Source of the DNA: Deltaproteobacteria bacterium
GTDB taxonomy: Bacteria; Myxococcota_A; UBA9042; DTJE01
NCBI GenBank assembly: GCA_029547805.1
Contig: JAKPOP010000010.1
Span: 583,675-647,674 of the forward strand
Length of the DNA stretch: 64,000 nt
Reading direction: 5' to 3'
The position numbers were made by a program, and so were the translations under genes. Below the pieces are notes generated by a model. That model had not been told where the DNA came from. It worked only from the letters and a program-made list of their open reading frames with translations, and ran no database searches. Below are positions 1 through 64,000 of this stretch, in pieces (the stretch's first letter is position 1; the number at the start of each line of letters is the position of its first letter).

Positions 1-1
1 C

Positions 2-1660
2 CTGGACCCGGATCAGCCGCCCCGGTTCTCCGAAGAGGTCCAGAGGGAGTTGCGCAAGAACGCCATCTTCCCGTTCCTGCGTCCGTTGGGCGGCGAGGAG
101 TCGCTCCCCGAGATCCCGTATGGACTGATGCTGGTGGACTCCCTGGCGCTGCCGGGTGTCGGGGGCGCAGCGACCCCGGACATGCTGGTCCGGGGCGGAA
201 TCTGGCAGTGCCGGATCCAGGAGACATTGCGCGACCTGGTGCGAACCGACGACCGGCTGGTGGAAGAACCTGCCCAGGTGATTCACGAGGACCTGCCGCA
301 TGCCCTGAAGATCCAGAGGGAGTTCTTCACGGTGGGGGTCTCCCTGTTCCTGGTTCCCTCGCCGGGCGCCAACACCGAGGGGCTTCCCCTGGAGGAGCGG
401 CCCGCATGGCACGGATTCGCGCGAGCCTTCGAGGGGGTCCTGTCCTCGCGGTACACGAACTTCCGGGACGAGTTGCGGGTGATCCTGGTCCCGAACGCCC
501 CTGGCGACGAACACACCGAGTCCACCTGTCCCAATGGCTACCGCGTCTTGATCCATGGTCTCTTTTCGGACGAGAGGGCCTCCCGTGGCCTCGGACAGGT
601 GCTGTACGCGGACGTGCTGGGCGACCTCCTCCGGCAGACGCTCCGGCGGCTGGAGCGTTGCGACTGCGACGATGGGTGTTCCGCGTGTTGTGGTGGGCTT
701 GGAACCATTCCCGTCCACCTCCTCCCCCACCAGGGGTTCGAGCCCCAGGATGCCGTCAGCCGGAAGGGAGCCTACCTGCTGACCTGCGCGGCGCTGGGCA
801 AGAAGCCGGACTGGAGGCGCTTCTACGAGGGGCAGCGACGACGCCGGCAACTGGGGGGAGACGAGGAGGGCCCCTCGGCCACCGATGCCGACATGCAGCG
901 GCTGCTGGACGAGGTCCTGGGCCTGCCCGACGAGAAGGGTGTCATGCGGGGAGGACTGTGGCAGGAACTGTTCGGAGCCCCCCCGCACCCTTCCGCGGAG
1001 GCCGGAACCCCATCGACCGAGGCTCCCGGTTCCACCGCATGGATGGTGCTCCGAACGTCCTTCCTCGCTCCCGCTCAATGGAGCTCCACCCTGCCGGACA
1101 ACGCAGTTGGGGTGTACCTTCCCGGGTCCAATCAGGTCGAGGTCCGTCCCGGCGAATCCGAGGACACCGTGCGAGAGACGCTGGTTCACGAGTACTGCCA
1201 CAACTGGCAATTCCAGTCTCGGGAATTCGATCTGGCGCGCCTCCGGGAGTCCCGAGAGGCCTCCCAGTTCTTCCAGGGCAAGCTGGTGATCGAGGGCCAT
1301 GCCACCTGGGCGGACCACCAGTTCCGGTTCTCCAGGGGCCTGGGTGCCTCCTATACCCGAGGCAACGATAGACGGCCCTGGAACGAGTACAAGGTCGGCT
1401 ATCTCCTCTTCGAGGGTCTCGAGAAGGCCGTGGGCCAGCAGGGACTGTTTGCGTGGATCCGCCCGCTTCCGCCCGACGGATCTCCCCCGGTGATTCGTTC
1501 CCGAAATCCCCGGCTGAAGCCAGGTTTCACCCTGACCGACCTCCTGAAGGCCCTGGACCTCTATCAGGTGGCCCGAAGCGGGCGCTACACCAGCTTTGAC
1601 GTTCCCGAGGACTCGGGAGCATCGGGTCCGGATCCCGCTTCCGACGGAGGTCCGGGGTGA
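2..1660 (+). CDS. Zinc-cluster plus HExxH metallopeptidase-like protein (5' truncated by window)
   Basis: The reading frame is open from base 2, so the gene starts upstream; 552 residues are visible. Around visible residues 220-232 there is a compact CDCDDGCSAC motif like the four-cysteine cluster of DUF1998/MZB domains found at the C-terminus of some DEAD-box helicases. Residues 396-400 read HEYCH, followed about 30 residues later by IEGHATW, the spacing of a gluzincin-type zinc peptidase (HExxH plus a downstream Glu). The tail (last 25 residues or so) is low-complexity. It converges on the carbamate kinase gene with only 12 bp between stops. The combination suggests a multidomain DNA-repair or defence-type protein, but no helicase motifs lie inside the window. 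Zinc binding is a motif-based inference and the peptidase could be inactive. Confidence 0.75.
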   Translation: MDPDQPPRFSEEVQRELRKNAIFPFLRPLGGEESLPEIPYGLMLVDSLALPGVGGAATPDMLVRGGIWQCRIQETLRDLVRTDDRLVEEPAQVIHEDLPHALKIQREFFTVGVSLFLVPSPGANTEGLPLEERPAWHGFARAFEGVLSSRYTNFRDELRVILVPNAPGDEHTESTCPNGYRVLIHGLFSDERASRGLGQVLYADVLGDLLRQTLRRLERCDCDDGCSACCGGLGTIPVHLLPHQGFEPQDAVSRKGAYLLTCAALGKKPDWRRFYEGQRRRRQLGGDEEGPSATDADMQRLLDEVLGLPDEKGVMRGGLWQELFGAPPHPSAEAGTPSTEAPGSTAWMVLRTSFLAPAQWSSTLPDNAVGVYLPGSNQVEVRPGESEDTVRETLVHEYCHNWQFQSREFDLARLRESREASQFFQGKLVIEGHATWADHQFRFSRGLGASYTRGNDRRPWNEYKVGYLLFEGLEKAVGQQGLFAWIRPLPPDGSPPVIRSRNPRLKPGFTLTDLLKALDLYQVARSGRYTSFDVPEDSGASGPDPASDGGPG

Positions 1661-1672
1661 CCCGCCGGCGAA

Positions 1673-2656
1673 TCAGCAGGCGCCAATGACGTGGGTGCCG
1701 CCGCGGCCCTGGAGGGCGGCCTCCAGGGTCTCGGGATTCGTGATGATGGCCCGCTTGCCGCCCCGCTCCAGGAACTCGCAGACCGCCAGCACCTTCGGCC
1801 CCATGCTGCCCGCCGGGAACTCCCCCTGGCGGTAGAGGTCCATCAGGTTCTCGGAGGTGATCGCCGAGAGGGCCTCCTGGTCCGGCTTGCCGTAGTGCAC
1901 GAAGACCTGGGGCACCTCGGTCAGGATGATGAAGATGTCGGCGCCAATCTGGTTCGCCAGCAGGGACGACGAGAGGTCCTTGTCGATCACCGCCTCGATG
2001 CCCTCGTAGGAGTCGTCGGGCTTCTTGATGATCGGGATGCCGCCGCCGCCACAGGCAATCACGATGTGCCCCTCGGCGCAGGCCTCCCGGATCATGTGCC
2101 GCTGGACCACCTTCAGGGGCCGGGGGGAGGGCACGACCCGCCGCCAGCCCCTCCCGGAGTCCTCGACGATGGTCCAGCCCAGTTGATCCCGGCGCCGCTC
2201 GGCCTCCTCCTGCGACAGGAAGGGCCCCACGGGCTTCGAAGGGGCCTTGAAGGCCGGGTCCTCGGGGTCCACCAGAACCTGGGTCACCACCGTCACGACG
2301 TAGCGCTTCAGTTGTCGCCGCCGCAGTTCGTTGAGCATCGCCTGCTGGAGGAAATAGCCCAGGCTCCCCTCGGTCTGGGCCACCAGCACGTCCAGGGGCA
2401 TCAGGGGCACCGACCCGTCGGAGGTCTCGTTGAGCAGCAGGAGGTGCCCCACCTGGGGGCCGTTGCCGTGGGTGATCACGATGTTGTAGTCGCGATCCAC
2501 CAGGGTCTGCAGTTGCTGGCAGATCCGGGCGGCGTTGCGCTCCTGCTCGTGGATCGTGCCCTTCTCGCCCCGGAGCATGAAGGCGTGCCCCCCCAGGGCC
2601 AGCAGCACGATGGGCTTCTCCTTCCGGGCCTTCTGGGACGTGGTCGCAACGGGCAT
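1673..2656 (-). CDS. arcC: Carbamate kinase
   Basis: A 327-residue amino-acid-kinase family protein. The N-terminal LLALGGHAF stretch and the THGNGPQVGHLLL motif are the signature of carbamate kinase, which interconverts carbamoyl phosphate plus ADP with carbamate, ammonia and ATP in the cytoplasm. IACGGGGIPI, DKDLSSSLLA and LTEVPQVF match the family C-terminal nucleotide-binding parts, and the length is close to the usual 310-320. The ATG at 2656 has an AGGAG sequence about 8 nt upstream and a minus-strand promoter at 2715-2744. No ornithine carbamoyltransferase or arginine deiminase lies beside it, so here it may serve ATP recovery from another carbamoyl phosphate source or carbamoyl phosphate supply. 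The family assignment is firm. Confidence 0.93.
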   Translation of the reverse strand: MPVATTSQKARKEKPIVLLALGGHAFMLRGEKGTIHEQERNAARICQQLQTLVDRDYNIVITHGNGPQVGHLLLLNETSDGSVPLMPLDVLVAQTEGSLGYFLQQAMLNELRRRQLKRYVVTVVTQVLVDPEDPAFKAPSKPVGPFLSQEEAERRRDQLGWTIVEDSGRGWRRVVPSPRPLKVVQRHMIREACAEGHIVIACGGGGIPIIKKPDDSYEGIEAVIDKDLSSSLLANQIGADIFIILTEVPQVFVHYGKPDQEALSAITSENLMDLYRQGEFPAGSMGPKVLAVCEFLERGGKRAIITNPETLEAALQGRGGTHVIGAC

Positions 2657-2714
2657 GGTGAGGCTCCTGTCCAGGTGTCCTGACGCCCCCTTGCCGAACC
2701 GGGGCGAGGGGCCG

Positions 2715-2744
2715 AATATACGGCGGAATCACGGCGGGCGACAA
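2715..2744 (-). promoter_or_regulatory. Putative sigma70-type promoter of arcC
   Basis: Reading the minus strand, TTGTCG (2744-2739) is followed after 18 nt by TATATT (2720-2715), an unusually A/T-rich hexamer in this G+C-rich sequence. It would give a leader of about 50 nt before the arcC start at 2656. It lies in the divergent gap between arcC and the methyltransferase gene; the plus-strand signal there is weaker. Confidence 0.5.
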
Positions 2745-2759
2745 GGCCCGGAGACGGCG

Positions 2760-3716
2760 ATGCAGACCTTCGACGCAGAGACCATCCGCCGCCACGCCGA
2801 GATGCTGGCGAACCGCGTCCGGAAGCGGATGGCGGTGTTGCGGAAGGGATTCCAGCAGGAGGGGATCGAGGCCTTCCGGATCTACGACTGGGACATCCCG
2901 GAGGTCCGGGCAGTGGTGGACTGGTACGCCGGGCACCTGGTGATCGGGGAGTACGTCCGGGAGCAGCACGGCCCGGACTACCTGCCGGCCCTGGCCGATG
3001 CCGTCGGGGAGGCCCTGGGCGTCCCGCCGGACCGGCGGCACCTCCGCCGACGCCGCACCGGCCGTCCCGAGGGAGAGCCGCGCTACGTCCCGCTGGGAGA
3101 GGGCGGTCCGCGACTGCGGGTCCGGGAACGGGACCTGGTGTTCCTGGTCAATCTGGAGGATCGGCTCGACACGGGCCTGTTCCCGGACCACCGGGAGACC
3201 CGGCGGCTGATCCGGGACCTGGCCAGGGACCGGACCTTCCTGAACCTCTACGCCTATACTGGGACCTTCACCTGCGCGGCGATGGCCGGCGGCGCCCGGG
3301 CCTCCTGGACCGTGGACCGATCGGCCCGGTACCTGGACTGGACCCGGGACAACCTGCGGGAGAACGGCCTGCTGAGCCCCTCGTGCCACCTGGATCGGGA
3401 CGATGCGGAGGCGTTCCTGGCCCGGGCGTCCTCCCGGGGCCTCCGTTTCGACCTCCTCTTCGTGGACCCGCCCTCCTTCTCCGAGAGCCCCGGGGGACGC
3501 TTCGAGGTCCAGCGGGACCACCCGGACCTGCTCCGGCGGGTGCTGCAGGTCGCGATGCCGGGGGCCCTGGTGTTCTTCAGCACGAACCACCAGCGCTTCG
3601 AACCCCGACTCCGGGACCTGCCGGCCCGGTCCATCCGGGAGATCACCGACCAGACCGTCCCCCGGGACTACCGGAATCGGCAGGTGCACCGGTGCTGGCG
3701 GATCGAGGCGATGTGA
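2760..3716 (+). CDS. SAM-dependent rRNA methyltransferase, RlmK/RlmI-like
   Basis: 318 residues. The segment with FPDHRETRR, then FLNLYAYTGTFTCAA (SAM-binding motif I), and LLFVDPPSFS (motif IV, D-P-P-S) is characteristic of the Rossmann-fold 23S rRNA methyltransferases RlmK (C-terminal half of RlmL) and RlmI. The protein lacks the THUMP/RlmL N-terminal half, so it corresponds to a stand-alone RlmK-like enzyme that would make a guanine N7 modification in the large ribosomal subunit; RlmI-like cytosine methylation is the main alternative. The ATG at 2760 is chosen because the upstream in-frame extension runs into the arcC promoter region. It is transcribed divergently from arcC. Confidence 0.85.
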   Translation: MQTFDAETIRRHAEMLANRVRKRMAVLRKGFQQEGIEAFRIYDWDIPEVRAVVDWYAGHLVIGEYVREQHGPDYLPALADAVGEALGVPPDRRHLRRRRTGRPEGEPRYVPLGEGGPRLRVRERDLVFLVNLEDRLDTGLFPDHRETRRLIRDLARDRTFLNLYAYTGTFTCAAMAGGARASWTVDRSARYLDWTRDNLRENGLLSPSCHLDRDDAEAFLARASSRGLRFDLLFVDPPSFSESPGGRFEVQRDHPDLLRRVLQVAMPGALVFFSTNHQRFEPRLRDLPARSIREITDQTVPRDYRNRQVHRCWRIEAM

Positions 3717-4020
3717 CAGACCGCCTCACCTGCGCCTTCTGGACACACCTGATCCGGACGGTGACCCCGGCCTGAGACCCGCCCTGGAGGCCGTGGTCCG
3801 GTGTGTCCGATACCCCGAACCCGCCCTGGAGGCCGGGGAACAAACAGGATGTATGTGGTCCGAATATCCCCCAGGAAATCCGGCCAATCCGCCACAAAAA
3901 CGGGGCGTTCCGCGATGTTGACAGCCCCCGACAACGGCGTTTTCATCGGATCGTAGGGGCGGAGAGGCACGGGGTATCAACAGGAGACTCACCGCCCCCG
4001 GCTCGAACAGAGGGGTTGCC
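3717..4020 (+). other. 304-bp intergenic region upstream of the hdr-mvh operon
   Basis: No plausible gene is seen. The region holds a 17-bp exact direct repeat (ACCCGCCCTGGAGGCCG at 3777-3793 and 3819-3835, 42 bp apart), an A-rich patch near 3895-3900, and the candidate promoter at 3918-3946. The repeat is on the promoter-proximal side of a regulated-looking operon and could be a pair of regulator sites, but nothing shows this directly. Confidence 0.5.
3918..3946 (+). promoter_or_regulatory. Putative promoter of the hdr-mvh operon
   Basis: TTGACA (3918-3923) is followed after exactly 17 nt by TTTCAT (3941-3946). The -35 box is perfect and the -10 box is a moderate match. A start near 3953 would give a leader of about 68 nt before the HdrD-like gene at 4021. 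Confidence 0.5.
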
Positions 4021-5172
4021 ATGAGCCACGTGGTCACGCCGATGGTGGAGGTCCCGCAACTGATCGGGGAATCCGGCGCTCCGTCGCTCGATCTCTGCTA
4101 CCAGTGCGGGACGTGCAGCGGCACCTGTCCCTGGAACCGGGTCTCCCGCTTCCGGGTCCGGGACATCCTGACCCGGGCCCAGCTGGGTCTGGAGGGATAC
4201 GAGGGAGAGGACCTCTGGATGTGCGCCACCTGCAACGCCTGTGTGGACCGGTGCCCCCAGGGGGTGGAGATCGTCGAGGTGGTCCGCACGATCCGGATGC
4301 TGATCACCGAGAGCGGCGCCGCACCGAAGACCCTCCGGGCCGTGCTGGGGAGCGTCCAGTCCAACGGCAACCCCTGGTCCGGGGAGCCCTCGGCCCGGAT
4401 GGCCTGGGCCGGGGAACGCCAGGTTCCGCGGTATGACGGCACTCAGGCCCATGCCTGGATGCCCTGCTGCGCCCAGGCCTACGACCCGAGGAATGCCCGG
4501 GTGGCCCGGGACACCCTCCGGGTGCTCCAGGCCGCCGGGGTCTCCTTCGGAGTCGTCGGGGGCGGGGAGCAGTGCTGCGGCGACGCGGTGCGGAAGGTCG
4601 GCGCCGAGTCGGCCTTCCAGAACCTGGCGGCCCACAACGCGGGGCTCTTCGAGGACCTGGGCGTCCGGGACGTGCTGGTCTCCTCGCCCCACTGCCTCAA
4701 CACCTTCCGGAAGGAGTACCCCGCCCTCGGCGGCCGCTTCCAGGCCACGCACCTGGTCGAGGTGCTCCGGGAGCGGATCGGGTCCGGGGCGCTGGCCCTG
4801 ACCCGGGAGGTCCCCCTGAGGGCGGTCTACCACGACCCCTGCTACCTGGGGCGCCACAACGGCATCTACGACGCCCCCCGGGAGGTGCTGGATGCGGTCC
4901 CGGGCCTGGAGCGGCTGGAGTTCCACCGCTGCCGGGAGGAGGCGATGTGCTGTGGCGGCGGGGGAGGCCGCCTCTGGATGGAGACCCCGGTCGAGGAGCG
5001 CTTCGCGGTGCTGAAACTGCGGGAGGCGCAGGCGCTGGGGGCCTCGGCGGTGGTGACCGCCTGCCCCTACTGCATCAGCATGTTCGAGGACGCCCGGACC
5101 GCGCTGGGCCTGGAGGCGATCCAGGTGCTGGACGTGGCCGAGGTGGTGGCCCGGGCCCTTCCGGAGGAATGA
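4021..5172 (+). CDS. hdrD: Heterodisulfide reductase HdrC-HdrB fusion (HdrD-like subunit)
   Basis: 383 residues. Two [4Fe-4S] ferredoxin motifs come first (Cys 26, 29, 32, 36 and 68, 71, 74, 78), the HdrC part. Two CCG domains follow, the HdrB part that holds non-cubane [4Fe-4S] clusters. The second CCG set is complete (HDPC 274, CC 310-311, CPYC 348-351). The first has CC at 149-150 and 185-186, but its closing CxxC is reduced to SPHC, with Ser222 replacing a cysteine. In the Hdr complex this subunit would reduce a disulfide or comparable acceptor. HdrA begins 2 nt after its stop, and MvhD/G/A follow, so it replaces separate HdrB and HdrC proteins in a bacterial Hdr-Mvh complex. The physiological acceptor is unknown. 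Confidence 0.88.
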   Translation: MSHVVTPMVEVPQLIGESGAPSLDLCYQCGTCSGTCPWNRVSRFRVRDILTRAQLGLEGYEGEDLWMCATCNACVDRCPQGVEIVEVVRTIRMLITESGAAPKTLRAVLGSVQSNGNPWSGEPSARMAWAGERQVPRYDGTQAHAWMPCCAQAYDPRNARVARDTLRVLQAAGVSFGVVGGGEQCCGDAVRKVGAESAFQNLAAHNAGLFEDLGVRDVLVSSPHCLNTFRKEYPALGGRFQATHLVEVLRERIGSGALALTREVPLRAVYHDPCYLGRHNGIYDAPREVLDAVPGLERLEFHRCREEAMCCGGGGGRLWMETPVEERFAVLKLREAQALGASAVVTACPYCISMFEDARTALGLEAIQVLDVAEVVARALPEE

Positions 5173-5174
5173 CC

Positions 5175-7130
5175 ATGGCGCGCATCGGCGTGTTCGTCTG
5201 TCACTGCGGAACCAACATCGCGGGGGTTGTGGACGTGGCCCGGGTCGCCGAGGCGGCCCGGGGCTGGCCCGACGTGGTCTTCGCCACCGACTACAAGTTC
5301 ATGTGCTCGGACCCGGGGCAGGCCCTCGTGAAGGACACGATCGTCCGGGAGAACCTGGACCGGGTGGTGGTGGCGGCCTGCTCCCCCCGGATGCACGAGC
5401 CGACCTTCCGGAAGGCCTGCGCGATGGCCGGCCTGAACCCCTTCCTGTTCGAGATGGCCAACATCCGGGAGCACTGCTCCTGGGTCCACGAGGACCGGGA
5501 GGAGGCGACCCGGAAGGCCATCGACCTGACCCGGGCCGCCGTGGCGAAGGCCCGCCTGCTGGAGCCGCTCCAGTCCCGGACCGTGCCGGTGACCCAGAAG
5601 GTGCTGGTGGTCGGCGGCGGGGTGGCCGGGATCCAGGCGGCCCTGGACATGGCCAACGCAGGCCTGAAGGTGGTGATGGTCGAGCGGCGCCAGTCCATCG
5701 GGGGCCGGATGGCCCAGTTGGACAAGACCTTTCCGACCCTGGACTGCAGCGCCTGCATCCTGACCCCGAAGATGGTCCAGGTGGCCCAGCACCCGAACAT
5801 CACATTGCACACCTACAGCGAGGTGGAGCAGGTCCGGGGCTTCGTCGGGAACTTCAGCGTGACGATCCGCCGCAAGGCCCGCTTCGTCCGGGAGGACGTC
5901 TGCACCGCCTGCGGGGTCTGCATCGAGAAGTGCCCGAAGAAGGTGGACAGCGAGTTCGAGGAGGGGCTGGGGAAGCGGAAGGCCATCTACCGGGACTTCC
6001 CCCAGGCGGTCCCGGGAAGGCCCGTGATCGACCGGGAGCACTGCACCTACTTCCAGAACGGCAAGTGCCGGATCTGCGAGAAGTTCTGCGAGCCCGGGGC
6101 CATCTTCTGGGACGACCAGGATGCCCTGATCGAGGAGCAGGTCGGGGCCATCGTGGTGGCAACGGGCTACGACCTGCTGGAGCCCGACCGACTGCGGCCC
6201 TGGGGCTATGGCCGGTATCCCGACGTGATGACCGGCATCGAGTTCGAGCGGATCAACAACGCCACCGGCCCCACCGGAGGCCGGATCGTCTGCAAGGACG
6301 GCCGGGAGCCCCAGGCGGTGGCGATCCTGCACTGCATCGGCAGCCGGGACCGGAACCACCGGCACTACTGCAGCCGGGTCTGCTGCATGTACGCCCTGAA
6401 GTTCGCGCACCTGATCCGGGAGAAGACCACGGCGACGGTGTACAACTTCTACATCGACATGCGAGCCTTCGGGAAGGGATACGAGGAGTTCTACGACCGG
6501 CTGCTCCACGAGGGCGTCAAGTTCATCCGGGGCAAGGCGGCCTGCGTCACCGACGAGGCGATGACCCCCGAGGAGCAGGGAAGACTGGTGGTGGTGGCCG
6601 AGGCGACGACGCTGGGAGAGGTGATCCGGGTGCCGGTGGACATGGTGATCCTGGCCTCGGCCATCACGCCCCAGCGGGATGCGCCGGAGGTGGCCCGCCG
6701 GTTCGGCATGGGGCTCAGCCCGGACCAGTTCTTCCTGGAGAAGCACCCGAAACTGGAGCCCTTTGGAACCGCCACCGACGGGGTCTTCCTGGCGGGGGCC
6801 TGCCAGAGCCCCAAGGACATCCCCGACACCGTCGCCCATGCGGCGGCGGCTGCCTCCACGGCCATGTCGCTGGTCTTCCGGGGCATCGTGGAGGTGGAGG
6901 CCCAGACCGCCGAGGTGGACGCCGAGGCGTGCAGCGGGTGCAAGGTCTGCCAGGACGCCTGCCCCTACGGGGCCATCTCGTTCCTGGCCGACCGGAAGGT
7001 GGCCGAGGTGAACGGGGGCCTCTGCAAGGGCTGTGGCACCTGCGTGGCGACCTGCCCCTCGGGGGCCATCCGGGGCAAGGGCTTCACCGATGCCCAGGTG
7101 CTGAGCCAGATCGACGCGCTCTTCGCGTGA
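5175..7130 (+). CDS. hdrA: Heterodisulfide reductase subunit A, electron-bifurcating flavoprotein
   Basis: 651 residues, the usual HdrA size. It has the N-terminal VCHCGTNI segment, an FAD-binding GGGVAGIQAA loop near residue 145, the HdrA signature TLDCSACILTPKM, and an inserted ferredoxin region with CTACGVCIEKCP and an unusual second set (CTYF...CRICEKFC). Two C-terminal [4Fe-4S] motifs follow, CSGCKVCQDACP and CKGCGTCVATCP. HdrA carries the FAD that bifurcates electron pairs from MvhD to ferredoxin and to HdrB. The ATG at 5175 has GGAGG about 7 nt upstream; an ATG at 5169 overlapping the previous stop is also possible. It sits between the HdrD-like gene and mvhD in one operon. Confidence 0.93.
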   Translation: MARIGVFVCHCGTNIAGVVDVARVAEAARGWPDVVFATDYKFMCSDPGQALVKDTIVRENLDRVVVAACSPRMHEPTFRKACAMAGLNPFLFEMANIREHCSWVHEDREEATRKAIDLTRAAVAKARLLEPLQSRTVPVTQKVLVVGGGVAGIQAALDMANAGLKVVMVERRQSIGGRMAQLDKTFPTLDCSACILTPKMVQVAQHPNITLHTYSEVEQVRGFVGNFSVTIRRKARFVREDVCTACGVCIEKCPKKVDSEFEEGLGKRKAIYRDFPQAVPGRPVIDREHCTYFQNGKCRICEKFCEPGAIFWDDQDALIEEQVGAIVVATGYDLLEPDRLRPWGYGRYPDVMTGIEFERINNATGPTGGRIVCKDGREPQAVAILHCIGSRDRNHRHYCSRVCCMYALKFAHLIREKTTATVYNFYIDMRAFGKGYEEFYDRLLHEGVKFIRGKAACVTDEAMTPEEQGRLVVVAEATTLGEVIRVPVDMVILASAITPQRDAPEVARRFGMGLSPDQFFLEKHPKLEPFGTATDGVFLAGACQSPKDIPDTVAHAAAAASTAMSLVFRGIVEVEAQTAEVDAEACSGCKVCQDACPYGAISFLADRKVAEVNGGLCKGCGTCVATCPSGAIRGKGFTDAQVLSQIDALFA

Positions 7131-7143
7131 AGGAGGTGGGCGG

Positions 7144-7602
7144 ATGGGAGATCGCTTCGAGCCCAGGATCGCGGTGCTCTGCTGCAACTGGTGCACGTAT
7201 GCCGGGGCGGACCTGGCCGGCACCTCCCGGATGAAGTACGCGCCGAACGTCCGGCTGGTCCGGGTGATGTGCTCTGGACGGGTGGACCCGGCCTTCGTGC
7301 TCCGGGCCTTTCAGGATGGCGCCGACGGGGTGCTGATCGCCGGCTGCCATCCCGGGGACTGCCACTACATCAACGGCAACCACAAGACGATGCGTCGCTT
7401 CCCGGTGCTCCAGCGGATGCTGCGCCAGTGGGGCATCGAGGAGGGACGCATCCGCCTCGAGTGGATCTCGGCCTCCGAGGGCGACGTCTTCGTCCGGGTG
7501 GTCAACGAGATGACCGAGGCGGTCCGGGCCCTGGGCCCGCTGGACTGGCGGACCCGGGCGGCGATGGTGGTCCCCGAAACGACCCATTCACCGGCGGAGT
7601 GA
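7144..7602 (+). CDS. mvhD: F420-non-reducing hydrogenase iron-sulfur subunit MvhD
   Basis: 152 residues. The motifs CCNWCTYAGAD, MCSGRVDP and CHPGDCHY are those of MvhD, the [2Fe-2S] adaptor that carries electrons from the MvhAG [NiFe] hydrogenase to HdrA. The family is normally about 140-150 residues, so this is full length. AAGGAGG lies just upstream of the ATG, and the gap from the hdrA stop is 13 nt. Its place between hdrA and the hydrogenase subunits is the order expected for an MvhADG-HdrABC complex. Confidence 0.93.
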   Translation: MGDRFEPRIAVLCCNWCTYAGADLAGTSRMKYAPNVRLVRVMCSGRVDPAFVLRAFQDGADGVLIAGCHPGDCHYINGNHKTMRRFPVLQRMLRQWGIEEGRIRLEWISASEGDVFVRVVNEMTEAVRALGPLDWRTRAAMVVPETTHSPAE

Positions 7603-7606
7603 GGCC

Positions 7607-8590
7607 ATGGCGGAAGGAAAACTCCAGTTGGCGATGTACTGGGCGGCCTCCTGCGGGGGCTGCGACGTGGCGGTGCTGGACGTCAACGAGAAGATCCTCG
7701 ACATCGCGGCGGCGGCGGACATCCGCCTGTGGCCCATCGCGATGGACTTCAAGTACCACGACGTCGAGGGCTGGCAGGACGGGGAGATCGACGTCTGCCT
7801 CTTCAACGGGGCGGTGCGCAACAGCGAGCAGGCCTACCTGGCCCGGCTCCTGCGGCGCAAGTCCAGGGTGATGGTGGCCTTCGGGGCCTGCGCCTCCTTC
7901 GGGGGCATCCCGGGCCTGGCCAACCTCCACGACCGGGAGTCGATCTTCCAGGCCGTCTATGGCTACACCGCGTCCACCCACAACCCCGAGGGCACAAGGC
8001 CCCAGACCCGCCTGGAGGTCCCCGAGGGGACCCTGACCCTGCCGGACTTCTTCGACGACGTCTTCGCGCTGCATCAGGTGGTGCCGGTGGAGTACTTCGT
8101 GCCCGGATGCCCGCCGACCCCGAAGACGATCATGACCGCCATCGAGGCCATCGTGACCGGCAACCTGCCCCCCCCGGGGTCCGTCGTGGGGGCCTCGACC
8201 CAGTCGGTCTGCGAGGAGTGCCAGCGGGAGAAGTCCGAGAAGCCCGTGGTCGCTGAATACCACCGGCCCCAGGAGGTCCGGGTGGACCCGAAGCGCTGCC
8301 TGCTGGAGCAGGGGCTCACCTGCATGGGGTCCGCGACCCGGGGCGGCTGCGGGGCCCTGTGCCCGGCGGTGAACATGCCCTGCCGGGGCTGCTACGGCCC
8401 GATGCCCCGGAGCCTGGACATGGGGGCCGACGCCCTGGCGGCGATGACGACGATCCTGGAGGCGGCGGACGAGGAGACGGCCCGGAACAAGACCGGGCGT
8501 CTGGCGGATCCGCTGGGGACCTTCTACCGGTTCACCTTGCCGGTGTCGATGCTGCGCCGGGCTCCGAAGGGGCCGGCGGTGCACTCGTAG
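7607..8590 (+). CDS. mvhG: [NiFe] hydrogenase small subunit (MvhG type)
   Basis: 327 residues. Cys ligands for the proximal cluster are seen in SCGGCD near the N-terminus, GACASFGG and PGCPPTPKT. The medial and distal clusters can be supplied by CEEC and the Cys-dense C-terminal stretch around CLLEQGLTC, GGCGALC and CRGC. There is no twin-arginine signal, so it is cytoplasmic, as expected for group 3 hydrogenases that work with HdrA. It passes electrons from the NiFe site to MvhD. It starts 4 nt after mvhD and is followed by the large subunit after 31 nt. Confidence 0.92.
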   Translation: MAEGKLQLAMYWAASCGGCDVAVLDVNEKILDIAAAADIRLWPIAMDFKYHDVEGWQDGEIDVCLFNGAVRNSEQAYLARLLRRKSRVMVAFGACASFGGIPGLANLHDRESIFQAVYGYTASTHNPEGTRPQTRLEVPEGTLTLPDFFDDVFALHQVVPVEYFVPGCPPTPKTIMTAIEAIVTGNLPPPGSVVGASTQSVCEECQREKSEKPVVAEYHRPQEVRVDPKRCLLEQGLTCMGSATRGGCGALCPAVNMPCRGCYGPMPRSLDMGADALAAMTTILEAADEETARNKTGRLADPLGTFYRFTLPVSMLRRAPKGPAVHS

Positions 8591-8621
8591 AAACGGGCCG
8601 ATCGGGCCCGGGGAGGACGCG

Positions 8622-10085
8622 ATGCAGACGATCACGGTGGACCCCATCACCCGGCTGGAGGGGCATGGGAAGTTCGACATCTTCCTCAACGACGAGGGAG
8701 AGGTCGAGAACGTCTATTTCCAGATCCCCGAGTTGCGGGGGATCGAGAAGTTCTGCGAGGGGCGTCCCGTCGAGGAACTGCCCCGGATCACCCAGCGGGC
8801 CTGCGGGGTCTGTCCGGGTCCCCACCACATGGCCGCCTCGAAGGCCTGCGACGGGGTCTATGGCGTGGAACCGCCCCCGGCCGGCAAGAAACTCCGGGAA
8901 CTCTTCCTGAACGCCCACTTCCTGCACAGCCACATCGCCCACTTCTATGCCCTGGCAGCCCCGGACTTCGTGGTGGGTCCCCAGGCGGACCCGACGACCC
9001 GCCACGTCCTGGGGGTGATCGCGAAGGTCGGCCTGGAGGTGGGCGGACAGGTGATCGCCTCCCGGGCCAAGGCCCAGCGAATCCAGGCCATCCTGGGCGG
9101 CAAGGCCACCCATGCGGTCTGCGGCATCCCCGGAGGCATGAGCAAGGCCCTGACCAGCCCCGAGGAGGTGGCCGAGATCCGGTCACACTGCCGGGACCTC
9201 GTGGAGTTCGGAAAGTTCACCCTGAGGCTCTTCGACCAGGTCGTCCTGCAGAACGCCGCCTACGTGGACCTGATCCTGAACGGCCCCTACACGATGAAGA
9301 CCTACTACATGGGTCTGGTGGACCCCCAGGGACGGGTGACGTTCTACGACGGGACGCTGCGGGTGATCGACGAGGACGGGGCGGAGTTCCTGCGCTTCGA
9401 CCCCCGGCGGTACACGGACCACATCGCGGAGCACGTCGAGCCCTGGTCCTACCTGAAGTTCCCCTACCTGAAGGCCATCGGCTGGAAGGGACTCGTGGCG
9501 GGAAAGGACAGCGGGGTGTACCGGGTGGCGCCCCTGGCGCGGCTCAACGTGGCCACCGGCATGGCGACCCCCGTGGCCCAGGAGGCCTATGAACAGTACT
9601 TCCAGGTCCTGGGTCCCGGGCCCGTCCATGCCACGCTGGCGAACCACTGGGCCCGGGTGATCGAACTGATGTACGCCGCCGAGCGCTGCCTGGAACTGAT
9701 CGAGGACCCGGAGACGACGTCGCCGGAGGTCCGGACGATCCCGACGGGCATCGTCGGCGAGGGGGTGGGGGTCGTGGAGGCCCCCCGGGGGACCCTGTTC
9801 CACCACTACCGGACCGACGACCAGGGCTTCGTCACGCGGTGCAACATGCTGGTGGCCACCGGCAACAACAACGCGGCCATCTGCATGAGCATCCGAGACG
9901 CGGCGAAGGGGCTGATCCGGAAGGGCGTCGAGGTCACCGAGGGCATCCTGAACCAGATCGAGATGGCCTTCCGGGCCTACGACCCCTGCTTCGGGTGCGC
10001 GACCCACTCGCTGCCGGGACAGATGCCGATGGAGGTGCGGATCCTGGACCCCCACCGGGTGGTCCGGCAGACCCTGGTCCGGTGA
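8622..10085 (+). CDS. mvhA: [NiFe] hydrogenase large subunit (MvhA type)
   Basis: 487 residues holding both NiFe-site cysteine pairs: RACGVCPGPHH near residues 60-70 and DPCFGCATH near residues 453-461. After the final His, a tail of about 25 residues remains; it is the expected substrate for the maturation protease encoded next. The protein splits or forms H2 and delivers electrons through MvhG. The combination with MvhD and HdrA classes it as a group 3c (heterodisulfide-reductase-linked) enzyme. No hyp cofactor-assembly genes are in the window. All motif residues are intact, so activity is likely. Confidence 0.94.
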   Translation: MQTITVDPITRLEGHGKFDIFLNDEGEVENVYFQIPELRGIEKFCEGRPVEELPRITQRACGVCPGPHHMAASKACDGVYGVEPPPAGKKLRELFLNAHFLHSHIAHFYALAAPDFVVGPQADPTTRHVLGVIAKVGLEVGGQVIASRAKAQRIQAILGGKATHAVCGIPGGMSKALTSPEEVAEIRSHCRDLVEFGKFTLRLFDQVVLQNAAYVDLILNGPYTMKTYYMGLVDPQGRVTFYDGTLRVIDEDGAEFLRFDPRRYTDHIAEHVEPWSYLKFPYLKAIGWKGLVAGKDSGVYRVAPLARLNVATGMATPVAQEAYEQYFQVLGPGPVHATLANHWARVIELMYAAERCLELIEDPETTSPEVRTIPTGIVGEGVGVVEAPRGTLFHHYRTDDQGFVTRCNMLVATGNNNAAICMSIRDAAKGLIRKGVEVTEGILNQIEMAFRAYDPCFGCATHSLPGQMPMEVRILDPHRVVRQTLVR

Positions 10086-10112
10086 CCGGGCGAGCGTCTC
10101 CGGGGGCGCGCG

Positions 10113-10586
10113 ATGAAGGTGCTGGTGGTCGGCGTGGGGAGCACGATCCGCGGGGACGACGCGGTGGGGCCCGTGCTGGCGATGGAGATGGCGACCCGGT
10201 TTCCCGACCAGTGCGAGGCCCTGGTCTTTGACGGATCGGCCCTGGACCTGCTCGGGTTGATCGGCCCCGAAACGGGATATCATCGGGTGGCCGTGATCGA
10301 TTGCCTGGAGGCAGGAGGGCTCGCCGAGGGGGAGATGGCTCGGGTGCAGTTGTCCGAGGTCCCGGCGGACCTGGTCTCGTCCCATCATGCCGGGATCCGG
10401 GAGACGCTGCACCTGGCCGGGCGGCTTCAGGTGCCGCTCCCCCAGGACCTCCGGTTCTACGGGGTCGGGGTCCGGGATGCCCAGGCCTTCCGGGAGGGCT
10501 TGAGCGCCAGTCTGGCGGCCCGGATCCCGGACCTGGCGACGGAACTGGCCCGGGACCTGGGCCTGCTGCCCCAGGAGGCCCGGTAG
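10113..10586 (+). CDS. Hydrogenase maturation endopeptidase (HycI/HyaD family)
   Basis: 157 residues with the family N-terminus GVGSTIRGDDAVGP, an acidic DGSA segment and an SSHHAGI segment. These supply the Asp and His residues that bind the large-subunit nickel during processing. It would remove the C-terminal tail of the MvhA protein encoded 27 nt upstream once nickel is inserted. Size and gene position are typical. Specificity for this MvhA is inferred from adjacency. Confidence 0.9.
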   Translation: MKVLVVGVGSTIRGDDAVGPVLAMEMATRFPDQCEALVFDGSALDLLGLIGPETGYHRVAVIDCLEAGGLAEGEMARVQLSEVPADLVSSHHAGIRETLHLAGRLQVPLPQDLRFYGVGVRDAQAFREGLSASLAARIPDLATELARDLGLLPQEAR

Positions 10587-10600
10587 GCCGGGGAGGGACG

Positions 10601-11344
10601 ATGCGACGCCCCGACGAGGACCCGTCCCACGAGGGAGTCGTCACGCCGGAGTTCCGGGTCATCCACCACCTGTTCCATGACTTCAAGGGAGGGCTGGCGA
10701 CCGTCGTGATGTGCCTGGACGCGGTCCGGGAAGGGATGGTGGGCGAGGTCTCTCCGGCGCAGCAGCGATGGCTCGAGAAGGCTGAACGCAACTGCCAGCA
10801 TCTGGCCACGCTGATCGACGACTTCCGGGACCTGACCCGGATCCAGGACGGGTGCTTCGCGACCGAGCAGGAGGTGGTCCAGCCCGCCGCGATGCTGGCG
10901 GCCCTCTCCCAGGAGGTGGCCGAGGAGGCGACCCGGCGGCAGATCCAGGTGGTCTTCGAGGTGCCCGACCGGATGCCCGGGACCTGCGAGGCGAGTCCTC
11001 TGGTGGCCCGGGTGCTGCACCGGGCCTACGGGGTGCTCGTGGACTGCACCCGGACCCGGGGCCGCCTGGAGAGCCGGATCGTCCTGGAGCCAGCGTCCGC
11101 CCACTGCTGGCTGCGGGTCGAGGCGCGATCCGAGGGGGTCGAGATGGAGGCCGCGGCCCTTGAGAGCGTCTTCGACCTGATGGACCAGACCGTGCGGGGG
11201 CTGCAACTGGGGCGGGGATACACGCTGCTCTTCTGCAGGGCGGCGGCCCGGTTCCTGTCGGGAGACCTGTCCCTGCGGCCCTGGCCGGGCCGGGGGACCT
11301 GCCTGGACCTGAGACTGCCCCTGGGTCTGCCCGGGGAGCCCTGA
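10601..11344 (+). CDS. Histidine kinase-like protein with degenerate ATPase domain
   Basis: 247 residues, start at ATG 10601 after a GGGAGGGA ribosome site. Residues about 20-90 resemble a DHp helical hairpin, with HDFKGGLA in place of the usual HELRTPL box, so a phosphoacceptor His is present. The C-terminal part has only a faint relic of the GHKL ATPase (GRGYTLLFCRAAA instead of GTGLGL) and no clear N-box asparagine or DxGxG. There is no transmembrane segment or sensor domain. It could be a phosphotransfer or scaffold protein for the response regulator encoded 11 nt downstream. It lies in the hydrogenase operon, suggesting a role in controlling it. Confidence 0.65.
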   Translation: MRRPDEDPSHEGVVTPEFRVIHHLFHDFKGGLATVVMCLDAVREGMVGEVSPAQQRWLEKAERNCQHLATLIDDFRDLTRIQDGCFATEQEVVQPAAMLAALSQEVAEEATRRQIQVVFEVPDRMPGTCEASPLVARVLHRAYGVLVDCTRTRGRLESRIVLEPASAHCWLRVEARSEGVEMEAAALESVFDLMDQTVRGLQLGRGYTLLFCRAAARFLSGDLSLRPWPGRGTCLDLRLPLGLPGEP

Positions 11345-11355
11345 CGGAGGAGGAG

Positions 11356-11769
11356 ATGGAAGGGAAGAAGGCGCGGATCTTCATGGTGGACGACGACACC
11401 GACCTGGTGGACATCGTCCGATCGGTGCTGGAGTCGGCCGGGTATGAGTTCCTTTCGGCCAGCAGCGCCACCGAGGCCCTGGACCAGCTGGATTCGGTGA
11501 ACCCGGACCTGATCATCCTGGACGTGATGATGGAGGACCTGGTGGCCGGCTTCCGGGTGGTCAACCACCTGCGGAACTTCGACCAGTATCCCCAGAACCG
11601 GCGCTACGAGCAGGTGCCGATCCTGATGATGACCTCGATCCAGCAGCAGACCCGGATGAAGTTCAGCCAGGACGCCGGCAGCCGACTGCTGCCCATCGAC
11701 GCCTTCCTGGAGAAGCCGGTGAAGCCCCGGGTGCTGCTGGAGAAGATCGCGGAACTGCTCCGCCGATGA
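11356..11769 (+). CDS. Single-domain response regulator (CheY-like receiver)
   Basis: 137 residues forming one receiver domain: acidic pocket Asp12-Asp14, phosphoacceptor Asp56 in LIILDVMM, Thr in MMTSI and Lys in LEKPVKP. There is no DNA-binding or enzymatic output, so it probably acts by protein contact or as a phosphate relay. A short insertion with NRRYEQ sits before the switch strand. Its stop overlaps the start of the next kinase by 4 nt (ATGA), implying translational coupling. The partner is probably one of the three kinases or kinase-like proteins around it. Confidence 0.88.
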   Translation: MEGKKARIFMVDDDTDLVDIVRSVLESAGYEFLSASSATEALDQLDSVNPDLIILDVMMEDLVAGFRVVNHLRNFDQYPQNRRYEQVPILMMTSIQQQTRMKFSQDAGSRLLPIDAFLEKPVKPRVLLEKIAELLRR

Positions 11770-13817
11770 CCCGGCGCGAGGGGGAGGATCGGGTGGACGA
11801 GATGCCTCCCAGGCCGCGGCCCGAGACCTCCGGCCCCTTTCTGTCCATCCGCGTCAGCCTGTTCCTGGCCTTTGCCGTGCTGGTGCTGGCCGGCGGCGGC
11901 ATCTCGGGACTCATCGGCTGGTCCATCACCTCCGAGGCGGTGGTCGGGGAGGCCCAGCGGCGGGTCGAACAGGACCTCCAGTCGGCCTGGGCCCTCTACG
12001 ACCATGCCCGGGAGAGAGTCTCCCATGCGGTGCAGACCGTGGCGCTGCTCCGGCGGACGCAGGAGGCGCTCGGGGGCGAGACCGGCCACCGGGAGGACCT
12101 GCAGCGGCGCCTGGAGGCCATCCGGGAACGCAACGGACTGGACTTCCTGACGCTGGCCGACCGGGAGGGCCGGGTGGTGATCCGGACCCGCCCCCCCTAC
12201 CGTGCGGGGGACCTGCTGGGTCCTGACCCGGTACGGGACCTGGCCCGGCGGTCGGGAAGCGCCTCGGGGACCGTGCGGCTCCCGGCGGCGGACCTGCGGG
12301 CCGAGGGGGAGGACCTGGCGGTCCGGGCCACCATCGAGGTCCGGCCCACGCCGATGGCCGCCTCAGGAGGACCGGAGCGGGTCGAGGACGGGCTCGTGCT
12401 GGAGGTCGCCGAGACGGTGCTGGACGACGGAGGACGTCCCCTGGGCATGGTGGTTGGAGGCCTGCTCTGGAACCGGAACCACCCCCTGCTGGACGGCATC
12501 CGGGACACCCTCTTCCGCAACGAGTTCTTCCAGGGGCGTCCCGTGGGGACCGTCACGCTGTTCCTGGGGGATGTGCGGGTCGTCACGAACGTCCGGGACC
12601 AGGCCGGCGGATCCGCCGTGGGGACCCGTCTCTCCCAGGCCGTCGGGGACGTGGTGCTGGGCCAGGGGCAGCCCTTCCGGGATCGGGCCTTTGTGGTGAA
12701 GGACTGGTACCTGACCGCCTACGACCCCATCCGGGACCCCAACGGAGAGGTGGTCGGAATCCTCTACGTGGGCCTGCTGGAGGCCCGGTTCCTGGCCTAC
12801 CGGACCCGGTTGATCCAGGGCTTCCTGATCCTGACCGGGATCGGGGTCCTGGCCTCGTTGCTCTTCGGCCTGGGGGCCGCCTGGTGGCTCTCCCGCCCGA
12901 TCCGGGGGCTGACCGAGGCCGCCCGGCGCATGGCGGATCTGGACCTGAGCGTCCGGGCGGGTGACGGGGGTCCCTTCCGGGATCTCCAGGTGTTGAACCG
13001 TACCTTCAACCGGATGGCGGAAAACCTGGGTCAGGCCAGCCGGGACCTCCAGCAGGCGAACCAGGACCTCCAGCGGGCCAACGAGGAACTCTCGCGCCTG
13101 AACCACAACTACATGGACATGCTGGAGTTCGTGACCCATGAACTGAAGTCCCCCCTGGCCTCGTGCCTCTTCGGGGTGGGGTCCCTCAAGGACGGCCTGG
13201 TGGGGCAGCCCAGTCCGGAGCAGCGACGGGTGCTGGAGACCATCGAGCGAAACCTGGAATACCTCAACGAGATGATCCTGAACTATCTGAACCTCTCTCG
13301 GATCGAGAAGGACCAGTTGCGCTTCTCCCCGAAGTCCCTGCGCTTCCGGGCGGAGGTCCTGGACCCGGCCCTGGAACAGGTCTCCCGCCAGGTCTATGTC
13401 GCCGGGATCTACGTGCTGGTGGACGTCCCGGAGGACCTGATGGTGGAGGGGGACCGGGACCTCCTGCGGATCGTGATGGACAACCTGCTCTCCAATGCGG
13501 TGAAATACGGTCGTCCGAACAGCACGCTCCGGGTCCACTACGAGCCGGGTCCGGGCGGGGCGCATCGCTTCTGCGTGCACAACGAGGGCGTGGGCTTCCG
13601 GCCCGAGGAGGGAAGGCGCCTGTTCCAGAAGTTCAGCCGACTGGACGTGGCGGAGTTGCGGTCCAAGCGGGGGACCGGGCTGGGGCTCTTCATCACCCAG
13701 CAGATCGTCCAGCGACACGGCGGACGCATCTGGGCCGAGTCCGAGTTCGGACGGGATGCCCGGTTCTGGTTCGAACTGCCGGCCCAGGTGCCGGGACCGA
13801 TCGGGGAGACACGATGA
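11766..13817 (+). CDS. Membrane sensor histidine kinase with extracytoplasmic Cache-like domain and HAMP
   Basis: 683 residues. TM1 lies at about 27-50, a roughly 300-residue extracytoplasmic sensor region (Cache-like judged by size and by the ILYVGLLE stretch) follows, TM2 is near 350-372, then come a HAMP linker, a coiled segment rich in QQANQDLQRANEEL, the DHp H-box THELKSPL (His458), and a HATPase domain with DNLLSNAVKYG and GTGLGLF. All catalytic boxes are present. Cache sensors of this layout usually bind small organic acids or similar ligands outside the membrane. Overlaps of 4 nt at both ends couple it to the regulator upstream and the next kinase downstream. Confidence 0.88.
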   Translation: MTRREGEDRVDEMPPRPRPETSGPFLSIRVSLFLAFAVLVLAGGGISGLIGWSITSEAVVGEAQRRVEQDLQSAWALYDHARERVSHAVQTVALLRRTQEALGGETGHREDLQRRLEAIRERNGLDFLTLADREGRVVIRTRPPYRAGDLLGPDPVRDLARRSGSASGTVRLPAADLRAEGEDLAVRATIEVRPTPMAASGGPERVEDGLVLEVAETVLDDGGRPLGMVVGGLLWNRNHPLLDGIRDTLFRNEFFQGRPVGTVTLFLGDVRVVTNVRDQAGGSAVGTRLSQAVGDVVLGQGQPFRDRAFVVKDWYLTAYDPIRDPNGEVVGILYVGLLEARFLAYRTRLIQGFLILTGIGVLASLLFGLGAAWWLSRPIRGLTEAARRMADLDLSVRAGDGGPFRDLQVLNRTFNRMAENLGQASRDLQQANQDLQRANEELSRLNHNYMDMLEFVTHELKSPLASCLFGVGSLKDGLVGQPSPEQRRVLETIERNLEYLNEMILNYLNLSRIEKDQLRFSPKSLRFRAEVLDPALEQVSRQVYVAGIYVLVDVPEDLMVEGDRDLLRIVMDNLLSNAVKYGRPNSTLRVHYEPGPGGAHRFCVHNEGVGFRPEEGRRLFQKFSRLDVAELRSKRGTGLGLFITQQIVQRHGGRIWAESEFGRDARFWFELPAQVPGPIGETR

Positions 13818-15748
13818 GCGGGGACTCCTCTCGAACCCGTTCCCCCTGGTCCGCCGGAACCAGCCCCCTGGAGGACGAACTGGCCTCCCGCGCCGCCTGG
13901 CTGATCCGGATCCGGTGGCTGGCCGGGTTCGGGGTGCTGGCAGGATGCCTCGGGTCCTCCCTGTGGGGCATCGAGGGCTGGCACCTCGGGCCCTGGGTCT
14001 GCCTGTGCGGACTGGGGATCTGGGCCTACAACGCCCTGTTCGTCCAGATCCGCCGCCGGTTGCGCCGACGGCGGGAAGAGGGGGCCCCCTGGTCCCGGTT
14101 CGCCAGCGCCCAGTTCCTGACGGACTGGGGGGCCCTGATCCTGCTGGTGCACCTGACCGGAGGCATCGCAAGCCCCATCCTCTTCTTCTTCGTCTTCCAC
14201 GCCATCATCGCGAGCATCCTGCTGCCTCCCCGGGCCTCCTTCGGACACTCGGCGGTCGGGGTACTGGCCGTGGTGGCGCTGGCGGTGCTGGAGGGGGCCG
14301 GCCTGCTGCCGCACCACGCGCTGCCGTTCTATGCCGACGTCCCCTACGACCAGCCTCTGGCGGTGGCGATGCACCTGGCCTTCTTCGCCCTGGCGATCCT
14401 GGGGTCGACCTACCTGGCCGGGTCCGTGGCGCGGAGGCTGTGGGCCCGGACCGTGGAGTTGCTACGCCTGAACCGCGACGTGGAACTCGCCTACGATCGC
14501 ACCCGGACCCTCTACGACATCACCCGGGCGGTCAACAGCACCCTGTCCTTGCCGGAGGTGCTGGACACGCTGGTGACCCGGGCGGTCCACGCAATGGGCG
14601 TCCGGGCCGGCATCCTGCGGCTGCTGGACCCGGAGAGCGGGCGGCTGCGCCTGAGCGCCTCCTTCGGCCTCAGCGAGGAGTATTTGCGAAAGGGGGACGT
14701 GGACCCCGAGAAGAGCCCCGTGGACCAGTCGGTCCTGCAGGGGTGGGCGGTCCAGGTGCCGGACATCGGCGACTCCGCGTCCTTCCAGTACCCCGAAGAA
14801 GCCCTCCGGGAAGGGTTGCGGTCGGTGCTGGTCTGCCCCGTCACGCTCCGGGGACGGGTGATCGGGGTGATGCGACTCTACGGGGGCCAGCGACGGGAGT
14901 TCACCGAGGAGGAGATCGCCTTCGCGATGGCCATCGCTGCCCAGGGGGCCGTGGCCATCGAGAACGCCCGGGCCTACCGGAACCTGGAGGAACTGGAGGA
15001 GGCCAAGGCCAGGTTCATCTTCCAGGTCCTGCACGAGTTGAAGTCGCCCGTGGCCGCGCTGCGGTCCAGCCTGGCGATTCTCCAGGAAGGCTTCCTGGAT
15101 GAACTGGACGAGCGGAAGCAGGCCCTGGTCGCCCGCATGGTGCGCCGGGTCAACGGTCTCCAGGACCTGCTCCGGGACCTGATGGAACTCGGTGCGATGA
15201 AGGGGCGCCCCCGGGGCCGACCGAAGGGACGGGTGGACGTTCGGGAGGTGGTCCGGGAGGTGCTGGAGGGGGTGGCGGCCGATGCCGAGGCGAAGGGGAT
15301 TCGCCTGGTGACCCGCCTGCCCGAGGAGCCCCTGGAGGTCCAGGGGAGCCCGGACGACCTGGAGAAGGTCTGTTCGAACCTGGTGCACAACGCGGTGAAG
15401 TACACGCCGCCGGAAGGGACGGTCGAGGTCACCCTGGTCAGGACCCCCGAGGGCGCCCTCTTCGTCTGCCGAGACACGGGCATCGGGATGGACGAGGCCG
15501 CGAAGGCACAGCTGTTCCGGGAGTTCTACCGGGCCGGGAACGCCAAGCACTTCGCCGAGGGAACCGGCCTGGGCCTGGTGCTCGTGAAGCGGCTGGTGGA
15601 CCTCTACGACGGCGCCATCGAGGTGGAGAGCCGCCTCAACGAGGGCAGCACCTTCCGGGTGCGCATCCCCTTCGGGGAGGTGCCCCCGGAGGATGGCGGC
15701 CCCGGCCAGGGTCCGGGAGACGTTGACAGGCCCCCTCCTGCGTCGTAG
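13814..15748 (+). CDS. Polytopic membrane histidine kinase with GAF domain
   Basis: 644 residues. About six transmembrane helices lie in residues 30-210, then a GAF domain (about 235-385) starting after TLYDITRAVNSTLSL, a DHp box VLHELKSPV (His407) and a HATPase domain with NLVHNAVKYTPP and GTGLGLVLVKRLV. The GAF domain may bind a small ligand or a redox cofactor. The start at 13814 overlaps the preceding stop by 4 nt. Its last codons contain the promoter of the next gene: the stop TAG is also the first half of the TAGAGT box. It is the last gene of the hydrogenase-signalling operon. Confidence 0.88.
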   Translation: MSGDSSRTRSPWSAGTSPLEDELASRAAWLIRIRWLAGFGVLAGCLGSSLWGIEGWHLGPWVCLCGLGIWAYNALFVQIRRRLRRRREEGAPWSRFASAQFLTDWGALILLVHLTGGIASPILFFFVFHAIIASILLPPRASFGHSAVGVLAVVALAVLEGAGLLPHHALPFYADVPYDQPLAVAMHLAFFALAILGSTYLAGSVARRLWARTVELLRLNRDVELAYDRTRTLYDITRAVNSTLSLPEVLDTLVTRAVHAMGVRAGILRLLDPESGRLRLSASFGLSEEYLRKGDVDPEKSPVDQSVLQGWAVQVPDIGDSASFQYPEEALREGLRSVLVCPVTLRGRVIGVMRLYGGQRREFTEEEIAFAMAIAAQGAVAIENARAYRNLEELEEAKARFIFQVLHELKSPVAALRSSLAILQEGFLDELDERKQALVARMVRRVNGLQDLLRDLMELGAMKGRPRGRPKGRVDVREVVREVLEGVAADAEAKGIRLVTRLPEEPLEVQGSPDDLEKVCSNLVHNAVKYTPPEGTVEVTLVRTPEGALFVCRDTGIGMDEAAKAQLFREFYRAGNAKHFAEGTGLGLVLVKRLVDLYDGAIEVESRLNEGSTFRVRIPFGEVPPEDGGPGQGPGDVDRPPPAS

Positions 15749-15751
15749 AGT
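15723..15751 (+). promoter_or_regulatory. Strong sigma70-type promoter inside the kinase gene's 3' end
   Basis: TTGACA (15723-15728), 17-nt spacer, TAGAGT (15746-15751). The -10 box starts on the stop codon of the preceding gene. A start near 15758 leaves a leader of about 20 nt before the ATG at 15779. This is the best -35 match with optimal spacing in the window. Confidence 0.7.
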
Positions 15752-15778
15752 CCGGGCAACCGCCCTGGAGCATCCACG

Positions 15779-18121
15779 ATGCGCTTCACCCGCCTGGCCG
15801 TGATGGCCTCCCGCTATCTCTACTGGTCCCCCAGGGCCGCATTTCACACGAAGCATCTGGTCCAGATGCTCGTGTCGCTGCTGGACCCGAACCGCCCGGG
15901 TCATGCCTCGGTGGCCTTCCTGGACCGAAGGAAGCGCATCACCTCCTGGCGAAGCGGGGCCGAGGCCATCGGAGAACTGAAGCGCTACGCCGAGATGCTG
16001 TCCCAGATGGTTCCCGTGCTGGAGACCCGCCATGATGGCGCAGACGAGCTCGCGATGAACCGCTTCACCGCGAACCTCCTCCGCGTGGTGTTCGACAAGG
16101 ACCGCCTGCTGTCCTGGGCCGGGGACCACCTGTTGAACCAGGGCCGGGACGATGAGATGGGGTCGCTGACCCTGATTCGGAAGATCCAGAACCACCCCTC
16201 CCCGGTCCTGGTGGATCTGATCTCGGACTGGAGTCTGGTGGGAAAGAGCCTGACCTGGGCGCCGCTCTGCGTGATCGGCAACGCGTTGCTGAACCTGGAG
16301 GGCCATCCACCCCCCTGGTACACCCCCCCGATCCTGCCGCCGGTGGACGCAACGGAGGCGGCCCAGTGCCTGGAGGAGTTCCTGCTCAAGGAGTGTGACC
16401 GTCTCTTCCAGCGGGTCCGCACGGGCCTCCACCTGGGAACCGCCGCAGTGAAACTGCTGCACCGGGACTTCCAGACGCCCGTCTTCTACTACGCCGAGCC
16501 TGAACACCTCCCGGACCAGCCCGAGGACTACCTGGACCGGACGCGGATCGGGCACGTGGAGACCCTGTGCCGCAGCACCCTCGGGACCGAGGACCCGGTG
16601 GGGTCGGACGTCCAGGGGGCGCTCCTGGAAGGCAACGTCGTGCTGCTCCGACACACCATCCTGGGCAACCAGGCGGTCCAGACCTTCTACCAGGCCCTGC
16701 CGTGGCTTCCACCGGATGCCCAGGACCGGTGGCAGGAGGTGGAACGGGAGGTCTTCTTCCTCTGCGACAAGCTCACCTTCGTCGAGTTCCTGGCGGCCTT
16801 CCGGGTCTACGACATCCTCACCGACCTCGAGATCCCCATGAAGCAGATGGGGCTGTGGGGTGGGACGCTGGACGGAACCGCGAAACTGGCCCGGGCGCTG
16901 CGCCAGTCGGTCGCCTTCGAGGAATCCCGCTCCACGGAGAAGGCCCGGGCCTTCGACCTGGTGAAGCAACTTCGCTGGTGCGTCTCGCGCCTGGAGGCCG
17001 AGATGGTCCGGGTGACCGACGGCGTGATGACCCAGGAGCGGCGCTGGAGGTCGGCGGCCCAGGACACCGGGATCTACTTCGAGCGTGTGATCTCCTCCCG
17101 GGCGATTGCCCCCCTGCGGGACATGAGCCAGAACCTCACGGAGCAGATCTCCTCCTTCCGGGTCTCCGGCGAGGTGGTTCGCCAGGGCAAGGAGCGGGCC
17201 GAACAGTTGCGGACGACCTTCTCCGACGTGAGCCGGGCGCTCGACGCGATGCTGGAAATGGAGCAGCAGGAGGACCGGGAGCGATACGAGCGGACCCAGC
17301 GCGTGCTGGGCTACGGCCTGGCCGCCCTCGCGACCCTGACGGCCTTTCCGCTGGTCGTCGGGGACATGAACTGGGCCGAACTCCAGGAGGTGATCGCCCG
17401 GTGGCCGGGTCCCTTCCAGTGGCTCGGCAACCTGATCTCGGCCATCCATCCCTATCTGGTGCTGGCCAGTCTGTCGGGCGCCCTGGGGGTGATCGGGCTG
17501 CTGCTGTTCGGGTCCTTCTGGAGTTCGCGACACCGGAGGCCTCGTCCGCAGCAGCAGTTCCTGGCCCTCGGCAGGAGACTGAACCGGATGACCCGGGATG
17601 TCGAGGCGATCCTCCCCATCGTCTCCCGGGTCCGCAGCAAGGCCTTCGTCTCCCGCGTCTGGGCCGGCAAGCAGGAGGACGAGGAGGTCCGGCAGGACCG
17701 GGAACGCCTGGACCTGGAGGACCGCAAGGCCGTCGAGGTGCTGCTGGAGGTGGACGACTGGCTGCGGCGCAACGAGGATGGAGCCGCGACGTCGGCCCTG
17801 GACTCCACCACCCGGGAGGTCCTGCGGTTCGTGATCCTGGTGGAACTGATGGACCAGCGCCTGAATCCCTTCCCCCTGCCGCTGGCCTTGAGTGTCTTCC
17901 GCTATGCCTCCCGTCGGTACGTGGCCCGATCGATCGTCTCGGACTACGAGTTCGAGCAGGTGCTGAACGGCTACGGCTACGAGGACTCGGAGGTCGAGGC
18001 CATCGACCGGTGGGTCGAGAAATGGGGCCGGCTGGAGGCACGAGACCTCGTGAAGAAACTCCAGGAACTCGGGGTCTCGGCGCTACATGCCCGGCCTGTC
18101 GAGGCGCCACCCGCCACCTGA
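15779..18121 (+). CDS. Uncharacterised membrane protein with large soluble flanks
   Basis: 780 residues; the family is not recognised. Residues 1-500 are mostly soluble and helical with no catalytic motif seen; a charged, coiled-coil-like region with EQQEDRERYERTQRV runs just before two hydrophobic helices, near 520-540 and 560-585, separated by a short loop. The region after the second helix is again charged (QEDEEVRQDRERLDLED). The overall shape, a big cytoplasmic part with a hairpin of two TM helices near the C-terminal third, recalls CorA-like or scaffold membrane proteins but has no GMN motif. It has its own strong promoter embedded in the upstream kinase gene and is followed by a radical-SAM-type gene. 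Confidence 0.8.
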   Translation: MRFTRLAVMASRYLYWSPRAAFHTKHLVQMLVSLLDPNRPGHASVAFLDRRKRITSWRSGAEAIGELKRYAEMLSQMVPVLETRHDGADELAMNRFTANLLRVVFDKDRLLSWAGDHLLNQGRDDEMGSLTLIRKIQNHPSPVLVDLISDWSLVGKSLTWAPLCVIGNALLNLEGHPPPWYTPPILPPVDATEAAQCLEEFLLKECDRLFQRVRTGLHLGTAAVKLLHRDFQTPVFYYAEPEHLPDQPEDYLDRTRIGHVETLCRSTLGTEDPVGSDVQGALLEGNVVLLRHTILGNQAVQTFYQALPWLPPDAQDRWQEVEREVFFLCDKLTFVEFLAAFRVYDILTDLEIPMKQMGLWGGTLDGTAKLARALRQSVAFEESRSTEKARAFDLVKQLRWCVSRLEAEMVRVTDGVMTQERRWRSAAQDTGIYFERVISSRAIAPLRDMSQNLTEQISSFRVSGEVVRQGKERAEQLRTTFSDVSRALDAMLEMEQQEDRERYERTQRVLGYGLAALATLTAFPLVVGDMNWAELQEVIARWPGPFQWLGNLISAIHPYLVLASLSGALGVIGLLLFGSFWSSRHRRPRPQQQFLALGRRLNRMTRDVEAILPIVSRVRSKAFVSRVWAGKQEDEEVRQDRERLDLEDRKAVEVLLEVDDWLRRNEDGAATSALDSTTREVLRFVILVELMDQRLNPFPLPLALSVFRYASRRYVARSIVSDYEFEQVLNGYGYEDSEVEAIDRWVEKWGRLEARDLVKKLQELGVSALHARPVEAPPAT

Positions 18122-18142
18122 GACGGGACCCGGGCGCCGCGA

Positions 18143-18170
18143 TTGACAAGCCCGAACGGCCGAGGAAGAT
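18143..18170 (+). promoter_or_regulatory. Putative promoter of the radical-SAM-type gene
   Basis: TTGACA at 18143-18148 with GAAGAT at 18165-18170 (16-nt spacer); the -10 match is weak. The TTG of the -35 box could be misread as an in-frame start codon for the downstream gene, which argues for the internal ATG at 18194 as the true start. Confidence 0.4.
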
Positions 18171-18193
18171 GTCCCGGAGGGACTGGAGACGCG

Positions 18194-20260
18194 ATGGCCT
18201 CCGGGGATCACCGGCCTGCCCGCCTGGTGCTGCTCGAGTGCGTGACCCTGCTCCGACAGCGGGTGGACCGGGCGCAACTGTTCCCGTTCTGGGAAGGCTG
18301 GGCCCAGGACCGGGGGATCCCGGTCCGCTGGGTCTGTGTCGGGGGCCGGGGCGAACTGGAGCCCGCCGGTCAGTCCTGGTTCCGGCCCGTGGTGAACCTC
18401 GAGGAAGACGATGCCCGGCGCCTGTGCGAGGACCTCCGGCGCTGGGGTGCCACGCACATCCTGGCCAACGAGGAACTGGCGACGGAGTGGACCCGGAGGC
18501 TCACCGGGGCGATCCCGGGGATCTCGATCATCGGGGGACTCCGGTCCCCGGAGATGACCGCCTGGACTGATCGCATCCGGGAGGAGGCCGACCGGGCGGG
18601 AACGATGCCCGCCCGGTGGCGCGGCGACTCCGCCTACACCCAGATCGACGTCTGGCAGCGGGAGCGGTGGCTGTCGCGGTGGATCGGCCTCCAGGACCCC
18701 GAGGCCCGGGACGGCCCGGCGGGGCGGCGGGTGGCCGATGTCGCGGAGCCTCGATACGACGCTGAGATGTTCAACGAGGCAGCGACCCGCCTGGAGCCGA
18801 TGATCCGGATCGTGGGGGGAGTCTTCTGCGACTGGACCGCCCCCCTGCGGGACAACCCCGCCTACCGGGGAGTGGACCTCTCGGAGTCCAGCCGAGACTT
18901 CGGCTGCGCCTTCTGTGCCATGCGGACTCCCTCCCCGGCCACCGGCGACCCCATCGACCTCGCAGAACGCCAGTTTCGACGGCTGCTGTCGGCCGGGACC
19001 CGTCCGGCCCGGGACAGCGGGCGCTACGACTTCTACGACATCCGGCTCTTCCTGCGAATCGACGAGTGGGTCGCCCGGGCGACCGCGCTGGGAATTCCTC
19101 CGTCGGAATTCTGCTTCTCTCCCCGGGTGAACCATGTGCTCCAGGCCCGGGATCGCCTCCGAAAGGCCCTGCCGCTCTGCGCGGCCCACGGATACGTGGT
19201 CCGGCTCTTCCGCATCGGGGCCGAGAACGTCTCGGAAGCGGAGCAGGAGCGGTTCAACAAGGGGGTCTCGACAGACCAGATCGAGGAGGCCCTGGCCCTG
19301 TTCCGGGAGTTCGAGTCCCGGTGGCCCGGGACCTTCCAGGCGACCCAGCCCCTGGCCTTCATCACCTTCACGCCCTGGACGACGCTGGACGAGGTCCGGC
19401 TGCTGCTGGAGAAGGCCGTGCGGTGGAGATTTCCTCCCCGGGGCCGATGGCTCTTCTGCACCCTGGAGATGGACCGGGACCAGCCGATCACCGCCCTGGC
19501 CCGGGCCGCCGGGGATCTGGTCGTGCCGCAGTTCGAGGACCCGGCCTTCCTCTACTCGTCGTCGGTGGCGGGGTTCCTCCACCCCTCCCAGGTGGCCTGG
19601 CGGTTCCGAGACCGTCGGGTCGCCACCTACCATGCCGTGCTGGTTCGCTACTGCGCGGCCCTCGAGCGGGCGTTCCCGGACACGGTCTTCCACGGGGACC
19701 CCCTCTATCAGGAGATCCAGGACCGGATCCGGGAGGACGGTGGCCGTGCCGCGACCCCCCTGGCCTTTGCCCAGACCCTGGTTCGGGCCCTCGATGAGGA
19801 CCCGTCGCTGACGGACCCCGGGGACCTCTGGCGCAGGGCCTGTTCCGAACTGGTCCGGCTCGGCCTGTCGGGACCGCCCATGCGCAGTCGGATGACGTGG
19901 CTGATCCGCCGGGTGCTGGAGGCGGACCAGGCGGAGTGGAACGACCTCCATCTGGAGGACCTCCTCCATGACGAGGGTGCCCGGGAGGCGACCCTGCGGC
20001 TGCGGACCCGGGGAAGACCCTGCGCCGTGCGCATGGTGCCCGCCGGGGAGATGGAGGACCCGGACATCCGGTCCGACCGCTTCGCCGGGAAACTGGAGGA
20101 GGCGTTCCCCCAGGACCGGCCCTTCCTGCTGGCCCGGCTGGGCCGACTGTTCCGTGCCCTGGACGCCCTGGTGCCTCGCCATGCGCCGCTGTTCCTGGCG
20201 GACCCGCGGGAGGCGACGGGGACCCCCGTTGCACCGTTGGCGCCCCTTCCGGATGACTGA
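18194..20260 (+). CDS. Radical-SAM/B12-binding-like protein with incomplete cluster motif
   Basis: 688 residues, start at ATG 18194 behind GGAGAC. The N-terminal 120 residues end in ATHILANEE and GISIIGG, resembling a cobalamin-binding Rossmann domain. The middle has YRGVDL followed by RDFGCAFCAM and later FRIGAENVSEAEQERFNKG, the latter a good match to the strand and helix found in B12-dependent radical SAM proteins. The canonical CxxxCxxC needs three cysteines; here the first is Arg, leaving only CAFC. The C-terminal 200 residues are unassigned. It could be a fold relic with a new function or could bind its cluster with another ligand. It follows the unknown membrane protein by 72 nt but seems to have its own promoter. 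Confidence 0.7.
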   Translation: MASGDHRPARLVLLECVTLLRQRVDRAQLFPFWEGWAQDRGIPVRWVCVGGRGELEPAGQSWFRPVVNLEEDDARRLCEDLRRWGATHILANEELATEWTRRLTGAIPGISIIGGLRSPEMTAWTDRIREEADRAGTMPARWRGDSAYTQIDVWQRERWLSRWIGLQDPEARDGPAGRRVADVAEPRYDAEMFNEAATRLEPMIRIVGGVFCDWTAPLRDNPAYRGVDLSESSRDFGCAFCAMRTPSPATGDPIDLAERQFRRLLSAGTRPARDSGRYDFYDIRLFLRIDEWVARATALGIPPSEFCFSPRVNHVLQARDRLRKALPLCAAHGYVVRLFRIGAENVSEAEQERFNKGVSTDQIEEALALFREFESRWPGTFQATQPLAFITFTPWTTLDEVRLLLEKAVRWRFPPRGRWLFCTLEMDRDQPITALARAAGDLVVPQFEDPAFLYSSSVAGFLHPSQVAWRFRDRRVATYHAVLVRYCAALERAFPDTVFHGDPLYQEIQDRIREDGGRAATPLAFAQTLVRALDEDPSLTDPGDLWRRACSELVRLGLSGPPMRSRMTWLIRRVLEADQAEWNDLHLEDLLHDEGAREATLRLRTRGRPCAVRMVPAGEMEDPDIRSDRFAGKLEEAFPQDRPFLLARLGRLFRALDALVPRHAPLFLADPREATGTPVAPLAPLPDD

Positions 20261-20417
20261 CCTGCGAGGCGCCCCCCTCCCCACGCTTTGCTCGTGGCCC
20301 TCCGGCCGCTCCGCTCCAGCGCCCTTCCCTGCCGAACGGGCGACGATTCCGCCATGGCGACGAAACCTTCCCTCCTGACGAGTGTCGCACCGCATCACGG
20401 CGGAATCGTGGGCACCG

Positions 20418-20446
20418 TTGCCATTTCGGTGCAGTGTCACTATGCT
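20418..20446 (+). promoter_or_regulatory. Putative promoter of the PanE-dehydratase operon
   Basis: TTGCCA (20418-20423), 17-nt spacer, TATGCT (20441-20446). Predicted start near 20453, leader about 32 nt to the ATG at 20485 with a GGAAGGA ribosome site. The rest of the 20261-20484 gap shows no gene. Confidence 0.6.
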
Positions 20447-20484
20447 GGCCCTCCGTCGAGGAAGCGCTCGCAACGGGAAGGAGC

Positions 20485-21429
20485 ATGGCGCGGTTCCTGG
20501 TCATTGGACTCGGCCCCATCGGGTCCCTGGTAGGGGGACGGCTGGCCCGGGCGGGCCACCAGGTCCACGGGGTGGAGCGGAGGCCCGATCGCCGCCATGC
20601 CGCGTCGGAATGTCTGCGGTTGGAGACCCCCGAAGGAACCTTCGGGGTCCGCCTGGAATCGGTGGACGACTCGATTCCCGCGGCCCTGGAATCGGGGTCC
20701 TTCGATGCGACGTTCCTGTGCACCAAGGCCAACGAGGTGGTCGATGCCGCGGGACCGCTGGCGGCGGTGGAACCCGGGGGACCGGTCGTGTGTCTGCAGA
20801 ACGGCTGGGCCGTCGAGGAACCCCTGGTGACCCTGCTGGGGTCGGACCAGGTGATCCGGGGAGTGGTGCACTTCGCCGGGGAGATGCCTGACCCGGGTCA
20901 CGTGCGGCAGACCTTCGCGCACCCGCCCAACTGGGTCGGGGCCATGGGGCCCCGGGGCCCCGTCGCCGCGGAACGGGTGGCGGCGTGGCTCACCGAGGCC
21001 GGCATGGAGACCCGGGCGACGGAGCGGATCGATCTGGAGGTCTGGCGCAAGACCGTCCACCTCTGCATCCTGGCGCCCCTCTGTGCCCTGACCCGGATGA
21101 ACATGAAGGAGGCCCTGGGCCACCGGGAGATCCGGCGCCTGGCCCAGGGACTGCTGACCGAGTGCCTGGAGGTGGGGAGTCGCCTGGGGTACGACTGCGG
21201 CAACGGATTCTTCGAGGCCTCGATGGACTACGTGCTGTCCGCCGGGGACCATCCCCCGTCGATGCTCATGGACGTGATCCGGGGACGCCCCACCGAGGTC
21301 TCCTTCCTGAACGGCAAGGTGGTGGAGGCGGCCGAACGCCTGGGGATGGAGGTGCCGTTGAACCGCGCCGTCACGGCCCTCCTGACGGCCATGGAAAGCC
21401 GGTGGCCCCGGGGATCGGGCCCCTCGTGA
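20485..21429 (+). CDS. Ketopantoate reductase family 2-oxoacid reductase
   Basis: 314 residues. The N-terminal VIGLGPIGSLVGGRLARAG is a dinucleotide-binding loop, and the ApbA/PanE N- and C-terminal domains cover the protein, with a KTVHLCILAPLCALT segment at the domain join. PanE reduces 2-oxopantoate with NADPH, and relatives reduce other branched 2-oxoacids to (R)-2-hydroxyacids. It is the first gene of an operon whose next members are a 2-hydroxyacyl-CoA-dehydratase-family protein, its activator and an acyl-CoA synthetase, so a 2-hydroxyacid dehydrogenase role is at least as likely as pantothenate synthesis. Start chosen at ATG 20485 after the GGAAGGA site, downstream of the promoter. Confidence 0.85.
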   Translation: MARFLVIGLGPIGSLVGGRLARAGHQVHGVERRPDRRHAASECLRLETPEGTFGVRLESVDDSIPAALESGSFDATFLCTKANEVVDAAGPLAAVEPGGPVVCLQNGWAVEEPLVTLLGSDQVIRGVVHFAGEMPDPGHVRQTFAHPPNWVGAMGPRGPVAAERVAAWLTEAGMETRATERIDLEVWRKTVHLCILAPLCALTRMNMKEALGHREIRRLAQGLLTECLEVGSRLGYDCGNGFFEASMDYVLSAGDHPPSMLMDVIRGRPTEVSFLNGKVVEAAERLGMEVPLNRAVTALLTAMESRWPRGSGPS

Positions 21430-21437
21430 GGACGGTC

Positions 21438-22664
21438 ATGGCGAGGCTCGCCTGCACGACGGCACTGCAGGACCGCATGCGCGAGGCCTACCGGGAGGTC
21501 ATCGAGGCCGCTTCGGACCCGGGGCAGCGCGTGGCCTGGTGCAGCAGCGTGGGGCCCGTGGAACTCCTGCGAGCCCTGGGCTTCCGGGTCTTCATCCCCG
21601 AGAACCACGCGGCCATGCTCGGGGCCTCCCGGATGGCCACGGACCTGATCCCCGAGGCGACGGCACTGGGATACTCGCCGGACATCTGTTCCTACCTGAC
21701 CTCCGACATCGGGGCCTTCTGCCGAGGCGTGACGGCCCTCTCCCGGGTGGACCCGTCCTTCCGGGAGGTCCCGCGGCCCGACGTGCTGGTCCACGAGAGC
21801 CAGCAGTGCCGCGAGGTCGGAGACTGGTTCCAGTGGTACGGGGACCGCCTGGGGGTGCCGGTGCTGGGAGTCCCGGCCCCCCGGGCCGTCGAGGAGGTGA
21901 CCCCGGACCTGGTCCAGGCCCTGGCATCCCGGATCGAGGCCCTGGTCGAGCCCCTGGAGGCCATCGCCGGGCGATCCCTGGACCTGGCCCGCCTCCGGGA
22001 CGTCGTCGCCATCTCCCGGGAGACCTCCCGTCGCTGGCAGCAGGTGCTGGCGATGGGGGAGGTCCGTCCGGCGCCCTGGACCTTCTTCGACGCCTGCATC
22101 CAGATGGGGCCGGCGGTGGTGCTCCGAGGGGATCGGAGGGCCCTGGCCCACTACGACCTCCTCCAGGAGGAACTGCGGCATCGGGTCATGGCGGGGGTCG
22201 CCGCGGTGCCGGAGGAACAGGTGCGCCTCTACTGGGAGGGAATGCCCATCTGGGGCCGCCTCCGGGACCTCTCGGAGCGCCTGGCCTCCCTCCGGGCCGC
22301 CGTGGTCGGCAGCACCTACTGCTCCTCGTGGGTCTTCGAGGCCCTGGACCCCGATCGACCCTTCGAGTCGATGGCGCAGGCCGGCCTGGAACTCTTCATC
22401 AGCCGAACCGATCCCGTGAAGGAGCGAATCCTGGAGGAAGAGGCGCGCCGCTACTCGGTATCGGGCATCGTCTTCCACGACGCCAAGACCTGCCCCTACA
22501 ACAGCAACTCCCGTTTCGGGATGCCCCGGCGGCTGACCCGGGATCGCGGCATCCCGACCGTGACGATCCAGAGCGACCTGAACGACCTGCGACTGCACTT
22601 CGACGAGGGAGTGCACCTGGCCCTCGAGGCCTTCGTGGAGCAGTGCCGGGAGGCCATGCCGTGA
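21438..22664 (+). CDS. 2-hydroxyacyl-CoA dehydratase D-component / double-cubane cluster protein
   Basis: 408 residues belonging to the HgdB/FldBC/BcrBC family of iron-sulfur proteins. Conserved-looking cysteines occur in WCSSVGP, ICSYLTSD, SQQCREV, STYCSSW and KTCPYNSNS. Classical dehydratases and benzoyl-CoA reductases use two different such subunits; only one is encoded here, with its ATPase activator directly downstream (GTGA overlap). That single-subunit layout matches the E. coli YjiM/YjiL pair and the double-cubane cluster protein described from Carboxydothermus. The substrate is therefore open: a 2-hydroxyacyl-CoA if a homodimer does the dehydration, or a small molecule if it is a true double-cubane protein. 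It needs low-potential electrons, which the Hdr-Mvh system could supply as ferredoxin. Confidence 0.85.
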   Translation: MARLACTTALQDRMREAYREVIEAASDPGQRVAWCSSVGPVELLRALGFRVFIPENHAAMLGASRMATDLIPEATALGYSPDICSYLTSDIGAFCRGVTALSRVDPSFREVPRPDVLVHESQQCREVGDWFQWYGDRLGVPVLGVPAPRAVEEVTPDLVQALASRIEALVEPLEAIAGRSLDLARLRDVVAISRETSRRWQQVLAMGEVRPAPWTFFDACIQMGPAVVLRGDRRALAHYDLLQEELRHRVMAGVAAVPEEQVRLYWEGMPIWGRLRDLSERLASLRAAVVGSTYCSSWVFEALDPDRPFESMAQAGLELFISRTDPVKERILEEEARRYSVSGIVFHDAKTCPYNSNSRFGMPRRLTRDRGIPTVTIQSDLNDLRLHFDEGVHLALEAFVEQCREAMP

Positions 22665-23461
22665 CGCGACGGAAGCCCGTGCTGGGGGTCGACATCGGGT
22701 CGTCCTACGGAAAGGCGGTGCTGCTGGACCGGGAAGGACGGGTGTTGGCCCGGGCGGTGCGGCCCACGGGGATCGACTTCGCCGGAACCGCCCGGACCCT
22801 GGTCCAGGAGGTGACCGACGGGGGCAGGGTTCCCCCGGAGGCCGTCGAGGTCGTTGCAACGGGCTACGGGCGGCAGGAGGTCCCCGGGGCCATGCGTCAG
22901 GTCACCGAGGTGACCTGCCAGGCCCTGGCGGCATGGCACCTCTTCCGGCGCCCCCTGACGCTGATCGACATCGGGGGGCAGGACACCAAGGTGATCGAGG
23001 TGGACCCCGGGGGCCGACGGCGGTCCTTCCACCTGAACCGCAAGTGCGCTTCGGGCACCGGGGCCTTCCTGGAGGAGATGGCCGGTCGCCTCGGGACCGA
23101 CCCGACCGGCATGGAGCGCCTGGCGGAGGAAGGCCTGGAGGCGGCGACCCTCTCGTCCTTCTGCACGGTCTTCGCCCGCAGCGAACTGCTGGCGCTGGCC
23201 CGCCAGGGACGCTCCCCGGGAGACATCGCCCTGGGAGTCTTCGACGCGGTGGTGCGCCGGGTCCTGGAGATGGCCCGGCCCCAGGGGGAGGTGGCCCTGA
23301 CCGGCGGCGCGGCGCGAGGCGTGCTGGTGCGCCGCATGGAACGAGCCCTGGGACGAACGGTGCTGGTCCCGGAGCATCCCCAGTTCACCGGGGCCCTGGG
23401 GGCCGCATTGCTGGGCCTCCGGGGAGACGGCGACCAGCCCGAAGAGGAGGTGTCCCGGTGA
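22661..23461 (+). CDS. ATP-dependent activator of 2-hydroxyacyl-CoA dehydratase / double-cubane protein reductase
   Basis: 266 residues, GTG start overlapping the previous stop. ASKHA ATPase motifs are plain: GVDIGSSYGKAV (phosphate 1), LIDIGGQDTKVI (phosphate 2) and LTGGAARG (adenosine loop). Two cysteines, in NRKCASGTGAF and SFCTVFA, form the single [4Fe-4S] cluster shared by the homodimer. The protein couples ATP hydrolysis to electron transfer at very low potential into the partner protein encoded immediately upstream. Length matches HgdC/FldI/YjiL-type activators. Confidence 0.9.
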   Translation: MTRRKPVLGVDIGSSYGKAVLLDREGRVLARAVRPTGIDFAGTARTLVQEVTDGGRVPPEAVEVVATGYGRQEVPGAMRQVTEVTCQALAAWHLFRRPLTLIDIGGQDTKVIEVDPGGRRRSFHLNRKCASGTGAFLEEMAGRLGTDPTGMERLAEEGLEAATLSSFCTVFARSELLALARQGRSPGDIALGVFDAVVRRVLEMARPQGEVALTGGAARGVLVRRMERALGRTVLVPEHPQFTGALGAALLGLRGDGDQPEEEVSR

Positions 23462-25533
23462 GCCTCGATGCCCTGTTCCGTCCCCGGACGGTGGCGGTGT
23501 TCGGGGCGACCCCCCGACCGGGGACCATCGGGCACCAGGTGGTCCGCAACCTCGTCGAGTCGGGGTTCACGGGCCAGGTGATCCCCGTGAATCCCAGGGG
23601 CGAGGCGGTCTGCGGCCTGCCGGCGGTGACCTCCCTGGAGGCGGTCCCTGGGGGAGCGGACCTGGCCTCCATCGCCGTGCGGGCCGAGCGGGTCCCGGAG
23701 GTGCTTCGCCAGTGCGGGTCCGCCGGGGTCCGGGCCGCCATCGTCCACTCGGCGGGCTTCGCCGAGGCCGGGCCCCCCGGAGCAGTGCTGCAGGACCAGT
23801 GCCTGGAGATCGCCCGGGAACGGGGAATCCGGTTGCTGGGTCCCAATGCCCAGGGCGTCCAGAACGGCGATCCGGCGGTGCGTCTCTATGCGACCTTCAC
23901 CTTCACGCCGCTGCGGCCGGGTCCGGTATCGATCGTGGCCCAGAGCGGGGGCGTGGCCGAACTGCTGAACCTCCATCTCCGGCGGGCAGGGGTGGGGACT
24001 CGCCTCTATGCAAGCCCCGGAAATGCCGCAGATATCGACATCGCAGACCTGCTGGACGAGGCCTCGATGGATCCGGGCACGGGGGTCGTGCTGCTGCACC
24101 TGGAGGGAGCGGCGGACCCGGCGAGGCTGCTCGGGGCGCTGGTGCGATGCCGGGAAGCGGGGCAGGAGGTGCTGGTGCTGGCCGGCGGGCGTCACGAGGC
24201 GGGCCGGGAGGCCGTGGCCTCCCACACCGGGGCCCTCGCGGCCTCGGGGGGACTGCTGGAGGCCCTCCTGGTCCGGGCCGGTGCCCGGCAGGTCCAGGGG
24301 GCCCGGGAGGCGGTGGACCGGGCGGTGGGCCTGAGCCTCGGACCCCGGGCGACGGGTCGCCGGGTCGCGGTGGTCTGCAACGCCGGCGGGACGGGAATCC
24401 TGGCCCTGGAGGCGGCCCTGGACGCGGGCCTGAGCCCGGCCTGCCTGGAGGACCAGACCCGGAAGCACCTCCGGGAGGGGCAGTCCCCCCTGGCGAGCAT
24501 CGGGACGATTGTCGACCTCACGGCGACGGCGGAACCGCCCCAGGTCGCCTCGGCCCTCGGAGGCGTCCTCTCTGATCCGGGGGTGGACGCCGTGCTGCTG
24601 TCCCTCGTGACGCCCTTCTACCTGGACGAGGTGGCCCTCTGCGGGAGCGTGGTGGAGGCCGCTCGGGGGTCCCGGAAACCGCTGGTCGTGCACCTGATCG
24701 CGAATCCCCGGAGGCCCGATGGGGAACGGGTCCTCCGGGAGGGAGGCGTTCCGACCTACCCCTTCCCCGAGGAGGCCGCCACGGCCCTGTCGGCCCTCGT
24801 GGCCGCCGGGGACCCGAAGGGGCAGTCCCTCGGCACCGACCGGCCCACGGCCATCGGCCCTCGGCCGGCACCAGGGTCCCAGGAAGGCCGCTGGCTGTCC
24901 CTCGAGGAGGCCTTCGACCTGCTGGAGGCCCAGGGGGTGCCCTGCCTGGCTCGCCAGGGGATCCGGAACCCCCGGGACCTGGCCCTTCCGCCATTCCCCC
25001 CGCCCTGGGTCCTCAAGGCCGACCTCCCCGAGGGGGCCCACAAGGCCCGCCAGGGAGCCGTGGTTCGGGGGATTGCATCCTTCGAGGACCTCGCCCGGGA
25101 GGCCGCGAGGCTCCAGGGGCGCTTTCCGGGGCGCCCGCTCCTGGTCCAGCCGGAGGTTGCCATCGGGATCGAACTGGCCCTGGGCCTCCTCCGGGAACCC
25201 ACGGGCCTGTGGCTGGCGATGGCCGGTCCGGGCGGCCCGGCGATCGAGGAGCGACGGGGCGTGCGCTTCCGCCTGTGCCCCCTGTCCCTCGACGAGGCCC
25301 GGGAAGCCCTGGGCATGGGCGGGTCCGGGGCGGATCCCCTGCCAGGGGTCCCGCTCGAGGTGCGGGAGGCCCTGGCCGGGGCCTGGATGACCCTCTCCCG
25401 GCTCCCGTCCTTGGTCCCGAGCCTCCGGGAACTGGACCTGAACCCCCTGGTCTGGACCCCGTCGGGCCTGGCGGCGGTGGATGTCCGGGTCCGGGTCCTG
25501 CCTCCACCCGGCACCGATGCGCCGGGTCCCTGA
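23458..25533 (+). CDS. ADP-forming acyl-CoA synthetase (fused alpha-beta)
   Basis: 691 residues, GTG start with a 4-nt overlap to the activator gene. Order: CoA-binding Rossmann domain (AVFGATPRPGTIG, VNPRG), succinyl-CoA-ligase-like domains (AQSGGVAELL, then SHTGALA with the phosphorylated His, and VVCNAGGTG), and an ATP-grasp beta part from about residue 475 ending in LRELDLNPLVW. These enzymes convert acyl-CoA, ADP and phosphate to the acid, CoA and ATP, a substrate-level energy-conserving step in anaerobes; the reverse activates acids. Translational coupling with a dehydratase-family pair suggests it handles the product or substrate of that pathway. The acyl specificity cannot be read from sequence. 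Confidence 0.9.
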   Translation: MSLDALFRPRTVAVFGATPRPGTIGHQVVRNLVESGFTGQVIPVNPRGEAVCGLPAVTSLEAVPGGADLASIAVRAERVPEVLRQCGSAGVRAAIVHSAGFAEAGPPGAVLQDQCLEIARERGIRLLGPNAQGVQNGDPAVRLYATFTFTPLRPGPVSIVAQSGGVAELLNLHLRRAGVGTRLYASPGNAADIDIADLLDEASMDPGTGVVLLHLEGAADPARLLGALVRCREAGQEVLVLAGGRHEAGREAVASHTGALAASGGLLEALLVRAGARQVQGAREAVDRAVGLSLGPRATGRRVAVVCNAGGTGILALEAALDAGLSPACLEDQTRKHLREGQSPLASIGTIVDLTATAEPPQVASALGGVLSDPGVDAVLLSLVTPFYLDEVALCGSVVEAARGSRKPLVVHLIANPRRPDGERVLREGGVPTYPFPEEAATALSALVAAGDPKGQSLGTDRPTAIGPRPAPGSQEGRWLSLEEAFDLLEAQGVPCLARQGIRNPRDLALPPFPPPWVLKADLPEGAHKARQGAVVRGIASFEDLAREAARLQGRFPGRPLLVQPEVAIGIELALGLLREPTGLWLAMAGPGGPAIEERRGVRFRLCPLSLDEAREALGMGGSGADPLPGVPLEVREALAGAWMTLSRLPSLVPSLRELDLNPLVWTPSGLAAVDVRVRVLPPPGTDAPGP

Positions 25534-25558
25534 AGGGCGCAATGAGACGAGGTGTCCC

Positions 25559-27199
25559 ATGTCCGATCCAGGTGCCGCAGGAGCCCGGGGACCGGGGGCC
25601 CTGGCCGCCCTCCTGACCGTGGTGGCCCTGGCCTCGGTGCAGCACTACCGGGACGACGTCCACTACGCCAACGAGTCCTCCCGGGTCTATGCGGCGATGG
25701 CCATCGCAGACCACGGCACGCCGGTGCTGGACCCCGTCTTCGATCGCTACTTCCCCGGATGGCGCGACACGGGCCGGACCCCGAACGTGGACGTCGCGGT
25801 GTTCCAGGGCCGATATCACCTGGACAAGGCCCCCGGGATCAGCCTGCTGGCGGTCCCGGGAATCGGCCTGCTGCGGCTGCTGGGCTGGGACCTCCCATTC
25901 CGGTGGGTCGTCTGGGGCCTCACGGTGCTGCTCAGCGCGGTCCCCGTCGCCCTGTTCGGATGGCTCGCCAGCCGCCGCCTGGAACGAGCCGGCATGCCAG
26001 TGTGGCCCGCCTGGGCCGTGGTGCTGGCGAGTCCCTGGCTGGCCTACGGGGGGATGCTGTTCGGCCATGCCCTCGCCGCAGCCCTGGCGGGGACGGCGCT
26101 GTTGCTGGGACTGGGGCCCCTGGGGGAGGTGCCGGCCCCGGAGTCCCGGAATGTCGGCCGCCGGGAGGCCCTGCTGGGGGGCATGGCCGCGGGCATGGCC
26201 ACGCTGGTGGAATACCCCGCGGCCTTCTGGGTGGTCCTGGTGATGGCGGTGCTGGCGGCGAGCCCGGGTCATCGATCCCGCCTGCCGTGGTTCCTGCTGG
26301 GGGGGCTTCCCTTCGCCGCGGTGCTGCTGGCCTGGAACGCCTGGAACTTCGGGTCCCCCTGGGCCCTGTCCTATGCCTTCAAGAGCAACGCGGACCTCCA
26401 GGCCATCCACGGCCAGGGGGCCTTCGGGTTCACCGCCCCGGCCTGGGACCGGCTCGCGGGCATCCTGGCAGGCAGCCGCCGGGGCCTGTTCTTCACGGCC
26501 CCCTGGCTGGTCCTGGGCCTCCTGGGGGCCGGGGTGGCCCTGGCCGACCGGCGCCTGCCGCGTCCCTGGCGGATCGCGCTGCCCCTGGGCTGCTGGGGGT
26601 GGCCGCTGTTCGTGTCGGGATTCGTGGACTGGACCGCCGGCATGACCTTCGGGCCCCGGCACCTGCTGGCGGGGCTGCCGGTCCTGGCCCTGGGAACGGC
26701 GGTGGCGTTCCGGAAGGTTCCGGGCCCGTTGCCTCGGGCTCTGGCCGGCGCCTGGGTGCTGTCCTCGCTGCTGCTCAACGCCGCGGCGGCCTGGACCTTC
26801 CCCTACGCCCATCCCGAGGTCCGCAATCCCCTCGGGGAGGTCATGTTCCCGGTGCTGATCGAGGCCGGTCCCGGGGCCATGGTCTGGGATGCCTGGGTGC
26901 CGGCGCCGCTCGGCGCCCTGATCCCCCTGGCGGCGGCCCTGGGGGTCCTGGCCCTGGCGGGGCGCCCCTCGATGCCTGCGGGTCCGCCCTCCCGGGTCTC
27001 CCGGCCCCTCGCGGCGGCCCTGGCGACCGGATGGTTCGCCCTGCACCTGGGGGTCGTCTTTGGCATCACCGGTTCCCCGGGGGAGGTCCGGGCAGCCCTC
27101 CGGAACCGGGCCCTGGCCTTCGAGATGATGGGGCGGGAGGACCTGGCCGCGACGACGCGTCAGGCCCTCCAGGCCCCTCGGGTGGCCCCGTCCCCCTGA
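25559..27199 (+). CDS. Polytopic membrane protein, glycosyltransferase-39-like
   Basis: 546 residues with about 10-12 hydrophobic helices. The first loop after TM1 carries acidic, aromatic residues (QHYRDDVHYANESSRVYAAMA), and a Lys/His segment YHLDKAPG follows; this loop layout with Asp and His near the first TM resembles GT39/ArnT-like dolichol- or undecaprenyl-phosphate sugar transferases, which act at the outer face of the membrane. No donor or acceptor can be inferred. ATG 25559 follows a GAGACGAGGTG site, only 25 nt after the acyl-CoA synthetase, so it may be co-transcribed although the function looks unrelated. Confidence 0.75.
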   Translation: MSDPGAAGARGPGALAALLTVVALASVQHYRDDVHYANESSRVYAAMAIADHGTPVLDPVFDRYFPGWRDTGRTPNVDVAVFQGRYHLDKAPGISLLAVPGIGLLRLLGWDLPFRWVVWGLTVLLSAVPVALFGWLASRRLERAGMPVWPAWAVVLASPWLAYGGMLFGHALAAALAGTALLLGLGPLGEVPAPESRNVGRREALLGGMAAGMATLVEYPAAFWVVLVMAVLAASPGHRSRLPWFLLGGLPFAAVLLAWNAWNFGSPWALSYAFKSNADLQAIHGQGAFGFTAPAWDRLAGILAGSRRGLFFTAPWLVLGLLGAGVALADRRLPRPWRIALPLGCWGWPLFVSGFVDWTAGMTFGPRHLLAGLPVLALGTAVAFRKVPGPLPRALAGAWVLSSLLLNAAAAWTFPYAHPEVRNPLGEVMFPVLIEAGPGAMVWDAWVPAPLGALIPLAAALGVLALAGRPSMPAGPPSRVSRPLAAALATGWFALHLGVVFGITGSPGEVRAALRNRALAFEMMGREDLAATTRQALQAPRVAPSP

Positions 27200-27340
27200 C
27201 AGGCCGGGACCCGCGTGGGTGCGCCGGAGGCGCCCTGGGCCTTGACCGAAGCCCCGAAAGCCTGGACGATACCGCTCTTTCCGATGCCGGCTAGCCCGGA
27301 AGCCCCGGACATCGGGAACCCGATACCCAGGAGACCCCCG

Positions 27341-30300
27341 ATGCGGATGAGGCTCCAGATCATGGCCGGACTGGTCGTCTGGCTGGCAGTCGGCTGCGTC
27401 GGCGGACCGACCGGGACGACGGACGCGGCCGGGCCCGACGAGGCCCACTGGGAGGTCCCGCCCGGCGACGACGGCGAAGACCCCGCCGGTCCCCCGGACG
27501 CGGCCGATCAAGGCCCGGAGGCGGCCTTCCTCGACGCGCCGGCCGAGGACGGCACCGAGACCTGGGTGCCCGACACGCCGACCGGGGACCCGGGGGATGC
27601 CCCGGGGTTCGACCCGGGCCAGGATCCCTCCCTGGAGGTCCCGCCCCCTGATGACGACGGTCCCGAGGACCGGCAATGGGACGACGGCACCGACGGGACC
27701 CCCGAGGACCCGGCCACCGGGTCCGACGACTCCAGGGAGGACCTGGAGGGGGCCCGAGACCCGGGACCGGAGGCCGACCAGGACCTCCCGGACCCCGACG
27801 ATGGGACCCGGTGCACCCCCGGGAGCGGCTGCCCCGGGGACCCCTGCCGGTCCGACGAGGACTGTGCCCTGGGCCCCTGCGTGCCGCACCTCGGGACTGG
27901 CCTCTGCTCGGGACCCTGCATGGCCGACAAGGACTGCCCGGAGGACCTGTACTGCGATCAGGACCCTCCCGACATGGGCCATCCCCTCTGCCGATCCCGG
28001 ACGCCCTGGGCCTGCGTGCCGCCGGATTGCGACGACGGGTTGGCATGCACCGAGGACCGCTGCGACCCTGCGACGGGGACCTGCATCGCGACCCTGAGCC
28101 CCGGATTCTGCCTGATCGAGGGGGCCTGCCAGCCGACGGGCCTCCCCCAGCCCGGATTCCAGTGCCGGCGCTGCGACCCGGTTCGAAGTGCCCTGGACTG
28201 GTCCCTGGACGATGCCGGAACCCCCTGCGAGGACGGGGACCTGTGCACCGATGACGACCGTTGCGACGACCAGGGGGCCTGCCGGCCCGGACCCCGGCGG
28301 ACCTGCCCGGGCCCCGCGCCCCGGTGCGAGGGCGACGTCCTGGTGACCGGAGGAGCGGCCTGCGAGGCCGAGACCGGCGAGTGCTACACCTTCGAGGATC
28401 GGGAGCCCTGTCCCTTCGGTTGCGACCCGGACCGGGTCTCCTGCCGGCCGGACCCCTGCGCCGGAGTCCGGTGCCAGGACCCGCCCGGGCCCTGTTTCGA
28501 CCCCATCGGTGTCTGCGAGGCCGGGACCTGTCACTACACCGCCTTGGAGGCCGGTTCCCCCTGTGACGACGCTGATCCCTGCACCGACGCCGATGCCTGC
28601 GACGACGCCCGGACCTGTGCCGGCGTCCCCCGCGTCTGCGACCCGCCTTCCCCCCGGTGCACCCCCGAGGGGGACCTCCGGACCTTCCAGCCGGGGACCT
28701 GCGACCCGACCTCGGGGGACTGCCTCTTCCCGGCTGCAGACCTGCCCTGCGACCGGGGATGCGACCCCCTCTTCGGTCGATGCAATCAGGTCCTGATCGG
28801 CGAGTTCCGGACCCGGGGGCCCGGAGGCGGCTTCGACGAGTACGTCTCGATCTTCAACGCCGGGGCGGCCCCGGTGGACCTCTCGGGCTGGATGCTGTTC
28901 GCCAGCAACGGCAGCGGCCTCACGGGTCTTCGGGCCACCTTGCCTCCCGGGACCGTCCTGCCGCCTCGGGGAGCCTGGCTGCTGGCGGCCGCCCCCACAG
29001 GTGGCGGGGGATATGGCGGGACCACCCCTGCCGACCAGACCTACGGGACCGGCGTCGCGGACACCGGGGGCCTGATGCTGGCCGACGGGTCCGGGAACCC
29101 GGTGGACCAGGTCGGCATGTCCGACGGGAGCGCCTACGGGGAGGGGGCCCGGCTGGACCCCCTGTTCGACAACCGCGACGTGGCATATCGCCGCCTGACC
29201 TCCTTCTGCGGGCCCGACCGGGACAGCGGCGACAACCGTTCCGATTTCCAGCGCATCGAGGCCCCAAGACCTCCCGGATCCCGGTCCTGCCCGCTCGCCT
29301 GCTCGGGGCGGTCCTGCGAGGCCCCGGCACCCGGTTGTCTGGACGACTGGAACGCCGTCACCTGGACCGCCGTGTGCGATGGGACCGAGGTCTGTGGCCT
29401 GGATCCGACCCCGGTTCCCTGCGTCTTCGGATGCGATGCCCGGACCGGGGCCTGTCGGCCGACGGGCTGCGAGGTCCTCTGCGACGACCAGGACCCCTGT
29501 ACCTGGGATCGCTGCGACGCCCTCGGGAACTGTGTCCACGACGAGCTGTCACCTTGCTGCGGCAACGGCTCCCGGGAGGACCCCGAGGAATGCGACGACG
29601 GCAACCGCCTGCCGGGGGACGGCTGCTCGTCGGACTGCCGGTTCGAGTGTCCTGTGGGCACCGTGCTGGAGCAGGGCCTGTGCTTTCTTCCGGCAATGGG
29701 ACCGGGGGAGACCCAGGCAGAGGCCTGCGCCCGCATCGGACGGGCACCGACCCCCACCACGGTGGACCTGCGGTGGGACGAGGCCGCATTGATCCGGGTC
29801 GCCGCGGGTCTCGGCTTCACCTCCCAGGGGGACACCGGGGACTTCTCCCCGTCGATCTGGTGTGACCCGGGGACCGCGACCTGCCACACTCATGCCTTCG
29901 GGACTCGCTTCGTGAACCACGGGGCCCGGCCCGACCGGGCCTCCCTGGTCCCGGTCTTCACCTGTGCCCAGGCGGGAGTCCCGGCGCCCGTGGGGCCTCC
30001 CCTGCAGGTCCATTTCCTCGAGATCGGCCAGGGGGATTCCATCCTGCTGGACCTGGGCGAGACGGAGGTCCTGGTGGACGGCGGCCCGGACCCGCTCCGG
30101 GCGGCGAACCTGATCGCCCCCTTCGTGGACGGCCCCATCGAGGCGATCCTCTGCACCCACCCCCATCTCGATCACCACGGGGGACTCGACGAGGTGCTGC
30201 GGCGCTTCGACGTCCTGGAGGTCTGGGTCAACGGCGGCCAGAATGCCTCCGCCTACGCGACCTTCCTGGCCCTGGCCCAGAGCGAGCCCGGGGTCGTGGT

Positions 30301-30745
30301 CCGTGTCGTGGACCGGGGCGACTCGGCCTTCGCCGGGGACCTGGCCTTCACGGTCCTGGGGCCGCCGACCCCCCGCTTCGACGACGCCAACCGGGACTCG
30401 GTGGTGCTGCGGACGGTCTTCGGGCGGGTCTCGTTCCTGTTCACGGGGGACATGGAGACCCCCTCGGAGAGCAGCGTGCTGGCGACGGGGACCCCCCTGG
30501 CGACCACGGTGTTGAAGGTGGCCCACCACGGGTCCAGCACCTCCAGCAGCCAGGCCTGGCTCGATGCGGTCCGGCCCTCCCTGGCGGTGTACCAGGCCGA
30601 GACCGGCAACCCCTACGGCCACCCCCACCAGGTGGTGGTGGACCGCTTCGCCGCGATGGGCATCCCGCTGCTGGGAACCGACACCCGGGGAACCATCGTC
30701 GTCACCACCGACGGCGCGGACTGGAACTGGGTCACCTCCCGGTGA
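27341..30745 (+). CDS. Lipoprotein with Cys-rich repeats, lamin-tail domain and ComEC-like metallo-beta-lactamase domain
   Basis: 1134 residues. The signal peptide ends in the lipobox LAVGC; then comes an Asp/Gly/Pro-rich linker of about 140 residues (residues 20-160). Next are Cys-rich modules (CDDGLACTEDRC, CDDADPCTDADAC), a lamin-tail domain starting at VLIGEFRTRGPGG with the VDLSGWML core, a myxobacterial-type CGNGSREDPEECDDGN repeat, and a C-terminal metallo-beta-lactamase domain like the one in ComEC: EIGQGDSILLD, THPHLDHHGG (metal ligands), FTGDME and VAHHGSST. Lamin-tail plus beta-lactamase-fold nucleases are known in bacteria, so a cell-surface nuclease or phosphodiesterase acting on DNA is a fair guess. 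A weak promoter candidate, TTGACC-17-GACGAT, lies at 27242-27270. Confidence 0.88.
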   Translation: MRMRLQIMAGLVVWLAVGCVGGPTGTTDAAGPDEAHWEVPPGDDGEDPAGPPDAADQGPEAAFLDAPAEDGTETWVPDTPTGDPGDAPGFDPGQDPSLEVPPPDDDGPEDRQWDDGTDGTPEDPATGSDDSREDLEGARDPGPEADQDLPDPDDGTRCTPGSGCPGDPCRSDEDCALGPCVPHLGTGLCSGPCMADKDCPEDLYCDQDPPDMGHPLCRSRTPWACVPPDCDDGLACTEDRCDPATGTCIATLSPGFCLIEGACQPTGLPQPGFQCRRCDPVRSALDWSLDDAGTPCEDGDLCTDDDRCDDQGACRPGPRRTCPGPAPRCEGDVLVTGGAACEAETGECYTFEDREPCPFGCDPDRVSCRPDPCAGVRCQDPPGPCFDPIGVCEAGTCHYTALEAGSPCDDADPCTDADACDDARTCAGVPRVCDPPSPRCTPEGDLRTFQPGTCDPTSGDCLFPAADLPCDRGCDPLFGRCNQVLIGEFRTRGPGGGFDEYVSIFNAGAAPVDLSGWMLFASNGSGLTGLRATLPPGTVLPPRGAWLLAAAPTGGGGYGGTTPADQTYGTGVADTGGLMLADGSGNPVDQVGMSDGSAYGEGARLDPLFDNRDVAYRRLTSFCGPDRDSGDNRSDFQRIEAPRPPGSRSCPLACSGRSCEAPAPGCLDDWNAVTWTAVCDGTEVCGLDPTPVPCVFGCDARTGACRPTGCEVLCDDQDPCTWDRCDALGNCVHDELSPCCGNGSREDPEECDDGNRLPGDGCSSDCRFECPVGTVLEQGLCFLPAMGPGETQAEACARIGRAPTPTTVDLRWDEAALIRVAAGLGFTSQGDTGDFSPSIWCDPGTATCHTHAFGTRFVNHGARPDRASLVPVFTCAQAGVPAPVGPPLQVHFLEIGQGDSILLDLGETEVLVDGGPDPLRAANLIAPFVDGPIEAILCTHPHLDHHGGLDEVLRRFDVLEVWVNGGQNASAYATFLALAQSEPGVVVRVVDRGDSAFAGDLAFTVLGPPTPRFDDANRDSVVLRTVFGRVSFLFTGDMETPSESSVLATGTPLATTVLKVAHHGSSTSSSQAWLDAVRPSLAVYQAETGNPYGHPHQVVVDRFAAMGIPLLGTDTRGTIVVTTDGADWNWVTSR

Positions 30746-30884
30746 GGCCGGATCCCTGCACCCGACGACAGCCCAGGCGGGAGGTGATCAGGTCATCGAG
30801 GCCAGATTCGATGGGTCGACGCGATCGCGGCGCCCTCGCGACCGCCGGAATCGGACCGGTGGAGAGGCGCCCGTGCCGGAGAGA
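30746..30884 (+). other. Convergent intergenic gap, 139 bp
   Basis: Between the lipoprotein gene and the minus-strand small membrane protein. No gene is seen. The sequence near 30820-30845 is self-complementary in part (GCGATCGCGGCGCC) and might form a transcript end, but there is no T-run, so I do not call a terminator. Confidence 0.35.
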
Positions 30885-31292
30885 CTACGGGGCCTCGCCG
30901 GCGAGGGCCTTCCGGGCCGCCACCTGCACCTTCTGGTCGGGATCGGACTGGGCCAGCCGGGCCAGCAGGGCCCGGGCGCGGGGACGGTCCCGAAGCACCC
31001 GCGCCACCTGGACCGCAACCAGCCGTTCCTCGGGGTTCGACCGGGTGGCCAGGCGGTCCAGGGCGTCCCACCGTTCGGCCTCGGGGGCCTCCAGCAGCCG
31101 CTTCCGGGCCTCCTCCTGCCGGGGCGGGCGTTGGCTCAGCAACAGGGCGACCTGATCCGTCACGGCCCCCCCGTCGCCGCGCTCGTCCACCTGGGCTGCC
31201 AGGTCGGCCTGGTACCACAGGTAGACCCCGACGGCCCCGACCAGCGTCCCGGCCACCAGGATCAGCAAGGCGATCTTCTCCCGTCGAGTCAT
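30885..31292 (-). CDS. Small membrane-anchored HEAT-like protein
   Basis: 135 residues from the ATG at 31292, which has GGGAGGGTG upstream; an in-frame ATG 15 nt earlier is less likely. One N-terminal TM helix (IALLILVAGTLVGAVGVYLWY) is followed by about 100 helical, Ala/Arg/Leu-rich residues resembling two or three HEAT-type repeats (RLVAVQVARVLRDRPRARALL). Family unknown; a protein-binding role next to the membrane is a guess. Divergent from the rhomboid gene. Confidence 0.7.
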   Translation of the reverse strand: MTRREKIALLILVAGTLVGAVGVYLWYQADLAAQVDERGDGGAVTDQVALLLSQRPPRQEEARKRLLEAPEAERWDALDRLATRSNPEERLVAVQVARVLRDRPRARALLARLAQSDPDQKVQVAARKALAGEAP

Positions 31293-31548
31293 GCGGCACC
31301 CTCCCACGGGGGAAACCTACCATGACCGGGCCCCGAGGGGATCGGATCCCCAAGGCCGCCACGCCCCCGGAGGAGCCCCCGCGATCGCGAAAGGGTCCCG
31401 GAGGCCGCGAGCTGGGCACCCGGCAGGGGACGCGACACGGGCCGGGCGCGGTTCCGGTGGAGGCATGGAGCCCTTCCCCTCTGCCAGGGAATCCAGGTGC
31501 TCGTTCGGGAGATTGCCTCCCGGCGGGAATCGGTGTAGGGCTTCCTCC
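31293..31548 (+). other. 256-bp divergent region before the rhomboid gene
   Basis: No convincing gene; the plus-strand reading frame here has no Shine-Dalgarno site and reads as low-complexity Gly/Pro/Arg. A possible promoter TTGCCT (31513-31518), 17 nt, TAGGGC (31536-31541) ends 7 nt before the rhomboid ATG, which would make that mRNA leaderless. Confidence 0.35.
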
Positions 31549-32778
31549 ATGAAGGCGCCCGCCGACCGGCCCCGGATCCAGCCCCTGGAGGAGATGCCTG
31601 GCGGGCTTTTCCGCGACGCCCCGGCGCTCCGGGAGAAGGTCCGGTCCCTGGCGGTGATCTCCCGCCTGGCGGCCCCCTCCTTCGTGGCCCTCGCCCTGGT
31701 GGGGGCCCTGGTCCTCCACTATGCCCTCTTCCTGGCCCTGGCCCCCCGATCCTCGGCCGGGGGCATCCACCCGGTGGCCCTGCTGCTCGCCGGGGCGAAG
31801 AGCACGCCCCTGATGCGGTCCGGAGAGTGGTGGCGCGCCCTGGCCGCCCTCTGGCTCCATGCCTCCTGGCCCCACCTGCTGGTGAACCTCGCCGGCCTGC
31901 TGTTGCTGGGCCAGATCGCCGCGAATGCCCTCGGACCCGGGCGGATGCTGCTGGTCTTCTTCCTGGGCGGCATCGCGTCCTTCCTGGCGTCGTTCCTGGC
32001 CTCTCCCGGCGACTCGGTGGGGTCCTCGGGGGCGGTCCATGCCCTGCTGGGGGCGCTGCTGACCTTCGGCATCCGCCACCGGCGCCGGATCCCCCGGGAC
32101 GGCCGTCCCTGGTGGCTGGCCATGGTGCTGCTCTTCACCGCGACGACGGTCCTGACCCAGGCCCTGGACCCCAGCAGCGACCGGGCGGCCCACCTGGGAG
32201 GGCTCCTGGCCGGGGCACTGCTGGGCATCCCCCTCTCGGGGGCCACGCGGCTCTTCGAAGGTGGGCCCGAGCGCCGATCCTGGCCCCTGGGCCTCCTGGT
32301 CGTCGCCGTGGCCTCCCTGGCCCTGACCACCGGCGTGAGGGGTCTTTCAGGCCTCCGGACCGTCCCGACCCTGCCGGACCCCCACCTTCGGGAGGCCCGC
32401 CCGGTGGGCCTGCGGATCCGCCTGCCCTCGCGATGGGAGGCCGGACGCCTCCGGGAGGGACGATGCGTGACCCCCCTCCCCCCGAACACCCCCTGGACCC
32501 CCTCCCCAGGGGAGACCCTCTGCCTCCGGGACCCCTACGGCGCCGTGCTCCTCCTGGGACCCCCGGCCACGGTGACCCCCGGGGTGGCGGTGGACCCCTC
32601 CCTGACGGGCGTCGGGGGGCTGCGGACCCTGCTCCGGGAGACCGGTGAGGACACCGAGCGGCGCTGGATCGTCCTGAACCCCCAGTGGGCCCTCTCGGTG
32701 ACCTTCTACCGGCTCCTGGCGCCGGCCTATGGCCCCCTCCTGGAGGAGATCGCGCGGGAGATGCGCCTGGCTCCCTGA
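31549..32778 (+). CDS. Rhomboid family intramembrane serine protease
   Basis: 409 residues. The rhomboid core is clear: a HASWPHLLVNLAG segment (HxxxxHxxxN helix), the serine motif GSSGAVHALLG near residues 156-166, and AHLGGLLAGALLG with the catalytic His near residue 215. The protein cleaves substrates within or near membrane helices. An N-terminal cytoplasmic extension of about 45 residues and a C-terminal soluble region of about 150 residues, probably extracytoplasmic, extend the six-helix core. No clear Shine-Dalgarno site precedes the ATG at 31549. It converges on the UDP-glucose dehydrogenase gene with only 3 bp between stops. Confidence 0.88.
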   Translation: MKAPADRPRIQPLEEMPGGLFRDAPALREKVRSLAVISRLAAPSFVALALVGALVLHYALFLALAPRSSAGGIHPVALLLAGAKSTPLMRSGEWWRALAALWLHASWPHLLVNLAGLLLLGQIAANALGPGRMLLVFFLGGIASFLASFLASPGDSVGSSGAVHALLGALLTFGIRHRRRIPRDGRPWWLAMVLLFTATTVLTQALDPSSDRAAHLGGLLAGALLGIPLSGATRLFEGGPERRSWPLGLLVVAVASLALTTGVRGLSGLRTVPTLPDPHLREARPVGLRIRLPSRWEAGRLREGRCVTPLPPNTPWTPSPGETLCLRDPYGAVLLLGPPATVTPGVAVDPSLTGVGGLRTLLRETGEDTERRWIVLNPQWALSVTFYRLLAPAYGPLLEEIAREMRLAP

Positions 32779-32781
32779 GGC

Positions 32782-34089
32782 CTACGGCCGCCCCACCGCC
32801 AGATACTCGAATCCCAGTTCCCGAAGCCTCGCCCCGGACCAGATGTTGCGGCCGTCCAGCACGATCCGTCCCCGCATCCGCTCCCGGACCAGCCCGAAGT
32901 CCGGCTGCCGGAACTCCCCCCACTCGGTGACCAGCATCAGGGCATCGGCCCCCGCCACCGCCTCCAGGGCCCCCGGGGCGTAGGTGAGTCCCGGCGGGAT
33001 CCCGATCACCTTCCGGGCGTTCTCCGTCGCAACGGGATCGTAGGCCGCCACGGTGGCCCCCCGCTCCAGGAGCCCCTGGATGATCACCAGGGCCGGGGCC
33101 TCCCGCATGTCGTCGGTGTTGGGCTTGAAGGCGAGCCCCCAGAGGGCCACGTGGATCCCCGCCAGCCGCCCCCCCAGGTGTTCGTCGAGTTTCCGGACCA
33201 GCAGGGTCTTCTGCCGTTCGTTGACCGCCTCCACCGCCTCCAGGATCCGCATCGGCACGCCGTGATCCTGGCCGGTGGCGATCAGGGCCTTCACGTCCTT
33301 CGGAAAGCAGGATCCCCCGTAACCCACGCCCGCGAACAGGAACTTGTTGCCGATCCGAGGGTCCGCCCCCATGCCCCGGCGCACGGCGTCCACGTCCGCC
33401 CCCACCTGGTCGCACAGGGCCGCGATCTCGTTCATGAAACTGATCCGGGTGGCCAGCATCGCATTGCTGGCATACTTGGTCATCTCGCTGCTCTGGATGT
33501 CCATGAACAGGATGGGGTTGCCGGTCCGGACGAAGGTCTCGTAGACCTCCGAGAGCAGTTGCCGGGCCCGGTCCGTGTCCACGCCGCAGACGATGCGGTC
33601 CGGCTTCATCATGTCGTGGACCGCGTCGCCCTCCTTCAGGAACTCCGGGTTCGACGCGACGTCGAAGGGATGCGGGGTATGGCGGGCGATCTCCTCCCGC
33701 ACCTTCCGGCAGGTCCCCACCGGCACCGTGGACTTCACCACCACGAGCCGGTAGCCGTCCATGTCCCCGGCGATCTGCCGGGCCACCCCCAGTACGTGCC
33801 TCAGGTCCGCGGACCCGTCCTCCTGGGGCGGCGTTCCCACGGCGATGAAGATGACCGTGCTTCGACGCACCAGATCCCCCAGGTCGGTGGTGAACTGAAG
33901 GCGCCCCTGGGCCCGGTTCCGGTCCACCAGGTCCTGGAGCCCCGGCTCGTAGATGGGGATGCCCCCTCGGTTCAGCAGCGCGATCTTCCCCTCGTCCACG
34001 TCGCCGCAGATCACCGTGTTGCCGCTTTCGGCGAGACCCGCCCCCAGGACCAGTCCCACGTATCCCGTCCCGATCACGCCGACGTTCAT
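32782..34089 (-). CDS. ugd: UDP-glucose 6-dehydrogenase
   Basis: 435 residues. NAD-binding GTGYVGLVLGAGLAESG at the N-terminus, FIAVGTPP, STVPVGT, SNPEFLKEGDA and the catalytic cysteine motif GYGGSCFPKD identify the UDP-glucose/GDP-mannose dehydrogenase family; the length is that of UDP-glucose dehydrogenases, which make UDP-glucuronate for capsule and envelope polysaccharides. UDP-N-acetyl-mannosamine dehydrogenase is a less likely alternative. Its ATG overlaps the stop of the CNNM/CorC gene by 4 nt, so the two are probably co-transcribed on the minus strand. Confidence 0.93.
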   Translation of the reverse strand: MNVGVIGTGYVGLVLGAGLAESGNTVICGDVDEGKIALLNRGGIPIYEPGLQDLVDRNRAQGRLQFTTDLGDLVRRSTVIFIAVGTPPQEDGSADLRHVLGVARQIAGDMDGYRLVVVKSTVPVGTCRKVREEIARHTPHPFDVASNPEFLKEGDAVHDMMKPDRIVCGVDTDRARQLLSEVYETFVRTGNPILFMDIQSSEMTKYASNAMLATRISFMNEIAALCDQVGADVDAVRRGMGADPRIGNKFLFAGVGYGGSCFPKDVKALIATGQDHGVPMRILEAVEAVNERQKTLLVRKLDEHLGGRLAGIHVALWGLAFKPNTDDMREAPALVIIQGLLERGATVAAYDPVATENARKVIGIPPGLTYAPGALEAVAGADALMLVTEWGEFRQPDFGLVRERMRGRIVLDGRNIWSGARLRELGFEYLAVGRP

Positions 34090-35438
34090 CCGTCCTCCTC
34101 CCCGGGGGGCCGCGATCCCTCCCCCTCCGGTTCCTCCGGCTCCTCCCCGGGGACCTCCCTCGGCCCCACCGTGACCCGGATCACCCGAGTCCGGGTCCGC
34201 TCGGTCACCACGAGGGGCCAGCCCTGATAGACGAACCGTTCTCCCGCCAGGGGGACCTTCCCGGCCAGCGTGAGCACCAGTCCTCCCACCGTCTCGAAGT
34301 CCCCCTGGTCGGGGATCTCGATCCCCAGCCGCTCGGCGAAGTCCTCGATGGGACAGGTGGCCTCCACCAGGAAGGTCCCGTCTCCCGCCTCCCGGATCGG
34401 CTCCTCGGCCTGGTCGTGCTCGTCCCAGATCTCCCCGACGATCTCCTCCAGCACGTCCTCCACGGTCACGATCCCCGAGGTCCCTCCGAACTCATCGACC
34501 ACGATGGCCATCTGGACCCGTTCCCGCTGCAGGTCCTTGAGCAGGTCCCGGATGTGCCGCGTCTCGGGGACGAAGAGCGTGCGGCGGGACTGGGCGAGAC
34601 GCGTCAGCCAGTCCGGCGAGAGGGAGGAGCGCGGCAGGGTCTGGAGCCGCAGCAGGTCCTTCACGTTGACCACCCCGACGATCGTGTCGAGGCTGCCTCG
34701 ATAGACCGGGTAGCGGGAATACTGGTGCTCGTTGACGATCCGCAGGGCCTCCTCCAGGGTCGTCCGCTCCTCGAAGCCGATCACGTCGGTCCGAGGCACC
34801 AGGATCTCCTTCGCCAGGGTCTCGCTGAACTCGATGACCGAGGACAGGAGTTCCTGTTTGCTGGACGGCAGGGCCCCCTGGGCCGTCCCCAGGCGAATCA
34901 TCGACTCGATCTCCTGCTCGGTGACGCCCGGCTCCTGGCCGGACGGGGCCAGTCCCGCGCCGGCGAGCAGCCGGAAACTGGTCCGTTCGAAGAACCACGA
35001 CAGGGGCCGCACCAGCCAGCAGAGGCCGTAACTGAGGGCCATGAAGGGCACCAGAGCCCGCGGCCGGTGCTTCGCAAAGGTCTTGGGAGTCACCTCGCCG
35101 AAGAGGACCAGCAGCAGCGTCATCACGCCGACCGCCGCCGCCACGCCCAGCCCCTCGGCGCCGGCGATGTTCGCCCGCTCCAGCAGCCGGGCCGCCAGGG
35201 CCGTGGCCAGGGCCGATGCCAGGATGTTCAGCAGGTTGTTGACCACCAGGATGCTGGCGATCACGGCGTTCGGGTTCGCCCGCCACTGGACCAGCAGCCG
35301 CACCCGGCGACGCTCTTCCTCGAGGATCTGGTGCACGCCGGCGGGCCCCAGGGCCAGCAGCGCCGTTTCCGTCGCAGAGACCAGGCCGGAGAGCAGGATC
35401 AGGACGCCGATCACCAGCAGTGTGAATTGTTCCCCCAC
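34086..35438 (-). CDS. CNNM/CorC-family (HlyC) membrane protein with CBS pair
   Basis: Starting at GTG 35438 the protein has 450 residues. A CNNM domain with about three to four helices comes first (LVSATETALLAL, a family hallmark, and LFGEVTPKTFAKHRP). Two CBS domains follow, with the phrases EILVPRTDVI and VDEFGGTSGIVTVEDVLEEIVGEI, and then the CorC_HlyC domain. Members are linked to Mg2+ and Co2+ efflux or homeostasis. The promoter TTGACC-18-TAGCAT lies at 35471-35500, so longer upstream starts are excluded and GTG 35438, with a GAGGAGGGG site, is preferred. ugd is coupled downstream. Confidence 0.88.
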   Translation of the reverse strand: MGEQFTLLVIGVLILLSGLVSATETALLALGPAGVHQILEEERRRVRLLVQWRANPNAVIASILVVNNLLNILASALATALAARLLERANIAGAEGLGVAAAVGVMTLLLVLFGEVTPKTFAKHRPRALVPFMALSYGLCWLVRPLSWFFERTSFRLLAGAGLAPSGQEPGVTEQEIESMIRLGTAQGALPSSKQELLSSVIEFSETLAKEILVPRTDVIGFEERTTLEEALRIVNEHQYSRYPVYRGSLDTIVGVVNVKDLLRLQTLPRSSLSPDWLTRLAQSRRTLFVPETRHIRDLLKDLQRERVQMAIVVDEFGGTSGIVTVEDVLEEIVGEIWDEHDQAEEPIREAGDGTFLVEATCPIEDFAERLGIEIPDQGDFETVGGLVLTLAGKVPLAGERFVYQGWPLVVTERTRTRVIRVTVGPREVPGEEPEEPEGEGSRPPGEEDG

Positions 35439-35470
35439 CTCAGAACGCACCCCTCCTCGAAGCCCTCGAA

Positions 35471-35500
35471 ATGCTAGCAGAGAAGGGAGGAGGGGGTCAA
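35471..35500 (-). promoter_or_regulatory. Promoter of the CNNM-ugd pair
   Basis: On the minus strand TTGACC (35500-35495), 18-nt spacer, TAGCAT (35476-35471). The -35 box overlaps the stop codon of the upstream serine hydrolase gene. Start near 35464 gives a 26-nt leader to GTG 35438. Confidence 0.6.
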
Positions 35501-36654
35501 AGCGCCGGGGATCCGGACCCGCCATCGCCCGCCCGGAACCGGTCCCAGCAGGCGTCGTGGACCCGGCGCCGGGCCTCCCGGATGCCCTCCCGGTCCCGGG
35601 AGGGATGGACCCGGTGGGTGATCAGCACCACGATGATGTCCCCCGGGAGGTCCACCCAGAAGGAGGTCCCGGTGAAGCCCAGGTGCCCGGCGGTGCCCGG
35701 GGGCGCCCGGTCGCCCGCCAGGGACCCCGACGGGGAGGGCGTGTCAAGGCCCAGCAGCCGGGTGGACCCTGGCAGGCGACGCCCCGGGTCCCAGGCCTCC
35801 CGGAGCAAGGCCCGGGGCAGGAAGTCCCCGGTCCCGGCCCAGGCATCCCGCAGGGCCTGCACGATCGCCGCCACCTCCGCGGCCGTTCCAAAGAGGCCCG
35901 CGTGGCCTGCGACACCCCCCAGGACCCAGGCGTTCTCGTCGTGGACCTCCCCCTGGAGGCACCGCCGCCGGAGGGGGCAGCACTCGGTCGCGGCGATGGC
36001 CCCCGCCTCCCCGACCGACAGGGCCGGGGCCTGCCCGCCGAGAAACGGCCGGAAGGCGGTCCGGACCAGGCCCAGGGGCCCCGCGACCCGCTCCCGGAAC
36101 AGCACGTCCAGGGGGGCCCCGCCGACGGCCTCGCAGACCTCCTGGGCGACCAGATAGCCCAGGTCGCTGTAGAGGCAGGCCGTCCCCGGCGGCGCCAGGG
36201 CCTCCTCGGAGGCCAGGCGCCGTCTGACCTGGTCCCGGGCCCAGGGCGTGCCGGCGACGTCCAGGCCATGGCCGGCGCAGAGGTCCGGGCCGTAGGGCCG
36301 CCAGGCCGCAAGGCCCGACGCATGGCGCAGCAGGAGGTCCGTCGTGACCGCTCCCAGCCACCGGTCCCGCAGCCAGGGCAGGAAGCGCCCCACCGGCGCC
36401 GAGAGGTCCAGCCGGCCCTCGGCGGCCAGCGACAGGGCGACGGGCATCGTGCAGAGGGCCTTCGTCAGCGAGGCCAGATCGAAGAGGGTCTCGGGGGTCA
36501 CCGGGGCCCGGACCGCCCCGGTCCCCTCCTCGGCGGTCCACCCGGTGGCCGCCTTGATCTCGTCCCTCCCCCGGACCCGGACCAGCAGCACCGCCCCCGG
36601 GAAGGCGCGGCCCGTCTCCTCTTCCAGGACCTGCCTCGGGTCGATCCCATCCAA
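35497..36654 (-). CDS. Serine hydrolase of the class C beta-lactamase / penicillin-binding family
   Basis: 385 residues from a TTG start with GGAGG 8 nt upstream. Motifs in order: SLTK (nucleophile Ser and Lys) in DLASLTKALCT, YSDLGY (the YxN-equivalent with Asp in place of Asn), and HLGFTG near the C-terminus (HxG box). There is no signal peptide, so it is probably cytoplasmic or leaves by another route. The next gene upstream on the same strand is an LD-carboxypeptidase, so the pair fits cell-wall peptide recycling or D-amino acid peptide hydrolysis. True beta-lactamase activity is not implied. Confidence 0.87.
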   Translation of the reverse strand: MDGIDPRQVLEEETGRAFPGAVLLVRVRGRDEIKAATGWTAEEGTGAVRAPVTPETLFDLASLTKALCTMPVALSLAAEGRLDLSAPVGRFLPWLRDRWLGAVTTDLLLRHASGLAAWRPYGPDLCAGHGLDVAGTPWARDQVRRRLASEEALAPPGTACLYSDLGYLVAQEVCEAVGGAPLDVLFRERVAGPLGLVRTAFRPFLGGQAPALSVGEAGAIAATECCPLRRRCLQGEVHDENAWVLGGVAGHAGLFGTAAEVAAIVQALRDAWAGTGDFLPRALLREAWDPGRRLPGSTRLLGLDTPSPSGSLAGDRAPPGTAGHLGFTGTSFWVDLPGDIIVVLITHRVHPSRDREGIREARRRVHDACWDRFRAGDGGSGSPAL

Positions 36655-36697
36655 CGACGCGGCCTCCCTGGCTCCCCCGGCCTCACCGCGGCCCCGG

Positions 36698-37633
36698 TCA
36701 CCCGGCGGAGGGTCCCCATCCGCCTCCGCAGGGGTCCTCGATCACCTGCAGCACCCCCTGGTCCCCGTCCAGTGCCGCCATCGCCCCGACGGGCACCGGG
36801 TGCAGCGGGCCCCGGTGGCCCGCGGGAAAGCCCCCCACGACGGGGCAGCCGATCCGTCCCGCCAGCCGATCCAGCGCCTCTGCGACCGCCTCCCGGGCCT
36901 CCGGGTCCTGGTCCCCGATCCCCAGGTCGCCCACCACCAGACCCCGGAGCCGGCCGGCCTGTCGCGCCAGCCCCACCTGGACCAGCAGGCGGTCCAGCCG
37001 GTAGGGCGGCTCATGGACGTCCTCCACGACCCAGATGCAGCCGGCCATCGGGGCCTCGAACCGGGTGCCCATCAGCGCGCAGATCAGGCTCAGGTTCCCG
37101 GCGATCAGGCGCCCCTCGCCCCGGCCGCCCCGGATCGGCCTCAGACCCTCCCACCGGAAGGTCCCCGCCGGGTCCTCGCCGAAGAGGGCCCGCCGGGTCC
37201 GCTCCAGGCTGTGGGCATCGAGGCCCGCCAGCGTCGTGACGTTGGCCCCGTGGATCCCCATGCACCCCTGCCGGAACCGCAGCACGTGCAAGGCCGTCAG
37301 GTCCGAGAAGCCCATGAAGAGGCGCGGTCGGGCCGGGCGATGGGGCCGGGCATCGACGGCCTCGAGGATCCGCATCGCCCCGAAGCCGCCCCGGGCCGCC
37401 AGGACCCCGGCGACCCCCGGGTCCCGGAAGGCCTCGACCCACTCCCGGGCCCGATCCCCGTCGGGCCCGGCCAGGTAGTGCCTCCGATCGAACACCCTCG
37501 GGGCCCACCGGACCTCCAGGCCCCAGCCCCGGAGGACCCCGACCCCCCGATCGAAGGCCTCCCGGGGCACCACGCCGCTGGGGGCCACCACCTGGACCGC
37601 GGACCCGGGACGCAGGGGCGGAATGGGGTTCAT
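36698..37633 (-). CDS. LD-carboxypeptidase (peptidase family S66)
   Basis: 311 residues. VVAPSGVV near the start, ARGGFGAMRIL, the nucleophile motif MGFSDLTAL, WVVEDVHEPPYRLDR (catalytic Glu) and GFPAGH (catalytic His) match S66 peptidases such as LdcA and MccF. LdcA trims the terminal D-alanine from recycled muropeptides; MccF cleaves microcin C. With the serine hydrolase downstream, peptidoglycan recycling is more likely. ATG 37633 has GGAGG at a 6-nt spacing, and a minus-strand TAGAAT box sits at 37651-37656. Confidence 0.9.
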   Translation of the reverse strand: MNPIPPLRPGSAVQVVAPSGVVPREAFDRGVGVLRGWGLEVRWAPRVFDRRHYLAGPDGDRAREWVEAFRDPGVAGVLAARGGFGAMRILEAVDARPHRPARPRLFMGFSDLTALHVLRFRQGCMGIHGANVTTLAGLDAHSLERTRRALFGEDPAGTFRWEGLRPIRGGRGEGRLIAGNLSLICALMGTRFEAPMAGCIWVVEDVHEPPYRLDRLLVQVGLARQAGRLRGLVVGDLGIGDQDPEAREAVAEALDRLAGRIGCPVVGGFPAGHRGPLHPVPVGAMAALDGDQGVLQVIEDPCGGGWGPSAG

Positions 37634-37650
37634 CGAGCGCCTCCGCGGGG

Positions 37651-37695
37651 ATTCTAGCCGTCCTTTGGCGGCCGGGCCACTTCCGGGGATACAAT
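37651..37695. promoter_or_regulatory. Divergent promoter pair between LD-carboxypeptidase and patatin genes
   Basis: Minus strand: TAGAAT at 37656-37651, with transcription expected to begin about where the GGAGG ribosome site starts. Plus strand: TACAAT at 37690-37695 with TTGGCG 19 nt upstream (37665-37670). Both -10 boxes are good; neither -35 box is. Confidence 0.5.
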
Positions 37696-37719
37696 GGGAT
37701 GCCGGACCCGGGAGGGACC

Positions 37720-39051
37720 ATGAGCCTGACCATCCTCCAGAAGTCGGACCTGCGGAGCCCCAAGCGGAATCCCCGCATCGCGCTGGTCCTCGCCGGGGGC
37801 GCCATCAGCGGCGGGGCCTTCAAGATCGGGGGGCTCATCGCCCTGAACCGCTTCCTGAAGAACCGCAAGGTGAACCAGTTCGACATCTACGTGGGGCTGT
37901 CGGCCGGGGCCTTCGTCGGGGTGATGCTGGCCGGAGGCCTGCCGCCGGAGGAGGCCCTCCGGAGCCTCAATGGCACCTCCCGGCGCCTGGAGCAGTTCCG
38001 GTTCTACGACTTCTACTGGCCGGCCTTCGGCGAGTGGTCCCGCCGGGCTGGACGCCTGGGCCGGGACGCGGTGCGCATCGGGCCCCGGCTGATCCGGGCC
38101 GTGCTGGCCCACGCCTCCCGGAACCGGGAGGAACTGGCCAGTCGGGTCCAGGACGTGCTGCGCCATCCGGGCTACGCCTCGATGGAGCATCTGCTGGGGC
38201 CCCTCGTGAACGACCTGCTGGAGGCGACGCCCCTGCCCCACGCCGGGCGCTACATCCCCGCCGGGGTCTTCGACAACAGCCGGATCGAGGCCTTCATCCG
38301 CAAGAACCTCGAGCGCAACCACATCCCCAACGACTTCCGGGCCCTCTACCGGCAGCGGAAGGTCAGCCTCTACATCACCGCCACGAACCTCAACACCGCC
38401 CGGGGGGTCGTCTTCGGGCACGACACGGACCCCACCGCGACGATCAGCGAGGCGGTGCAGGCCTCGACGGCCATTCCCGGCTTCTACGTGCCGCCCCGGA
38501 TCCGGGGCGAGGAGTACGTGGACGCGATGGTCCGGAAGACCGCCAACACGAGCCTGGCCGTGCAGAAGGGCGCGGACCTCGTGATCATCTACAACCCCTT
38601 CCGGCCCTTCATGAACCGCAGCCGGTACCAGCTGGTGCCCACCGTGGCCGGCCTCTCGGAACTGGGGCTCGGGACCATCCTGAACCAGTCCCTCCGGACG
38701 ATGGTCCACACGCGGCTCTACCTCGGCCTCAAGAACCTGCGCCTGGACCCGACCTTCAAGGGGGACGTGCTGCTGATCGAGCCCACCGAGTCGGACTCGG
38801 AGTTCTTCAACATCAACCCCCTGGCCTTCTGGAACCGCCGGCGGGCCGCCGAGAACGGCTATCGGTCCGTCAAGGAGGACCTGGAGCGCAACCAGGGCGA
38901 GGTCGAGCGCATCCTGCGGGCCTACGGGCTGGAGTGCAGCGTGGATGCCCTCTACGATGAACTGGACGTGGACGACGTGGGCGAGGACGAGGAGCCTGAG
39001 ATGCCGCAGGTCCCGGATCGCAAGATGGCGGGCCTGCGCCTGGTGCGATGA
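37720..39051 (+). CDS. Patatin-like phospholipase
   Basis: 443 residues. LVLAGGAISGGAFKIGG supplies the oxyanion-hole glycines and VGLSAGAFVG holds the nucleophile Ser in GxSxG. The catalytic Asp is in VDAMVRKTANTSLA, where the usual DGG is DAM, followed by the usual GADLVIIYNP strand. No signal peptide; probably cytoplasmic or translocated by a special route. Bacterial patatins hydrolyse phospholipids and some are effectors. The ATG at 37720 follows GGGAGGGA; an in-frame ATG at 37699 lies only 4 nt from the -10 box and is unlikely. Confidence 0.87.
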   Translation: MSLTILQKSDLRSPKRNPRIALVLAGGAISGGAFKIGGLIALNRFLKNRKVNQFDIYVGLSAGAFVGVMLAGGLPPEEALRSLNGTSRRLEQFRFYDFYWPAFGEWSRRAGRLGRDAVRIGPRLIRAVLAHASRNREELASRVQDVLRHPGYASMEHLLGPLVNDLLEATPLPHAGRYIPAGVFDNSRIEAFIRKNLERNHIPNDFRALYRQRKVSLYITATNLNTARGVVFGHDTDPTATISEAVQASTAIPGFYVPPRIRGEEYVDAMVRKTANTSLAVQKGADLVIIYNPFRPFMNRSRYQLVPTVAGLSELGLGTILNQSLRTMVHTRLYLGLKNLRLDPTFKGDVLLIEPTESDSEFFNINPLAFWNRRRAAENGYRSVKEDLERNQGEVERILRAYGLECSVDALYDELDVDDVGEDEEPEMPQVPDRKMAGLRLVR

Positions 39052-39076
39052 GGCAACGGATCGGCCCCGGCCAGGG

Positions 39077-39082
39077 TAGAAT
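39077..39082 (+). promoter_or_regulatory. TAGAAT box giving a probable leaderless transcript
   Basis: TAGAAT ends 6 nt before the ATG at 39089, so transcription would start at or next to the A of the start codon. No convincing -35 box or Shine-Dalgarno site exists. The same arrangement recurs at 53129. Confidence 0.45.
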
Positions 39083-39088
39083 GCTCCC

Positions 39089-39688
39089 ATGAACGGGACG
39101 AGACGACCTCTGTGGGTCCTGGGAATCGTGGCGGCGGCCTGGGCCTGCTCGGGGGACCCCCGGGAGGCCCCGGTGCGGGAGGCGGTGGCACGCTTTCTCC
39201 AGGGGCTCGATCAGGCCGACGGCGGCGTCCTCTGGGACCTGGCGGATCGGGAGACCCGGGAGGCCTTCGAGGACCTGGCGCGACAGGTCCGGGAGGGCCT
39301 GGACCTGGTGGACCGCCTCTGGCCGGAGGAGGAGAAGGCCGGGGCCCGGCGGGCCATCGCCGGGGACTTCGCCGGGCGGCAGACCGACGGCCGGGGTCTC
39401 TTCCTGGCCCTGCTGGACCCCCGGCAACTGAATGCCCCGGCGGACCCCGACTCCCGGCGGATCGACCGGATCGAGTGGGCGGGCGACCGGGCCTCGGTGG
39501 TGATGCGGTCCGGCGACACCCTGGAGTTCCGCCAGGACCCCGATGGCGGCTGGAGGACCTCGGTCTTCCTGGAGGCCTGGCAGAAGCACCCCGCCCGGGA
39601 GACCCTGGTCCGCAACCTCCAGGTCGTCCGGGACAACGCCCGGATCCTCGCCGAGGCCGCATCGGAACCCCCGAAGGAGGTCCCATGA
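39089..39688 (+). CDS. Putative lipoprotein, unknown function
   Basis: 199 residues. N-terminal hydrophobic stretch WVLGIVAAAWAC ends in a lipobox-like AAWAC. The remainder is soluble, acidic and helical (EAVARFLQGLDQ, EDLARQVREGLDL), with a beta-like IDRIEWAGDRASVVM. No family recognised; the fold looks like the DUF4878/NTF2-like lipoproteins that carry a short helical N-terminus, but this is a guess. It overlaps the PEGA gene by 4 nt. Confidence 0.7.
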   Translation: MNGTRRPLWVLGIVAAAWACSGDPREAPVREAVARFLQGLDQADGGVLWDLADRETREAFEDLARQVREGLDLVDRLWPEEEKAGARRAIAGDFAGRQTDGRGLFLALLDPRQLNAPADPDSRRIDRIEWAGDRASVVMRSGDTLEFRQDPDGGWRTSVFLEAWQKHPARETLVRNLQVVRDNARILAEAASEPPKEVP

Positions 39689-40392
39689 GACGCCTGGCCG
39701 CCTGGACCTGCTGCCTCCTGCTGGTGATCCCCCAGGGCCTGTGGGCGGCGCCGCCTGGCAAGGGAGGACGCCCCGAGTCCCCGGGCCGGCTCGGCTGGCT
39801 CCAGATCACCTGTCCCGTGGAGGGGGCCCGCTTCGTCATCGACGAAGAGAACGAGGCGGACTCCATCGCCGGCACGACGCCCCTCTCGACGCCCATCCCG
39901 CTGCCGCCGGGGACCCACACGGTCCGGGTGGTGAAGGACGGCTACCTGCCATTCTCCGAGGTCTTTGATGTCAAGCCGGGGCAGACGGTCGAGGTCGAGG
40001 TGGATCTGATCTTCTACTCGGGCACCCTCCGGGCCCTGACGGCCCCCTCGGGGGCCGAGGTCCAGGTGGACGGCGCATCGGTGGGCCGGACCCCCCTGGA
40101 GCAGATGGTCGCCATCGGGGAGCACGTGGTGCGGTTCACGCTGCCGGGGCACGTCGAGGAGGTGCGACGCGTGCAGGTCCGAACGGGCCAGACGACCGAG
40201 GTCACGGTGAGGCTCGTCTCGGAGGCCGAGGCCCGGAAGGCCGCCGAGGGACCGGTGTTCTGGAAGCAGTGGTGGTTCTGGACCGTGATCGGGGTCGTCG
40301 CCGGGGGGGCCGTGGCCGCCGGGGTGGCGATTCCCATGACCCGGTCCTCCTCCAGGGCCGCCACCCCCGACGGCGAGATCGCCCTTCCTTGA
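39685..40392 (+). CDS. Secreted or periplasmic PEGA-domain protein with C-terminal TM
   Basis: 235 residues, ATG overlapping the previous stop (ATGA). Signal peptide to about residue 22 (LWAAPP). Two PEGA repeats follow, each ending in a PPGTHTVRVVKDGYL or AIGEHVVRFTLPGHV-type strand, covering residues about 35-165. A TM helix FWTVIGVVAGGAVAAGVAI is near the C-terminus. PEGA proteins are envelope scaffolds common in myxobacteria. Encoded with the preceding lipoprotein. Confidence 0.85.
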   Translation: MRRLAAWTCCLLLVIPQGLWAAPPGKGGRPESPGRLGWLQITCPVEGARFVIDEENEADSIAGTTPLSTPIPLPPGTHTVRVVKDGYLPFSEVFDVKPGQTVEVEVDLIFYSGTLRALTAPSGAEVQVDGASVGRTPLEQMVAIGEHVVRFTLPGHVEEVRRVQVRTGQTTEVTVRLVSEAEARKAAEGPVFWKQWWFWTVIGVVAGGAVAAGVAIPMTRSSSRAATPDGEIALP

Positions 40393-40492
40393 CGCAGATC
40401 CGCCCGGCTCGTTGGGGCCGGCGGCCACCGTTCAGGCCGCGACCGCCGGGTGCCGGGGTTGTGTCCAGGGGTCGTGAAAGCGTCAGCGGAGG

Positions 40493-40765
40493 TCAGAAGT
40501 CGCAGGAGCAGGGGGCATTGGCGCCCCCCATTCGGAGGAGCTTCTCCCGGGCCGCCGTGTCGCTATGGTCCTGGTCCAGCCGGCAGACCGCCCCCCGGTA
40601 GTACTGCTTCATCTCCTCGATGCGCTTCTGGGCCAGCACCAGCCGCCCCTCCACGCAGAAGACGCCAATCTCCGTGCGGCCCGGCTGCGGCTGGGCCCGG
40701 GCAAAGGACCCGGATCCGGCGACCAGCAACGCCGCCACGGCCAGCCAGGCAAGGTGTCGTCCCAT
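40493..40765 (-). CDS. Small secreted cysteine-containing protein
   Basis: 90 residues from ATG 40765 (AGAGGA site upstream). A signal peptide runs to about residue 23 (GSFARAQ). The mature part has four cysteines: FCVEG, AVCRLD and CSCD at the C-terminus. Unrecognised; disulfide-bonded periplasmic protein likely. A start 24 nt earlier in frame is possible. Confidence 0.6.
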   Translation of the reverse strand: MGRHLAWLAVAALLVAGSGSFARAQPQPGRTEIGVFCVEGRLVLAQKRIEEMKQYYRGAVCRLDQDHSDTAAREKLLRMGGANAPCSCDF

Positions 40766-40867
40766 CCCGTTCCTCTCCCGAACCCGCAAGCGGCCCCCAG
40801 AGGGCCGCGGACGGGCGGATGATGCCCCGAAAATCGCCGTTCGTCAATCAGGGCGGGGCCAGGACCC

Positions 40868-41965
40868 TCACGGCACGGCCTTCCGGTGCAGCAGGCAGTC
40901 GGGCGGGAAGGAGGCAGGGATCCCGTCAGCGTAGGGGGAGTCGGTGACGCCCCGGGGGTGGTCCTGGAAGAAGCGCACCGCGTAGAGAAAGTCGTCGGTG
41001 AAGATGGGGATGTGCCCCCGGTCGTGAACGCACTCCAGCACCTCGTGGCCCCGGGCGTTCAGCCAGGGGATGTCGTTGCGGGTCCACTGATCGAAGTCCG
41101 CCGTGAACATCATGGAGGCCCGCCAGACGTCGTTCGGGCCACCACGGGTCACCAGTTGGGCGTAGCCCCGGGAGGGCCCCACGTCGGGCCAGAAGACATC
41201 GAAGGCCCCGGTGTCGTTGGCCTCGTTGGAGAGGTAGGCCCCGGACCAGGAGATCAGGGAGGCCAGCCGGTCGCCCCGGGTGACCCCCAGGAGGTCCGTC
41301 ATGATCGCCCCGGCCGAGAACCCCGCCGAGTGGACGTGGTCCGGGTCCACCCCGAAGCGGGCGTCCAGGCAGGCCAGCACCTCGTCGAAGAGGCGGACGT
41401 CCGGGGAGTCGTCGCCGGAGGCGATGTCCAGGATGTTCCAGTCCAGCAAGGCGATCCCATCGGCCAGGGGCGTCACGAGCAGGAAGGGGAACCCGTCGTT
41501 GCCGACGTAGGCCGACAGGAGGCTTTGAAACGAGATGGCCGCGGTGTCTCCGTCCATCGCGGCGCCCGAGAAGCCGTGCCACAGGAAGACCAGGGGCCAC
41601 CGGCCCCGGGGGCCCCGGACGGCATCCTCCGGGGCACTGAAGTAGAACCACCTCCTGGTGCCGTCCACGGTCAGGGAGTTCATGCGCCCGGCCTCGATCG
41701 CCGCGCACTCCGTGGTGACGGCCGGCGGGGACCCGGGGTCGGCGGGCGCCTCGTCGGTGGCCGTCTCGGAGGTCCGGTCCTCGACCGGCCAGTCGTCGAG
41801 GACCGCCGGGTCCTCCCCGGCGGTCTCGGCAACGACCACCTCGGCGGCCGGACCCGGGTCCTCCCCGGCCCCGTCGGGCCCGGGTCCCAGGTCCGTTCCG
41901 CCCTGGCCGCCCCCGCACCCCCCCACCAGCCATCCCGCCACCAGCACCCTCCAGGACCGTCTCAA
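40868..41965 (-). CDS. Lipoprotein esterase of the alpha/beta-hydrolase type
   Basis: 365 residues from a TTG start at 41965 with AAGGAGG upstream, giving MRRSWRVLVAGWLVGGC with lipobox LVGGC; a longer ATG start at 42004 is possible but lies next to a GATACT promoter-like box. An acidic DPG-rich linker (residues about 20-80) leads to an alpha/beta-hydrolase: FLWHGFSGAAMD (oxyanion region), HSAGFSAGAIM (nucleophile Ser in GxSxG) and HDRGHIP (catalytic His). Resembles feruloyl-esterase/PHB-depolymerase-type secreted esterases. Substrate unknown. The linker matches those of the other surface lipoproteins in the window. Confidence 0.83.
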   Translation of the reverse strand: MRRSWRVLVAGWLVGGCGGGQGGTDLGPGPDGAGEDPGPAAEVVVAETAGEDPAVLDDWPVEDRTSETATDEAPADPGSPPAVTTECAAIEAGRMNSLTVDGTRRWFYFSAPEDAVRGPRGRWPLVFLWHGFSGAAMDGDTAAISFQSLLSAYVGNDGFPFLLVTPLADGIALLDWNILDIASGDDSPDVRLFDEVLACLDARFGVDPDHVHSAGFSAGAIMTDLLGVTRGDRLASLISWSGAYLSNEANDTGAFDVFWPDVGPSRGYAQLVTRGGPNDVWRASMMFTADFDQWTRNDIPWLNARGHEVLECVHDRGHIPIFTDDFLYAVRFFQDHPRGVTDSPYADGIPASFPPDCLLHRKAVP

Positions 41966-42089
41966 GGCGCCTCCTTGACCCCCCAGGTCCATCGAGTATC
42001 GCACGTTGGAGGCCTCGGCGTTCGATCCCGTTCGGCATCAGCCGATTTCCCGGCGTGACGGCACGGGGGCGGCCGTCCCCGATCCCGTA

Positions 42090-42323
42090 TCATCGGGCCT
42101 GCCGCCGCCGGTCCATGGATGGGATGGCCGTGCCGAGCCCTCCCATGGCAGCCCCGGGGCGGCCGGGGACCTGTTCGTCCGGCATCCGCCGGCCGTCATG
42201 AACGTGGAAGTGCGGATCGGATCGCAGCACCTCCCGCGTCGCAAGGTGCGCCCACACTGGACCGTCGTCGAACAATCCGGTGCGCGGGTCCAGCGGTACC
42301 GTCAGCACCCGGATCTCCATCAT
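42090..42323 (-). pseudogene. Short remnant with HRDC-accessory-like N-terminus
   Basis: 77 codons. The first 45 residues (MMEIRVLTVPLDPRTGLFDD onward, ending near HFHVHDG) resemble the N-terminus of small proteins found beside some reverse-transcriptase or HRDC genes; the remainder is unlike any protein I know, as if a frameshift or insertion truncated it. GGAGGGG lies close upstream. No reverse transcriptase is present. The family resemblance is from memory and weak. Confidence 0.3.
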
Positions 42324-42342
42324 CGGGCCCCTCCGGCAAACA

Positions 42343-42516
42343 CCCGGGGAGCAAGCCCCCCTGGCCCTCCAGGTCGTACCGCTTCAGCCAGTGGTGCGCC
42401 GTCTGACGCCTTGCCACGGACTCCCGCGCCGCCTTCGCAACGCTCCGTCCCCCTTCCTTCACCAGGTTCACGAACTCCAGCCGTGCATCCAGGACGCTTC
42501 GATACCTCCATGGCAT
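42343..42516 (-). pseudogene. IS481-type transposase N-terminal fragment
   Basis: 58 codons beginning MPWRYRSVLDARLEFVNLV and continuing through HHWLKRYDLEGQGGLL match the N-terminal helix-turn-helix of IS481/IS3-like transposases. A GGAGGAAGGAGC site precedes the ATG. After GGLL the reading frame leaves the family, and no DDE catalytic domain is found on either strand nearby, so the element is a dead remnant. Confidence 0.6.
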
Positions 42517-42563
42517 CGCTGGCTCCTTCCTCCAGTCGATGCCCCAACGGGTCACCCATCTGC

Positions 42564-42602
42564 CCGGTCTGACCGGTCACGGATCGACCCGGTCTGGACC
42601 GG
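42564..42602. repeat. Two CCGGTC palindromes, 25 bp apart
   Basis: CCGGTC-T-GACCGG at 42564-42576 and CCGGTC-TG-GACCGG at 42589-42602, perfect arms around one- and two-base centres. A third CCGGTC occurs near 42631. They lie upstream of the promoter for the SH3-like gene and could be operator sites or part of the insertion-element end. Confidence 0.4.
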
Positions 42603-42645
42603 GGCCGCCCCCCAGTCGGAATCGTTTTCACCGGTCCGTGGGGAA

Positions 42646-42674
42646 GTGACTTGGCCGCCGATGGGGTCTATCAT
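42646..42674 (+). promoter_or_regulatory. Putative promoter of the SH3-like gene
   Basis: GTGACT (42646-42651), 17-nt spacer, TATCAT (42669-42674). Start near 42681 gives an 18-nt leader that carries GGAGG. Confidence 0.5.
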
Positions 42675-42698
42675 TGGATGTCTCTGGAGGAACAACCC

Positions 42699-43223
42699 AT
42701 GGAGGCAGAGAAGACACCCGAGGTGCGCCCGCCCAGGACGACGCCAGCCACGCCCCGCCCTTCGCAGGGACCGACCGCCCGACGGGCTCCCAACCGAAGG
42801 ACGATGGCCGGGGCCGGTGGATTCGAGGCCCAGAGCGCGCTGCTGCGCCCGGACCCGGAGGATCGGGCCCCGGAACGGCCGGCCCCGAAGGCCGGGAACA
42901 CCCCGACCTCCAGGACCGGCGAGGCCCCCCTGCCCCGGAAGGCCACCGTGCATGCCCTGGAGGCCAAGGTGATGTCCCAGCCCCAGTTCCTGGGGACCGC
43001 AGTGGCAGTCCTGCGCCGCGGGAGCGAGGTCACGCTGCTGGAACGGGTGAGCCCCTCCTGGTTCCGATGCCGGACCCCCGATGGGCGCCAGGGCTTCATC
43101 CACGTCAACCGGGTGGAACCCAAGACGATCCAGCTCCGATCCGGGGACACCGGCTCTGGCACCAGGCGCTCTCGCATGGACGGGGGAGCGGATGAGGGCG
43201 AGACGATCACCGGGCGCGGATGA
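42699..43223 (+). CDS. SH3-like domain protein with disordered N-terminus
   Basis: 174 residues from ATG 42699 (GGAGG 8 nt upstream). The first 80 residues are Pro/Arg/Thr-rich and probably disordered. The segment from VHALEAKVMSQPQFLG to QGFIHVNRVE is a bacterial SH3-like fold (SLLERVSPSWFRCRTPDGRQGFIH pattern). No signal peptide or TM. Bacterial SH3 domains often bind cell-wall peptides or protein tails. An in-frame ATG at 42678 lies upstream of the expected transcript start. Confidence 0.7.
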   Translation: MEAEKTPEVRPPRTTPATPRPSQGPTARRAPNRRTMAGAGGFEAQSALLRPDPEDRAPERPAPKAGNTPTSRTGEAPLPRKATVHALEAKVMSQPQFLGTAVAVLRRGSEVTLLERVSPSWFRCRTPDGRQGFIHVNRVEPKTIQLRSGDTGSGTRRSRMDGGADEGETITGRG

Positions 43224-43302
43224 CACCGGCCAGGCCGGAATCCCGAACGACAGGACGCCCGTCCACCCGGACGCCGTTCCCAGGCTCCCGAGCGCGAGAC
43301 GA

Positions 43303-43326
43303 CCGCCCGGTCAGGGCACCGGGCGG
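43303..43326. terminator. Hairpin at the end of the DUF4838 gene
   Basis: CCGCCCGGT (43303-43311) and ACCGGGCGG (43318-43326) form a perfect 9-bp stem with a 6-nt loop that includes part of the stop codon. It lies in a convergent gene gap. No T-run follows on either strand, so termination is only presumed. Confidence 0.35.
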
Positions 43327-46109
43327 AGGTCGTACTCGGCATGAAGCATCGCCGACTCGCCGGGTCCCAGGGTCCGCCGGTGGCCGAAGACCTCCATCTC
43401 CAGGTCCTGCAACTCGACGGGGTATGCATAGAGCCAGGTGGACTCCACCTCCTCCGGGTCGAAGCGATGGGTCATCCGGATCCCCTTGCTGCCCTGGAAG
43501 GCCCACTGGCCGTCCGGAACCTCCTGCTGGCGGAAATGACGCCCCTCCCGCTGCCCCGCCACCACCTGCGTCATGTCCTGGTCCACCACCGTCCCGTCCC
43601 GGGCCCGGAAGGACACCCGGGTGGACACCAGGTCCCCCAGGTCCATCTCCAGGTGGTTCCGGATCCGGACCTCCCGAGGCGTCGTCCCGGGATTGCGCAC
43701 CGTGGTCCGGACCCGCAGCACCGGATCCGCCGGGTCCAGGTCGTAGCGCCTCGTCACCTCCCAGCCGTCGAAGGTCTTGAGGCTCACGGTCACGCCGCCC
43801 TCGGTCCACTCGCTGGCGCTGGCGGGCTCGACCCACCCCATCGCGTCGAACCCCTCGCCGATGCGGTCCTCGAGGCCCCCGGCAAAGGGGAAGAACAGCG
43901 CCGGGGCCCGGTTCCAGGCCGTCACCACGGCGCCGGTCGGTCGGTGGGTGATCCGCAGGGCCCGGCCGGCCAGGGCCGGCACCACGTCCACCTCCAGCCA
44001 GGGATTCCGGATGGTCCGGACCTCCTGGTCCACCCCCAGGATCGCCCACAGCAGCACCATCGTGTCCGGCGTCCCCTGGACCTCCCGCATCATCTGGAAC
44101 CCGTGGCGATTCATCATGTCCACGAAGGCCAGCACGTCCTCGAAGGTGGACTGCCCGGGGTTCCACCGGAGCATCCCGTCCTCGATGCGGTAGCCGTTCC
44201 TCGGGAAGAACCGGGCGTACATGATCGGCATCCGGGCCACCTCGACCCGGTCCCGAAGCACCTCGTCGTCCGCCACCAGCCGCGCCGCCTCGTCGAAGAG
44301 GGCCTCCCCGGTCTGCACCACGTCGTCGGTCAGGTAGCCCTGGGCCGGATTCGTGTAGAGGTGCATGTGGATCCCGTCCCGGTCCACCCGGTCCTGGATC
44401 AGCCGGATCCAGTCGTGGATGGGGCCCCAGGCGGCCCCGTAGTAGTCCCGCAGGAAGGTCCGGATCAGCCGGTCCGGGTCCTGGTCCGGGTCCCACAGCA
44501 GCCGCATGCCATACCAGGGCCGCAGCAGGCTGAACTCCCCGCCGCCGCCGGCATGCCCCATGCCCTGCAGGAAGACGCCCTCGACCCCGATGTCCCGGTA
44601 GAACCGCATGTCCTCGGCCATCGCCCGGAAGTTCGGGAACGGGACGTAGTAGTGGGCGAAATCGACGATGTAGTGCCAGACGTAGAGGTGCCTCGTCAGG
44701 CGGCTCCAGGCCTCGGCCCGCCGCCGGTACTCGGCGTTCTTCTCACAGGTCCGGATCGGGTGTGCGTCGCACGACGGATACATGTGGCACAGCCAGACGG
44801 CGACGTTCGGGTGCATCTCCATGCCTTTCGGCGGCTCCTCGGTGTATGTGTACGCCAGCGTGCCGATCTGCTTGTCGGGATATCCCTGGGAAATGCGCTT
44901 CGCCAGTTCGTTGACGAACCAGAACTGGGTGCCCCCGTCAGTACCGTACTGTTCGTTCATGGCCTTGCAGCGGGGGCACTGGCAGACGTTGTAGTGGTCC
45001 ATCTGGCTGAAGTTGTATTGCTGGTACTCCGGGTGGGCCGCAATGAGGGCCAGCATCCGGTCCGTGACGATGTCCAGCACCTCGGGATTGGTCAGGCACA
45101 ACTGGGTGTCCTCCCGGATGCGGACGCCCCCCACCTCGCTGAAGTACTCAGGATGGGTGTCGAAGAACTCGTCGGGGCTCACGTACCAGAAGTAGGAGTG
45201 GGCCTGGCCGTAGTTGCCATGCTGGAGGCCCCACTCGGCGTCGGGTCCGTCCCGGCCGTTGTTGTCCCCCTGGTGGACCCAAAAGGCCCGGTCGGCCCCG
45301 GGCCAGGCATAGGAGGTCGTGCGCCACCGGAAGGCCGGCTGGACCGTCTCGTCGGTCTCCAGCGGGAAGCGCACCTCGGTGGTCCGGGGCACGATGGTGA
45401 CCCCCGGGGCGACCCAGCGGACCTGGAGGGCCTCCTCCAGGAACCGGTGGGCCCCGTAGAGGGTCCCGACCGCAGGCGTCCCGGCGATCACCACGTGGGG
45501 CGGAACGGCCCGCAGCACGTATCCCTGCTCTCCCAGGGCCTCAGGAGTCGGGTCCACGCCCAGGGCCCGGGCGGCCTCCCCCTGGCCGATCACGATCCGG
45601 GGGACGTCGTCGCCGGGGGCCTCCTGGACAATGGGCAGCGTCACGCCGGTGGCCTGGAGGAAGAGGTCCTGGACCTCCCGGGCGGCCTGCCGCTCCGAGG
45701 GGCTCGCCTCGGGGCCCACCACCAGCACGTGGTCCGACTTCCCGTCCTGAACGAGGAAGAAGGAGGGACGGTCAGGCCCCGGGTCCCCGAAGGGGTCCGG
45801 TCCCGGGTCCCGGGGGGCATCGGGATCCGGCCCGGGGTCCGACGGCAGGTCCATGACCGCCTCCTCGGCCGCGTCCGCCATCAAGTCCGCGAAGGCGTCC
45901 CCAGGGGCCGCCTCGTCGCGGGCCGGGTCCACCCCCGGGTCCGTCTCCGGGATGTCCCGCCCGGTCTCGCCGGCCACCTCGGCGGGCCCCTCCCCGTCCC
46001 GGGGGAGGTCCGGCCAGGGTCCCTCGTCGCTCCCCGAACCCCGGCCCCCGCAGGCCACCAGGACCAGCCCCAGGAACACTGACAGCCAACGACCGGCCAC
46101 ACAAGACAT
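43311..46109 (-). CDS. Surface lipoprotein, DUF4838 glycosidase-like
   Basis: 932 residues from ATG 46109 (GGAGG upstream), lipobox LVLVAC. A linker with DPG and DPD units follows. Residues about 110-230 resemble the GH20-like beta-N-acetylhexosaminidase domain 2 (SERQAAREVQDLFLQATG) and the following part the DUF4838 TIM-barrel (FSQMDHYNVCQCPRCKAM, characteristic Cys pair; LYVWHYIVDFAHYYVPFPN). The last 200 residues form a beta-sandwich. DUF4838 proteins are associated with uronic-acid or glycan hydrolysis. The N-terminal lipid anchor places it on the outer surface. It lies 45 nt downstream of the Cys-repeat lipoprotein and the two are probably transcribed together. Confidence 0.85.
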   Translation of the reverse strand: MSCVAGRWLSVFLGLVLVACGGRGSGSDEGPWPDLPRDGEGPAEVAGETGRDIPETDPGVDPARDEAAPGDAFADLMADAAEEAVMDLPSDPGPDPDAPRDPGPDPFGDPGPDRPSFFLVQDGKSDHVLVVGPEASPSERQAAREVQDLFLQATGVTLPIVQEAPGDDVPRIVIGQGEAARALGVDPTPEALGEQGYVLRAVPPHVVIAGTPAVGTLYGAHRFLEEALQVRWVAPGVTIVPRTTEVRFPLETDETVQPAFRWRTTSYAWPGADRAFWVHQGDNNGRDGPDAEWGLQHGNYGQAHSYFWYVSPDEFFDTHPEYFSEVGGVRIREDTQLCLTNPEVLDIVTDRMLALIAAHPEYQQYNFSQMDHYNVCQCPRCKAMNEQYGTDGGTQFWFVNELAKRISQGYPDKQIGTLAYTYTEEPPKGMEMHPNVAVWLCHMYPSCDAHPIRTCEKNAEYRRRAEAWSRLTRHLYVWHYIVDFAHYYVPFPNFRAMAEDMRFYRDIGVEGVFLQGMGHAGGGGEFSLLRPWYGMRLLWDPDQDPDRLIRTFLRDYYGAAWGPIHDWIRLIQDRVDRDGIHMHLYTNPAQGYLTDDVVQTGEALFDEAARLVADDEVLRDRVEVARMPIMYARFFPRNGYRIEDGMLRWNPGQSTFEDVLAFVDMMNRHGFQMMREVQGTPDTMVLLWAILGVDQEVRTIRNPWLEVDVVPALAGRALRITHRPTGAVVTAWNRAPALFFPFAGGLEDRIGEGFDAMGWVEPASASEWTEGGVTVSLKTFDGWEVTRRYDLDPADPVLRVRTTVRNPGTTPREVRIRNHLEMDLGDLVSTRVSFRARDGTVVDQDMTQVVAGQREGRHFRQQEVPDGQWAFQGSKGIRMTHRFDPEEVESTWLYAYPVELQDLEMEVFGHRRTLGPGESAMLHAEYDLRPVP

Positions 46110-46154
46110 CGTCCATGCCTCCGATGAAGGGCAGGGGCCGGGGGTGCCGGTCAC

Positions 46155-48947
46155 CTAGAACAGGGGCCCGATGATGTGGCCGGTGACCAGCGTGACGGGC
46201 CAGCCCATCGAGACGCCCTCCTTGGTCCCGTCGCCGTCCAGGTCCATGTCCGGCGACAGGTAGAGGTCCACGTACTGGAGCACGATGTCCCGGGAGTAGG
46301 GCGGCGGGAAGTCCTCGGGCTGGAGCGCGGCGATGGCATCCCGGATCTCCTGCCGGGGCACCACGCCGCCGATGGCCCCGGTCCCGGAGGTGATCACGCC
46401 GTCGGCGATGGCGACGGTGGCCGACAGGGTGGCCCAGCGCAACTGCATCGGCAGGCGCCTGGACCCGAAGATCAGGTAGAAGGGGAGCGTCACGCTCGCT
46501 CCCTGGCCGCCGGCGGTCAGCCGGTTGCCCACGACCACCGCGTTGTCGAACCCGTACACCGGGTCGCAGACCCCCTGGAGGAAGCCCTGGGAGACGCCGT
46601 AGTTGCACCCGGCGGTGGTGGGGTCGCAGGCCGCCGGGGCAATCCGCTCGCCCCAGTAGAAGCGCACCAGGAAGACCTGATTGGCCTGCACGGTCCCCTC
46701 GGGCTCCAGCAGCATCGCCAGGCCGCCGTCGGCATTGGCCTTCGTGATCTCCGGGTTGAAGAGCCATGACAGGGTCCCGAAGGCGTTGTCGATCCCCTGC
46801 ACGCAGTTCCCCTTCGGGGCGCAGGTCGTCTCCTTGCCGTCGATGTTGACCCCCTGGCCGGGGTTCCCGTTGACCCCGATGGAGATCTTGCCGGCCTTCA
46901 GGCTCGGGTCGGTGAAGAGGGACACGCCCCGGCACCCGCCGGCCACGCACCGGTCGTCCACCGTGCAGGGGTTCTGGTCGTCGCAGGGCCGGTCGTTGGG
47001 GACGAAGACGCACCCCACGGCCGGGTCGCAGGTGTTGTCGGTGCAGTAGTTGCTGTCCTCGCAGATCCGGGGCGTGCCCTTGCAGACCCCCACGACGCAC
47101 TGGTCGTTGACGGTGCAGGCGTCGCGGTCGTCGCAGGGGCCGGGGGTCGGGGTGTACACGCACCCGAAGCCGGCGCGGCACTCGTCGATCGTGCAGACGT
47201 TCTGGTCGTTGCAGTCCCGGGTGGTCCCGCCCCGGCACTGGCCCTGGGCGTCGCAGGTCTCCCCGGAGGTGCAGAGGTCGCCGTCCTCGCAGGCCATGCC
47301 CGCCCGGACCTGGTGCTGGCAGTTCCCTGCCGCATCGCAGTCGTCCACCGTGCAGGGGTTGCCGTCGTCGCAGTCCTTCCGGGTGCCCACGCACTGCCCG
47401 TCCACGCAGACGCCCTGGCCCGTCTCGCTGCATGGGTCCAGGTCCGGGCAGATCCCCGAGAGGGGCTGGTGGACGCACCCCCAGTCGGGACGGCACTCGT
47501 CCAGCGTGCAGGGGTTGCCGTCGTCGCAGTTGCGCCGATAGATGGGATTGGTGGGGTCCGGCACCCGGCAGGTCCCCGTGGCGCAGGTCTCGCCGATCGT
47601 GCAGAGGTCGCCGTCCTCGCAGGCCCCCAGGGTCGGGGTGTTCTGGCATCCCCGGAGGGGGTCGCAGGAGTCGATCGTGCAGGCGTTGCCGTCGTCGCAG
47701 TTCCTGGGGTCGCCCCGGCAGACGCCCTGCTGGCACCGCTCGTTCACGGTGCAGGCGTCGCCGTCATCGGGACAGGACCTCTCGTGGAAGGCGAACACGC
47801 ACCCCTGCACCGGGTGGCAGGAGTCGTCCGTGCAGGCATTGCCATCGTCACAGGTCCTGGGATAGCCCACGCAGACCAGGGGTCCCACGGGGTCCGGCCG
47901 GGAGCAGTAGTCCCCGGTGGTGCAGGCGTCCCCGTCGTCGCAGGGCTGTCCCCCCCGGGGAAGATGCACGCAGCCGCCCCCGGGCCCCTCGATGCAACTG
48001 TCCGCCGTGCAGGGGTCGTGGTCGTCGCAGTCTTTCGGGGTCCCGACGCAGGCCCGGTCCTGGCACCGGTCGTTCTCGGTGCAGGCGTTGCCGTCGTCGC
48101 AAGGGTCGGTGGTGGGGACGTAGAGGCAGCCCAGGGCCGGGTCGCAGGAGTCCCGGGTGCAGGGGTTGTTGTCGTTGCAGGTCCTGGGAATGCCCCGGCA
48201 GACCCGGTCCTGGCACCGGTCCAGGTAGGTGCACTCGTCCCGGTCATCGCAGGTGCTGTCGTAGTTCACCTGGACGCACCCGACGAAGGGCCTGCAGGAA
48301 TCCAGCGTGCAGGGATTGTCGTCGTTGCAGTCCGTGGGTCCTCCGCCCAGGCAGGTCCCGTCGGGACCGCAGGCATCCCCGGAGGTGCAGGGGTCCCCGT
48401 CGTCGCAGGGCAGGCCCTCCCGGGGCAGGAAGGCCCCGGGGTCCCGGTCCGGGATGCAGAAGAGGCAGCCGTTGTCCGGCGAGGGCTGGAACAGGAAGTA
48501 GCAGGTGTCCTGCACCAGGCAGAAGCCCTCCTTGAGGCGGGCCTCGCACTCCCCGGTCCCCGGGTCCCGGACCACCTCGATGCAGATCCGGGGGTCCTCG
48601 GGACAGGGGACGCACCAGGGCCCCTCGCAGAGGTCCGCCCCGGGGTCGGCCAGGTCCCCCTCCGGGAGGTCCTCGCCCTGATCCCCGCCCGGGGTCTCGG
48701 GGCCGAGGTCCATTTCCCCCTCGTCCTCCGGGGCCTGGTCCTCGGGTTCCAGGCGGTCCTCGAGCAGGTCTGCCGGGAGGTCCCGCCCCCCGATCTCCCC
48801 GAGGTCCGACCCCGCGTCCCCAGGTCCCAGGTCCAGCGGGGCCAGGTCCGGTGTCGGGCCCGGGTCCGTCCAGGCATCGGGCGTTCCCCCGCCCCCGCCG
48901 CAGGCCCAGAGGCCCGCCAGGGCGACCACCAGCAAGCGCATGCGCAT
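46155..48947 (-). CDS. Surface lipoprotein with tandem Cys-rich CDDG-type repeats
   Basis: 930 residues, signal peptide with lipobox GLWAC. An acidic DLGPGD/EDE-rich linker (about 20-110) is followed by a short Cys region and nine and a half tandem units of about 50 residues. Each has the pattern CDDGDxCT-xxxxC-x-C-x-G-x-P-x-x-C-DD-NPCT-DSC-x-GC, repeated from residue about 180 to 675. The final 250 residues form a different, non-Cys-rich domain starting near KAGKISIGVNGNPG. Such CDD repeats occur in myxobacterial surface proteins; binding or adhesion is the usual guess. A TACAAT box on the minus strand at 48985-48980 is a probable promoter. Confidence 0.85.
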   Translation of the reverse strand: MRMRLLVVALAGLWACGGGGGTPDAWTDPGPTPDLAPLDLGPGDAGSDLGEIGGRDLPADLLEDRLEPEDQAPEDEGEMDLGPETPGGDQGEDLPEGDLADPGADLCEGPWCVPCPEDPRICIEVVRDPGTGECEARLKEGFCLVQDTCYFLFQPSPDNGCLFCIPDRDPGAFLPREGLPCDDGDPCTSGDACGPDGTCLGGGPTDCNDDNPCTLDSCRPFVGCVQVNYDSTCDDRDECTYLDRCQDRVCRGIPRTCNDNNPCTRDSCDPALGCLYVPTTDPCDDGNACTENDRCQDRACVGTPKDCDDHDPCTADSCIEGPGGGCVHLPRGGQPCDDGDACTTGDYCSRPDPVGPLVCVGYPRTCDDGNACTDDSCHPVQGCVFAFHERSCPDDGDACTVNERCQQGVCRGDPRNCDDGNACTIDSCDPLRGCQNTPTLGACEDGDLCTIGETCATGTCRVPDPTNPIYRRNCDDGNPCTLDECRPDWGCVHQPLSGICPDLDPCSETGQGVCVDGQCVGTRKDCDDGNPCTVDDCDAAGNCQHQVRAGMACEDGDLCTSGETCDAQGQCRGGTTRDCNDQNVCTIDECRAGFGCVYTPTPGPCDDRDACTVNDQCVVGVCKGTPRICEDSNYCTDNTCDPAVGCVFVPNDRPCDDQNPCTVDDRCVAGGCRGVSLFTDPSLKAGKISIGVNGNPGQGVNIDGKETTCAPKGNCVQGIDNAFGTLSWLFNPEITKANADGGLAMLLEPEGTVQANQVFLVRFYWGERIAPAACDPTTAGCNYGVSQGFLQGVCDPVYGFDNAVVVGNRLTAGGQGASVTLPFYLIFGSRRLPMQLRWATLSATVAIADGVITSGTGAIGGVVPRQEIRDAIAALQPEDFPPPYSRDIVLQYVDLYLSPDMDLDGDGTKEGVSMGWPVTLVTGHIIGPLF
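46922..48411 (-). repeat. Nine and a half tandem Cys-rich repeats, about 150 bp each
   Basis: Within the lipoprotein gene, each unit encodes about 50 residues beginning CDDG/CEDG and containing a second CxDxNPCT half. Nine full pairs plus a last half-unit are counted by hand. DNA identity between units is moderate, with gtcgtcgcag-type blocks (plus strand) recurring at each CDDG site. Confidence 0.75.
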
Positions 48948-48979
48948 GGGGCTGCTCCCGGGCTGCAGAACCGGAAGGG

Positions 48980-48985
48980 ATTGTA
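48980..48985 (-). promoter_or_regulatory. TACAAT -10 box for the Cys-repeat lipoprotein
   Basis: Minus-strand TACAAT (48985-48980) next to an A/T-rich tract, 33 nt upstream of the ATG at 48947. No good -35 box at 16-18 nt. Confidence 0.35.
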
Positions 48986-49056
48986 GCGGAAAAACGCAGG
49001 AAAGGCCGGGGCCGTCTTGCCGGGAACCGACACGGGACCCCCGAGGGCCGGGTCCC

Positions 49057-51222
49057 CTAGTTGGACTGCCGGAGGCGGTCGGCCTCCAGGACGCCCCGGA
49101 TGCGGCGGAGGCCCCGAAGGATGGCGTCCAGTTGCCGCTGGTCCTCCACCTGGAGGACCATCCGGATCTCGACCCGCCGGTCCCCCAGGTCCCGGGTCAG
49201 GATGCTGGCGATGTTGGACTGGTGGTCGCTGATCTCCCGGGTCACCTTGGCCAGCAGCCCCGGCTGGTCCTCGACCACGCAGGCCACCGGCACGTCGAAG
49301 ACCCCCGCCGACCGCTGCACCCAGTGGGCGTCCAGCAGGCGGTCCGGGTCCACCGTGCGGGCCGTCGGGCAGGCCCGCTGGTGCACCGTGACGCCCCGGC
49401 CCCGGGTCACGAAGGCCACGATGTCGTCGCCGGGGATCGGGTTGCAGCACCGGGCCAGGTGCAGCATCATGTCCTCGATGCCGTCCACGGCGATCCCCGA
49501 GTCCCGCTTCCGGAACACCTCCCGCAGGCGCCCCGGGTCCTTCGGGGCCTCGGGACCCGGCAGGGGGGCCGGGACCGCCTCGGGGAACAGGAAGGCCGCC
49601 ACGTCCCGGGCCGACACCTTCTGGATCCCCACCAGCCGGAAGAGGTCCTCCAGCGACGAGGCATGGAACCGCCCGAACAGGCGCCGCCGGTCCTCCTCCT
49701 TCTCCTCCTCGAGGCGCTTCAGGGACCCGCCGACCCGCTTCAGTTCCTTCTCGATCCACTGGCGCCCGACCTCCGTGGCCCGGGCCCGCTCCTCGGCCTG
49801 GAACCACTGCCGGACCTTCGACTGGGCGCGGCTCGTCTTGAGGAAGTTCAGCCAGTCCCGCTTCGGGTGACTGGTCTTCGAGGTCATCACCTCCACGAGG
49901 TCGCCCGATTGGAGCGGGGTGTTCAGGGGCACCAGCCGCCCGTTCACCTTGGTCCCGACGCAGGAGTGGCCCACCTCGGTGTGGATCTCGTAGGCGAAGT
50001 CCAGCGCCGTGGCCCCCGCCGGCAGCACCCGGAGGTCGCCCCGGGGCGTGAAGGCGAAGACCTCGTCGGTGAACAGGTTGCCCTGGATGCCCTCCACCAG
50101 GTCCTGGGGGCTCTGGACCTCCTGGACGAAGTCGATCAACTGCTTGAGCCAGTTGAAACGCTGCTGGTCCCGGGCCTGGACCGACCCGCCCTCCTTGTAG
50201 GACCAGTGGGCGGCGATGCCGGCCTCGGCGACCCGGTGCATCTCCCAGGTGCGGATCTGGATCTCCATCGGCTCCTCCAGGGGCCCGAACACCGTGGTGT
50301 GGAGGCTCCGGTAGCCATTCGCCTTCGGCAGGTTGATGAAGTCCTTGAACCGCGAGGGGATCGGGGTCCAGCGGTTGTGGATCAGGCCCAGGACCTGCCA
50401 GCAGTCGGGGACCGTCTGGACGATGACCCGAAAGGCCACGAAGTCATAGACCTTCTCCAGGGGGATGCCCTGGACGCGCATCTTGCGGTAGAGGCCGTAG
50501 AGGTTCTTGGGCCGGCCGAAGACCTCGTACCCTGCCAGATGATCCCCGTCGCAGAGTTCCCGGATCGTCCGCTGCACCTCGGCGATGAAGTCAGCCCGCT
50601 CCTTCAGCCGGGCCTCGGCGGCCGCCTTCAGGGACTCGTAGTCCTCGGGCTCCAGATGCCGGAAGGCCAGGTCCTCCAGTTCGGTGCGGATCCGCGACAT
50701 GCCCAGGCGCTCGGCCAGGGGGGCGTAGATCCGCCGGGTCTCCTCGGACACCTCCCGCCGGACCTCCTCCGGGAGCACCTCCAGGTCCCGCATGTTGTGG
50801 AGGCGGTCGCAGAGCTTCACCAGCAGCACCCGGACGTCCCGGGACATCGCCACCAGCATCTTCTTGAAGTGCTCCGCCTGGGTCTCCTGGCGGGAGGTGA
50901 AGCGGTAGCGCTGCAGTTTGCCCAGGCCGTCCACGATGGTCCCGATCTCCCGGCCGAAGCGCTCTTCGATCCGGGCGGCCTCGTCGGGGCTCTCCTCCGG
51001 GACCTCGTGGAGCAGGGCGGCGCAGACGCTCGGGACGTCCAGGCGCAGGTCCACCACCAGGTGGGCGACGGCCAGCAGGTGGTCGGTCCGGGGGGCCCCG
51101 GAGACGCGCCGCTGGTCCCCGTGGACCCGCCGGGCGACCTCCCAGGCCGCCTCCACCGGGGCCAGATCGGCCTGGGGCTGGTGTTCCAGGATGCGGGTGC
51201 GGAGGCTCTCCAGGTCAGCCAC
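49057..51222 (-). CDS. RelA/SpoT (p)ppGpp synthetase with altered hydrolase residues
   Basis: 721 residues from GTG 51222. Domains in order: HD-type hydrolase (about 25-175), synthetase (about 215-370; RPKNLYGLYRKM, RFKDFINLPKANGYRSLHTTV and EIQIRTWEMHRVAEAG), TGS (DEVFAFTPRGDLRVLP), zinc-finger/CC domain (CCNPIPGDD, HQRACP) and ACT. The synthetase has the RFKD (RxKD) form seen in bifunctional enzymes. The hydrolase keeps the first His (DHLLAVA) and LCDRLHNM, but the HD pair is His72-Glu73, and the ED pair is Glu76-Glu77. Both changes are conservative Asp-to-Glu. Hydrolysis of (p)ppGpp may be weak or absent. It makes the stringent-response alarmone in the cytoplasm. Confidence 0.9.
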   Translation of the reverse strand: MADLESLRTRILEHQPQADLAPVEAAWEVARRVHGDQRRVSGAPRTDHLLAVAHLVVDLRLDVPSVCAALLHEVPEESPDEAARIEERFGREIGTIVDGLGKLQRYRFTSRQETQAEHFKKMLVAMSRDVRVLLVKLCDRLHNMRDLEVLPEEVRREVSEETRRIYAPLAERLGMSRIRTELEDLAFRHLEPEDYESLKAAAEARLKERADFIAEVQRTIRELCDGDHLAGYEVFGRPKNLYGLYRKMRVQGIPLEKVYDFVAFRVIVQTVPDCWQVLGLIHNRWTPIPSRFKDFINLPKANGYRSLHTTVFGPLEEPMEIQIRTWEMHRVAEAGIAAHWSYKEGGSVQARDQQRFNWLKQLIDFVQEVQSPQDLVEGIQGNLFTDEVFAFTPRGDLRVLPAGATALDFAYEIHTEVGHSCVGTKVNGRLVPLNTPLQSGDLVEVMTSKTSHPKRDWLNFLKTSRAQSKVRQWFQAEERARATEVGRQWIEKELKRVGGSLKRLEEEKEEDRRRLFGRFHASSLEDLFRLVGIQKVSARDVAAFLFPEAVPAPLPGPEAPKDPGRLREVFRKRDSGIAVDGIEDMMLHLARCCNPIPGDDIVAFVTRGRGVTVHQRACPTARTVDPDRLLDAHWVQRSAGVFDVPVACVVEDQPGLLAKVTREISDHQSNIASILTRDLGDRRVEIRMVLQVEDQRQLDAILRGLRRIRGVLEADRLRQSN

Positions 51223-51337
51223 GGGTGCCCTTCCTCCAGGAGTCCTGGGCCAAAGGATGGGGCATTTCGGCGGACCTGTCACCGGGAGGCGACGGACCGC
51301 GGCGCCCCGTGCGGCCCCCGGGTCGGGCTCGGGACAG

Positions 51338-52930
51338 TCAGTACATGGCCTTGCGCCAGTCCCGGCGAGTCAGCAGTCCCCGGACCAGGGCCGGGGCCCG
51401 GGTCAGGTCCAGGAAGGTGTCCACCACCCGCTGCTGGAGTTCGAAGACCTCCCGGGTGTAGGGGAACCACCAGAGACGGCGCTTCATGAAGGACGGGGAC
51501 CGGTCCTCGTTGATGTGGTGGGGATAGACGAACTCCAGCAGCCCCTCGTCGCTGTGGCTCCGGCCGATCCCCGACTCCCGGACGCCCTGCCAGGGGGTCT
51601 CGACGACGCCGTAGGTGTACACCGCGTCGTTGATCGTGATCGTGCCGGCCTGGAGGCGCCGGGCCAGCCGGACCCCCCGCTGGCGGTCCCGGGTCCACAC
51701 CGACGCGCAGAGGCCGTAGGGGGAGTCGTTGGCGAGCCGGATCGCCTCCTCCTCGTCGTCGAAGGGCATCAGGGGCAGCAGGGGCCCGAAGGTCTCCTCG
51801 ACCATCGTCTTCATCGTGTGGTTCGCGTCGGCCAGCACCGTCGGCTCGTAGAACCACCCCCGGTCCAGGTGGGGCGGACGGCGACCCCCGGCCAGCACCC
51901 GGGCCCCCTTCTCGACGGCGTCCCGGACGTGGTCCTCGACGGTCTCCATCTGCTCGGCGTTGGCCAGGGGCCCGATCTCGGCGTCGTATTCCCGGTCCTT
52001 GCCCACCCGGAGGGCCTTCACCCGGTCGGCCACCATCTGGCAGAAGCGGTCATAGACCGGCCGGGCCACGTAGACCCGCTCGACGCTCGCGCAGACCTGC
52101 CCGCAGTTCGTCAGGGCGCCCCAGACGACACCGTTGGCGGCCAGTTCCAGGTCCGCGTCGGCGCAGACGATGGCCGGGTCCTTGCCCCCCAGTTCCATCA
52201 CGGTCGGAATGAAGTTCCGGGCGCAGACCGCCTGGATCTTGCGCCCCACCTCCGTGCTGCCGGTGAAGACCACCTTCCGGACCGGCGGGGAGAAGAGGGT
52301 GTCCCCCATCGCGGACCCCGAGGCCACCACGGTGTTCATCACGCCGGGGGGCAATTCCCCGCCCTCGGTGATCATGCGGTGGATCCAGAGGCCGATCAGG
52401 GCCGTGTCCGAGGCGGGCTTGAAGACCACCGTGTTTCCGGCCAGCAGCGCAAAGAGGATCCCCGAGGCGGGGATCGCGAAGGGATAGTTCCAGGGCGAGA
52501 CCACCGTCACGACGCCCAGGGGACGATAGTGATAGTGGGAGGCCTTGGTCATTCGGAGATAGGGGTTGCCCAGCGGGATGGGCCGGTCGGCCAGGATCGA
52601 CGGCGCCTTCCGGGCGTACTTGGTGATGAGGTCACAGACCACGAAGACCTCGGACATGAGGGCCTCGCTGCGAGGCTTGCCGTTTTCCCGGCTGATCAGG
52701 TCGCAGGCCTCCTGGAGGTGGGCCAGCAGCCAGTCCCGGGCCTTCAGCAGGTGGGCCGCCCGCTCCTCCACCGATCGGGCCGACCAGCCCGGGAAGGCCT
52801 CCTCCGCCTGCTGCACGGCCCGCTTCACGTCGTCGGGGCCGGCCAGGGGCACCCGCCCGATCTCCTCCCAGGTGGCCGGGTCGATGCTGACCAGGACCGT
52901 CTTGTCCGGGTGATCCGTCTTGCGAGCCAT
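51338..52930 (-). CDS. NAD(P)-dependent aldehyde dehydrogenase
   Basis: 530 residues from ATG 52930 (GGAGGA upstream). SPWNYPFAIPASGILFALLAGN, FKPASDTALIG, VFTGSTEVGR, MELGGKDPAIV (Glu general base) and NCGQVCASVERVYV (catalytic Cys) are the aldehyde dehydrogenase core. The last 30 residues form a longer hydrophobic/charged tail than typical (RRLWWFPYTREVF), as in some succinate-semialdehyde or long-chain aldehyde dehydrogenases. Oxidises an aldehyde to acid with NAD(P)+. A palindromic operator and a promoter precede it. No alcohol dehydrogenase or regulator is adjacent. Confidence 0.9.
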   Translation of the reverse strand: MARKTDHPDKTVLVSIDPATWEEIGRVPLAGPDDVKRAVQQAEEAFPGWSARSVEERAAHLLKARDWLLAHLQEACDLISRENGKPRSEALMSEVFVVCDLITKYARKAPSILADRPIPLGNPYLRMTKASHYHYRPLGVVTVVSPWNYPFAIPASGILFALLAGNTVVFKPASDTALIGLWIHRMITEGGELPPGVMNTVVASGSAMGDTLFSPPVRKVVFTGSTEVGRKIQAVCARNFIPTVMELGGKDPAIVCADADLELAANGVVWGALTNCGQVCASVERVYVARPVYDRFCQMVADRVKALRVGKDREYDAEIGPLANAEQMETVEDHVRDAVEKGARVLAGGRRPPHLDRGWFYEPTVLADANHTMKTMVEETFGPLLPLMPFDDEEEAIRLANDSPYGLCASVWTRDRQRGVRLARRLQAGTITINDAVYTYGVVETPWQGVRESGIGRSHSDEGLLEFVYPHHINEDRSPSFMKRRLWWFPYTREVFELQQRVVDTFLDLTRAPALVRGLLTRRDWRKAMY

Positions 52931-52957
52931 GAGGGTCCTCCAGGAAACAGACGGGGC

Positions 52958-52986
52958 AGCATGACGCGCCGCAGAACGATTGTCAA
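52958..52986 (-). promoter_or_regulatory. Putative promoter of the aldehyde dehydrogenase gene
   Basis: Minus strand: TTGACA (52986-52981), 17-nt spacer, CATGCT (52963-52958). Start near 52951. The -35 box is perfect; the -10 box is weaker. Confidence 0.55.
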
Positions 52987-52989
52987 TAC

Positions 52990-53015
52990 CCAAACGGACT
53001 GGCAAGTCCGTTTGG
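52990..53015. promoter_or_regulatory. 26-bp perfect palindrome, likely TetR-type operator
   Basis: CCAAACGGACT (52990-53000) and AGTCCGTTTGG (53005-53015) are exact inverted copies around GGCA. It abuts the -35 box of the aldehyde dehydrogenase promoter by 3 bp. Arms of the AAACGGAC type are common in TetR-family operators. No TetR gene is in the window, so the regulator is unknown; activation from this upstream position is also possible. Confidence 0.55.
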
Positions 53016-53128
53016 TTGCGTCGGGCCCGGTGGAACGAGGCCCGCTTCCCCGATGGTCCCGACCGCGAATCACGCGCAAGGGAGACTTTGTCACCCAGGA
53101 AATGGCGGCAGGTTTCCCGCCAAGAAGG

Positions 53129-53134
53129 TAGAAT
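53129..53134 (+). promoter_or_regulatory. TAGAAT box giving a probable leaderless transcript
   Basis: TAGAAT ends 6 nt before the ATG at 53141. The sequence TAGAATGC-N4-ATGAA is nearly the same as at 39077. There is no Shine-Dalgarno site and no -35 box. Confidence 0.45.
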
Positions 53135-53140
53135 GCCGCC

Positions 53141-54502
53141 ATGAAGGTTCCGGGGACGCCACCGGCCATCATCGGGGTCACGCAGCGCTGCAACCAGCGG
53201 TGCGTCTTCTGCCTGGACGCGGACCGCCGGGGGGAGAGCGACCCGTCCCTGGAGTCGCTGCTGGCGGACTTCGACACGCTGGCCCGGCGGGGGGTCCGGG
53301 AGGCGGTGCTCATGACCGGAGAGTCGGTCCTCCGACCCGACTTCCCGGAGATCCTGAAAGGCCTGGAGGCCCGGGGAATCCGTCCCACGCTGACGACCAA
53401 CGGAACCCTGCTGGCCGACGAGCGGCGCCTGGAGCGTCTCGTGGCGCTGGGCCTGCGGCACTACAACGTGAGCGTTCATGCGGTGGACGAGGACCTGGCA
53501 GGTCGCATCAGCGGACGGGCCTGGACCTGGCCCCGGCAGCGTCAGGCGCTGGCCAACCTGGACCAGGCCGCCCGCCGGGGGGAGATCGATGCGGTCTATA
53601 CCAAGACGGTGCTGGTGCGCCTGAACCTGGGCGTCGTCCACGAGGTCGTGCGGGTGCTGGGGGAGATGCTGTCCCACGTCCGGGAACTGACCCTGGGGGT
53701 CAAGCAGGCGGTCCCCGTCCGGGCGGCCCACAGGGAGTTGCTGGTCCCGCTGGACCAGGTCGGGGGCGCCCTGGGCATGGCCGCCGCCGAGGCCGACCGC
53801 CTGACCCGGGTGCTGCTGCTCGATGGCTTTCCCCTCTGTGCCCTGCCGGGCCTCGAGGACCGATCCCGGGAACTCCAGGACCTGGCCCGGGGCCGGACCT
53901 ACATCGAGGTGGAGGGGAGGTCCGCCGAGGCCGACCCCTCCCTCTGGCCCATGGCGCGGAAGTCGGAGGCATGCCGGGGGTGCCCGCTGGACCCCATCTG
54001 CCCCGGGGTCCATGGAGCCGTGATCCATGCCACCGGCGGGCCCCTTCGGGCCTCCCGCCAGGACCCGGAGAGGCTGTTGCGGCAGGCCTGGGAACGGGCC
54101 TACCCCCCCATCGACGGCCCCTGCCCGTCCCTGGAGGACTGTCGCCGGTGGACCCGGTCACCAACCCTGGAGGAGGCCCCCATCGGACCGGAGGGGGTCG
54201 GGGAGGACCCGGTGCTCCGGGTCCTGGCGGAGCTGCTGCAGCGAAAGGGACGCGTGGGAGACCTGCGGGTCGGCCCGATCCGGCTGACCGGTGACCGGAT
54301 GGAGGGACATCTGGTCAACGGCGGGGGCGAGATGACCTTCTGGATCGGGGCCCGAGGGGGCCCTGGAGAGGCCTTCCTGGAGACGGAGACCCATCGCCTG
54401 GGCTACCTGGAGTGCTCGCTGCCCGATCCAGGCCCCTCCCTCCGGATGCTGGGAGAGGTCCTCCGCCGCATGGAAGAACGGCTGGCCCCGATCCCGTCCT
54501 GA
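53141..54502 (+). CDS. Radical SAM protein with C-terminal Cys cluster
   Basis: 453 residues. The [4Fe-4S]-SAM motif is CNQRCVFC near residues 17-24. A GE motif (MTGESVL, replacing GGEP) and TTNGTLL follow as in peptide-modifying and MoaA-like radical SAM enzymes. A SPASM-like Cys group is near residues 275-290 (ACRGCPLDPICPGVHG). The last 130 residues are a separate small domain ending in a helix (RMLGEVLRRMEERL). No precursor peptide gene was found beside it. Likely a peptide- or cofactor-modifying enzyme; substrate unknown. Confidence 0.82.
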   Translation: MKVPGTPPAIIGVTQRCNQRCVFCLDADRRGESDPSLESLLADFDTLARRGVREAVLMTGESVLRPDFPEILKGLEARGIRPTLTTNGTLLADERRLERLVALGLRHYNVSVHAVDEDLAGRISGRAWTWPRQRQALANLDQAARRGEIDAVYTKTVLVRLNLGVVHEVVRVLGEMLSHVRELTLGVKQAVPVRAAHRELLVPLDQVGGALGMAAAEADRLTRVLLLDGFPLCALPGLEDRSRELQDLARGRTYIEVEGRSAEADPSLWPMARKSEACRGCPLDPICPGVHGAVIHATGGPLRASRQDPERLLRQAWERAYPPIDGPCPSLEDCRRWTRSPTLEEAPIGPEGVGEDPVLRVLAELLQRKGRVGDLRVGPIRLTGDRMEGHLVNGGGEMTFWIGARGGPGEAFLETETHRLGYLECSLPDPGPSLRMLGEVLRRMEERLAPIPS

Positions 54503-54526
54503 GAATCCTGCACCGCTCCGAGTGGC

Positions 54527-56290
54527 CTACCGGCCCCAGGAGGTCGGGTCCAGGACCTGATCGCAGTCGGCCACGGGCACCCCGGCGGGGTTGCGGAACG
54601 GGGAGGCGCAGTACTCCAGCAGGGTCGTGAAGTCCTCGATGCGCAAGGCCTCGGGGATCGACCGGGGGTGAAACCCGTCCCGGAAGGAATAGACGCCGTC
54701 GGGGACCTCGGGGGACCAGAGGTCCCACCGGGGAAAGGTGTCGTAGTAGGCCACCGCCTGCCGGTGAAACCGCTGGATCAGGCGGACCTCGGAGGCCGTC
54801 AGGGGCAGCCCCAGGGCAGCCCCCCGGAGCAGCCACATCGCGATGTCCCGGGGGAAGGAGGGGTCCTGGAGGCCCGGCTCCCCGGAGGCGGGGTCCTGGT
54901 AGCGTTCCAGCCGCGTGGCGAGTCCCAGCAGCAGGTCCCGGGCGATGCGCGGATGGTCCGTGACCAGCGCCCAGTGAATCGCCGCCAGATGGAAGTGGAC
55001 GATGATGTCGTAGTTGAAGTAGTGCCCTGCCGCCGCGAAGTCGTCGTACAGGCTCCCCTGTCCCGAGCCGCAGTCCTGGTCGTGGGGGTCGCCATCGGCC
55101 ATCAGGGCCGTGGCCAGCCGGGCATCGCACTCGGCGTCGGGGATCAGGTCCACGTAGTCCACGAAGGACGCGAGGTCCTGCCCCGGAGGCACCAGCACGT
55201 TGCCGTCCGCGTCCTTGGTGCGGATCTTCCATCCCGAATCGACGATGTCCCGGGCGGACCTCCGCAGCAGGTCCAGGGCCTCCCGGGCCGAGGCCTGGAG
55301 GGCCGGGTCGGTGGAGTCCTCGACGGTGTACATCAGCCAGGCGGCGGCACGCCACAGGTAGGGCAGGTCGTCCTTGCTGCGCTTGTTGGTGACCCAGACG
55401 TCGCCGTAGGTGGGGTTGTGGGGATAGTGGAACCGATCGGCGTTCCAGCCCACGTAGGGGAAGTACCACTGGTCGTACTCCACGACCTTCTTCTTCCCCG
55501 AAGGCAGCACGAACGCGTGGTTGCGCCCGATCACGTTCCGGGCCAGCAGCCAGTCCACCGGGTCGTCGGCATCCCGGACGAAGCCCTTCATGCAGGCCGT
55601 GAGGGACCGGGTGTACTGGTCCGCCAGATCGCCCATCGCCGGGTCCCTGGTGGCCCAGAATCCTGCCAGGGCCGAGGCCAGCACGATGCCGGTGGGCTCG
55701 GCGTTGTTGTGGCTGCCCCCGTCGGCGGCGCTGGCCCGGAAGGTCACCGTGTCGCCGGCCTTCTCGGCCACGAAGTCATGCCACCAGATCAGGTAGTCCG
55801 GGACCCCCGTGGAGGCATCCATGCCGGCGCTGGTCTCGGCGGCCCAGGTGAAGTAGTCGATCCGCTTCCAGGCCGCAGTCACCTGGCGGGTGACCTCGGC
55901 GGTCTCCTCCGGGGAAGGGGCCCCGTCACCGGGGTCCCGGGAAAGTCGGAAAGGAAGGGCCAGGGGCAATCCCCCGGGGGTCCTGGGGACCTCGACGGCG
56001 AAGGGGTCCTCGGGGGCGTCGCCCGGAACATCCGAGGCCAGGTCCTCAGTGGCGTCCTCCCAGGCCTCCGATCCCGGGTCCTCCCCGGCGCCCTCCCCGA
56101 GATCGACCGAAGAATCGTCCCCACCCACCGACGGGTCCGCGCCCGGGTCCGGGGCCTCCCCGTCGGGAACCGCCAGGTCCCCGGCAACGACCTCCGGGAC
56201 GTCGCCTGCGGACAGGTCCCGGGGCTCCTTCGAGGCCTCTCCGCAGGCCCAGCACCATCCCACCAGGGCAATCCACCACCACCGCAGCAT
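54527..56290 (-). CDS. Surface lipoprotein, paralogue of the 59.7-kb lipoprotein
   Basis: 587 residues from ATG 56290 (GGAAGGAGGG site), lipobox near GWCWAC. A DPG/ED-rich linker of about 100 residues precedes a large helical domain. Shared with the protein at 59727-61520: an N-terminal VTAAWKRIDYFTWA helix, a YLIWWHDFVAEKAGDTVTFR block, VTNKRSKDD, and an almost identical C-terminus LLEYCASPFRNPAG. Aromatic-rich, Trp/Tyr/His-laden sequence (HPHNPTYGDVWV-like) suggests a polysaccharide-active (alpha/alpha)-barrel, but no lyase or hydrolase residues are certain. Confidence 0.78.
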   Translation of the reverse strand: MLRWWWIALVGWCWACGEASKEPRDLSAGDVPEVVAGDLAVPDGEAPDPGADPSVGGDDSSVDLGEGAGEDPGSEAWEDATEDLASDVPGDAPEDPFAVEVPRTPGGLPLALPFRLSRDPGDGAPSPEETAEVTRQVTAAWKRIDYFTWAAETSAGMDASTGVPDYLIWWHDFVAEKAGDTVTFRASAADGGSHNNAEPTGIVLASALAGFWATRDPAMGDLADQYTRSLTACMKGFVRDADDPVDWLLARNVIGRNHAFVLPSGKKKVVEYDQWYFPYVGWNADRFHYPHNPTYGDVWVTNKRSKDDLPYLWRAAAWLMYTVEDSTDPALQASAREALDLLRRSARDIVDSGWKIRTKDADGNVLVPPGQDLASFVDYVDLIPDAECDARLATALMADGDPHDQDCGSGQGSLYDDFAAAGHYFNYDIIVHFHLAAIHWALVTDHPRIARDLLLGLATRLERYQDPASGEPGLQDPSFPRDIAMWLLRGAALGLPLTASEVRLIQRFHRQAVAYYDTFPRWDLWSPEVPDGVYSFRDGFHPRSIPEALRIEDFTTLLEYCASPFRNPAGVPVADCDQVLDPTSWGR

Positions 56291-56439
56291 CGGTCCCTCC
56301 TTCCGGGCCCCTGCCAAGGATGCCCGATGCCCTCCCCGGGAGTCCAGCGCGACATCGGGGCCTCCCGATGCCCGGCCCCGCAGATCCCAGGCTTCCGGCC
56401 TCTGGCCGGGATCCGGCGGGTTCCCCCGCCTTTCCGGTT

Positions 56440-56467
56440 CTGGCATTCGGGCCGGGTCTGCTAGCAT
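56440..56467 (+). promoter_or_regulatory. Putative promoter of the CoA-transferase-like gene
   Basis: CTGGCA (56440-56445), 16-nt spacer, TAGCAT (56462-56467), upstream of an excellent AGGAGGTGA ribosome site before the ATG at 56488. Confidence 0.45.
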
Positions 56468-56487
56468 CCCGTCCCCAGGAGGTGACC

Positions 56488-58866
56488 ATGATCACGCCCA
56501 GCGATCGGGGGGGGCCGTTGCAGGGGGTCCGGATCCTGGAGACGTCCCGGGGCATCGCCGCCCGGATTGCGACGATGGTCCTGGCGGATCAGGGAGCCGA
56601 CGTGGTGCGGATCCCCCTGCGGGAGGACCACCCGGACCCGGTCATCGGGGCCTTGTTGGACCGGAACAAGACCGTGGCCCGCCTCACCGCCGACTCCGAG
56701 GAGGGCCGCCAGGCGTTCCGGGACCTGCTGCCCCACGCCGACGCCTGGGTCGAGGACCTGCTGCCCGGCGAGGGGAAGGACCTGGAGGAGGCCTCCCTCG
56801 GATCCCCCCAGTCCCTGGTCCGCCTGTCATTGCCGGCCTTCCGGGACGGCGACCCCCGGCAGGGACTCCCCCACCCCGAGGTGGCTGCCGCCGTGGCCGG
56901 ATGCCTCTACGCGAGGCCCCTGGGGGCTCCCCGCTGGCATGACCTGCCGGTGACCCCGGTGGTCGGCGGCCTCTTCGGGGCGAACGGGCTCCTGGCGGCC
57001 CTGATCGCCCGGCTCCGGACCGGCCAGGGCCAGCGGGTCACCGTGCCCCTCCATCATGGGACCCTCTTCGCCCAGATCCTGCAGGTCCTGATGGGGTCCG
57101 GTGTGCCCCGGGGCTTCCTGGCCCTCAAGATGGTCGCGACCCCCTTCATGCACTCCTGGCCCTGCCAGGACGGCCGCCATGTCTACCTGCACATCACGCT
57201 GCCGGCCCACAACGCCCGGATGATCTCGCTGCTGGAAGAGATCGGGCATCCCCAGGAGGCCCGGGACCTGCGGGCGGCACTGTCGGACGAGACCATGCGG
57301 GATCCGAGCCAGGTGAAGGACCTGGCCGAGGCGAAGGCCATCGAGGAGGTCCTCCGGCGCATCTTCCGGCTGCGACCGGCCCGGGAGTGGGAGGCCCTGC
57401 TGGGCCGAGAGCTGTGCTGCATCGAGGTCCGGACAGTGGACCAGTGGATGCGGGACTCCCGGGCGGCCGGGATGGAGGACGTCGTGTCGCTGGCCGACCC
57501 CGAACTGGGGGAGGTCGAGGCGCCGGGTCCCGGGTTCCGGTGCCGGGAGATGCCCCCCGGCGTGGCGCCCCGTCAGGTCACCGGCGACCTCCGGGCCACG
57601 GTGCGACGGTGGCGGGAGGCCCCGGGGATCGGGGCGCCCCTGGAGCCCGGAAGGCACCTGCGACACCCCCTGGAGGGGATCCGGGTGGCGGACCTGTCCC
57701 GGATCATCGCCGGGCCCACCGCCGGGCGCCTGCTGGCGGAGATGGGGGCCGAGGTCACCGCGATCCAGGGCCCCACGGACCTGGCCTGGGCCCTGTCCTT
57801 CCACCTGCTCTTCAACGTCGGCAAGCGGACCGTCACGATCGACTTCACGACCCCCGAGGGGAAGGCCCGCCTCCAGGCCCTGATCCGGCACCTGGACCCC
57901 CACGCCCTGATCCAGAACTACCGGAACCTGGAGGTCGCCCGGGACGTGGGAGTGGGGCCCGAGGACCTGGCCCGGTCCTTCCCGGGCATGGTCCAGACCC
58001 ACCTGAATGCCTACGGGAACGAGGGGGACTGGCAGCACCGACCAGGGTTCGAGCAGGTGGTCCAGGCCGTCACCGGGATCCAGATGACCTACGGCGGCGG
58101 CCAGCGGCCGCGACTGCTTCCGACCCCCGTGATCGACATCGGCACCGGCCTCGCCGGGGCCCTGGCGACCCAGGTGGGCCTCTGGCATCGCCTCCGGACC
58201 GGTCGGGGCTGCCGGGTCGAGACGCACCTCACCTGGACGGCCCTGCTGCTCCAGTATCCGCAGGTCGCCGCCGTGCACCGGCAACGGCTCGCCGGGCAGG
58301 GGCGTCCCCTGGCGCCGGCCACGACTCCCGTGGCAACGATCGTCCGGGCCCTGGATGGCCCGATGGCCGTCGCCGGAACCCCCGAGGACCTGGCGGCCTG
58401 GCTGGGGGTTCAGGGCCCCGGACAGGCGGCCCCCGAGGTCCTGCGGCGCCGGCTGGCACGGCAGGCCTGGACCCGCCCCGTGGCGGCGTGGCAACGGGAC
58501 CTGGAGTCTCGGGGCATGGGGAACCGGGTGCTCTGCATCGCCGTGCCCCGGGTGAAGGGCCTGGTGCGGGACCTCTCCCGACAGGACCCCTCCCGGCCGC
58601 CTCCGGTGCGGTTGCGCCCCTACCCCGGCGTCGTCCGGCCCCTGGCCTTTGTGCGACTGCCGCTGGACTTCTCGGCCACCCCGCTCCGAGAGGGGCTCCC
58701 GCCGCCCCGCCGCGGGCAGGACACCGCCGAGGTCCTCCGAGAGGCCGGTCTGGTCCCCGGCGCCGGGGACGGCGTGCTGCCCTACCCCGAGAATCGCCCG
58801 CTGCTGGCCTGGCTCTGGGAGGTCGCCCGCTGGGGGTGGTTTGCCTGGCGGTCCGGGTCCTTCTGA
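56488..58866 (+). CDS. Double-domain CaiB/BaiF (class III CoA-transferase) homologue without catalytic Asp
   Basis: 792 residues made of two CaiB/BaiF halves: residues about 10-350 (QGVRILETSRG, ADQGADVVRI) and 400-760 (EGIRVADLSRIIAGP, AEMGAEVTAIQ). In class III CoA-transferases an Asp in a VxMSxxDAxL segment forms the acyl-anhydride intermediate. Here the matching segments read VTVPLHHGTLF and VETHLTWTALL, so both halves lack the Asp. The protein may act on other substrates, bind CoA thioesters without transferring, or use a different acid. Lies between two divergently placed lipoprotein systems. AGGAGGTGA is 4 nt before the ATG. Confidence 0.85.
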   Translation: MITPSDRGGPLQGVRILETSRGIAARIATMVLADQGADVVRIPLREDHPDPVIGALLDRNKTVARLTADSEEGRQAFRDLLPHADAWVEDLLPGEGKDLEEASLGSPQSLVRLSLPAFRDGDPRQGLPHPEVAAAVAGCLYARPLGAPRWHDLPVTPVVGGLFGANGLLAALIARLRTGQGQRVTVPLHHGTLFAQILQVLMGSGVPRGFLALKMVATPFMHSWPCQDGRHVYLHITLPAHNARMISLLEEIGHPQEARDLRAALSDETMRDPSQVKDLAEAKAIEEVLRRIFRLRPAREWEALLGRELCCIEVRTVDQWMRDSRAAGMEDVVSLADPELGEVEAPGPGFRCREMPPGVAPRQVTGDLRATVRRWREAPGIGAPLEPGRHLRHPLEGIRVADLSRIIAGPTAGRLLAEMGAEVTAIQGPTDLAWALSFHLLFNVGKRTVTIDFTTPEGKARLQALIRHLDPHALIQNYRNLEVARDVGVGPEDLARSFPGMVQTHLNAYGNEGDWQHRPGFEQVVQAVTGIQMTYGGGQRPRLLPTPVIDIGTGLAGALATQVGLWHRLRTGRGCRVETHLTWTALLLQYPQVAAVHRQRLAGQGRPLAPATTPVATIVRALDGPMAVAGTPEDLAAWLGVQGPGQAAPEVLRRRLARQAWTRPVAAWQRDLESRGMGNRVLCIAVPRVKGLVRDLSRQDPSRPPPVRLRPYPGVVRPLAFVRLPLDFSATPLREGLPPPRRGQDTAEVLREAGLVPGAGDGVLPYPENRPLLAWLWEVARWGWFAWRSGSF

Positions 58867-58909
58867 CCGGCCGGGTCCATGACCCGGGTCGCCGCCCCTC
58901 CTGCCCCGG
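58867..58909. terminator. Possible bidirectional hairpin between convergent genes
   Basis: CCGGGTC (58871-58877) and GACCCGG (58881-58887) form a 7-bp stem with a 3-nt loop in the short gap between the CaiB-like and TPR genes. No T-tract. Confidence 0.25.
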
Positions 58910-59695
58910 TCAGCGGACCTTGCGCATCTGCCGGCGGGCCCACTGGCGGGCGTCGTCGGTCTCCCACTCGAGGTCCGGCGGGGCCCTGGCCTGGATCACC
59001 GCCTCGTAGTAACGCAGGGCGCACTCCCGGTCCCCGGTCTCCCGGCAGGCCTCGGCCAGTTCCAGGAGGGCCTCCGGGTCCCCGGGGGCCAGGTCCACCG
59101 CTTTCCGGGCGTATTCCAGCGCCTTCTCGTCGTCCCCCCAGGAGATGACCGAGGGAAGTTCCCGGTAGGCCATCGCCAGAAAGACATAGGCCTCGGGGCG
59201 CCGGGGGTCCATCGCGATGAGGTCCTCCAGTTGCCCCCGGACCGGCTTCACCGCCTGGAGGATCCGGGTGAAGGGCAGCGTGGCCCCGGCCTTGTAGCGG
59301 TTCATCAACTCCCAGTAGCGCCCGTCGTAGTCCCGATCCCGGAGGGCCTGGGCCCGCAGGGCGCACTCGATCCCCGCCCGGGCGATGCGGGCCCCGTCCT
59401 CCTTGTCGCCGGCCTGGATCCGCCGGTGAGCCAGGTGGAAGGACGTCCGGGCGCACCAGATCTGGACGGCGTGGTCCCCCGTCCGCAGGGCCGCCAGCCG
59501 CGCGAATCCCTCCCAGGCCTCCCGGTGGCGATCGGGGTTCGCCCGCTCCCGGTAGACCGCCAGCACCTGCTGGAACTCCGGGTCCCCTGGCGCCGGGAGG
59601 CCGTCGGCCAGCACCCCGATCGGGACCAGGACCGCCCACAGGCCCCAGGCCAGAGGCCACCGCGGCACGGAAAGGCGCACCGCCACACCGATCAT
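58910..59695 (-). CDS. Secreted TPR-like protein
   Basis: 261 residues, ATG 59695 with GGAGGG upstream. Signal peptide about 1-30 (WGLWAVLVPIGVLADG). The rest is helical with TPR features, especially ALEYARKAVDLAPGDPEALLELAEACRETGD and a second degenerate unit before it. It follows the lipoprotein at 59727 by 31 nt and is probably in the same transcript. TPR proteins bind partner proteins; a periplasmic scaffold for the surface machinery is a reasonable guess. The YRELPSVISWGDD segment recalls TRAP-transporter T-component-like TPR proteins. Confidence 0.75.
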   Translation of the reverse strand: MIGVAVRLSVPRWPLAWGLWAVLVPIGVLADGLPAPGDPEFQQVLAVYRERANPDRHREAWEGFARLAALRTGDHAVQIWCARTSFHLAHRRIQAGDKEDGARIARAGIECALRAQALRDRDYDGRYWELMNRYKAGATLPFTRILQAVKPVRGQLEDLIAMDPRRPEAYVFLAMAYRELPSVISWGDDEKALEYARKAVDLAPGDPEALLELAEACRETGDRECALRYYEAVIQARAPPDLEWETDDARQWARRQMRKVR

Positions 59696-59726
59696 CCGAT
59701 CCCTCCCGATGGGTCCAGGACCCGCC

Positions 59727-61520
59727 TCACCAGGAGGCGGGGTCCCGGAGCACCTCGCAATCGACGAAGGCGGCCCCGGCAGGGTTCTTCAGGGGGCTCG
59801 CACAGTACTCCAGCAGGACCCCCCAGGCCTCGATGGGAATCCCCTCGGGAGAGGCCCGGGGCCGGAGGGTCGCACCAGAGTAGGTCCCGTCGGGCTGGGC
59901 CCAGAGGTCCCAGTAGGGCCACGCCGTGAACTCCTCGACGGACTTCCGCCAGTACTGCTGCACATGGCGGGCCTCGGCCGCCGTCAGGGGCAGGCCCACC
60001 GAGGCGGCCTGGACCAGCAGCACCGCCATGTCCTGCCACCAGTCGGGATGGGAGGCCCCGGGCTCCTCGGGGCTCGGGTGCATGTAGGAGTCGATGCGAT
60101 CCGCAAGGCCCTTCAGGGCCATCCAGGCGTCCTGCCACTGACCCCGGACCAGCGCCGTCCCGACCCCGGCCATGTGGTAGTCCCAGATGATCGGGTAGTT
60201 GTAGTAGTGGGCCGTGGAGGCAAAGAGGTCGTAGATGCTGCCGGTGCAGGTGCCGCACTCGTTGGTCCGACGCTCGCCATAGGCGATCATGTCGGCGGCC
60301 ATCCGGGCGCAGCACTCGTTGGTGGGATCGACGTCCACGTAGCAGGAATAGGAACCCAGGTCCTGTTGCTCGCAGGGAATGCGCCAGGCATTGCCCTCCC
60401 GGTCCTTGGTCCGGATGAAGTAGTCCTCGTCCACGATGTCCCGGTGGAAGTGGACCATCGTGTCCAGCGTGTGGGCACAGGCCTCCCGGGCCGGCCCCTC
60501 CGGCAGGTCCCGGGCGGCGTAGAAGAGGAAGGTCGTGGCCCGGGAGATCGCCCGGACGTCGTCCTTGCTCCGCATGTTGGTGACCCACATGGCGCCCCAG
60601 GTCGGGTTGTGGGGCCAGGGGAAGGTCTGGGCGTTCCAGCCCACCTCGACCTGCCGGGTGTCGTTGCCGAAGGCCACGGCCTTCCGGCGCCCGTCGTCGC
60701 CCCAGAACTCCCCGTCCAGCACGAACTCGTGGTCGAAGGGAAAGACCGACCGGGCCATCAACCAGGGGGCCGGGTCGTTCTCGTCCCAGACGAACCCCTT
60801 GATCACGGCCTCCAGGCCCTTGCAGTACTGCTCCGCCAGCCGCAGCAGGGTCGGGTCCCCGGTCCAGAGGGCCCCGCCCACCACGGTGTTCAGCATCATC
60901 GACCCGGGGATCCACATGTTGTGCTCGCTGCCCATCTCCCGGAAGGTGACCCGGTCCCCCTCCTTGACGGCGATGATGTCGTTGTACCAGGCCAGGAAGT
61001 CGTCCTTGCCGGTGCTGCGGTCCACCCCCATCGAGGTCCGGATCACCCACCGGAAGTAGCCGGTCTGCTTCCAGGCGGCAGCGACGGCCCGGGTGAAGTC
61101 CGTCACCTCCTCGGGACTCAGGGGGTCTCCCTCGGCGGGACGGGTGAAGGCGAAGGGCAGCGACTCCGGCGGCAGAGGCACGTCCGGCGGCACGTCCGGT
61201 CCACCGGGACCCAGGTCGCCCGATCCCGGGTCCGCGGGGACCGGATCAGCGCCCGGGTCCAACGCGACCTCCGGATTCGGGTCCGTGAGCCCCTCGTCCA
61301 GGGTCCCGCCGGGATCCCCAGGAATCTCCCCCGAGTCCTCCGGCAGGTCCCGGCCGACGACGACCTCCCCGGTCCCCTCGTCGGACACCCCCGGGTCCGG
61401 CGTGCCGACCTCCGGCACGTCCCCGGGACCCGAATCCCGGACCCCCAGGTCCCCGCTGCCCGAGGACCCGCAGGCGATCCCCCATCCCAGCACCCACACG
61501 ATCCACCAGGCCCTGCTCAT
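59727..61520 (-). CDS. Surface lipoprotein, paralogue of the 54.5-kb lipoprotein
   Basis: 597 residues from ATG 61520 with GGAGGG upstream; lipobox GWGIAC. The linker is rich in DPG/DLG units. The body aligns with the 54527-56290 protein over most of its length: FLAWYNDIIAVKEGDRVTFR, WVTNMRSKDDVRAISRA and LLEYCASPLKNPAGAA. Sequence between conserved blocks differs widely, as expected for old duplicates. Function unknown. Encoded between the duplicated GH-like protein and a TPR protein on one strand. Confidence 0.78.
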   Translation of the reverse strand: MSRAWWIVWVLGWGIACGSSGSGDLGVRDSGPGDVPEVGTPDPGVSDEGTGEVVVGRDLPEDSGEIPGDPGGTLDEGLTDPNPEVALDPGADPVPADPGSGDLGPGGPDVPPDVPLPPESLPFAFTRPAEGDPLSPEEVTDFTRAVAAAWKQTGYFRWVIRTSMGVDRSTGKDDFLAWYNDIIAVKEGDRVTFREMGSEHNMWIPGSMMLNTVVGGALWTGDPTLLRLAEQYCKGLEAVIKGFVWDENDPAPWLMARSVFPFDHEFVLDGEFWGDDGRRKAVAFGNDTRQVEVGWNAQTFPWPHNPTWGAMWVTNMRSKDDVRAISRATTFLFYAARDLPEGPAREACAHTLDTMVHFHRDIVDEDYFIRTKDREGNAWRIPCEQQDLGSYSCYVDVDPTNECCARMAADMIAYGERRTNECGTCTGSIYDLFASTAHYYNYPIIWDYHMAGVGTALVRGQWQDAWMALKGLADRIDSYMHPSPEEPGASHPDWWQDMAVLLVQAASVGLPLTAAEARHVQQYWRKSVEEFTAWPYWDLWAQPDGTYSGATLRPRASPEGIPIEAWGVLLEYCASPLKNPAGAAFVDCEVLRDPASW

Positions 61521-61570
61521 GCATTCCCTCCTGTGACGCCGGCGCACCGACGCCCTGTCTCCCGTGCTCA

Positions 61571-61600
61571 AGCCTACGGGATTCCGGCCTTTCGAAACAA
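61571..61600 (-). promoter_or_regulatory. Possible promoter of the 59.7-kb lipoprotein
   Basis: Minus strand: TTGTTT (61600-61595), 18-nt spacer, TAGGCT (61576-61571). It lies in the 106-bp gap before the lipoprotein gene. Partial match only. Confidence 0.35.
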
Positions 61601-61626
61601 CGGAGATCTGGCAGGGGACCCACCCT

Positions 61627-64000
61627 TCAGGGCCCCGCCACCCGGAAGAGCCGCACAGGCCGCTGTTCGGACAGCCGCACCGAGGGGATCACGAGGTCCT
61701 GGCCCAGGCGGTAGGGAATCCCCTCGGGATCCTGCCAGGTCCCGTCCCGGTGCTCCTGCACCGTGCCCACCGCCAGGTCCGGCGGCAGAGAGACCCGCAC
61801 CGTCGTCACGACGTCCTCCAGCACCCAGTGGGGGTCCTCCTCGAACAGGCAGCGCAGGTCGTTCATCTCCTCCCTGGCCGTCACGTTGATCACCGGGACC
61901 ACCAGCGACGCCGGGGTCCGGATGGCCTCGACGATCACCCCGTCCCGGTCCGCCCGGGCCCCGCCGGTCGGGTCCCCCAGCACCAGTTCGTCCCGGACCG
62001 CCCGGACCATCCGGTTCGCCTCGGCAATGGCCCGCCAGGACTCGGGACGCCGGTCGGCGCCCTTCATGCTGGTCTGGAAGTACATCAGCCCCTTGGTCCC
62101 GGCGGCGATGGGGGAGAGGGCCTGGACCCAGATCTCGGAGGGGCTCGGCTCCCGGACCGGGTCGGTCTTGCCCAGCATGCCGTGGCTGTAGATCCAGGTG
62201 GGCCAGGGGGACTGGTTGGACCGCACTGCCCGGGCGAAGTCATAGGGGGCCCTCAGCGGCGGGAAGTGCCCGAAGTCCAGGATGTAGGGCGCGCAGGCCG
62301 AGATGTAGATGTCGAATCCCTGGATGTCGGTCACCCCGGCGAAGGCCCCGTTGTGCCGGTGCCGGGACCCGCCGACGTAGGTGGCCATCTCCGGCGTGGT
62401 CCGCCAGGCCCGCCGGGAGTACCGGGCCTTCTCCCAGGGCGCGCTGCCGACCTCGCTGTCCGGCTCGTCCCCGGTGAACCACAGCAGGCGATCGGTCGAG
62501 AACCCGGTGATGTCGATGTCCTTCGACACCATCAGCCACTGGTCCGGCACGGCCTCGGCGGCGGCCAGGATGTCCTGGGCCGTCGCGCCGTTGCACCCCT
62601 CGTAGGACGCGTAGGTGGACTTCCACAGGAACGGGGTGTCGAACCCCGCCTCCCGGTGCCGCTGCCAGTTCGCCTCGTTGGCCCCGGGGAAGGGACAGTC
62701 GCTGGAGGAGGGCCAGGTGTGAATGCCGAAGTGCGGCACCAGCACCCGGCCCCCGGCCGTCGAGTGGCTCCCGTCGTCCCAGAAGGCCGTGACGGTCCAG
62801 GGGTCCCCCCGGCGGACCGCCTCGCAGAGAGGAACCTCCCACATCACCTCCTGGCCGGCCTCGACCTCGGGGTCCGGGATGCAGGCCGACCCGGTGACGT
62901 CCCGGCCATGGACCACCAGTCGTTCCAGGCGCCGGGCCGACGGCGACTCGTTGCGGAGGTGCACCAGGAGGCTGCGATGGTCCCGGGAGGAGGTCACGTA
63001 GCGGATGGGCACCTCCGGGATCGTGGGAGAGAAGGCACCGTCCAGGGCGACCCCCTGGTCCGTGACGACCTCCACCGAAAAGGGCCCCGTCCCCTCCAAC
63101 CAGGAATGGGAGGCATGGAAGGCGATCCAGAAGGGATCACCGGCCCGCAGTTCCGTGGGCCAGACGTGCAGCCAGTGCATCCACCCGTCCTCGGTCAGGG
63201 CCGTGACCTCCGACGAGGGGCCCCCCAGGTCGTCCCGGAGCAGCGACGAGACGTCCCGCCCGGCGATGCGCACCGCCTGGACCCGCCCCGAGGCCCCGGC
63301 CATTGCCGTCAGGTGCACCCGGCCGCCCAGGACCGGGTCCGGGATGCCTGCCTCCGGGTACTGCTCGTAGGGATAGAAGAAGTCCTTCCGGAGCGAGGCC
63401 CGGATCCCGGGGTCGAAGGCCGGGGCCTCGCAGGCCCCCTGCGGGGGACTGCACCGGACGAGGGCCTCCCGGGCCGCCGTCTCCGGGGGCGGCCCCGGAT
63501 CGGAAATCGCCATGTCCGCCGCCATCCGGGCTGCGATCCCCGGGTCCCGGCCCAGCACGAAGACCCGGTAGGGTCGGTCGTTGTCCAGGGAGACCTGTGG
63601 CAGGACCAGGTCCCTCCCCTCGGAGAAGGCCCCGTCGGTCACCGGGCGCACCTGGCCGTCCTCCACCTCCCAGAGGGCCTCCACCGAGAAGTCCTCCGGG
63701 ACCCGGACCCGGACGTCGACCACCACGGGCTGCAGGGACCAGTGGGGGTCGTCTTCGAAGAGGCACCGGACCAGGTCCAGGCCCTGGTCCACCTTGCCGT
63801 TGATCACCGGGACCACCAGGGCCTCCCGGGACCGGATGGCCTCGGTCCACACGTCGGGGTCCGTGGCCGAGGCCGCCCCGGTGGGATCCCCCTCCCGCAG
63901 GAACCTCCGGACCGCCCGGAAGACCCGGTTGACCTCCCCCATCGCCTCCCAGGTGGCCGGGACGGCCCGGGCCCGGCCCAGGTCCGTCTGGAAGTACATG
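61627..64000 (-). CDS. Giant duplicated GH-like secreted protein (5' end outside the window)
   Basis: At least 790 residues; the frame continues past the right edge, since the block at the edge (MYFQT) is internal in the duplicate. Two copies of a module are present: GLMYFQT-like starts at 63999 and 62085, separated by 638 residues, sharing AIR-type ALVVPVIN, RCLFEDDPHW/RCLFEEDPHW, V-VRVRVP and a closing RPYRVFVLGR / RPVRLFRVAGP. The middle of the visible module (HFGIHTWPSSSDCPFPGANEA, TGDEPDSE, YISACAPYILDFGHFPP) resembles a TIM-barrel glycosidase. Expected to act outside the cell. It is the first gene of the minus-strand group with the paralogous lipoprotein and TPR gene. Confidence 0.8.
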   Translation of the reverse strand, partial: MYFQTDLGRARAVPATWEAMGEVNRVFRAVRRFLREGDPTGAASATDPDVWTEAIRSREALVVPVINGKVDQGLDLVRCLFEDDPHWSLQPVVVDVRVRVPEDFSVEALWEVEDGQVRPVTDGAFSEGRDLVLPQVSLDNDRPYRVFVLGRDPGIAARMAADMAISDPGPPPETAAREALVRCSPPQGACEAPAFDPGIRASLRKDFFYPYEQYPEAGIPDPVLGGRVHLTAMAGASGRVQAVRIAGRDVSSLLRDDLGGPSSEVTALTEDGWMHWLHVWPTELRAGDPFWIAFHASHSWLEGTGPFSVEVVTDQGVALDGAFSPTIPEVPIRYVTSSRDHRSLLVHLRNESPSARRLERLVVHGRDVTGSACIPDPEVEAGQEVMWEVPLCEAVRRGDPWTVTAFWDDGSHSTAGGRVLVPHFGIHTWPSSSDCPFPGANEANWQRHREAGFDTPFLWKSTYASYEGCNGATAQDILAAAEAVPDQWLMVSKDIDITGFSTDRLLWFTGDEPDSEVGSAPWEKARYSRRAWRTTPEMATYVGGSRHRHNGAFAGVTDIQGFDIYISACAPYILDFGHFPPLRAPYDFARAVRSNQSPWPTWIYSHGMLGKTDPVREPSPSEIWVQALSPIAAGTKGLMYFQTSMKGADRRPESWRAIAEANRMVRAVRDELVLGDPTGGARADRDGVIVEAIRTPASLVVPVINVTAREEMNDLRCLFEEDPHWVLEDVVTTVRVSLPPDLAVGTVQEHRDGTWQDPEGIPYRLGQDLVIPSVRLSEQRPVRLFRVAGP
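61740..63999 (-). repeat. Internal gene duplication, 638-residue period
   Basis: Copy 1 of the conserved 150-residue block is at 63999 to about 63544, copy 2 at 62085 to about 61640, both on the minus strand with the same order of motifs. This reveals a repeated catalytic-like module in one polypeptide. Confidence 0.75.

Follow-up and report, generated by a model that had tools for sequence, protein, structure and literature searches.

Genes and predicted fold at the locus

The 64-kb stretch of DNA analysed here (the window) carries a gene for a radical SAM-like protein that lies upstream of genes for a reductase, two dehydratase-related proteins and an acyl-CoA ligase (Table 1). The reading frame is open from 18143, or from the ATG at 18194, and the sequence GGAG stands at 18185–18188, five bases upstream of this ATG. 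Measured against L053, the corresponding gene of a congener, dN is 0.110 and dS 0.461 (dN/dS of about 0.24), so the gene is under purifying selection. Because the frame is open and this ratio low, the pseudogene reading can be discarded, in agreement with the original prediction that the gene had not decayed.

Table 1. Features of the window and nitrogenase-like gene sets near related genes elsewhere
Feature	Position	Strand	Basis or remark
Upstream neighbour, 780 aa	15779..18121	+	Nothing above the Pfam or NCBIfam cut-offs; 88% identity to the congener's protein
Displaced-cysteine radical SAM gene (predicted), 688 aa	18194..20260	+	ORF, Pfam, AlphaFold2, upstream GGAG
N-terminal Rossmann-like domain (predicted), about residues 8-120	18215..18553	+	AlphaFold2, structural match; place of the B12-binding domain in B12-type enzymes
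Radical SAM barrel (predicted), residues 183-492	18740..19669	+	Barrel model and structural match; Pfam Radical_SAM below cut-off
Cys212, proposed first cluster ligand	18827..18829	+	27/27 rows; 5 residues past end of strand beta-1 (204-207); structural register
Insert (about residues 216-237) that separates the first Cys from the second	18839..18904	+	NPxY/F, invariant Asn221
Arg234, flagged in the original prediction, inside the insert	18893..18895	+	Unconserved across the clade
Cys238-Ala-Phe-Cys241, proposed second and third cluster ligands	18905..18916	+	Each 27/27 rows
PanE/ApbA-like reductase (ketopantoate reductase family)	20485..21429	+	Pfam, NCBIfam; start chosen by us
HgdB-like 2-hydroxyacyl-CoA dehydratase D-component	21432..22664	+	Pfam, NCBIfam, congener; start chosen by us
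HgdC-like acyl-CoA dehydratase activase (ATPase)	22661..23461	+	Pfam, NCBIfam, congener; start chosen by us
Acyl-CoA ligase (relative of acetate--CoA ligase alpha subunit, scoring under that model's cut-off)	23458..25533	+	Pfam, NCBIfam, congener; start chosen by us
Nitrogenase-like sets	L091:7029-17976 (G000:C14), L098, L056:11060-15702, L060, L062, L067		Near displaced-Cys radical SAM genes

By sequence the protein is hardly recognisable. Pfam returned Radical_SAM alone, at an E-value of 0.0053 and 17.4 bits (cut-off 29.5), and no match to a B12-binding domain. The only NCBIfam matches, both at residues 300–406, were to CUAEP (NF040546, the CUAEP/CCAEP-tail radical SAM (seleno)protein) and ArsL (NF040542), with scores of 20.7 and 15.8 bits that fall far under the curated cut-offs of 500 and 450; no QueE model was among the matches up to an E-value of 1. 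A search of PDB sequences with the protein itself found no radical SAM relative, and the same search with an alignment of 27 family rows (A3) found weak ones only, the best at an E-value of 0.065.

The fold prediction is much more informative. AlphaFold2 run on A3 gave a model with a pLDDT of 87.5 and a pTM of 0.83, and a model of the barrel only (residues 183–492) reached 88.7 and 0.86. Compared with the PDB by VIA-align, the full model matched OxsB best (Z 14.5, 4.5 Å, 419 residues aligned, the match beginning at residue 7), followed by AprD4 (Z 13.1), CysS and MgmA (12.8 each), RimO (12.1), MiaB (12.0) and TsrM (11.7), while the barrel model aligned with OxsB over 255 residues at 3.1 Å (Z 14.3); QueE was not among the structural matches listed. 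The predicted arrangement of a Rossmann-like domain followed by a barrel is that of OxsB (5ul3), AprD4 (6fd2), CysS (9n1d), TsrM and TokK, and identity to the solved B12-type enzymes in structural alignments is 9–16%. The model thus has the radical SAM superfamily fold, a partial TIM barrel with the cluster site after strand β1, and the B12-type architecture proposed in the original prediction is borne out as a predicted fold.

The PanE-like, HgdB-like, HgdC-like and acyl-CoA ligase genes are retained in the congener at 75–88% identity. No HgdB or HgdC gene was found in the 9.1-kb stretch covered for the next orthologue, L054, and we treat these two proteins as a lead to conserved partners. 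No NifH- or NifDK-like frame was found within the window. Genes for a [NiFe] hydrogenase of the methyl-viologen-reducing type (FlpD, Oxidored_q6, NiFeSe_Hases) lie at 7144–10085 of the window and point to an anaerobic life style.

Cysteines of the putative cluster site

The protein had been described as lacking the first cluster cysteine, with arginine in its place in a motif RxxxCAFC. The motif is there as described (R234-D-F-G-C238-A-F-C241, with Arg234 four residues before Cys238), but the description overlooked Cys212, which sits 26 residues ahead of Cys238 and gives the spacing CX25CX2C instead of CX3CX2C. Seven residues are invariant in the 27 rows of A3, namely W46, C212, N221, C238, C241, R311 and P394; among the 12 cysteines of the protein only C212, C238 and C241 belong to them, the next-best conserved cysteine being present in 11 of 26 rows. 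Three conserved cysteines with a variant spacing are therefore available as candidate cluster ligands, as judged from the sequences.

The same pattern extends through the family. From open frames that matched the HMM at an E-value below 1e-20 and contained the motif C-x-[FYL]-C we collected 69 distinct windows around the motif including the query, several frames supplying more than one; a window from L047 that belongs to a second, canonical radical SAM domain was set aside, which left 68 to be counted, and matching frames without the motif (short or cut) lie outside this count. All 68 motif windows have an upstream cysteine with 22–33 residues, mostly 25 or 26, before CX2C, and the canonical CX3CX2C spacing occurs in none. 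Further members outside the models agree: in 15 of 15 (L117, L118, L119, L121, L123, L124, L125, L128, L133 and L140–L145) there are 24–27 residues between the first cysteine and CX2C. A separate branch, L136–L139, has a far longer insert (CX42-45CX2C in 4/4), and here too a cysteine in a GCxY/W context is still present further upstream. Weaker matches in the phylum, e.g. G054 and G073:C55, fall outside these 19 further members. Across the members the gap between the first and second cysteine is thus 22 to 45 residues.

In the AlphaFold2 model, strand 204–207 is followed up to residue 252 by loop and short turns only, and this segment contains C212, C238 and C241; Cys212 is predicted to follow strand β1 as the first cysteine of the canonical enzymes does. 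The register was read from the residue pairs with which selected rows of the structural alignments begin, and extrapolated over 8–13 residues as if free of gaps. In the row of RimO (2qgq_C), residue 136 pairs with barrel residue 18, so that Cys212 (barrel residue 30) falls on RimO Cys148 and Pro202 on Pro138. The sequence of the RimO chain has P138 and the C148 of CDRGCTFC at these positions, and hence the proline ten residues before the cysteine coincides too. This proline is found in 19 of the 27 displaced-cysteine rows, and the same spacing of ten in 11 of 19 canonical proteins, one of which (L085, in the wrong frame) cannot be scored. The viperin pairings (20 with 74, 22 with 76) extrapolate Cys212 to residue 84, and a HydE pairing (3iiz, 17 with 50) to residue 63, both of which we take to be the first cluster cysteine. 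Rows that start further upstream give a different register (HydE 5ff2 and 3cix, 13 with 48, extrapolate to 65, and RimO 4jc0, 1 with 127, to 156), since gaps may intervene.

Profile alignment with hhalign puts the canonical first cysteine elsewhere. It matched A3 to the canonical set at E-values of 5e-18 to 1.5e-17 among the matches listed, did not bridge the insert and placed the canonical first cysteine on residue 232, inside the insert, instead of on Cys212. We gave the structural register and the invariance of Cys212 more weight than this placement. It is one argument for a rival in which the first ligand is a cysteine at position −6 (CX5CX2C, the HmdB spacing), lost in the window copy. 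Residue 232 is Ser in the window protein and Cys in both L053 and L054, and the congener and this next orthologue are among the 12 of 68 motif windows with such a cysteine, which could serve as a ligand there. As a general ligand it is ruled out by its absence from the other 56, against 27/27 rows for each of C212, C238 and C241, and in the model it is Cys212, not residue 232, that closely follows β1; we regard this rival as improbable.

A true loss of the first cysteine, leaving the protein with no cluster or an unusual two-cysteine one, as a pseudo-enzyme or with some other chemistry, appears very improbable. What speaks for it is that both of the nearest orthologues share Arg234, the codon being CGA, CGG and CGG in the window gene, L053 and L054. 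The same fact disposes of a private loss, and because both orthologues have Arg the residue is not a sequencing error; nor did we find homologues with cysteine at −4 (0/68 motif windows), the other circumstance that the original prediction had named as telling against it. Arg is, however, not fixed in the clade, a point that the prediction had proposed to check: residue 234 varies freely in A3, and Arg stands at −4 in 14 of the 68 motif windows. A position that is unconserved and never cysteine does not look like a vacated ligand site, and Cys212, invariant and just past β1, argues against the loss directly.

Least probable of all is that Cys212 is conserved for another reason (an auxiliary site, a disulfide, a substrate thiolate or a cobalamin ligand) while something other than cysteine serves as the third cluster ligand: the invariance of W46, N221, R311 and P394 does show that further constraints act on the protein, but the place of Cys212 relative to β1 fits the canonical first cysteine, and members with longer inserts still have the upstream cysteine in its GCxY/W context.

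The window protein thus very probably keeps three cluster cysteines, with Cys212 as the first, and its supposed lack of one is most likely a misreading of a cysteine that an insertion has pushed about 22 residues upstream.

Relatives and their genomic surroundings

The genome of the window contains two paralogues, 36% and 32% identical to the window protein, with the motifs SRRGGCTFC and CRVITGCSYC in place of its SSRDFGCAFC. The orthologue in the congener G001 and locus L053 have identical motif and score. A family match at an E-value of 0.001 occurs in 33 of 52 genomes, the own one included; of the 282 genomes sampled across the phylum, 49 matched the barrel alignment at 1e-10 or better, and 14 of the 49 have at least two matches. 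Genome contigs gave 18 loci from Myxococcota, Elusimicrobiota and other MAGs, and in each of the eight genomes reached through loci there are 2 to 8 matches, some of which are fragments of the same gene. In several distant members the frame also encodes a second domain, with canonical CX3CX2C: in L011, L013, L119, L121, L124, L128 and L133 the displaced-cysteine barrel is followed by such a motif within a single frame, and in L011 and L013 NCBIfam detects a radical SAM domain at this second motif.

In a quick tree that left out everything up to CX2C, and thus the motif, and was built without bootstrap, 35 displaced-cysteine rows fell on one side of a branch with an SH-aLRT of 99. The remaining rows were 18 canonical and two methylthiotransferase-like proteins, L085 having been dropped and L073 being absent. 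The branch neighbours two canonical CUAEP-type proteins, L071 and L072 (SH-aLRT 96), which are the nearest sampled only, since all canonical rows derive from a single family search within the phylum. These neighbours have CX3CX2C, unlike the window protein, as does ArsL, with Cys194, Cys198 and Cys201 according to an excerpt of PMC8552651. An ancestor with CX3CX2C and one insertion fits these data best as the origin of the family.

Of 14 genomes with a close member, 11 carry a copy together with NifH- or NifDK-like frames on a single stretch, among the matches listed. These 14 were chosen by a best seed-HMM E-value below about 1e-52 (G000, G001, G002, G007, G008, G014, G046 and G282–G288); G007, G014 and G284 are the exceptions, and the genome that ranks next, G011 (1.2e-51), lacks any Oxidored_nitro match among those listed. 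One of the cases is a paralogue in the own genome, on C14, which has a NifH-like gene and, among the matches listed, four to Oxidored_nitro in its neighbourhood. In the wider set at least 5 of 33 genomes (G000, G001, G002, G008 and G046) have a family match and Oxidored_nitro on one contig, so that a partnership of nitrogenase-like genes with the family as a whole is not borne out among the matches listed and the link in the wider family is weak. The CUAEP search in G000–G051 served as a rough control: of the 29 places it listed, only some of them confirmed as canonical, none shares a contig with Oxidored_nitro among the matches listed.

The nitrogenase-like sets near displaced-cysteine genes (NifH-like and/or Oxidored_nitro; Table 1) occur in Myxococcota and Elusimicrobia MAGs, and the eight nitrogenase-like proteins that were checked reached the cut-off of none of the NCBIfam models listed. 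At L062:10508-13453 a single open frame encodes a canonical radical SAM domain and, after it, one of nitrogenase component 1. G006, a relative from the same family, has at least 28 Oxidored_nitro matches over many contigs and no displaced-cysteine barrel at an E-value of 1e-10. A radical SAM gene beside nifHDK-like genes, as seen with several displaced-cysteine members, is also the arrangement of NifB, MarB, NfaB and IsrB, the known radical SAM partners of nitrogenase-like enzymes (PMC11423573); an excerpt of that paper describes these four as alike in the radical SAM motif only.

Proposed function and meaning of the displaced cysteine

Taken together, the sequence conservation and the fold model make it highly likely that the gene encodes an intact radical SAM enzyme with B12-type architecture, in which a [4Fe-4S] cluster would be held by Cys212, Cys238 and Cys241 in a CX25CX2C arrangement; it is probably active. 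The first cysteine would still occupy its ancestral position in the loop that follows strand β1, separated from the CX2C pair by an insertion of about 22 residues that bears NPxY/F and Asn221. This insert probably folds back over the cluster or the SAM pocket, where it may act as a lid. We infer that SAM would be cleaved reductively, as expected from the canonical relatives, that cobalamin may be used and that the substrate would be a small molecule of an anaerobic pathway working at low potential, as the ATP-driven reductases encoded nearby suggest.

A broader proposal is more tentative. The CX22-45CX2C proteins of Myxococcota and Elusimicrobiota MAGs might be a monophyletic clade that works with ATP-driven low-potential reductases, nitrogenase-like NifH/NifDK in some and HgdC/HgdB in the lineage of the window, to make a cofactor or metabolite, and the NPxY loop might be a new active-site lid gating SAM or corrinoid. 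We consider this possible but rather doubtful.

Radical SAM enzymes are normally identified through the CX3CX2C motif and through family models, and both routes miss the window protein and most of the relatives tested: Pfam Radical_SAM gave no match even at an E-value of 1 in 7 of 9 aligned members, and the best-matching NCBIfam family matched 7 of 27 members at 0.01. Those distant members that have a second, canonical domain would still be picked up through it.

In the solved chains of OxsB and AprD4 the first and second cysteines are a few residues apart, unlike in the window protein. Variants such as CX14CX2C are nonetheless accepted in the superfamily; an excerpt of PMC4389238 names CX3CX2C, CX5CX2C (HmdB) and CX14CX2C (QueE), with ThiC and PhnJ built differently. 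HmdB also departs from the canonical spacing between the first two cysteines, but only slightly (PMC4389238), and its spacing is the one found in 12/68 motif windows here. QueE follows the same principle as the present family, in that its cluster site is canonical and has "one extended loop", over a shorter distance (PMC4389238). The 22–45 residues between the first and second cysteines of the displaced-cysteine proteins exceed the 3, 5 and 14 of the spacings named in that excerpt. A radical SAM clade with CX22-45CX2C was not described among the papers listed by the literature searches, which covered few subscription journals, and the papers found for the spacings 23 to 27 were, by title, not on radical SAM enzymes; the variant is apparently undescribed. 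Where a radical SAM protein is called as missing its first cysteine, the sequence upstream of the CX2C pair should be checked.

Follow-up and report, generated by a model that had tools for sequence, protein, structure and literature searches.

A four-gene operon in the window, the 64-kb stretch of DNA analysed here as a whole, might encode a route that leads from an aromatic 2-oxoacid to an aryl-enoyl-CoA with neither oxygen nor an ammonia-lyase and that serves polyene priming in the lineage of the window; we give this reading a probability of about 0.45. As read from sequence, the operon probably starts from the keto acid of an aromatic amino acid and yields a cinnamoyl-type CoA ester.

All four open reading frames are intact (Table 1), and their Pfam and NCBIfam assignments are clear-cut. 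The sequence ggaaggag precedes the ATG of the PanE gene, the dehydratase gene starts 8 nt after its end, and overlaps of 4 nt connect the dehydratase gene with the activator gene and the activator gene with the synthetase gene, in agreement with the coupling proposed in the first-pass annotation. In profile searches, the PanE protein scored 186.5 bits with TIGR00745 (cut-off 141), in addition to Pfam ApbA/ApbA_C, and the activator scored 190 bits with TIGR00241 (cut-off 125). N106 and K189 of PanE do not vary in 39 neighbours of the PanE cluster, and the cysteine pair of the activator bridging the [4Fe-4S] cluster (C129 and C168) is invariant in 76 of 76 neighbour activators. The synthetase has the CoA_binding_2, Succ_CoA_lig and ATP-grasp_5 domains of an ADP-forming acyl-CoA synthetase with invariant H256 (the phospho-histidine) and E216, and its nearest solved structures are 4xyl and 8wzu. 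There is no enoyl-CoA reductase gene in the operon, and the genes flanking it on its contig (C4) in the window's own genome gave no Pfam matches. Mvh-Hdr genes are located in the same window and would be a plausible source of low-potential ferredoxin for the activator.

Table 1. Genes of the four-gene operon and their positions in the window.
Feature	Coordinates	Strand	Profile matches and start
PanE/ApbA-family 2-oxoacid reductase, proposed arylpyruvate reductase	20485..21429	+	PF02558 + PF08546; TIGR00745
Alpha-only 2-hydroxyacyl-CoA dehydratase family protein	21438..22664	+	PF06050 (HGD-D) 176.6 bits
ATP-dependent activator (BcrAD/BadFG, CoA_E_activ)	22661..23461	+	PF01869 143.8 bits; TIGR00241; GTG start
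ADP-forming acyl-CoA synthetase (fused alpha + beta), proposed aryllactate-CoA ligase	23458..25533	+	PF13380, PF13607, PF13549, PF19045; GTG start

To our knowledge, all biochemically described 2-hydroxyacyl-CoA dehydratases are heterodimers. In the superfamily tree, the window protein falls into a clade with a support of 1.0 on the side of the catalytic alpha subunits (HadB-type), and the deepest split (0.999) separates this side from the beta subunits and the double-cubane proteins (DCCP). The fold search with the predicted model identified HadB (3o3m_A) as the best solved relative, with a TM-score of 0.89 as compared with 0.73–0.76 for DCCP. The residues S37, E55, C84, C124 and C352 are kept in the dehydratase, where the HadB-like active-site set (S37, E55, C84, C117 and C346), that is, the serine, the glutamate and the three cluster cysteines of HadBC and FldBC, finds its equivalents. 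DCCP and its reductase DCCP-R (PDB 6eno, 7yyl) resemble the operon in having a single activator and no second PF06050 subunit. The likeness to the double-cubane protein or YjiM that had been proposed at first was rejected on the tree, the fold search and the double_cubane equivalog score of 42.6 bits (cut-off 350).

The lack of a partner subunit, by contrast with that likeness, was confirmed. No second (beta) PF06050 subunit is encoded in the operon, and three unrelated genomes, all draft assemblies, contain exactly one PF06050 match each (G012, with a completeness of 92%, G090 and G096); on these counts, a partner encoded elsewhere was rejected as a general requirement. The refuting case named in the first-pass annotation, a heterodimeric clade with its partner elsewhere, applies only in part: the protein sits on the alpha side of a superfamily of heterodimers, but its own clade is partnerless. 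Tree placement and gene content indicate that the alpha-only clade has lost the beta subunit, and the dehydratase probably works without it, as a homodimer. Two extra cysteines, C35 and C295, are invariant and specific to the clade, and C295 matches the position of a cysteine in DCCP; with one of them at a beta/DCCP-like position, they would adapt the single subunit to the missing beta cluster.

The order of the four genes is identical in four relatives (G001, G012, G011 and G005), as found by tblastn, and occurs once in an Acidobacteria contig (L095), so that the conservation anticipated in the first-pass annotation is borne out and exceeds chance. Another relative (G008) has the first three genes in order before the contig ends, and PanE was not found beside the dehydratase in G004 and G010. 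The alpha-only clade comprises at least 567 loci, including Geobacter, Desulfobacterales, Acidobacteria, Lokiarchaeota and Thermoplasmatota. Among 86 loci, the dehydratase gene is accompanied by an activator in at least 68, an ADP-forming synthetase in at least 51, PanE in at least 40, IorA in at least 18, a thiolase in at least 17, PaaK and Had in at least 12 each, and Oah in at least 9. These counts are lower bounds because the gene caller missed the four genes in some runs, namely in the window slice, L072 and L035, for which tblastn was used instead. Recurrent neighbours include indolepyruvate:ferredoxin oxidoreductase (IorAB), PaaK, genes of beta-oxidation and of the benzoyl-CoA pathway, and 2-hydroxyacid enzymes (PanE and FAD-type). 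The locus L091 carries PanE fused to an AOR part, which is divergent yet nearer to AOR than to BamB; the AOR beside the cassette in L121 (Thermoplasmatota) is likewise closer to AOR (386 versus 204 bits) and was rejected as a BamB-type class II reductase.

This set of neighbours fits a sequence of reactions from arylpyruvate via aryllactate and aryllactyl-CoA to aryl-enoyl-CoA. PanE would reduce arylpyruvate to (R)-aryllactate, which the ADP-forming synthetase might convert to aryllactyl-CoA, provided that it works in the ligase direction. Low-potential ferredoxin and ATP would charge the activator, from which a single electron would pass to the [4Fe-4S] cluster of the dehydratase; the dehydratase could then remove water by the ketyl-radical mechanism of HadBC and FldBC to give cinnamoyl- or 4-coumaroyl-CoA. 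We infer the dehydration of an (R)-2-hydroxyacyl-CoA from PanE and the other 2-hydroxyacid and 2-oxoacid enzymes among the neighbours. We found no description of an alpha-only dehydratase, of the four-gene operon, or of this logic from 2-oxoacid via 2-hydroxyacid and CoA ester to enoyl-CoA in the open-licence literature, in line with the suggestion that the pathway is undescribed.

The operon shares with HadBC/HadI (PDB 3o3m, 4eht) and FldBC/FldI the alpha-subunit fold, a dedicated ATP-dependent activator and the logic of a 2-oxoacid reductase, but differs in the missing beta subunit and the two extra cysteines. The Fld and Had gene sets include a family III CoA-transferase and an LDH-type reductase, which are replaced in the window by the ADP-forming synthetase and PanE. 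Class I benzoyl-CoA reductases (BcrCBAD, BzdNOPQ, MbdNOPQ) belong to the same superfamily and often share gene neighbourhoods with the cassette, but they have two dehydratase-type and two activator genes, whereas the cassette has one of each and, unlike them, also occurs in genomes without the ring-cleavage hydrolase.

The link to polyenes comes from the genomic context. In a sister genus (g5), the operon sits within an aryl-polyene-like cluster; in the window's genome, the cluster is found on a different contig (C15). Both clusters have a gene content of the aryl-polyene type, with ketosynthases, an ApeI-like dehydratase, 4HBT, acyl- and glycosyltransferases, LolA, MMPL and DUF3261, as assigned by Pfam on representatives, with MMPL, the dehydratase and other genes of C15 named by similarity. 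PAL/TAL-type ammonia-lyases that supply aryl-polyene and flexirubin starters resemble the operon in yielding a polyene starter of the class proposed here, a derivative of cinnamic or coumaric acid, but they eliminate ammonia from the amino acid, where the operon would combine oxo acid reduction with radical dehydration. In a search for starter genes that covered ammonia-lyases (PF00221), the window's genome has no match besides HutH. Among 17 relatives with TIGR04072, the marker of this cluster, the dehydratase and the non-histidine (second-type) ammonia-lyase appear mutually exclusive, which suggests that the dehydratase route has displaced PAL/TAL as starter supply. We therefore propose the operon as a substitute source of aryl starters, whose product would most likely prime the aryl-polyene-like FAS-II cluster in place of the ammonia-lyase of the relatives. 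In the family f1, the dehydratase tracks TIGR04072, with both in seven genomes, the dehydratase only in one and neither in five; because these genomes are related, the co-occurrence may represent a single event. The product of the TIGR04072 cluster could also be a non-aryl polyene.

Other explanations have to be weighed against this proposal. In the window's organism, the operon might instead belong to a fermentative, Stickland-like branch unconnected with polyenes, in which the reduction of arylpyruvate via aryllactate and cinnamoyl-CoA to arylpropionate disposes of electrons. Fld and Had pathways run as such reductive branches, IorAB and PaaK are neighbours at other loci, and IorAB-type genes adjoin an ADP-forming synthetase-like gene on another contig (C23) of the window's genome. 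We consider this branch unlikely, in view of the missing enoyl-CoA reductase, the position of the operon inside the polyene-like cluster of the sister genus and the exclusion pattern against the ammonia-lyase. A non-aromatic substrate, such as a 2-hydroxyacyl-CoA from a branched-chain or other 2-oxoacid, would suit HadB, a 2-hydroxyisocaproyl-CoA enzyme, as the closest solved relative and the varied 2-oxoacids taken by PanE-family reductases. The recurrence of IorAB, PaaK, benzoyl-CoA-pathway and aryl-polyene-like neighbours points instead to aryl compounds and makes a non-aromatic substrate improbable.

The dehydratase and its activator might also act together as an ATP-dependent aryl-CoA (benzoyl-CoA) reductase in minimal form, in which a single alpha-type subunit and a single activator take the place of the four subunits of BcrCBAD or BzdNOPQ. 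Had, Dch and Oah lie near the cassette in L091 and L077, where they score above their cut-offs, and at other loci; the closest structural matches of the model include MbdO and BzdO (TM 0.84–0.86), and G090 has no other PF06050 gene. Nevertheless, this reading is disfavoured and holds little probability: the scores with the BcrB and BzdO models fall well short of the cut-offs (116 versus 487 and 69.5 versus 449 bits), the placement of MbdO as sister lacks support (0.144), 2-hydroxyacid enzymes recur as partners, and next to the cassette L041 already contains two activators as well as BzdN/O-like genes. The best match to Oah in the window's genome reached 49 bits against a cut-off of 464, so that we rejected benzoyl-CoA catabolism in this organism and regard a biosynthetic use of the operon there as likely. 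It seems highly improbable that the orphan relies on a beta subunit encoded by a separate dehydratase set. The window's genome does hold a complete alpha/beta/activator set on contig C10, and most f1 relatives with the orphan have such a set, too, but a second PF06050 gene is absent from G012, G090 and G096, and the orphan comes with an activator of its own and with the two clade-specific cysteines.

Taken together, the initial interpretation is partly supported. In other lineages, the cassette might supply cinnamoyl-CoA to beta-oxidation towards benzoyl-CoA. More broadly, and only tentatively, we suggest that an alpha-only, homodimeric radical subfamily in many bacterial and archaeal phyla converts arylpyruvate to aryl-enoyl-CoA, that it displaced the lyase in this Myxococcota family, and that in strict anaerobes without Pad enzymes it could provide the missing steps by which phenylalanine, phenylpyruvate or phenylacetate is turned into benzoyl-CoA. 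In Desulfococcus multivorans, the step from phenylpyruvate or phenylacetate to benzoyl-CoA is unexplained without PadB and PadEFGHI, matching genes are induced, and a cluster at 2.77 Mb responds to phenylpyruvate (PMC5109826); the alpha-only cassette is a concrete candidate for this step in sulfate reducers. The operon would also offer a lyase-free way to cinnamoyl-type starters, and the absence of the beta subunit from so widespread a clade, if true, would revise what ketyl-radical dehydration of 2-hydroxyacyl-CoA requires.

All four open reading frames of the operon were confirmed in the sequence with the coordinates and overlaps that the first-pass annotation had assigned, and Pfam or NCBIfam confirmed each of the four gene families. 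Intact residues include N106 and K189 in PanE, C129 and C168 in the activator, and H256 and E216 in the ADP-forming synthetase. In the dehydratase, the intact residues S37, E55, C84, C124, and C352 aligned with S37, E55, C84, C117, and C346 of HadB, which we take from the HadBC structure to be catalytic residues or cluster ligands.

Positions of the features discussed, in the window unless a locus or contig is named
Feature	Position	Remarks
Hdr/Mvh-like set	4021-10586	CCG/FeS protein, HdrA-like flavoprotein, MvhD, small and large NiFe hydrogenase subunits
Large protein	15779-18121	immediately upstream of operon; no Pfam match
Large protein	18194-20260	immediately upstream of operon; no Pfam match
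PanE	20485-21429	+ strand
Dehydratase (PF06050)	21438-22664	+ strand
C35 of dehydratase	about 21540	
C295 of dehydratase	about 22320	
Activator	22661-23461	+ strand
ADP-forming acyl-CoA synthetase	23458-25533	+ strand
Tandem family III CoA-transferase	56488-58866	792 aa; two PF02515 stretches
Second PF06050 set, same genome	L034:8273-11315 (contig C10)	beta, alpha, activator; overlapping genes
PanE-AOR-type fusion, Holophagaceae	L091:16221-19142	973 aa; PanE plus aldehyde:ferredoxin-oxidoreductase-type domain; beside dehydratase
Second TIGR04072-like cluster, same genome	L235 (G000:C6:46500-64392)	319 bits; ketosynthase, two crotonase-like genes

The dehydratase had been read as a double-cubane-type protein, an assignment that the phylogeny and the fold contradict. 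In a FastTree phylogeny built from 85 PF06050 proteins, the alpha-subunit side held all 41 members of the family in a single clade (support 1.0, branch 0.78), and all beta subunits and the double-cubane cluster protein (DCCP) fell together on the opposite side (support 0.999); as a candidate sister group, MbdO joined the family with a support of only 0.144. The AlphaFold model (mean pLDDT 82.5) matched HadB best (TM 0.89), followed by MbdO and BzdO (0.84–0.86), compared with 0.73–0.76 for DCCP. The other part of the claim, a single subunit without a partner, stood: whole-genome searches found exactly one PF06050 member in G012 (92% complete), a Holophagaceae genome (G090), and a Sterolibacterium genome (G096), and although incompleteness weakens each single assembled genome, the pattern is nonetheless common to unrelated ones. 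The isolate Geobacter argillaceus carries three paralogues of the dehydratase type, its remaining PF06050 match being one short fragment. The window's genome has a separate, complete heterodimeric set, whose alpha subunit is 35% identical to the operon dehydratase; this set is absent in G012. Relatives of that alpha subunit are present in many genomes of the phylum. At a probability of roughly 0.9, the dehydratase belongs to the dehydratase/reductase superfamily as an alpha-only protein served by its own activator. We infer that it works as a homodimer. It quite probably removes water from a 2-hydroxyacyl-CoA. Two extra cysteines, C35 (present in 100% of 80 homologues) and C295 (in 99%), have no counterpart in the remaining alpha subunits of the tree, and the C295 register (VVGxxxC) corresponds to a cysteine site in DCCP and in many of the beta subunits, BzdN among them; this may point to an altered cluster environment.

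Conservation of the four-gene order was borne out by tblastn, the order being identical in G001 (75–88% identity), G012, G011, and G005; in G008 the contig ends after PanE-dehydratase-activator. Dehydratase, activator, and synthetase occur together in G004 and G010 (both of sister genus g4) and in G027, with no PanE found beside them (loci L042 and L011 are short contigs), and G053 has only PanE and dehydratase. Both upstream proteins lacking Pfam matches keep their position in the sister species G001 (L035). A scan of genome contigs found at least 567 relatives of the dehydratase, the best 80 being 49–88% identical, in Myxococcota, Desulfobacterota, Acidobacteria, Pseudomonadota MAGs, Ignavibacteria, Elusimicrobia, Planctomycetota, Lokiarchaeota, and Thermoplasmatota.

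Protein clustering of 86 neighbourhoods counted the activator at 68 loci, the ADP-forming synthetase at 51, PanE at 40 (plus 6 with a second PanE cluster), an AMP-forming ligase at 29, crotonases and IorA at 18 each, IorB and thiolase at 17 each, PaaK, Had, and an ACT-domain protein at 12 each, and AOR and Oah at 9 each. A FAD-linked 2-hydroxyacid-dehydrogenase-type protein, annotated by eye, replaces PanE in L106 and some other loci. The gene order at the Holophagaceae locus L091 is Had (over the TIGR03201 cut-off), Dch (over the TIGR03189 cut-off), activator, dehydratase, synthetase, thiolase, enoyl-CoA hydratase, 3-hydroxyacyl-CoA dehydrogenase, the PanE-AOR-type fusion, and another thiolase. 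The cluster c7 thiolase retains the QAC-T and GHPQ-PT motifs and the C-terminal cysteine motif. AOR also adjoins PanE at Lokiarchaeota and Thermoplasmatota loci (L082, L121). The simplest reading of these neighbourhoods is that arylpyruvate would be converted via aryllactate and aryllactyl-CoA to aryl-enoyl-CoA, whose hydration, oxidation, and thiolysis would give benzoyl-CoA and acetyl-CoA; an aryl substrate for the dehydratase is more likely than not. Low-potential ferredoxin is possibly supplied by the window's Hdr/Mvh-like set. The window also encodes a tandem protein of the family III CoA-transferases, the enzymes responsible for substrate activation in the Fld and Had pathways.

A gap has been published for Desulfococcus multivorans, which is reported to lack PadB and PadEFGHI, induces IorAB, has genes for converting phenyllactate to phenylpyruvate, and grows on phenyllactate; its phenylacetate/phenylpyruvate-induced cluster encodes a TRAP transporter, CoA ligase, dehydrogenase, hydratase, and thiolase, and the step to benzoyl-CoA was left unclear (PMC5109826). 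TRAP-type genes, the dehydratase cassette, and a CoA ligase co-occur at three of our loci (L097, L113, L134), with a thiolase in the first two. We propose that the induced hydratase, dehydrogenase, and thiolase would use cinnamoyl-CoA as substrate. A phenyllactyl-CoA dehydratase was invoked independently for a benzene degrader, with a singular FldB-like gene noted (PMC13416013).

Benzoyl-CoA ring cleavage is unlikely in the window's own genome because no Oah exceeded the cut-off (best 49 bits versus 464). In genus g5 (L036-L038), the operon sits between a phosphopantetheinyl transferase/ACP block, named by eye, and ketosynthases, within a cluster that encodes KS domains, an ApeI-like dehydratase, LolA, MMPL, DUF3261, 4HBT, and a B12-radical SAM gene belonging to TIGR04072. 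Its double-KS gene has a 61% identical counterpart on contig C15 of the window's genome, accompanied by a glycosyl-/acyltransferase, 4HBT, MMPL-like, and DUF3261 genes, with neither lyase nor operon beside it.

In the comparison headed DISPLACEMENT, TIGR04072 (E <= 1e-60) occurred in 17 of 90 relatives. Seven belong to the window's family (G000, G001, G004, G005, G008, G011, G012), and all seven have the dehydratase and a single PF00221 lyase of 640–660 bits, which in the window's genome is identified as HutH by a score above the NCBIfam cut-off. None of the other ten carries the dehydratase; a PF00221 lyase at about 460–525 bits is present in eight of these, that of G013 scoring under the HutH cut-off. 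The lyase shares a contig with TIGR04072 in G013, G046, and G047, the order in G046 being acyltransferase, lyase, 4HBT, LolA, MMPL, DUF3261, TIGR04072 (G046 and G047 named by eye). Two genomes, G060 and G080, are ambiguous; Fisher's p is 1.6e-4 without them and 2.3e-3 with them, for a comparison picked post hoc that ignores kinship, and the family pattern may be one single event. TIGR04072 is named as a lipid-biosynthesis radical SAM protein, related anammox and Desulfotalea FAS-II clusters include a phenylacetyl-CoA-ligase-like gene (PMC2649909), and Desulfotalea produces polyunsaturated hydrocarbons; the cluster product could thus be an aryl polyene or a polyene of some other kind. At a little under even odds, the product of the dehydratase route primes a polyene in the window's lineage.
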